Shown in pieces: positions 1 through 17,419 of a stretch of 17,419 nt of DNA (positions are counted from its first letter, which is position 1; each line of letters starts with the position of its first letter). The notes under the pieces are model-generated. The model saw only the letters and a list, made by a program, of their open reading frames with translations, made no database searches and was not told where the DNA came from. This stretch comes from an uncultured Pelagibacteraceae bacterium (GTDB lineage Bacteria; Pseudomonadota; Alphaproteobacteria; Pelagibacterales; Pelagibacteraceae), in assembly GCA_902570545.1 (NCBI GenBank), contig CACFYO010000017.1, positions 1 through 17,419 of the forward strand. The letters are read 5' to 3'. A program made the position numbers and the translations under genes.

Positions 1-1
1 A

Positions 2-1090
2 TCTATAAGTGAGTTTGAAAAGACTGCAAAAAAAGCATTTATAAATTATAGGAAAAAATATTTGCAATATTTTGAACAAAACCAAAAAAAGGTTAGAGAA
101 AAGAAAACTATGCTAGATACTTCACCAAGAGTAATAATAGTACAAAATATTGGAATATTTTGTGTAGGCAACAGTCTTAAAGCAGCAAATATTGCTGCAG
201 ATTTGACAGAAACTAATGCAAGAGTAATCACATCTGTTGAAGAAACTTCAAAGTATAAATTTATACCAAAAAAAGATATTTTTGATGTTGAATATTGGTC
301 TCTTGAACAAGCAAAATTAAAAAAAGAAAAAAAGGAATTAGAAGGGAGTATTGTTGTTATTACTGGTGCTTTTGGTGGAATAGGAACAGCAACATATAAA
401 TTATTCAAAAAATTTGGCGCAGAAGTAATTTTAATAGACAATAACAAAAAAAAGGTCGATGAAATGAGCAAGAAATTAAATGACCTTTGTATTTATTGCG
501 ATGTAACAAACAAAGAAAGTGTTAAAAAAGCATTTAATTTAATATCATCTCAATTTGGAGGAGTAGATATTTTAATATCAAACGCAGGTACTGCAACAGG
601 AGGTTCTATTGCTGAAGTTAGTGATAAAATTTTAAGAAAAAGTTTTGAAGATAATTTCTTTTCTCATCAAAACTGCGCTTCTGAAGCTACAAAAATTATG
701 AAACTTCAAAATAATGAAGGATGTTTATTATTTAATATTTCCAAACAATCTGTAAATCCAGGTAAAAATTTTGGGCCTTATGGATTGCCAAAATCGGCAT
801 TATTAAATCTATGCAAACAATATGCCGTTGATTATGGATCATATGGAATAAGATCTAATGGTGTAAATGCAGATAGAATTAGGAGTGGGCTTCTAAATGA
901 TAAAATGATAAAATCAAGAGCAAGGGCTAGAGAAGTTACGACAGATGAATACATGAAAGGTAATTTACTTTTAAATGAGGTAAAAGCTGAAGATGTAGCC
1001 AAAGCTTTTTTTCATCTTTCAATATCCAAAAAAACCACTGGGGCTATTCTAACAGTTGATGGTGGAAATATTGCTGCATCTTTAAGATAG
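2..1090 (+). CDS. Bifunctional class II aldolase/short-chain dehydrogenase, C-terminal part (5' end outside window)
   Basis: The reading frame is open from base 2, so the gene starts upstream; the first start-like codon inside the window (TTG at 62) is not credible because homologous sequence precedes the dehydrogenase domain. Of the 362 visible residues, roughly 1-110 are the linker that in this family joins a class II (RhaD-like) aldolase to the SDR domain, including the tell-tale stretch FDVEYWSLEQAKL. The SDR part has the nucleotide-binding motif TGAFGGIG (121-128), the NAG motif (194-196), a candidate catalytic Ser at 247 and the YxxxK pair Y260/K264, so it should be an active NAD(P)-dependent oxidoreductase. 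Full-length relatives (about 680-700 residues, for example B. subtilis RhaEW/YuxG) cleave a ketose-1-phosphate to DHAP plus an aldehyde that the SDR half oxidises. The aldolase catalytic half is not visible, so the substrate is unknown. It lies 3 bases before a BKACE gene, probably in one operon. Confidence 0.85.
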   Translation, partial: SISEFEKTAKKAFINYRKKYLQYFEQNQKKVREKKTMLDTSPRVIIVQNIGIFCVGNSLKAANIAADLTETNARVITSVEETSKYKFIPKKDIFDVEYWSLEQAKLKKEKKELEGSIVVITGAFGGIGTATYKLFKKFGAEVILIDNNKKKVDEMSKKLNDLCIYCDVTNKESVKKAFNLISSQFGGVDILISNAGTATGGSIAEVSDKILRKSFEDNFFSHQNCASEATKIMKLQNNEGCLLFNISKQSVNPGKNFGPYGLPKSALLNLCKQYAVDYGSYGIRSNGVNADRIRSGLLNDKMIKSRARAREVTTDEYMKGNLLLNEVKAEDVAKAFFHLSISKKTTGAILTVDGGNIAASLR

Positions 1091-1093
1091 TTT

Positions 1094-1879
1094 ATGCCTT
1101 TTTATCAACCAAATGAATTGCCTAGATTAATGGTAGCTCCAAATGGAGCAAGAAAAATCAAGAAAGATCATCCAGAAGTTCCCTTAACAATAAGGGAAAC
1201 AGTTGATGTTGCTAAAAACTGTTTTGAAGCAGGGGCAGGTGCTATTCATCTGCATGTAAGAAATGATAAAGGAGAACATGTTTTGGATGCTGGACTTTAT
1301 AAAGAGGCATTAAATGAATTAGAACACCAAGTTCCTAAAATGCATATTCAGGTCACTACTGAGGCAGTTGGAAAGTATTCTCCTGAAGAAATGAGGAAAC
1401 TTGCATATGATGTAACCCCACCAGGTACATCAATTGGTACGGCTGAGTTAATACCTTCCAGAAACCCAACAGAGGAAGATATAAAATTATATAAATATTT
1501 GACAGAAGCTGGAACTAAAATACAACATATTTTGTATAATCCACAGGATGTAGACTTATTAGTGAACCTTTTAAATAAAGCAGATATTCCAATTGAAGGA
1601 GCTTGGTGTTTATTTGTAATAGGTCATTACACTGGTAAAATTAGTTATCCAGAAAAAATCCCAGAGTTCTTAAAAGTAATGAAAGATAATAATGTCAATT
1701 TAGATTGGTCAATATGCGCTTTCGCAAAAGAGGAAATGAGTTGTTTGGAAAAAGCTATAAACTTAGGTGGTAAAATAAGAGTAGGATTTGAAAATTCCTT
1801 ATATATGCCAAATGGAGAAATTGCTCCAAACAATCATTCAAAAATATTAGCTGTAAATGAAATGTTCAAGTTATCGTAA
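1094..1879 (+). CDS. BKACE-family (DUF849) beta-keto acid cleavage enzyme
   Basis: This 261-residue protein belongs to the beta-keto acid cleavage enzyme family, Zn-dependent TIM-barrel enzymes that condense a beta-keto acid with acetyl-CoA and split it to acetoacetate plus a new CoA ester (founding member Kce of lysine fermentation). Visible family signatures are APNGAR near the N-terminus (residues 15-20), the metal-binding H52-L-H54 in AIHLHVR, and E233 in RVGFEN, which corresponds to the third Zn ligand. It is a little shorter than many relatives (about 270-310). BKACE substrates vary widely (3-keto-5-aminohexanoate, dehydrocarnitine, beta-ketoadipate and others) and sequence alone does not settle this one. 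It follows the aldolase/SDR gene by 3 bases, suggesting translational coupling, and its last 9 bases overlap the convergent flavin monooxygenase gene. Confidence 0.9.
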   Translation: MPFYQPNELPRLMVAPNGARKIKKDHPEVPLTIRETVDVAKNCFEAGAGAIHLHVRNDKGEHVLDAGLYKEALNELEHQVPKMHIQVTTEAVGKYSPEEMRKLAYDVTPPGTSIGTAELIPSRNPTEEDIKLYKYLTEAGTKIQHILYNPQDVDLLVNLLNKADIPIEGAWCLFVIGHYTGKISYPEKIPEFLKVMKDNNVNLDWSICAFAKEEMSCLEKAINLGGKIRVGFENSLYMPNGEIAPNNHSKILAVNEMFKLS

Positions 1880-3331
1880 AATTGAGGAATATTTTTTAAA
1901 AAGTAAACTAACATCTTTATTTGATCTTGCTGAAGCTAAAATATATCTATCTGGTCTTACTAAAATAGCATTTGAATTTATGTTATTTAAATATGTTGAT
2001 ACATTGCTTAAATTCTTTGCCTCCAATAATGAATAATTTGTTGAGTTTTTGGGCTTTATTTTTGAAGATAATATTAACATTCCCTTTTTTGAAAAATAAT
2101 CATCTAGAGTTTTATTATTATTAAGTTTGAATTGAGGAAAAGTTTTTCCTCTATTTTTATCTTTTAGGCTACCTAAACCTTTTCCTAGTTTAGGCTTAAT
2201 TGATTGCATACTTTTGATGCCTTTGTTATCAGACTTTATATTGTCAGTTATTTGAATGGACTCGACAGCATTTACAAATTCTCCCATCCTCATAGTGGTT
2301 TCAATATATTCTTTAACATTAAGAGATCTTTCCGATTGATATGTGTTTAAAAGTGTTTCATCAAATTTATTTCTTATACAGTATGCAATTTTCCATGCTA
2401 AATTTGATGCATCCCTAATCCCAGCACACATTCCTTGTCCCATAAATGGAGGCATTAAATGAGCGGCATCACCAGCTATAAAAACTCTACCTTTTCGCCA
2501 TTTTCTAGCAATAGCAGACTCAAATGTATAAATTGTTTTTCTTTCAATAATTGCTTCACTTTTATTTAGCCAAGGTTTTAGAAAATTCCAAATATAATTT
2601 TCTGATAAAACTTTTTTATCACTATGATTTTTCTTAATTGCAAATTCCCACCTTCTACGTCTACCAACATTTCTACAATATGTTGCTGGTTGTTTTGGAT
2701 TTGAGTATTGAATTGTTCTATCTGGTAAATTATTTTTTTTCTTTTTCAAAATTAGATCAACTACTGCCCATTTTTGAGTAAAACCTAAATTATCCATTTT
2801 TGTTCTCATTTGTTTTCTAGTTATAGAGTTGGCTCCATCACAGCCAATTACATACTTTGACTTCACGAGATGCTCTTTGTGATTATTTATATTTAAATAA
2901 GTTATATCCACATGATTTTTTGAATTTTTAATTTTTATAACTTCGGAATTTTGTTGTATTGAGACTTTTTTATAATTTTTTAATTTTTTTCTAAGTTTTT
3001 TTTCTAGATCAGGTTGATGAAATCTATAACTTGGATACCATCCATTATCTGTAATTTTTTTTGGCCTTGGCCAATCTAATATTACTTTATCTTTAGAATT
3101 AACAAATTTAGTACCTTTATTAATTATAGTGTGTTTCAAAAATTCTTTTGTAATTCCTATTGTTTGAAATACTCTCATTATTTCATCATCAAAATGAACC
3201 GCTCTAGGCAGAGGATAAAAGCTTTTTTCTCTATCGAGAATTAATATTGAAAACTCATGCATTGCCAGAAGGTTTGCTAAAGTTCCTCCCGTGGGTCCTA
3301 ATCCTATTATTGTGACATCAAATTCTTTCAT
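1871..3331 (-). CDS. FAD-dependent aromatic monooxygenase, MhpA-like
   Basis: A 486-residue class A flavoprotein hydroxylase resembling 3-(3-hydroxyphenyl)propionate hydroxylase, expected to add a hydroxyl next to an existing phenolic OH using NAD(P)H and O2, giving a catechol. Motifs: dinucleotide-binding GLGPTG (10-15), FYPLPRAVHFDDEI (38-51), strongly MhpA-like; the DG motif GCDGANS (163-169); and the GD motif GDAAHLMPPFMGQG (287-300). The C-terminal RPDRY (459-463) also fits. It is shorter than typical MhpA (about 550). I chose the ATG at 3331 with GAAAAGA just upstream, rather than a TTG at 3343 that would crowd the preceding stop. It is the last gene of the leftward cluster, 15 bases after the ring-cleavage dioxygenase that would consume its product. 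The exact aromatic substrate is not readable. Confidence 0.88.
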   Translation of the reverse strand: MKEFDVTIIGLGPTGGTLANLLAMHEFSILILDREKSFYPLPRAVHFDDEIMRVFQTIGITKEFLKHTIINKGTKFVNSKDKVILDWPRPKKITDNGWYPSYRFHQPDLEKKLRKKLKNYKKVSIQQNSEVIKIKNSKNHVDITYLNINNHKEHLVKSKYVIGCDGANSITRKQMRTKMDNLGFTQKWAVVDLILKKKKNNLPDRTIQYSNPKQPATYCRNVGRRRRWEFAIKKNHSDKKVLSENYIWNFLKPWLNKSEAIIERKTIYTFESAIARKWRKGRVFIAGDAAHLMPPFMGQGMCAGIRDASNLAWKIAYCIRNKFDETLLNTYQSERSLNVKEYIETTMRMGEFVNAVESIQITDNIKSDNKGIKSMQSIKPKLGKGLGSLKDKNRGKTFPQFKLNNNKTLDDYFSKKGMLILSSKIKPKNSTNYSLLEAKNLSNVSTYLNNINSNAILVRPDRYILASARSNKDVSLLFKKYSSILR

Positions 3332-3346
3332 TGATCTTTTCAAAAA

Positions 3347-4318
3347 TTATTTATTTTTCAAATTTGAATATAACCAAGGACAATCGATTAACAATGGAGC
3401 TTGTTTACCTTGAGATGCAGTTTCAAGTCTTTTATTTCTAAATTTCATTCTCTCATCATCTGGTAAATAAAGTCTTTCATGTCCCCAAAAACTAGGTCCC
3501 TCAAATGTTTCAATTGGCTCCCATGTGTCTGGATTTATAATCCTCCCACCCCATCCATTTTCAATAAAAAAACCAGATGGTGTAATTGAATAAAATGAAG
3601 TCATATAATCATTGGTATGTCGTCCCATTGTATAAGCAATTGCGTTATCCTTGTATTGTAATAAGTCATAACCTTGACCTACATCATCTAAGTTGTTGTA
3701 TTCAACCATAAAATGATGAAAACCAGTTCCACCTGAACCAAATAAAGCTAAACTATGATGTCTACCATTAACATGAAAAAAGCATAAAGATATTGGAGTA
3801 TGACTATAATCACTTATCTTAAAACCCATTACGTCTCTGTAAAAGGGAATTAAATCATCAATATTTTTAACATGTACAACTGCATGTCCCATACCAAGTG
3901 GCCCAGTCTTAAATCCTGAAATTGGCCTACCTGGTTTAAATGGATCAGTATCTAACATAGGCTTATACACAAGCTCAATACGATTTCCTTGTGGGTCGTT
4001 AAAATATATTAAATCTTCAACAAAACGTTTATCAGCAAAAGAAGTCTTCCCATGATTTACTACTATTTTATTTTCCTCTAATTTATTTGCAAAGGTTTGA
4101 AGATCTTCTTTGCTCTCAACTTCCCATCCTAAAAATCCTAATCCATCTCCTTTATCACCAGTTATTGTTAACCTTTGTTTTTGGTCATCCATTCTAAAAG
4201 ATAGAATTTCTTTTCCTCGATCTATCTGTTGCATACCAAGATATTTTTGAGAATACAATGACCAATCCTCAAATTTATCTGAATTAACTCCGATATAACT
4301 TAAAGCTTTTACTGCCAT
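3347..4318 (-). CDS. VOC-family extradiol ring-cleavage dioxygenase (BphC/HsaC-like)
   Basis: A two-domain vicinal-oxygen-chelate dioxygenase of 323 residues that should cleave a catechol meta to the hydroxyls using Fe(II) or Mn(II) and O2. The C-terminal domain aligns by eye with 2,3-dihydroxybiphenyl dioxygenase: metal ligands H145 (GMGHAVVHV), H202 (FHHFMVEY) and E253 (FFIENGW), and second-sphere catalytic residues H187/H188 (GRHHS), H234 and N236 (GRHTND) and Y243 (SFYSITPSG). All expected active-site residues are present, so activity is likely. The N-terminal domain (1-120) ends in NDPQGNRIELVYKP, typical of the structural repeat. It sits downstream of dctP and a hairpin, and upstream of the flavin hydroxylase, which supports a hydroxylation then meta-cleavage sequence. 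No clear Shine-Dalgarno site precedes the ATG. Confidence 0.92.
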   Translation of the reverse strand: MAVKALSYIGVNSDKFEDWSLYSQKYLGMQQIDRGKEILSFRMDDQKQRLTITGDKGDGLGFLGWEVESKEDLQTFANKLEENKIVVNHGKTSFADKRFVEDLIYFNDPQGNRIELVYKPMLDTDPFKPGRPISGFKTGPLGMGHAVVHVKNIDDLIPFYRDVMGFKISDYSHTPISLCFFHVNGRHHSLALFGSGGTGFHHFMVEYNNLDDVGQGYDLLQYKDNAIAYTMGRHTNDYMTSFYSITPSGFFIENGWGGRIINPDTWEPIETFEGPSFWGHERLYLPDDERMKFRNKRLETASQGKQAPLLIDCPWLYSNLKNK

Positions 4319-4343
4319 TTTATTATTATACTTAATTTTGAAA

Positions 4344-4369
4344 GAGCCCGCTACGAAATTAGCGGGCTC
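4344..4369 (-). terminator. GC-rich hairpin between dctP and the dioxygenase gene; attenuator or mRNA stabiliser
   Basis: A perfect 9-bp inverted repeat, GAGCCCGCT (4344-4352) and AGCGGGCTC (4361-4369) with an 8-base loop, stands out in very AT-rich DNA. Read on the - strand it begins 11 bases after the dctP stop codon and is followed by TTTCAAAATT, only a weak U-tract. The likely role is partial termination or protection of the dctP mRNA 3' end, giving much more binding protein than the enzymes downstream. It could also be a full terminator, in which case the next two genes would need their own promoter. Confidence 0.75.
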
Positions 4370-4380
4370 GAATTTAACTA

Positions 4381-5394
4381 TTAACCGTCTATTTTAGAAA
4401 TTACTTCTCTTGCCCTTTTTAATACAGCATCTCCATCAAGACCTTTACCTTTCATTTCTGCTAACCAGTCTGATTCAATTGGAGCTAATATTTTTTTGTA
4501 TTCAGCTAACACTGATTCCGATGCAATAGTTATCTCGTGCCCTGGAGTATTTTCTACTTGAACTCTCATCTTGGCATTCTGAGTATCAATTAAATTAGAT
4601 GCCCAATCGCCAAACCATTGACCTGAATGTTTATCAACACATCCTTTTGCTGCTGAAGAAAGACCATTATATTTCCCTTCATTCATTATTAATCCAAATG
4701 TAGCATTAGTAATGTTAACTTCTGTATGATATTTAGTAACATCAAATAATCTAAATGAACCAATTGCTGTGTATGGGAAAGGTGTGCCATCTATAACACC
4801 TTTATTTAAGGCTTCTGAAGTTCCTGGTGCTGGCACTTTAACCCCAGTTGCTCCTAAAGTTTTAAGAATTGTTCCTGCTATTTTGCTTGGAACTCTCATT
4901 TTTTTACCTTTAAAGTCTGCAGGTTTAACTACTTTAGTATCCTTCATATGGATTTGGTATCCAGGGTTCGAATGAAGTCCTATCAGTTTAATTCCTGCCA
5001 TTTCTTTATCTAGGTAACCTTCTTCAAAAAGAGTATTTAGAGCTCTAGATCCAGCTTTTGAAGTTTTAGTTAAGAATGGTAGTTCTACAACTGAACTTAA
5101 AGGAAATTGACCACCAATATATCCAAGAACTGTCCAGGATATATCTGCAACTCCTGAAGTTACTATATCGTATTGTTTAGGAGGACTTCCTAATACACCT
5201 CCTGCATACATTTTTACGTTTAAAGCACCATTTGAACATTTGTTAACTTTATCTGCCCAAGCAGCTAAAATCTTACTTGCTATAAATGCTTTTGGTGGTT
5301 CAAAAGTTGCTAACTTTAATTCTGTAGCTGATGCCGTACTAATAATGCTTAAGGAAAAAATTCCTATAACAAAACCAATTATTTTTTTTTTCAT
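4381..5394 (-). CDS. dctP: TRAP transporter substrate-binding protein, DctP family
   Basis: A 337-residue periplasmic solute receptor. Residues 1-23 form a signal peptide (KKK, hydrophobic core, cleavage after ASA), and the mature protein has the DctP fold signatures including R167 in KKMRVPSK, the position of the conserved Arg that usually salt-bridges the ligand carboxylate, and ALNKGVIDG (195-203). Two cysteines in the mature protein (C53, C252) could form a disulfide. The start ATG is preceded by AGAGGGG, the clearest Shine-Dalgarno site of this cluster, consistent with high expression. Its membrane partners dctQ and dctM are on the opposite strand across the divergent promoter. The enzyme neighbours suggest an aromatic or other organic acid ligand; this is inference from context. 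Confidence 0.93.
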   Translation of the reverse strand: MKKKIIGFVIGIFSLSIISTASATELKLATFEPPKAFIASKILAAWADKVNKCSNGALNVKMYAGGVLGSPPKQYDIVTSGVADISWTVLGYIGGQFPLSSVVELPFLTKTSKAGSRALNTLFEEGYLDKEMAGIKLIGLHSNPGYQIHMKDTKVVKPADFKGKKMRVPSKIAGTILKTLGATGVKVPAPGTSEALNKGVIDGTPFPYTAIGSFRLFDVTKYHTEVNITNATFGLIMNEGKYNGLSSAAKGCVDKHSGQWFGDWASNLIDTQNAKMRVQVENTPGHEITIASESVLAEYKKILAPIESDWLAEMKGKGLDGDAVLKRAREVISKIDG

Positions 5395-5444
5395 GTTAAT
5401 CCCCTCTTATTATTAAATAATTATAAGAAAGTTTAACTTGAAAA

Positions 5445-6296
5445 TTAGATTATTTCATCCTTAATTGTATTAGATAAAGTGCCAATTTCTGTGATTTCTA
5501 TTTCAACATTATCTCCTGGCTTCATAAATACCGGAGGGTTTCGTTTAAACCCTACACCTCCAGGCGTACCAGTGACTAGTACATCACCTGCTCTCCAAGC
5601 CATAGCTTTAGAAACATACGAAATTAAAATTGGAATATCGAAAATAAGTTGACTTAATTTAGCGTTTTGCATGACTTCGCCATTTAATCTAGTTTCAATT
5701 GTTAAATTTTTATAATTATTAATGTCTTCAGCTAAAACCATGTGTGGACCAAAACTCCCTGTTTTTTCAAAGTTTTTACCCATCCCAAATTGTCTTGTAT
5801 GTCTCTGCCAATCTCTTACAGTGCTTTCATTATAACATGAATAACCAATTATATGCTTTAAAGCATCCTCAGGTTTTATGTGTTTGCCACCTTCACCCAT
5901 AATTACCGCCATCTCACCTTCAAAATCTAAACTTTGTGAAACAACAGGTCTTTGAATTGGTTGTAAGTGTGCAGTTTGACTTTCTGGAAATCGATGAAAA
6001 ATTACTGGGTTCTCTTCAACTGTTCTGTTGGTTTCTTTAACATGTTCACTATAATTTAAACCTACACAAATAATTTTTCCAGGATTTGGAATTAATGGCA
6101 AATATTCAATATTTGAGTCATTTATATTGCCTGGATTATTTGTTGCATAAGATTTTGCTTCTTCTATTCCTTGATTTGAAATTAAATCTTTAAGTGTATT
6201 TGAATTTGATACTTTTCCAGTTAGATCTGTAATTTTATTATTATTTATAATACCAAACTTGTTTTGATCATTATGTTTAAAAGAAATAAATTTCAT
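5445..6296 (-). CDS. Fumarylacetoacetate hydrolase (FAH) family hydrolase/isomerase
   Basis: A 283-residue FAH-fold enzyme. The family hydrolyses or isomerises diketo- and hydroxymuconate-type acids, commonly products of aromatic ring cleavage. Visible motifs: KIICVGLNYSEH (74-85) with the candidate catalytic H85, the metal-binding pair E126 and E128 in DFEGEMAVIMG, and VTGTPGGVGF (241-250). The third metal ligand is normally the Asp of an ND(x)SxRD motif; here the motif reads NESTVRD, with E157 in the Asp place, a conservative change. It is the first gene of the leftward operon, 50 bases before dctP, and probably processes the product of the extradiol dioxygenase encoded downstream. A role on other substrates (for example diketo sugar acids) cannot be excluded. 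Confidence 0.9.
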   Translation of the reverse strand: MKFISFKHNDQNKFGIINNNKITDLTGKVSNSNTLKDLISNQGIEEAKSYATNNPGNINDSNIEYLPLIPNPGKIICVGLNYSEHVKETNRTVEENPVIFHRFPESQTAHLQPIQRPVVSQSLDFEGEMAVIMGEGGKHIKPEDALKHIIGYSCYNESTVRDWQRHTRQFGMGKNFEKTGSFGPHMVLAEDINNYKNLTIETRLNGEVMQNAKLSQLIFDIPILISYVSKAMAWRAGDVLVTGTPGGVGFKRNPPVFMKPGDNVEIEITEIGTLSNTIKDEII

Positions 6297-6314
6297 GATT
6301 AATACTTTCTATTT

Positions 6315-6343
6315 TTGAAACTACTTATATGTTAATGTTTAAA
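6315..6343 (+). promoter_or_regulatory. Candidate promoter for dctQM
   Basis: TTGAAA (6315-6320) and TTTAAA (6338-6343) are separated by 17 bases and lie 20 bases before the dctQ start codon. The -35 matches consensus at five of six positions, the -10 at four. In AT-rich DNA such matches arise by chance, so confidence is moderate. Confidence 0.4.
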
Positions 6344-6352
6344 TAATTTGAA
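6324..6352 (-). promoter_or_regulatory. Candidate promoter for the FAH-dctP-dioxygenase-hydroxylase operon
   Basis: On the - strand, TTCAAA (6347-6352) and TATAAG (6324-6329) are separated by 17 bases, ending 27 bases before the FAH start codon. It overlaps the opposing dctQM promoter almost completely, so one regulator bound in the 67-base gap could control both arms. No clear operator palindrome is visible. Confidence 0.4.
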
Positions 6353-6363
6353 GCAACATTTTT

Positions 6364-6855
6364 ATGATTTCTAAAGTCAGTAAAGTTTTTGATTATTCGG
6401 CGATAGCTTCAGGCATTGTTTTGTTTTTATTAGCTGTATTAACTTTCTCTGACGTTTTTGGAAGACGATTTTTAAATTCACCAGTTACAGGTACAATAGA
6501 GTTAGTTGAAATAGGAATGGCATTAGTAGCTTTCCTCGCAATGCCAAGAGCATTTTATTTAAATGCTAATGTTTCAGCGGATTTTATAAATAATTTAAAT
6601 TTGGGTATATTTAAAACTTATTTGGTAATTTTAAAATTTGTTTTAATGATAACGATTATGTCCTTAATGGCATACTCTACTACTTTGACATCATACAAAT
6701 TTATGAAAAATCAAAGAGTAACGATTGACCTAGAACTTTATTTTTATCCTTTTTATTTCATATGCTCTATTGGGATGTGGTTAAGTGTTTTTGCTATCAT
6801 CATATGGTTTATTAAAACTATTTTTAAAAGTAATTCAAAAGCTGAGAATTTATAA
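6364..6855 (+). CDS. dctQ: TRAP transporter small membrane subunit, DctQ family
   Basis: A 163-residue inner-membrane protein with four predicted transmembrane helices (about residues 10-30, 43-62, 82-104 and 126-149), the usual size and layout of DctQ. GTIELVEIGMALVAF in helix 2 matches the family's characteristic ELVE motif region. DctQ pairs with DctM to form the Na+-coupled permease. Its stop codon overlaps the dctM start in TAATG, so the two are translationally coupled. It is transcribed divergently from the FAH gene and presumably served by the dctP encoded at 4381-5394. Confidence 0.92.
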   Translation: MISKVSKVFDYSAIASGIVLFLLAVLTFSDVFGRRFLNSPVTGTIELVEIGMALVAFLAMPRAFYLNANVSADFINNLNLGIFKTYLVILKFVLMITIMSLMAYSTTLTSYKFMKNQRVTIDLELYFYPFYFICSIGMWLSVFAIIIWFIKTIFKSNSKAENL

Positions 6856-8165
6856 TGGGATTAGAAGCTGTAATTAATGGCGGATTGTCTTTTGCCGCTG
6901 TATTAATTTTGATGGTATTAAATGTACCAATAGGAATTTCAATGTTGGTAGTTGGTTTTACTGGCTTTGCAGTGATTTCAGGATTTGACCCTGCAATATT
7001 TGTTTTGGGAACTGCTCCTTTTGATGCTGTCTCAAAATATACATTATCAGTTTTGCCTTTGTTTGTTCTAATGGGAAATCTTGCCAACAGTTCAAATTTA
7101 TCAAGAAATTTATATGATGCAGCTTATGCAATAGTGGGTCATTACAAAGGTGGTTTAGCAATGTCTACAGTTGGAGCATGCGCTGGATTTGGAATGATTT
7201 GTGGATCTTCAATTGCAACAGCTGCAACAATGTCTCAAATGGCTGGCCCAGAAATGAGAAGACATGGTTACAGTGATGCCCTAATAAGTGGATCTATTGC
7301 ATCTGGTGGAACGCTTGGAATCATAATTCCTCCGAGTGTTATTTTAGTAATATATGCTTATCTAACTGAACAGTCTGTGCAAGAATTATTTTTTGCTGCA
7401 CTGATACCTGGGATAATAGCAGTGGTACTGTATATGATTGCTATTAGGATTTATCTTTTAATTTATCCCTCACAAGGTGGTTATGGAACAAAGATGCCTT
7501 TGAAGGAACGAATTTCTGCATTATCAAAAGTTTTTCCAATTTTTTTAATATTTGCAATCATGATGGGTGGACTTTATTTAGGTTTTTTTACAGCAACAGA
7601 AAGTGCTGCAGTAGGTGTAATATTAGTTTTAATTTTTATATTTTTTAGAGGTCAATTAAAATTAAGTTTATTGAAAGATGCTTTATGGACGACTATAAAA
7701 ACTGTTGGTTCTTTATATTTAATTGTTATTGGCGCAAGTATATTTAATTATCTTATAACTGTTACGCAGTTACCTTTTGCAGTTGTTGATTTTATTAATT
7801 ATCTTGAGCTTACTCCATTAGGGATAATTTTAGTAATTTGTGCAATTTATTTAGTTCTTGGTACTGTAATGGACTCTTTGGCAATGTTATTTTTAACTAT
7901 TCCAGTATTTTATCCAGTGATTATTGATGCTGGAATTGACCCTGTTTGGTTTGGTATATTTGCAGTTATAGTTGTCGAATTTGGATTAATTTCACCTCCT
8001 GTTGGAATGAATTTATTCGTTATTAAAGGTGTAATGCAAAAAACACCTTTACAAACTATATGGTTTGGAACTCTTCCATTCTTAATGACTGACGTAATTA
8101 GGCTCGCTTTAATTATTGCTTTTCCTGCAATTTGTTTATATTTGCCTAGTCTGATGGCTCACTAG
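6855..8165 (+). CDS. dctM: TRAP transporter large membrane subunit, DctM family
   Basis: A 436-residue, very hydrophobic protein of normal DctM length with about a dozen helices; this subunit carries the transport channel and the Na+ sites. Recognisable family stretches are LPLFVLMGNLA (66-76), GFGMICGSSIATAATM (111-126) and the GGTLGIIIPPSVILVIYAY region, with the C-terminal mirror EFGLISPPVGMNLFVI. The ATG overlaps the dctQ stop by one base. Its last 20 bases overlap the convergent gene for a small membrane protein, and there is no obvious terminator hairpin. Confidence 0.95.
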   Translation: MGLEAVINGGLSFAAVLILMVLNVPIGISMLVVGFTGFAVISGFDPAIFVLGTAPFDAVSKYTLSVLPLFVLMGNLANSSNLSRNLYDAAYAIVGHYKGGLAMSTVGACAGFGMICGSSIATAATMSQMAGPEMRRHGYSDALISGSIASGGTLGIIIPPSVILVIYAYLTEQSVQELFFAALIPGIIAVVLYMIAIRIYLLIYPSQGGYGTKMPLKERISALSKVFPIFLIFAIMMGGLYLGFFTATESAAVGVILVLIFIFFRGQLKLSLLKDALWTTIKTVGSLYLIVIGASIFNYLITVTQLPFAVVDFINYLELTPLGIILVICAIYLVLGTVMDSLAMLFLTIPVFYPVIIDAGIDPVWFGIFAVIVVEFGLISPPVGMNLFVIKGVMQKTPLQTIWFGTLPFLMTDVIRLALIIAFPAICLYLPSLMAH

Positions 8166-8484
8166 TATCATTAATTTTTTTTATATAATTAAAATAAAGA
8201 AAACCAAAAACTGCGCCTACTATCATTAAAATATATTGATAGAATTTTAATAATACAAATACTATTGGTAATTCTTTACCTGGATTCTGAGCATAAAAAT
8301 TATCTGTACCATCTTTATATAGATCCATTGGACCTAAAGTTGCATACAAACCAAAGATAAATATATAAATACAAGGTAATAAAGAAATAATTAATAAAAT
8401 TCTATTTCCACGAATTAATTTTATTAAATTTGCAGAAATCCCTACCGAAACTAAGCAAATTAGCGACAATATTAAAGGGTTCAT
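8146..8484 (-). CDS. Small integral membrane protein of unknown function
   Basis: I do not recognise this 112-residue protein. It has three likely transmembrane helices (about 3-21, 28-50 and 73-98), a polar loop between helices 2 and 3 (roughly LYKDGTDNFYAQNPGK), and a hydrophilic tail ending in NDTSEPSD. The start is the ATG at 8484, overlapping the sulfatase-family stop in TAATG; a TTG at 8490 is less likely. It is the last gene of the mtnP-to-sulfatase operon, and its 3' end runs 20 bases into dctM on the other strand. The coupling suggests it works with the hydrolase upstream, perhaps as a membrane anchor or small transporter, but that is only context. Confidence 0.75.
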   Translation of the reverse strand: MNPLILSLICLVSVGISANLIKLIRGNRILLIISLLPCIYIFIFGLYATLGPMDLYKDGTDNFYAQNPGKELPIVFVLLKFYQYILMIVGAVFGFLYFNYIKKINDTSEPSD

Positions 8485-10067
8485 TACCAAACTCCTATCA
8501 TAATTCCATCATCTTTTGTATAATCTCTTTCTTTTAAAACAAATTCATCTGTTGCTGCAACCCTATTTTTTCTATTTGTAATTCTTTTAAGCAATATATC
8601 CTTCATTTCATCAATAATTTTTTTATGTTCTGATGATTGGCCTCGATCATTGAATTCATCTGGATCATTTTTTAAATCAAATAATTGAGGTGGAAAACCT
8701 TTATAATAAATATACTTCCAATTATTATTTCTAATCATATAAGCTCTAGCGTCTGATGCTCCAATATTAAGAATTTTTCTTGCTTCGTTAAAAGAGTAAT
8801 CTATTTCACTAAATACACTCTCTTTCCAATTAGAGACTTCATTTCCTCTAATAATTGGTAACAAAGATTGTCCTTCAAGGCGATGTTTACTTACATTGCT
8901 ATCAACAAAGTCTAAAAAAGTTGGTAGTAAATCAATAGCCTCTACAAATCTGTTTTCTCTTACTCCTCTAGTATTATCTGACAAATTACTAGGATCATAA
9001 ATTATCATTGGAACTTTAACAATTTGTTCGTGAAATAGTTCTTTTTCTCCTAGCCAATGATCACCCTGGTAATCACCATGGTCTGATGTAAAGACTATCA
9101 TTGTATTTTTCATGTAATCTTTTTCTTCTAGAAATTTAAATAGCCTACCAAGATTGTCATCGATTTGTTTTATTAGCCCCATATATCCCGAAAGAACAGT
9201 GTTTCTTACTTCTTCTCTTGAAAAAGTCTTTGAAATATTATTTTCCATGAAAGCTTTGAACACTGGATGATCTATTTCTTTCTCAGCGTTACTTCGATGA
9301 ACTGGGTAAAATTGGTTTGCTGAATACATGTTATGGTAAGGTGCAGGTGCAATATATGGCCAGTGAGGTTTTATAAATGATAAATGCAGAAACCAAGGCC
9401 TTTCTCCACTTTCTTGAATAAACTCCATAGATCGATTAGTCATGAAAGCAGTTTCTGAGTGCTCCTGTTTAACTCTCGCAGGTTTATTAGAATTTCTTAA
9501 CCTCCATCCACTTAAAATATTTCCATTTTCATCTTCTGATGAATTTGCCCAACTATCCCAAGGGTTTTGACCATCGTATCCAAGTTTGTTTAACCAGTCA
9601 TTGTAAGATAGTTTTTTGGTTGAATTTTTAATATGGTTATTAGGATGAAGTCCGTCATCTCTCTCATAAGGATCAAATCCTGGTTCACTAACTGTCAGAC
9701 CTATTTCTGTATCTTTTGAAATTCCAAGTCTATTCATTCCATCTATATCGGGTCTCATATGTGTTTTACCAACAACTCCAGTTCTAATTCCAGATTGCCT
9801 CAAATAATCTCCAATAGTTAACTCACCGATTGGTAAAGGTATTTGGTTCCAAGTTGATCCATGGCTAAATACTGTTCTTCCAGTATAGTAAGACGCTCTT
9901 GATGGACCACAAACAGGAGCTTGAACATAAGCTGACTCGAATAAAATTCCTTTTTTTGCTAAACCATCTAAGTGAGGAGTTTTAAGGTGAGGATGACCAT
10001 AACAAGAAAGATAATCAAATCTAAGTTGATCAGCCATTATAAATAAAATATTTTTAACTTTATTCAT
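8484..10067 (-). CDS. Sulfatase-family hydrolase (alkaline phosphatase superfamily), cytoplasmic
   Basis: A 527-residue type I sulfatase-fold enzyme. Metal ligand D13 (MADQ), the formylglycine motif C53-G-P-S-R57 followed by ASYYTGR, G100-K-T-H103, D329-H330 (FTSDHGDYQGDH) and the C-terminal PQLFDLKNDPDEFND are all present, so catalysis is expected if Cys53 is converted to formylglycine. There is no signal peptide: the metal-binding strand begins at residue 7. The enzyme should therefore work in the cytoplasm on a small substrate, as choline sulfatases and phosphonate monoester hydrolases do. The CxPSR form slightly favours a sulfate ester over a phosphonate or phosphate diester, but the superfamily is promiscuous. 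It overlaps the mtnA stop by one base (TAATG), placing it firmly in a methylthioadenosine-salvage operon. Confidence 0.9.
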   Translation of the reverse strand: MNKVKNILFIMADQLRFDYLSCYGHPHLKTPHLDGLAKKGILFESAYVQAPVCGPSRASYYTGRTVFSHGSTWNQIPLPIGELTIGDYLRQSGIRTGVVGKTHMRPDIDGMNRLGISKDTEIGLTVSEPGFDPYERDDGLHPNNHIKNSTKKLSYNDWLNKLGYDGQNPWDSWANSSEDENGNILSGWRLRNSNKPARVKQEHSETAFMTNRSMEFIQESGERPWFLHLSFIKPHWPYIAPAPYHNMYSANQFYPVHRSNAEKEIDHPVFKAFMENNISKTFSREEVRNTVLSGYMGLIKQIDDNLGRLFKFLEEKDYMKNTMIVFTSDHGDYQGDHWLGEKELFHEQIVKVPMIIYDPSNLSDNTRGVRENRFVEAIDLLPTFLDFVDSNVSKHRLEGQSLLPIIRGNEVSNWKESVFSEIDYSFNEARKILNIGASDARAYMIRNNNWKYIYYKGFPPQLFDLKNDPDEFNDRGQSSEHKKIIDEMKDILLKRITNRKNRVAATDEFVLKERDYTKDDGIMIGVW

Positions 10068-11140
10068 TATCTATTAAACATTTGTTTTAAACCTACAGTA
10101 GATGCCTCGCATATACCTTTCTCTGTAATTAAACCTGTTACATATTTTGCAGGTGTTATATCAAATGCTAAGTTCATTGATTTACTTTTTTCAGGATAAA
10201 TTAAAACTTTCGTGATGTTATTTTTATCGTCCTTTCCTTCTATATGCGATAGTTCCTCAGAATTTCTTTCTTCAATAGGTATTTTATTATAATCTTTAGT
10301 TTCCCAATCAATTGTAGAACTTGGCAAAGCTACATAAAAGGGCACATTATTATCATGTGCTGCTAATGCTTTTAAATATGTACCAATTTTATTACAAACA
10401 TCTCCAGTAGATAGAGTTCTGTCTGTTCCAACAATGCACATATCAACCTCTCCCCTTTGCATTAAAATACCACCAGTATTATCTGTAATAATTGTATTTG
10501 GTATACCCTCTTCATTTAATTCATATGATGTTAAATTTGCCCCTTGATTTCTTGGTCTAGTCTCATCGACCCATACATGAATTGGTATTCCTTTTTTATG
10601 TGCTTGATAAATTGGTGAGGTTGCTGTTCCCCAATCTATAGTTGCTAACCACCCTGCATTACAGTGAGTTAAGATATTAACAGTTTTATTATTTTTATTA
10701 TAAATTTCTTCAATTATTTTTAGTCCATTAAATCCTATGTTCTCACAAAATTTTACATCCTCATCACATATTAATTTTGCTTCTTTTAACGCTATATCCA
10801 ACAATTCATCAGACTTCACAAATGATAATTTATTATTCATTCTATGAACTGCCCATTGCAAGTTTATAGCTGTAGGTCTTGAATTAACTAATTCTTCTGA
10901 ACTTTTTTTAATGAAATCTAAATTTTTATTTTCTTGTATTGCCAATACTATTGCGTAGGCAGCAGTTCCACCAATAAGAGGTGCTCCTCTTACCTCCATA
11001 GTTTTTATCGCTTTTATTGCATCTCTTATTGTCTTTAAATCTTTAACAACAAACTGATGTGGGAGTTTGGTTTGATCAATTATTTTTACTACATTATTTT
11101 CATACCAAATTGTTCTATATTTTTTTCCCTTTATTCTCAT
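10067..11140 (-). CDS. mtnA: S-methyl-5-thioribose-1-phosphate isomerase (MtnA)
   Basis: A 357-residue aldose-ketose isomerase of the eIF2B-related family, converting 5-methylthioribose-1-phosphate to 5-methylthioribulose-1-phosphate in the cytoplasm. Signatures: RGAPLIGGTAAY (51-62), catalytic C160 in THCNAGWLAT, VDETRPRNQGANLTSYEL (191-208), catalytic D240 in VGTDRT, and NKIGTY (250-255). C160 and D240 fall at the same numbers as in the B. subtilis enzyme. Residues around 280-305 form a lysine- and glutamate-rich insertion-like stretch. The gene starts directly after the stop of the upstream oxygenase gene (TAAATG) and overlaps the sulfatase-family gene by one base. Some homologues also isomerise 5-deoxyribose-1-phosphate, which fits a dual-purpose salvage route. 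Confidence 0.94.
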   Translation of the reverse strand: MRIKGKKYRTIWYENNVVKIIDQTKLPHQFVVKDLKTIRDAIKAIKTMEVRGAPLIGGTAAYAIVLAIQENKNLDFIKKSSEELVNSRPTAINLQWAVHRMNNKLSFVKSDELLDIALKEAKLICDEDVKFCENIGFNGLKIIEEIYNKNNKTVNILTHCNAGWLATIDWGTATSPIYQAHKKGIPIHVWVDETRPRNQGANLTSYELNEEGIPNTIITDNTGGILMQRGEVDMCIVGTDRTLSTGDVCNKIGTYLKALAAHDNNVPFYVALPSSTIDWETKDYNKIPIEERNSEELSHIEGKDDKNNITKVLIYPEKSKSMNLAFDITPAKYVTGLITEKGICEASTVGLKQMFNR

Positions 11141-11932
11141 TTAATTGCTCCAAACCACAGGAAACCAATCCTTTCTCATTTTATCTCCTGAATTTAAATC
11201 TATTCCTTCAAAAGGTGGAGAAGTTTCTCCTTTTCTTTCAATGTATCTTACATCGTCTCCAATAAATCTTGCGGAGAATGCTTTACGACTTTTTTTGTCA
11301 TTATTTCCTGAAGATGAATGTAAAACTTTAAAATTAAATAATATTGCATCTCCCATATTCATCTCTGCACTAAAAATATTTTTTTTATCTATATTTGGCA
11401 TATCCATAAAATTCTTATTATTTTTATACCAAAAAGTGTCATTTGACCATTTGGTAGGCTTTACTAACATTGGTAACTTATGGGATCCTTTCAAAACTTT
11501 AAGGCAGTTATTTTTTGAAACGTTATCTAATGGTATCCAGAAACTTCCTGTATCATTTCCATCTACACAATAATATGGAAGATCTTGATGCCATGGAGTT
11601 TCCTTTTTTGTTCCAGGTTCCTTTAAGAAAATGTGCTCATGAAATACCTGAATTTGATTAGATTGAGTTGATTGTGCAACAATTTCTGCTGCTGGTGAGT
11701 TAAAAATAAAATCTTTAAATTCTTCAATTCTCTCCCAGTTACAATAATCTTCAAAAAATCTCCCTCCTTGTTTTTGTGAAATATTTTCCCTTCCGTGTGA
11801 ACTTGGGTTATTTAATACTTTGTGAAATCCAGTTTTAAGTTTTTCAATCCAGGGTAAAAAAATTTGTTTGATTAAAATTACACCATCATTTTTATAATTT
11901 AAAATTTGCTTATCAGATAATTTTACTGTCAC
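11141..11932 (-). CDS. Phytanoyl-CoA dioxygenase (PhyH) family Fe(II)/2-oxoglutarate oxygenase
   Basis: A 263-residue non-haem oxygenase that should couple 2-oxoglutarate decarboxylation to hydroxylation of a small metabolite. The iron triad is H115-x-D117 in TPWHQDLPYY and distal H205 in VLHSSSGN; R216 lies 11 residues after the distal His, the spacing of the 2-oxoglutarate-binding Arg in human PhyH. Bacterial members act on varied small molecules (ectoine, aminoethylphosphonate and others), so the substrate is unknown. The GTG start at 11932 is fixed by a GTGA overlap with the mtnP stop, and the stop abuts the mtnA start. Being locked between mtnP and mtnA argues for a substrate connected to methylthioadenosine or deoxyadenosine salvage; this is inference. 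Confidence 0.9.
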   Translation of the reverse strand: MTVKLSDKQILNYKNDGVILIKQIFLPWIEKLKTGFHKVLNNPSSHGRENISQKQGGRFFEDYCNWERIEEFKDFIFNSPAAEIVAQSTQSNQIQVFHEHIFLKEPGTKKETPWHQDLPYYCVDGNDTGSFWIPLDNVSKNNCLKVLKGSHKLPMLVKPTKWSNDTFWYKNNKNFMDMPNIDKKNIFSAEMNMGDAILFNFKVLHSSSGNNDKKSRKAFSARFIGDDVRYIERKGETSPPFEGIDLNSGDKMRKDWFPVVWSN

Positions 11933-12801
11933 TTATTTAAAACTCTTCCAGCTACTGTTTTTAGTTTGTCTTTGGTTTTTTGTGATCTTTTTTCTGGAGC
12001 TGTAATTATAGCAACATCTAAGCAATTATTTGTTGGGTCATTCAGGTCAATATGAGTATCAAAATTATCAATAAGATTTTTAATCATACTTTTTGCTTTA
12101 GAGGCATTATCTAATAATACTTTTATTACTTGTTGCACATCAACATTTTCATGATCTGGATGCCAACAATCATAATCTGTTACCATTGAGACAGATGCAT
12201 ATCTAATTTCTGCTTCTCTTGCCAATTTGGCTTCAGGCATATTTGTCATTCCTATCACATCGGCTTTCCATGATCTGTAAAGATTCGACTCAGCCAAAGT
12301 TGAAAATTGTGGACCTTCCATTACAATATAGGTTCCTCCCCTTTGATAATCTATTCCTTCTTTTTTAATTGCATCCTCACATGCATTCATTAATCCCTTA
12401 GAAGTTGGGTGTGCCATTGATACATGAGCAACTATTTCATCGTCAAAAAAAGTTTTATTTCGAGCAAATGTTCTGTCTATAAATTGATCAATAATAACAA
12501 ATTTACCAGGAGGCAAGTTTTCTTTCAAAGAACCAACTGCAGAGACAGAGACAATATCTGTTACACCCAATTGTTTTAATGAGTCAATATTTGCTCTAAA
12601 ATTTATGTTTGATGGTGAAATAAAGTGTCCCTTACCATGTCTTGGTAAAAAGTAAACTTCCTTATTTTTATAAATTGTTTTTAAAATCTGATCTGATGGT
12701 TTTCCCCAAGGAGTGTTTAAATCTATTAATTCTCTATCTTTAAACTCCTCTACGTCGTATAGACCACTTCCACCTATTATTGCTAATTTATTATTTGCCA
12801 T
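11929..12801 (-). CDS. mtnP: 5'-methylthioadenosine phosphorylase (MtnP)
   Basis: A 290-residue purine nucleoside phosphorylase-fold enzyme that splits methylthioadenosine with phosphate into adenine and methylthioribose-1-phosphate. Motifs: IIGGSGLYD (8-16), phosphate-binding RHG (54-56), TYIVMEGPQFSTLAES (157-172) and GMTNMPEAKLAREAE (184-198). D209 and D211 in VTDYDCWH occupy the positions that give 6-aminopurine specificity in MTA phosphorylases, whereas guanosine/inosine phosphorylases carry Asn there. It is the first gene of the leftward operon, with a short leader and no obvious Shine-Dalgarno site, and is divergent from apt, which reuses its adenine product. Confidence 0.95.
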   Translation of the reverse strand: MANNKLAIIGGSGLYDVEEFKDRELIDLNTPWGKPSDQILKTIYKNKEVYFLPRHGKGHFISPSNINFRANIDSLKQLGVTDIVSVSAVGSLKENLPPGKFVIIDQFIDRTFARNKTFFDDEIVAHVSMAHPTSKGLMNACEDAIKKEGIDYQRGGTYIVMEGPQFSTLAESNLYRSWKADVIGMTNMPEAKLAREAEIRYASVSMVTDYDCWHPDHENVDVQQVIKVLLDNASKAKSMIKNLIDNFDTHIDLNDPTNNCLDVAIITAPEKRSQKTKDKLKTVAGRVLNK

Positions 12802-12820
12802 GTAAAAAGTAATTTTATTG

Positions 12821-12832
12821 TATTTATAAATA
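12821..12832. promoter_or_regulatory. Symmetric -10 element shared by divergent mtnP and apt promoters
   Basis: The 37-base gap between mtnP and apt contains the perfect 12-bp palindrome TATTTATAAATA, which gives TATAAA on both strands (12825-12830 for apt, 12823-12828 read leftward for mtnP). A start about 7 bases downstream would leave apt leaderless or nearly so, and mtnP with a leader of about 14 bases. Neither direction has a good -35 at standard spacing, so this is a candidate only. Confidence 0.45.
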
Positions 12833-12838
12833 ACTATT

Positions 12839-13366
12839 ATGGATTTAAAAGATTATATTCGCTCAATTAAAGATTATCCTAAAAAGGGTATTTTATTTAG
12901 AGATATAACTACTTTAATAAAGAATGAGACTGCTTTTGAGGAAACAATTAATCAAATCGTCGAAAGATCCAAAAAATTTAAGGTAGATAAAATAGCTGCA
13001 ATTGAATCTCGTGGTTTTGTATTTGCATCTGCTGTTTCTTATATTTTAAAAAAACCATTTATAATGCTAAGAAAAAAAAACAAACTTCCTGCTGATGTAC
13101 ACTCAGTTGATTTTGAACTTGAATATGGAACAGCAACAATAGAAGTTCATAAAGATTCAATTTCAGAAAATGATTCAGTTCTAATAATAGATGATTTGAT
13201 AGCAACAGGAGGAACCGCAGAAGCTGCAGCGAAACTTATAGAAATTTCTGACGGAAATGTTGCAGCTTTTATATTTGTCATAAATCTTTTTGACTTAGGT
13301 GGTTGCGATAATCTTATAAAAAAAGGATATAAAGTTGAAAATTTAATGGATTTTCCAGGTCATTAG
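12839..13366 (+). CDS. apt: Adenine phosphoribosyltransferase (Apt)
   Basis: A 175-residue type I phosphoribosyltransferase of standard length that makes AMP from adenine and PRPP. The PRPP-binding loop is VLIIDDLIATGGTAEAA (114-130), with the family's IESRGFVFASAV (55-66) and YPKKGILFRDIT (13-24). It is divergent from mtnP, whose reaction yields adenine, so the pair forms an adenine-recycling unit. There is no recognisable Shine-Dalgarno site and the candidate -10 is only 9 bases from the ATG, so the transcript may be leaderless. A run of nine A at 13072-13080 lies within the coding sequence. The stop codon is 2 bases from the 3' end of a convergent tRNA gene. Confidence 0.95.
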   Translation: MDLKDYIRSIKDYPKKGILFRDITTLIKNETAFEETINQIVERSKKFKVDKIAAIESRGFVFASAVSYILKKPFIMLRKKNKLPADVHSVDFELEYGTATIEVHKDSISENDSVLIIDDLIATGGTAEAAAKLIEISDGNVAAFIFVINLFDLGGCDNLIKKGYKVENLMDFPGH

Positions 13367-13368
13367 TT

Positions 13369-13445
13369 TGGTAGCGGGAAGTGGGATCGAACCACTGACC
13401 TCGGGCTTATGAGTCCCGCGCTCTAACCAACTGAGCTACCCCGCC
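13369..13445 (-). tRNA. tRNA with CAT anticodon, probably elongator tRNA-Met
   Basis: A 77-base cloverleaf with an encoded CCA. Acceptor GGCGGGG pairs with TCCCGCT (G-U wobbles at 1-72 and 7-66); D stem GCTC/GAGC; anticodon stem CGGGA/GCCCG around loop CTCATAA; variable loop AGGTC; T stem AGTGG/CCACT with loop TTCGATC; discriminator A73. Pair 31-39 is an A-G mismatch. The AGTTGGTTA D loop, and an anticodon stem without three consecutive G-C pairs next to the loop, argue against initiator tRNA. A CAT anticodon could also be lysidine-modified Ile2, so identity is Met with some doubt. Confidence 0.93.
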
Positions 13446-13461
13446 TTAAAATTATTTTTGC

Positions 13462-13489
13462 CTTATACTACTTATTTTTTTTCATTCAA
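13462..13489 (-). promoter_or_regulatory. Candidate promoter of the tRNA gene
   Basis: On the - strand, TTGAAT (13484-13489) and TATAAG (13462-13467) are separated by 16 bases, with the -10 ending 16 bases before the mature tRNA. That leaves room for a leader of about 9 bases to be removed by RNase P. The 62-base gap between tRNA and the glycosyltransferase stop holds nothing else recognisable. Confidence 0.5.
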
Positions 13490-13507
13490 ACAAGAAAATC
13501 AGAAAAA

Positions 13508-14479
13508 TTATAAATCTTTATAAAAATTCAAAATATCATTACAAGTATTATCATAATCAAATCTATCTAAATTATAATTTATTTTTTCTGGTCTATTCTC
13601 ATAAGCTTTAATAATTTTATTTTTTAAATCATCTATATTTTCATTTTCGAAAGTTTCAACATTGTAGTTGGAGATCCAATCCTTATTACCCTCGTGTACA
13701 CTAGTTATTATTGGTAGTGAAAAAGTCATTGCCTCAACCATAGCAATACCAAAAGTTTCCCATCTTGAGGCAGATATATAGCAATCAAAGAGTTTATAGT
13801 AATCCTGAATATTATCTTTATGTCCAAGTGTAATTATATTTTTACTCCTATAATGTTTGTATTCATTATGACTATTTCCAATAAGTATTAAATAAGAATT
13901 TTCTAATTTTAAATTTTTAAAGCTTTCATAAATGATATCAAAACCCTTTTGTTTATGAAATCTTCCTACAGAGCCAAATATGTAGCTTTTTTCTGGTATA
14001 GATAATTCTTTTTTAATCTCTTTATTTTTTTTAAAAAAATTATTCGTAGCGCAGGGCCAATAATATAAGTTTTTAATTTTTCCTTTAAATAGTTTTGAAG
14101 CTTTTTTAATTTGAGTTTTATTTGGAATTATAAGGCCATCGTGATTTAAATAATGATTTTCTTGAAAATTCATATGCACAGTAGATACAAGCTTAAAATT
14201 TTTCTTTGTAATAATTTTGCTCGCATTTCCTAAATGAGTATGAACAATATCAGGCTTTATAGTTCCAATAATTCTGTTAATTTTAATTTTTTTAAAAAAA
14301 CCTTTCAAATCATATGTTATGACATTACTATTTAAAAATTTTTTGTATTTTTTTGAGTCAGAATCTGGATTTTTTATTAAGAAGGTTTGATGGTTTTGAG
14401 ATTGATGGTTTAGTAGATTTATTGCATATAATTCAGATCCAGCAAATCCTTTTGAGATCAACACATGAAGAATTTTCAT
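13508..14479 (-). CDS. Glycosyltransferase family 4 (GT-B fold)
   Basis: A 323-residue GT-B glycosyltransferase that probably transfers a sugar from a nucleotide donor to a lipopolysaccharide core or other surface glycan on the cytoplasmic face of the inner membrane. The N-terminus MKILHVLISKGFAGSELYAI carries the GG/GS-type loop before an acceptor-domain helix. In the C-terminal domain, FGSVGRFHKQKGFD (168-181) provides the donor-phosphate-binding R173 and nearby lysines, and E241-TFGIAMV-E249 is the classic EX7E motif. At 323 residues it is shorter than many GT4 proteins (about 370). It stands alone in its orientation; no other glycan genes are in the window, so acceptor and donor are unknown. 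Confidence 0.9.
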   Translation of the reverse strand: MKILHVLISKGFAGSELYAINLLNHQSQNHQTFLIKNPDSDSKKYKKFLNSNVITYDLKGFFKKIKINRIIGTIKPDIVHTHLGNASKIITKKNFKLVSTVHMNFQENHYLNHDGLIIPNKTQIKKASKLFKGKIKNLYYWPCATNNFFKKNKEIKKELSIPEKSYIFGSVGRFHKQKGFDIIYESFKNLKLENSYLILIGNSHNEYKHYRSKNIITLGHKDNIQDYYKLFDCYISASRWETFGIAMVEAMTFSLPIITSVHEGNKDWISNYNVETFENENIDDLKNKIIKAYENRPEKINYNLDRFDYDNTCNDILNFYKDL

Positions 14480-14485
14480 ATTTTT

Positions 14486-14514
14486 AAAATACCAACATAA
14501 AAATGATTGGGCAA
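14486..14514 (-). promoter_or_regulatory. Weak candidate promoter for the glycosyltransferase
   Basis: On the - strand, TTGCCC (14509-14514) and TATTTT (14486-14491) are spaced by 17 bases, each matching consensus at four of six positions, just upstream of the glycosyltransferase ATG. Read-through from the glutathione S-transferase gene is the alternative. Confidence 0.25.
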
Positions 14515-14531
14515 ACTTAAGTTAATACTTA

Positions 14532-15218
14532 CTAAGTCTTATCAACACCAGTTGGATGGGGAATTCCATTAATAATTAATTTTGGCTCTACACTTACATC
14601 AATTAATTCAGGACGATTATCTAGATAAAATTTCACACTTTCGATAGACATCATATCAAATAGAAATTTCTCTAATCTGTAAAATTTTTTTATAATAGAT
14701 GGATCAAGCATTTTTGATAAATCTAAATGATGAAACACAACAAAATCACATGCTCTTGGCTCATCATAAATAAAAAATTTTTTACCATTTTCTTTGATAG
14801 CTTTATCAAGATCTTCAAATCTTGATAATAAAAATGGCATCATGTCATTTTTTTTCTTAATAAATTTCTCACCTTTTGCAAAATTTACTGTTGGATTAAG
14901 TGGCATAAAAAGCTCTTGTGCACTCTGCATAATAGCGTTTGCTTTGGCATTTAATATTGGATCAGTAATATTAATACCTGCTAAATTTTCTATAAATGTC
15001 ATTATTGCCATACTTTGACAAATCTCATGTTTCTTATCTACAATTAACATTGGTAATTGTTTAAAGGGAATATTAGGTTTTACCTGTGACCATTCCTTAT
15101 CATAGTAATCCCATGACATATGATCTTCATATTCAATATTTGTGTAATGAAACAATAAACGAGGTGCTTCCGCCAAAGCTCTCATCTTAAAATATATTAA
15201 TTCTAATTTCTGCGTCAT
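14532..15218 (-). CDS. Glutathione S-transferase-like protein
   Basis: A 228-residue protein with the two-domain GST layout. The N-terminal thioredoxin-like domain has LELIYFKMRALAEAPRLL (5-22), resembling the Tyr-based active site of sigma/mu-type enzymes with Y9 as candidate catalytic residue, the cis-Pro segment PFKQLPML (51-58) and the glutathione-binding QS pair in ICQSMAI (66-72). The C-terminal half is helical as expected. Cytoplasmic conjugation or reductive metabolism of an electrophile is the family role; the substrate cannot be read. A 60-residue membrane protein ends 6 bases upstream, so the two are probably co-transcribed. Confidence 0.85.
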   Translation of the reverse strand: MTQKLELIYFKMRALAEAPRLLFHYTNIEYEDHMSWDYYDKEWSQVKPNIPFKQLPMLIVDKKHEICQSMAIMTFIENLAGINITDPILNAKANAIMQSAQELFMPLNPTVNFAKGEKFIKKKNDMMPFLLSRFEDLDKAIKENGKKFFIYDEPRACDFVVFHHLDLSKMLDPSIIKKFYRLEKFLFDMMSIESVKFYLDNRPELIDVSVEPKLIINGIPHPTGVDKT

Positions 15219-15224
15219 TTAAAT

Positions 15225-15407
15225 TTATGAGGCTATAAATTTTATTAAGTAATAAAGAATACCTGTAATTATTGTTGCATAAATAAAGCCAACAACAAAA
15301 AATTTGATAATTATTTTATTATCATCATATTTTGATTTTAAATTTACATAAATTAGAGTGTAAATTCCTACTATTGCAATACTCAATAATATATCTGTTG
15401 GATTCAT
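15225..15407 (-). CDS. Small two-helix membrane protein of unknown function
   Basis: A 60-residue reading frame from an ATG, with two likely transmembrane helices (about 6-23 and 34-56) joined by a charged loop KSKYDDNK. I recognise no family. It is placed head-to-tail with the glutathione S-transferase gene and separated from it by 6 bases, which supports it being real, although it lacks a clear Shine-Dalgarno site. Confidence 0.6.
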   Translation of the reverse strand: MNPTDILLSIAIVGIYTLIYVNLKSKYDDNKIIIKFFVVGFIYATIITGILYYLIKFIAS

Positions 15408-15536
15408 AGATTTATTTATAATTCTAATTTAATCCAATAATATTACTTATTCAATTGATAATAGAATAATTTTAGATTGTCTTATCTTTGTCAAATAATA
15501 AACTACTTTTATTAAAAATATAGAGAGAGGAAAAAA
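15408..15536. promoter_or_regulatory. Divergent regulatory region between the 60-residue protein gene and the second TRAP operon
   Basis: This 129-base A/T-rich gap must carry promoters for both directions. For dctP (+), TTGTCA (15488-15493) and TATTAA (15510-15515) are spaced by 16 bases, followed by the strong ribosome binding site AGAGAGAGG (15522-15530). For the leftward genes, TTGAAT with TAAATT 17 bases on is possible but weak. An 8-bp palindrome TCAATTGA at 15451-15458 is a possible operator core. Confidence 0.4.
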
Positions 15537-16553
15537 ATGATTAAATTTAAATTGATTAGTAAAGCTTTTATGGGCTTTATATTAGTTATTTCATTTTTAG
15601 CAACTTCAACAGCAGCCTTTGCAGAAATAGTGGGTAGACTTTCAGTTCACTGGAGTCCTAAACACCATAGTGCAAAACACGCGCAAATTTTTGCTGATGA
15701 AGTTAATAAAAGAGCAAATGGAAAATTAAAAATTGAAGTTTATCCATCTAAGCAACTTTTTGGAATTAGAGAAGTTATGGGAGCTGTGACCTCAGGAGCC
15801 GTTGAATTAGGAGGGATTGTTGGTGTGGTAAGTTTTCCACCAATAAATAAAAATTTTAATGTTGCATCTTTTCCAGGTTTATTCAATTCTTGGGAGCAAC
15901 AAAGAGGTTTTTTCCAAAATTCATCTAAAGGAAAAGAAATTTGGGGAGAGCTAACTAAAAAAACTAATTCTACTTTAGTAATGTACAATCCAGTTGGACC
16001 AGTAATGTCAATTTCAAGCGCTAGGGAGTTAACTGGTATTGACGCCATGAAAGGTTTAAAGGCGAGAAGATTGCTTAAGAGTGAAGAACCTATGTGGGAT
16101 GCGCTTGGAGCAAACCGTGTATCTTTAAAAACTGGTGAAGTTTACAACGCTTTGCAGTCTGGTATGATTGATACAATAAATAGTCCTCCAGGAAGTATAA
16201 AAGCTTATAGTTGGTGGGAATTTTTAAAATACGCTCAAAAACCTTACCAGTACTATGCAGATGCATACATAATGGCTAACTCTACTTGGTTTAATAGTTT
16301 ACCAGCAGATTTACAAAAAATAATTATGGATGTTGGTAAAGAAGTAGGAACACTTTCAACAGACCGAATTATGGATCATGGTGAAACTGTTCTTAAAGAA
16401 TTCCAAGACAGAGGTGGTGTTGTAACTACTCTTTCAGGGGCTGAGAAAGCAAAATTTGATAAGCTAATGAAAGATAAAGTTATGCCTGCTATGGCTAAAA
16501 TGATTGATGCTGATGCTTTAAAAGCAGCACAACAGTACGCAAAAAATAATTAG
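15537..16553 (+). CDS. dctP: TRAP transporter substrate-binding protein, DctP family (second system)
   Basis: A 338-residue periplasmic receptor. Residues 1-29 form a signal peptide with cleavage after AFA, and the mature chain has the DctP pattern: FADEVNKRANGKLKIEVYPS (52-71), MGAVTSGAVELG, and the central GLKARRLLKSEEPMWDALGA followed by EVYNALQSGMIDTINSPP. The Arg pair in KARR is where the ligand carboxylate-binding Arg is expected. The gene has the best Shine-Dalgarno site of the window (AGAGAGAGG), consistent with an abundant receptor. It leads an ordinary dctP-dctQ-dctM operon, unlike the split system at 4381-8165. The sequence does not show the ligand. Confidence 0.95.
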   Translation: MIKFKLISKAFMGFILVISFLATSTAAFAEIVGRLSVHWSPKHHSAKHAQIFADEVNKRANGKLKIEVYPSKQLFGIREVMGAVTSGAVELGGIVGVVSFPPINKNFNVASFPGLFNSWEQQRGFFQNSSKGKEIWGELTKKTNSTLVMYNPVGPVMSISSARELTGIDAMKGLKARRLLKSEEPMWDALGANRVSLKTGEVYNALQSGMIDTINSPPGSIKAYSWWEFLKYAQKPYQYYADAYIMANSTWFNSLPADLQKIIMDVGKEVGTLSTDRIMDHGETVLKEFQDRGGVVTTLSGAEKAKFDKLMKDKVMPAMAKMIDADALKAAQQYAKNN

Positions 16554-16579
16554 AATAAGTTATTTACTTAGTCTAAAAA

Positions 16580-17071
16580 ATGAAAGCGTTGCGAGCAGTT
16601 AATAATTATCTAGCTTCGGCTTCTTTAGCTCTCGCAATGTTGATAATCTTTATTATGGTTGCTGCACTATTTTTAAGTGCTGCAACGAGATTTATAACAG
16701 GGACTGGATTTGCTTGGTTTATAGAATTGCCACCAGTTTTAGTTAGTTGGTTAGTATTTCCATTATTAGGGCCTTTGCTAAAAAAAGGACAGCATATTAA
16801 AGTTGATTTTTTAACCCCATTACTCTCAAAAAAAAATAAAGAAATTTTATTTTTAATTGTAAACACAATTGCACTTACATCAGCTTGTATTTTTTTTAAA
16901 GCTGGTTTTGATGCAACATTAATGTATTTCAATTTAGGTCAAGTTATGGAAATTGAAATAAGTATTCCTATATGGTGGATGTTTTTAGCATTCCCTGTTG
17001 GTTTTTTAATATTAGCTCTAACTTCCTTAGAGTTAATATTCGATAATATTATAAATTTAATAAGAAATTAA
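16580..17071 (+). CDS. dctQ: TRAP transporter small membrane subunit, DctQ family (second system)
   Basis: A 163-residue inner-membrane protein with four predicted helices (about 12-35, 47-66, 88-108 and 129-155) and the family's WFIELPPVLVSWLVFPLLGP stretch around helix 2, then KKGQHIKVDFL, matching the conserved region after helix 2 in DctQ proteins. It begins 26 bases after the dctP stop and its own stop is immediately followed by the dctM ATG (TAAATG). It has the same length as the other DctQ in the window but only general family resemblance. Confidence 0.92.
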   Translation: MKALRAVNNYLASASLALAMLIIFIMVAALFLSAATRFITGTGFAWFIELPPVLVSWLVFPLLGPLLKKGQHIKVDFLTPLLSKKNKEILFLIVNTIALTSACIFFKAGFDATLMYFNLGQVMEIEISIPIWWMFLAFPVGFLILALTSLELIFDNIINLIRN

Positions 17072-17419
17072 ATGTTTGTATTAGCATCTATCCTATCTTT
17101 GATTGCTTTAATAATTTCAGTTCCTATTTTTTTAGTATTTGGTTTAGGTAGCTCTATAGCTGCTATAGGTGGACTAAATCTTCCTTGGTCTGTTTTAATT
17201 CAAGTATCTTTTGGGGCTCTAACAAAACATGTACTTATAGCAGTACCATTGTTTATTTTCAGTGGGATGGCGATGCTTAAAGGTGGTGCAGCGCTTAGAC
17301 TTGTGAGATTTGCAACGACTTTGGTTGGACATTGGCCTGGAGGTCTGGGCGTTGCAATGGTTATTGCAATGGGTTTCTTTGCAGCATTTTGTGGATCTAT
17401 ATTAGCTGCAATTACTGCA
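17072..17419 (+). CDS. dctM: TRAP transporter large membrane subunit, DctM family, 5' part (cut by window end)
   Basis: The frame starts at the ATG directly after the dctQ stop and stays open for 116 codons to the last base of the window, so only about a quarter of the protein is visible. The visible part is hydrophobic and DctM-like: VPIFLVFGLG, VPLFIFSGMAMLKGGAALRL (the counterpart of the conserved PLFVLMG segment), HWPGGLGVAMVIAMGFFAAF and the start of the CGSILAAITA segment that matches the glycine/serine/threonine-rich ion-binding hairpin of DctM. It completes the second TRAP operon. Confidence 0.93.
   Translation, partial: MFVLASILSLIALIISVPIFLVFGLGSSIAAIGGLNLPWSVLIQVSFGALTKHVLIAVPLFIFSGMAMLKGGAALRLVRFATTLVGHWPGGLGVAMVIAMGFFAAFCGSILAAITA

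Follow-up and report, generated by a model that had tools for sequence, protein, structure and literature searches.

The five closely packed genes at positions 8146 to 12801 probably belong to two modules side by side and not to one new pathway: a set for recycling methylthioadenosine (MTA), with an accessory oxygenase, abuts a separate island for aromatic degradation. The window, that is, the whole stretch of 17,419 nt that was analysed, comes from an uncultured Pelagibacteraceae bacterium (contig CACFYO010000017.1), and the five genes in it are the following.

11929..12801, minus strand: mtnP, MTA phosphorylase (NF006492, 442.2 bits against a cut-off of 437)
11141..11932, minus strand: PhyH-family Fe/2-oxoglutarate oxygenase, GTG start (PF05721, 92.7 against 22)
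10067..11140, minus strand: mtnA, methylthioribose-1-phosphate isomerase (TIGR00512, 416 against 279)
8484..10067, minus strand: sulfatase or phosphonate-monoester-hydrolase-type enzyme, first gene of the island (PF00884, 175.6 against 25)
8146..8484, minus strand: small protein of 114 aa with three hydrophobic stretches, ATG start

Order and junctions are as the initial annotation described: mtnP and the PhyH gene overlap by 4 bases (GTGA), the PhyH gene and mtnA abut with a gap of 0 (TAAATG), and a 1-base overlap (TAATG) joins mtnA to the sulfatase gene and, using the ATG start, the sulfatase gene to that of the small membrane protein. The longest mechanical open reading frame of the latter begins at a TTG at 8490, and the 114-aa protein had no family match in Pfam or NCBIfam. 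A known RNA element as regulator was dropped, since the tRNA was the sole hit when the window was searched with Rfam at gathering thresholds.

The exact five-gene order was found in 28 of the 95 compared SAR11 loci, the window among them; it is therefore no artefact of one assembly and is kept within a SAR11 clade. The junctions are nearly constant, with a spacing of -4 between mtnP and the PhyH gene in 50/53 and of 0 between the PhyH gene and mtnA in 49/52. This constancy speaks for the original reading, in which all five genes serve a single undescribed route that handles MTA, 5'-deoxyadenosine or a sulfonium or sulfate metabolite akin to them; that reading nevertheless appears very improbable in view of the aldolase and the sulfatase distribution described below. 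Tight packing, which had been taken as a sign of a shared job, is uninformative, because 575 of the 1178 co-directional neighbour pairs in the same 95 loci lie at most 3 bases apart, and 415/1178 overlap (by <30 bases). Moreover, mtnP and mtnA adjoin directly in 13 of 76 loci and are parted by non-PhyH genes in 11; as these loci come from a selection by similarity to PhyH (80 of 300 retained), the counts lean to PhyH-bearing genomes. The initial annotation had held a joint pathway to be unlikely if mtnP and mtnA were usually adjacent without the other genes and the order were unique to one strain, or if separate transcripts were found; the slot counts come near to this. Some loci duplicate others (L115 and L076 have identical PhyH sequences, and the contigs of L126 and L127 match those of L024 and L045 in length), so that not every locus counts independently, and small genes may be missed, as open reading frames of at least 70 aa were kept and overlaps >35% dropped.

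A DHAP-shunt aldolase had been thought missing from the locus, but a candidate stands at the window's first positions, and an adenine phosphoribosyltransferase gene diverges from mtnP.

2..1090, plus strand: fused class II aldolase/short-chain dehydrogenase, 3' part, cut by the window edge; proposed methylthioribulose-1-phosphate aldolase (NF006192; full-length relative in L106, 13683-15716)
12839..13366, plus strand: apt, adenine phosphoribosyltransferase (NF002634, above cut-off)

Window positions 2-1087 match positions 322-685 of NF006192 (bifunctional aldolase/short-chain dehydrogenase), and the aldolase half and speDE, which lie past the window edge, were read from relatives. In L106, the nearest genome compared, the fusion aldolase sits next to a SpeD-SpeE fusion, which is a source of MTA, the co-product of the SpeE reaction. 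The L106 order (apt<, mtnP-mtnA-sulfatase-TM>, <DctM-DctQ, FAH-DctP-BphC-FAD>, <BKACE-fusion aldolase, speDE-SBP-permease-permease>) equals that of the window minus PhyH, while L127 shows the L106 order plus PhyH, with a free aldolase replacing the fusion beside speDE.

This alternation was quantified in 147 family genomes, a set that, like a 399-genome genus set, was chosen independently of PhyH. The fusion aldolase was found in 43 genomes (E<=1e-100) and a free FucA-like aldolase in 66 (E<=1e-35), and the two occurred together in 0/147 genomes versus 19.3 expected by independence (Fisher 6.6e-15, kinship ignored); both types occur in genus g5 (12 fusion versus 10 free). One of the two was present in 100 of the 106 mtnP-bearing genomes and shared a contig with mtnP, no more than 15 kb away, in 98 of these 100; in same-contig genomes mtnP lay at most 15 kb from the fusion (36/36), the free aldolase (62/62) and speDE (95/95). 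The exceptions in this set, in which many genomes are incomplete, were 9 genomes having an aldolase without detected mtnP and 6/106 having mtnP without either aldolase. The free aldolase falls under every NCBIfam cut-off listed, its best score being FucA-like (194 of 264 bits), and its identification as MtnB was dropped at 64 bits against the TIGR03328 cut-off of 137. Acireductone dioxygenase (MtnD, PF03079), an enzyme of universal methionine salvage, was above cut-off in 0 of the 147 relatives, a set outside which the window's own genome lies, with 3 weak sub-cut-off matches; MtnP and MtnA pass their equivalog cut-offs, and a class II aldolase is linked to their genes, as expected for a DHAP shunt. 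We know of no enzymatic activity for either SAR11 aldolase. Their best named relatives, FucA and a RhaD/dehydrogenase fusion, would suit action on another sugar phosphate (L-rhamnulose- or L-fuculose-1-phosphate), with MTA salvage ending at methylthioribulose-1-phosphate; this is unlikely, given that two distinct aldolases alternate beside speDE and near mtnP, and that the published DHAP shunt, in the excerpted text of PMC5893883, comprises MtnP, MtnA and a class II aldolase.

The sulfatase gene borders a group of genes for a TRAP transporter and ring cleavage.

6855..8165, plus strand: DctM, TRAP transporter large subunit (PF06808)
6364..6855, plus strand: DctQ-like small TRAP subunit (position and size beside DctM; kept in the island)
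5445..6296, minus strand: fumarylacetoacetate-hydrolase (FAH)-family enzyme (best NCBIfam, sub-cut-off, and PDB relatives of that family)
4381..5394, minus strand: DctP-like solute-binding protein (translation; kept in the island)
3347..4318, minus strand: extradiol ring-cleavage dioxygenase, BphC-like (PF00903; TIGR03213, 252 bits, below the cut-off of 366; PDB 6l3w, E=1.5e-51)
1871..3343, minus strand: FAD aromatic hydroxylase, MhpA-like (NF004829, 510.7 bits, above the cut-off of 390)
1094..1879, plus strand: BKACE beta-keto acid cleavage enzyme (PF05853; PDB 2y7d, E=1.8e-21)

DctM lay within three genes of the sulfatase in 38/38 loci where it was visible. Across 83 mtnA-bearing loci, by comparison, the sulfatase gene adjoined mtnA in 32, had 2-5 genes between it and mtnA in 6 and was not seen in 45 (1 truncated locus), and 3 further loci carried it without mtnA. 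It was on the mtnP contig in 5 of the 147 genomes, within 15 kb of mtnP in 1 of the 5, and in three loci (L108, L109 and L111) the island's gene order is kept and neither mtnP nor mtnA appears in the 16 kb taken. Judged from these neighbourhoods, the sulfatase appears to go with the TRAP/aromatic island and not with the MTA genes, which, together with the aldolase, argues against one unreported MTA route. The enzyme matches members of the arylsulfatase/phosphonate monoester hydrolase group of the alkaline phosphatase superfamily over its full length (4upi, E=4e-179; 4upl, 6e-169) and shares their CGPSR (CxPxR modification motif), found at residue 53 in 39/39 SAR11 sequences. Unlike that group, most SAR11 carriers tested had no detected formylglycine maturase (FGE or anSME): PF03781 was above cut-off in just 1 of 9 sulfatase-bearing genomes (G130) and TIGR03942 in 0 of these 9, several of them incomplete, so that sulfatase activity is uncertain.

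The PhyH protein has an HxD...H iron site (H115, D117, H205) invariant in 88/88 sequences. Its gene is optional, occurring in 98 of the 399 genus genomes and being absent between mtnP and mtnA in L106. The tie to MTA genes drawn by the initial annotation held as a statistical link, not as a joint five-gene pathway: mtnP was present in 84/98 PhyH-bearing versus 200/301 PhyH-lacking genomes (odds ratio 3.0, p 1.8e-4, kinship ignored), and in 14/15 versus 31/42 of those at least 90% complete (p 0.15, not significant). For 45 of the 84 PhyH-mtnP pairs, taken with the mtnP most like the window's first and thus leaning to its own clade, 36 were on the same contig, all at most 12 kb apart, and 9 on different contigs. 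On a PhyH tree of 89 rows, rooted at the midpoint because these rows hold no outgroup, 54 genes lie between mtnP and mtnA, 28 after a permease gene and 7 in neither place, and position needs 2 changes alone. That PhyH is neutral or niche cargo of an insertion-prone slot, functionally unconnected to MTA, would agree with the slot counts above and with the slot proteins in 9 of the 11 loci, which by eye have an N-terminal hydrophobic stretch and 8/9 of whose genes show the same 4-base overlap with mtnP; the few position changes and the co-occurrence with mtnP make this somewhat doubtful. Slightly better placed, though still short of probable, is the idea that PhyH belongs to the polyamine half; it would then act as a hydroxylase on a polyamine, on the precursor of one, or on whatever the polar amino-acid ABC transporter next to it takes up. 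The group behind the permease suggests this, as does the complete genome G013, which keeps speDE-ABC-PhyH with mtnP and both aldolases not found genome-wide and mtnA not seen within 16 kb around the locus; the larger sampled group between mtnP and mtnA, and the 7 rows in neither place, speak against it. Fold neighbours of the predicted structure, among them proline, leucine and ectoine hydroxylases, also fit the polyamine idea, and MysH (9c9n, 9ci4), an Fe/2OG oxygenase of mycosporine synthesis, has the same fold. The Foldseek and VIA rows nevertheless point to a common oxygenase fold from which the substrate is not transferable, and the models are uneven (mean pLDDT 82.6 for the best, 34-41 for the remaining four). 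Among 120 of 1085 relatives, names were lacking or generic ('ectoine hydroxylase-related dioxygenase').

Taken together, the joint-pathway reading mostly fails because an aldolase is present, the sulfatase goes with the island, PhyH is optional and the packing is normal; conserved order and the PhyH-MTA link are what stands of it, and mtnP and mtnA are also found adjacent or otherwise parted. The preferred reading of two modules builds on observed gene families, gene order, aldolase alternation and separate occurrence of the modules; every enzymatic step, co-transcription and the island substrate are inferred. The first module would be a DHAP-shunt-type MTA disposal set beside polyamine synthesis. 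The SpeD-SpeE fusion would yield spermidine and MTA, MtnP would convert MTA to methylthioribose-1-phosphate and adenine, which Apt could reuse, and MtnA would form methylthioribulose-1-phosphate. The class II aldolase, fused as in the window or free, would then give DHAP and methylthioacetaldehyde, which the dehydrogenase domain, present in the fusion alone, may reduce or oxidise. PhyH would be an accessory oxygenase whose gene, in one PhyH group, has its place in the mtnP/mtnA slot. The second module, from the sulfatase on, would import an aromatic or aryl sulfate through the TRAP transporter and break it down by ester hydrolysis, the FAD hydroxylase, extradiol opening of the ring, the FAH-type hydrolase and the BKACE enzyme. 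Because mtnA and the aldolase flank the island, mtnA reads straight into the island's first gene.

As excerpted, PMC5893883 describes a DHAP-methanethiol/DHAP-ethylene shunt of Rhodopseudomonas palustris and Rhodospirillum rubrum with MtnP, MtnA, Ald2 and a putative alcohol dehydrogenase, the first three of which, Ald2 by class and not by direct alignment, have counterparts kept together in SAR11. The SAR11 set differs in lying near SpeD-SpeE and apt, and in an aldolase that is either free or dehydrogenase-fused, never both in one genome. The shunt of E. coli ATCC 25922 (Pfs, MtnK, MtnA and Ald2, in the excerpt of PMC10986504) likewise leads through isomerase and aldolase to DHAP, but uses a nucleosidase and a kinase where SAR11 has the phosphorylase MtnP. 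SAR11 SpeE is described as a multidomain gene-fusion product, as here, in the part of PMC8437039 available, the main text of which has 0 mentions of mtnP, aldolase and mtnA, one mtnA being counted elsewhere in the record. Neither a SAR11 DHAP shunt nor this island was mentioned in the titles and abstract openings of the open-licence matches listed.

A quite unlikely role for PhyH is the missing aerobic step of such a shunt, an S-dealkylation. It would hydroxylate the sulfur-adjacent carbon of the 2-(methylthio)ethanol or (methylthio)acetate made by the aldolase/dehydrogenase, and the unstable product would break into methanethiol and glycolaldehyde or glyoxylate. SAR11 needs reduced sulfur and glycine-type compounds, and both products would suit it if this were true. 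The idea draws on gene position and chemistry, the sequence giving no pointer to this substrate; in R. palustris, the aerobic enzyme of the DHAP-methanethiol shunt was left unidentified (PMC5893883, as excerpted). The locus offers a candidate oxygenase for freeing methanethiol from methylthio compounds, and it illustrates that in streamlined genomes gene overlap is weak evidence for a shared job. For SAR11, which account for a large part of the bacteria in the ocean, it lays out a specific route, open to testing, for the MTA inevitably freed in their polyamine synthesis; either of two aldolases could serve in it, one of them with a dehydrogenase of its own.

The initial annotation had held that no aldolase of the DHAP shunt is present near the methylthioadenosine (MTA) genes of the window, which was not borne out: window 2-1087 covers positions 322-685 of NF006192, the bifunctional aldolase/short-chain dehydrogenase model, and since the match starts at position 322, the aldolase half is cut off by the window edge. 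Both domains are present in the full-length relative in L073, which scored 898 bits against NF006192 (cut-off 639, passed) and 445 bits against TIGR02632, the rhamnulose version (cut-off 568, below). In L106, the nearest genome compared, after the complete fusion come a SpeD-SpeE fusion (speDE), a solute-binding protein of family 3 and two permease genes. In other SAR11 loci, a free class II aldolase of ~210-220 aa replaces the fusion beside speDE, and L127 shows the window's arrangement except for this replacement. Searching one free aldolase against PDB indicated FucA as closest (E=1.8e-47) and, among the kinds other than FucA, 6btd as next (E=2.4e-34), the 5-deoxyribulose-1-P aldolase DrdA.

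Among 147 family genomes, mtnP was found in 106, SpeD-SpeE in 114, the fusion in 43 and the free aldolase in 66. At the thresholds used, no genome of the 147 carried both aldolases, against 19.3 expected under independence (Fisher 6.6e-15, kinship ignored). One aldolase accompanied mtnP in 100 of its 106 genomes and neither in 6, and 9 genomes had an aldolase without detected mtnP. Genus g5 is split between the fusion (12 genomes) and the free form (10), and both kinds occur among the window's close relatives, which suggests that the two aldolases replaced one another repeatedly. In same-contig genomes, mtnP lay within 15 kb of the fusion (36/36), the free aldolase (62/62) and speDE (95/95), and speDE lay within 200 bases of the free aldolase in 64/64 pairs and of the fusion in 39/40. 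Acireductone dioxygenase was over its cut-off in none of the 147 genomes. Collectively, the linkage, the aldolase alternation and this absence are consistent with a DHAP-shunt-type route, in which MTA presumably produced by SpeE would be disposed of by MtnP, MtnA and then an aldolase, and its adenine may be recovered by the product of the divergent gene apt. The DHAP shunt is described in PMC5893883 and PMC10986504.

The five-gene run itself was confirmed on re-reading the sequence, in genes, order, coordinates and all four junctions:

12801-11929, minus strand, mtnP
11932-11141, minus strand, PhyH oxygenase (PF05721 match)
11140-10067, minus strand, mtnA
10067-8484, minus strand, sulfatase-family hydrolase (PF00884 match)
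8484-8146, minus strand, small membrane protein (three hydrophobic stretches; no match in Pfam or NCBIfam)

Both mtnP and mtnA passed equivalog cut-offs in the profile search. Across 95 SAR11 loci, mostly drawn by PhyH similarity, the exact order was found in 28, the window counted, and the remaining 27 carry Pelagibacteraceae titles; L127 likewise shows it. A shared job had been read from the tight packing, which does not hold, because close spacing is usual among co-directional neighbours in these loci: among 1178 same-strand adjacent ORF pairs, 415 overlap by <30 bases and 575 lie ≤3 bases apart. In L106, mtnP and mtnA overlap directly by 4 bases without PhyH between them, and where other genes fill this slot, the same overlap with mtnP was seen in 8 of 9 loci inspected. 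The slot in L062, L064, L077, L078, L082, L092, L107, L110 and L112 holds varied proteins with the usual tiny overlaps and, judged by eye, signal-like hydrophobic N-terminal starts.

A single five-gene pathway is also unsupported, because the sulfatase tracks an island with the TRAP transporter gene DctM and adjoins mtnA in 32 of 83 mtnA-bearing loci (displaced in 6 and unseen in 45, 1 of the latter being truncated). The L106 order is sulfatase (then small membrane protein), DctM, DctQ, FAH, DctP, BphC, FAD hydroxylase and BKACE. L109 and L111 repeat this island order, as does L108 with one extra ORF; in all three, mtnP and mtnA are absent from the 16 kb covered and the small membrane protein had no match at E 1e-6. 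The partnership of this protein with the sulfatase is not fixed: L035, L036, L038, L039, L042 and L044 have the protein but no sulfatase beside it. DctM lay within 3 genes of the sulfatase in all 38 loci with the neighbour visible (3 further loci end earlier). In the family set, 18/147 genomes carry the sulfatase, 15 of them with mtnP; the two share a contig in 5, ≤15 kb apart in 1 and ~43 kb apart in 4. The enzymes of the island point to an aromatic compound or aryl sulfate, taken up by import, as its putative substrate. A second, distinct PhyH-family gene, searched for family with the L056 copy (17334-18089), lies between sulfatase and DctM in L056, L063 and L068.

The Cys-type sulfatase motif CGPSR is invariant in 39/39 sequences. 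Despite this, 8 of 9 sulfatase-bearing genomes tested lacked any formylglycine maturase over cut-off: the formylglycine-generating enzyme (PF03781) matched in 1/9 and a radical-SAM maturase in 0/9. This may reflect a maturase of a kind not yet described, a sulfatase that stays unmodified, or incompleteness of the genomes.

Elsewhere in the neighbourhood, gene content at window 13369-14479 (apt to the GST gene, by tRNA-Met) varies widely between relatives, and this stretch is likely an insertion hot spot; its glycosyltransferase has matches only in L025 and L047 among the compared loci. Past the GST gene lies a second TRAP transporter set:

15537-17419, DctP-like gene, small subunit and start of a DctM-like ORF

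A carbon-nitrogen hydrolase (closest to deaminated glutathione amidase, score below cut-off) takes the slot behind the ABC permease in L035, L036, L038, L042, L044, L050, L052 and L127; in one group this slot is filled by PhyH.

For SAR11, the interest of these results lies in a DHAP-shunt-like MTA route with two aldolases never seen together, and also in an MTA-linked oxygenase (PhyH) and a sulfatase/ring-cleavage island within a streamlined genome.
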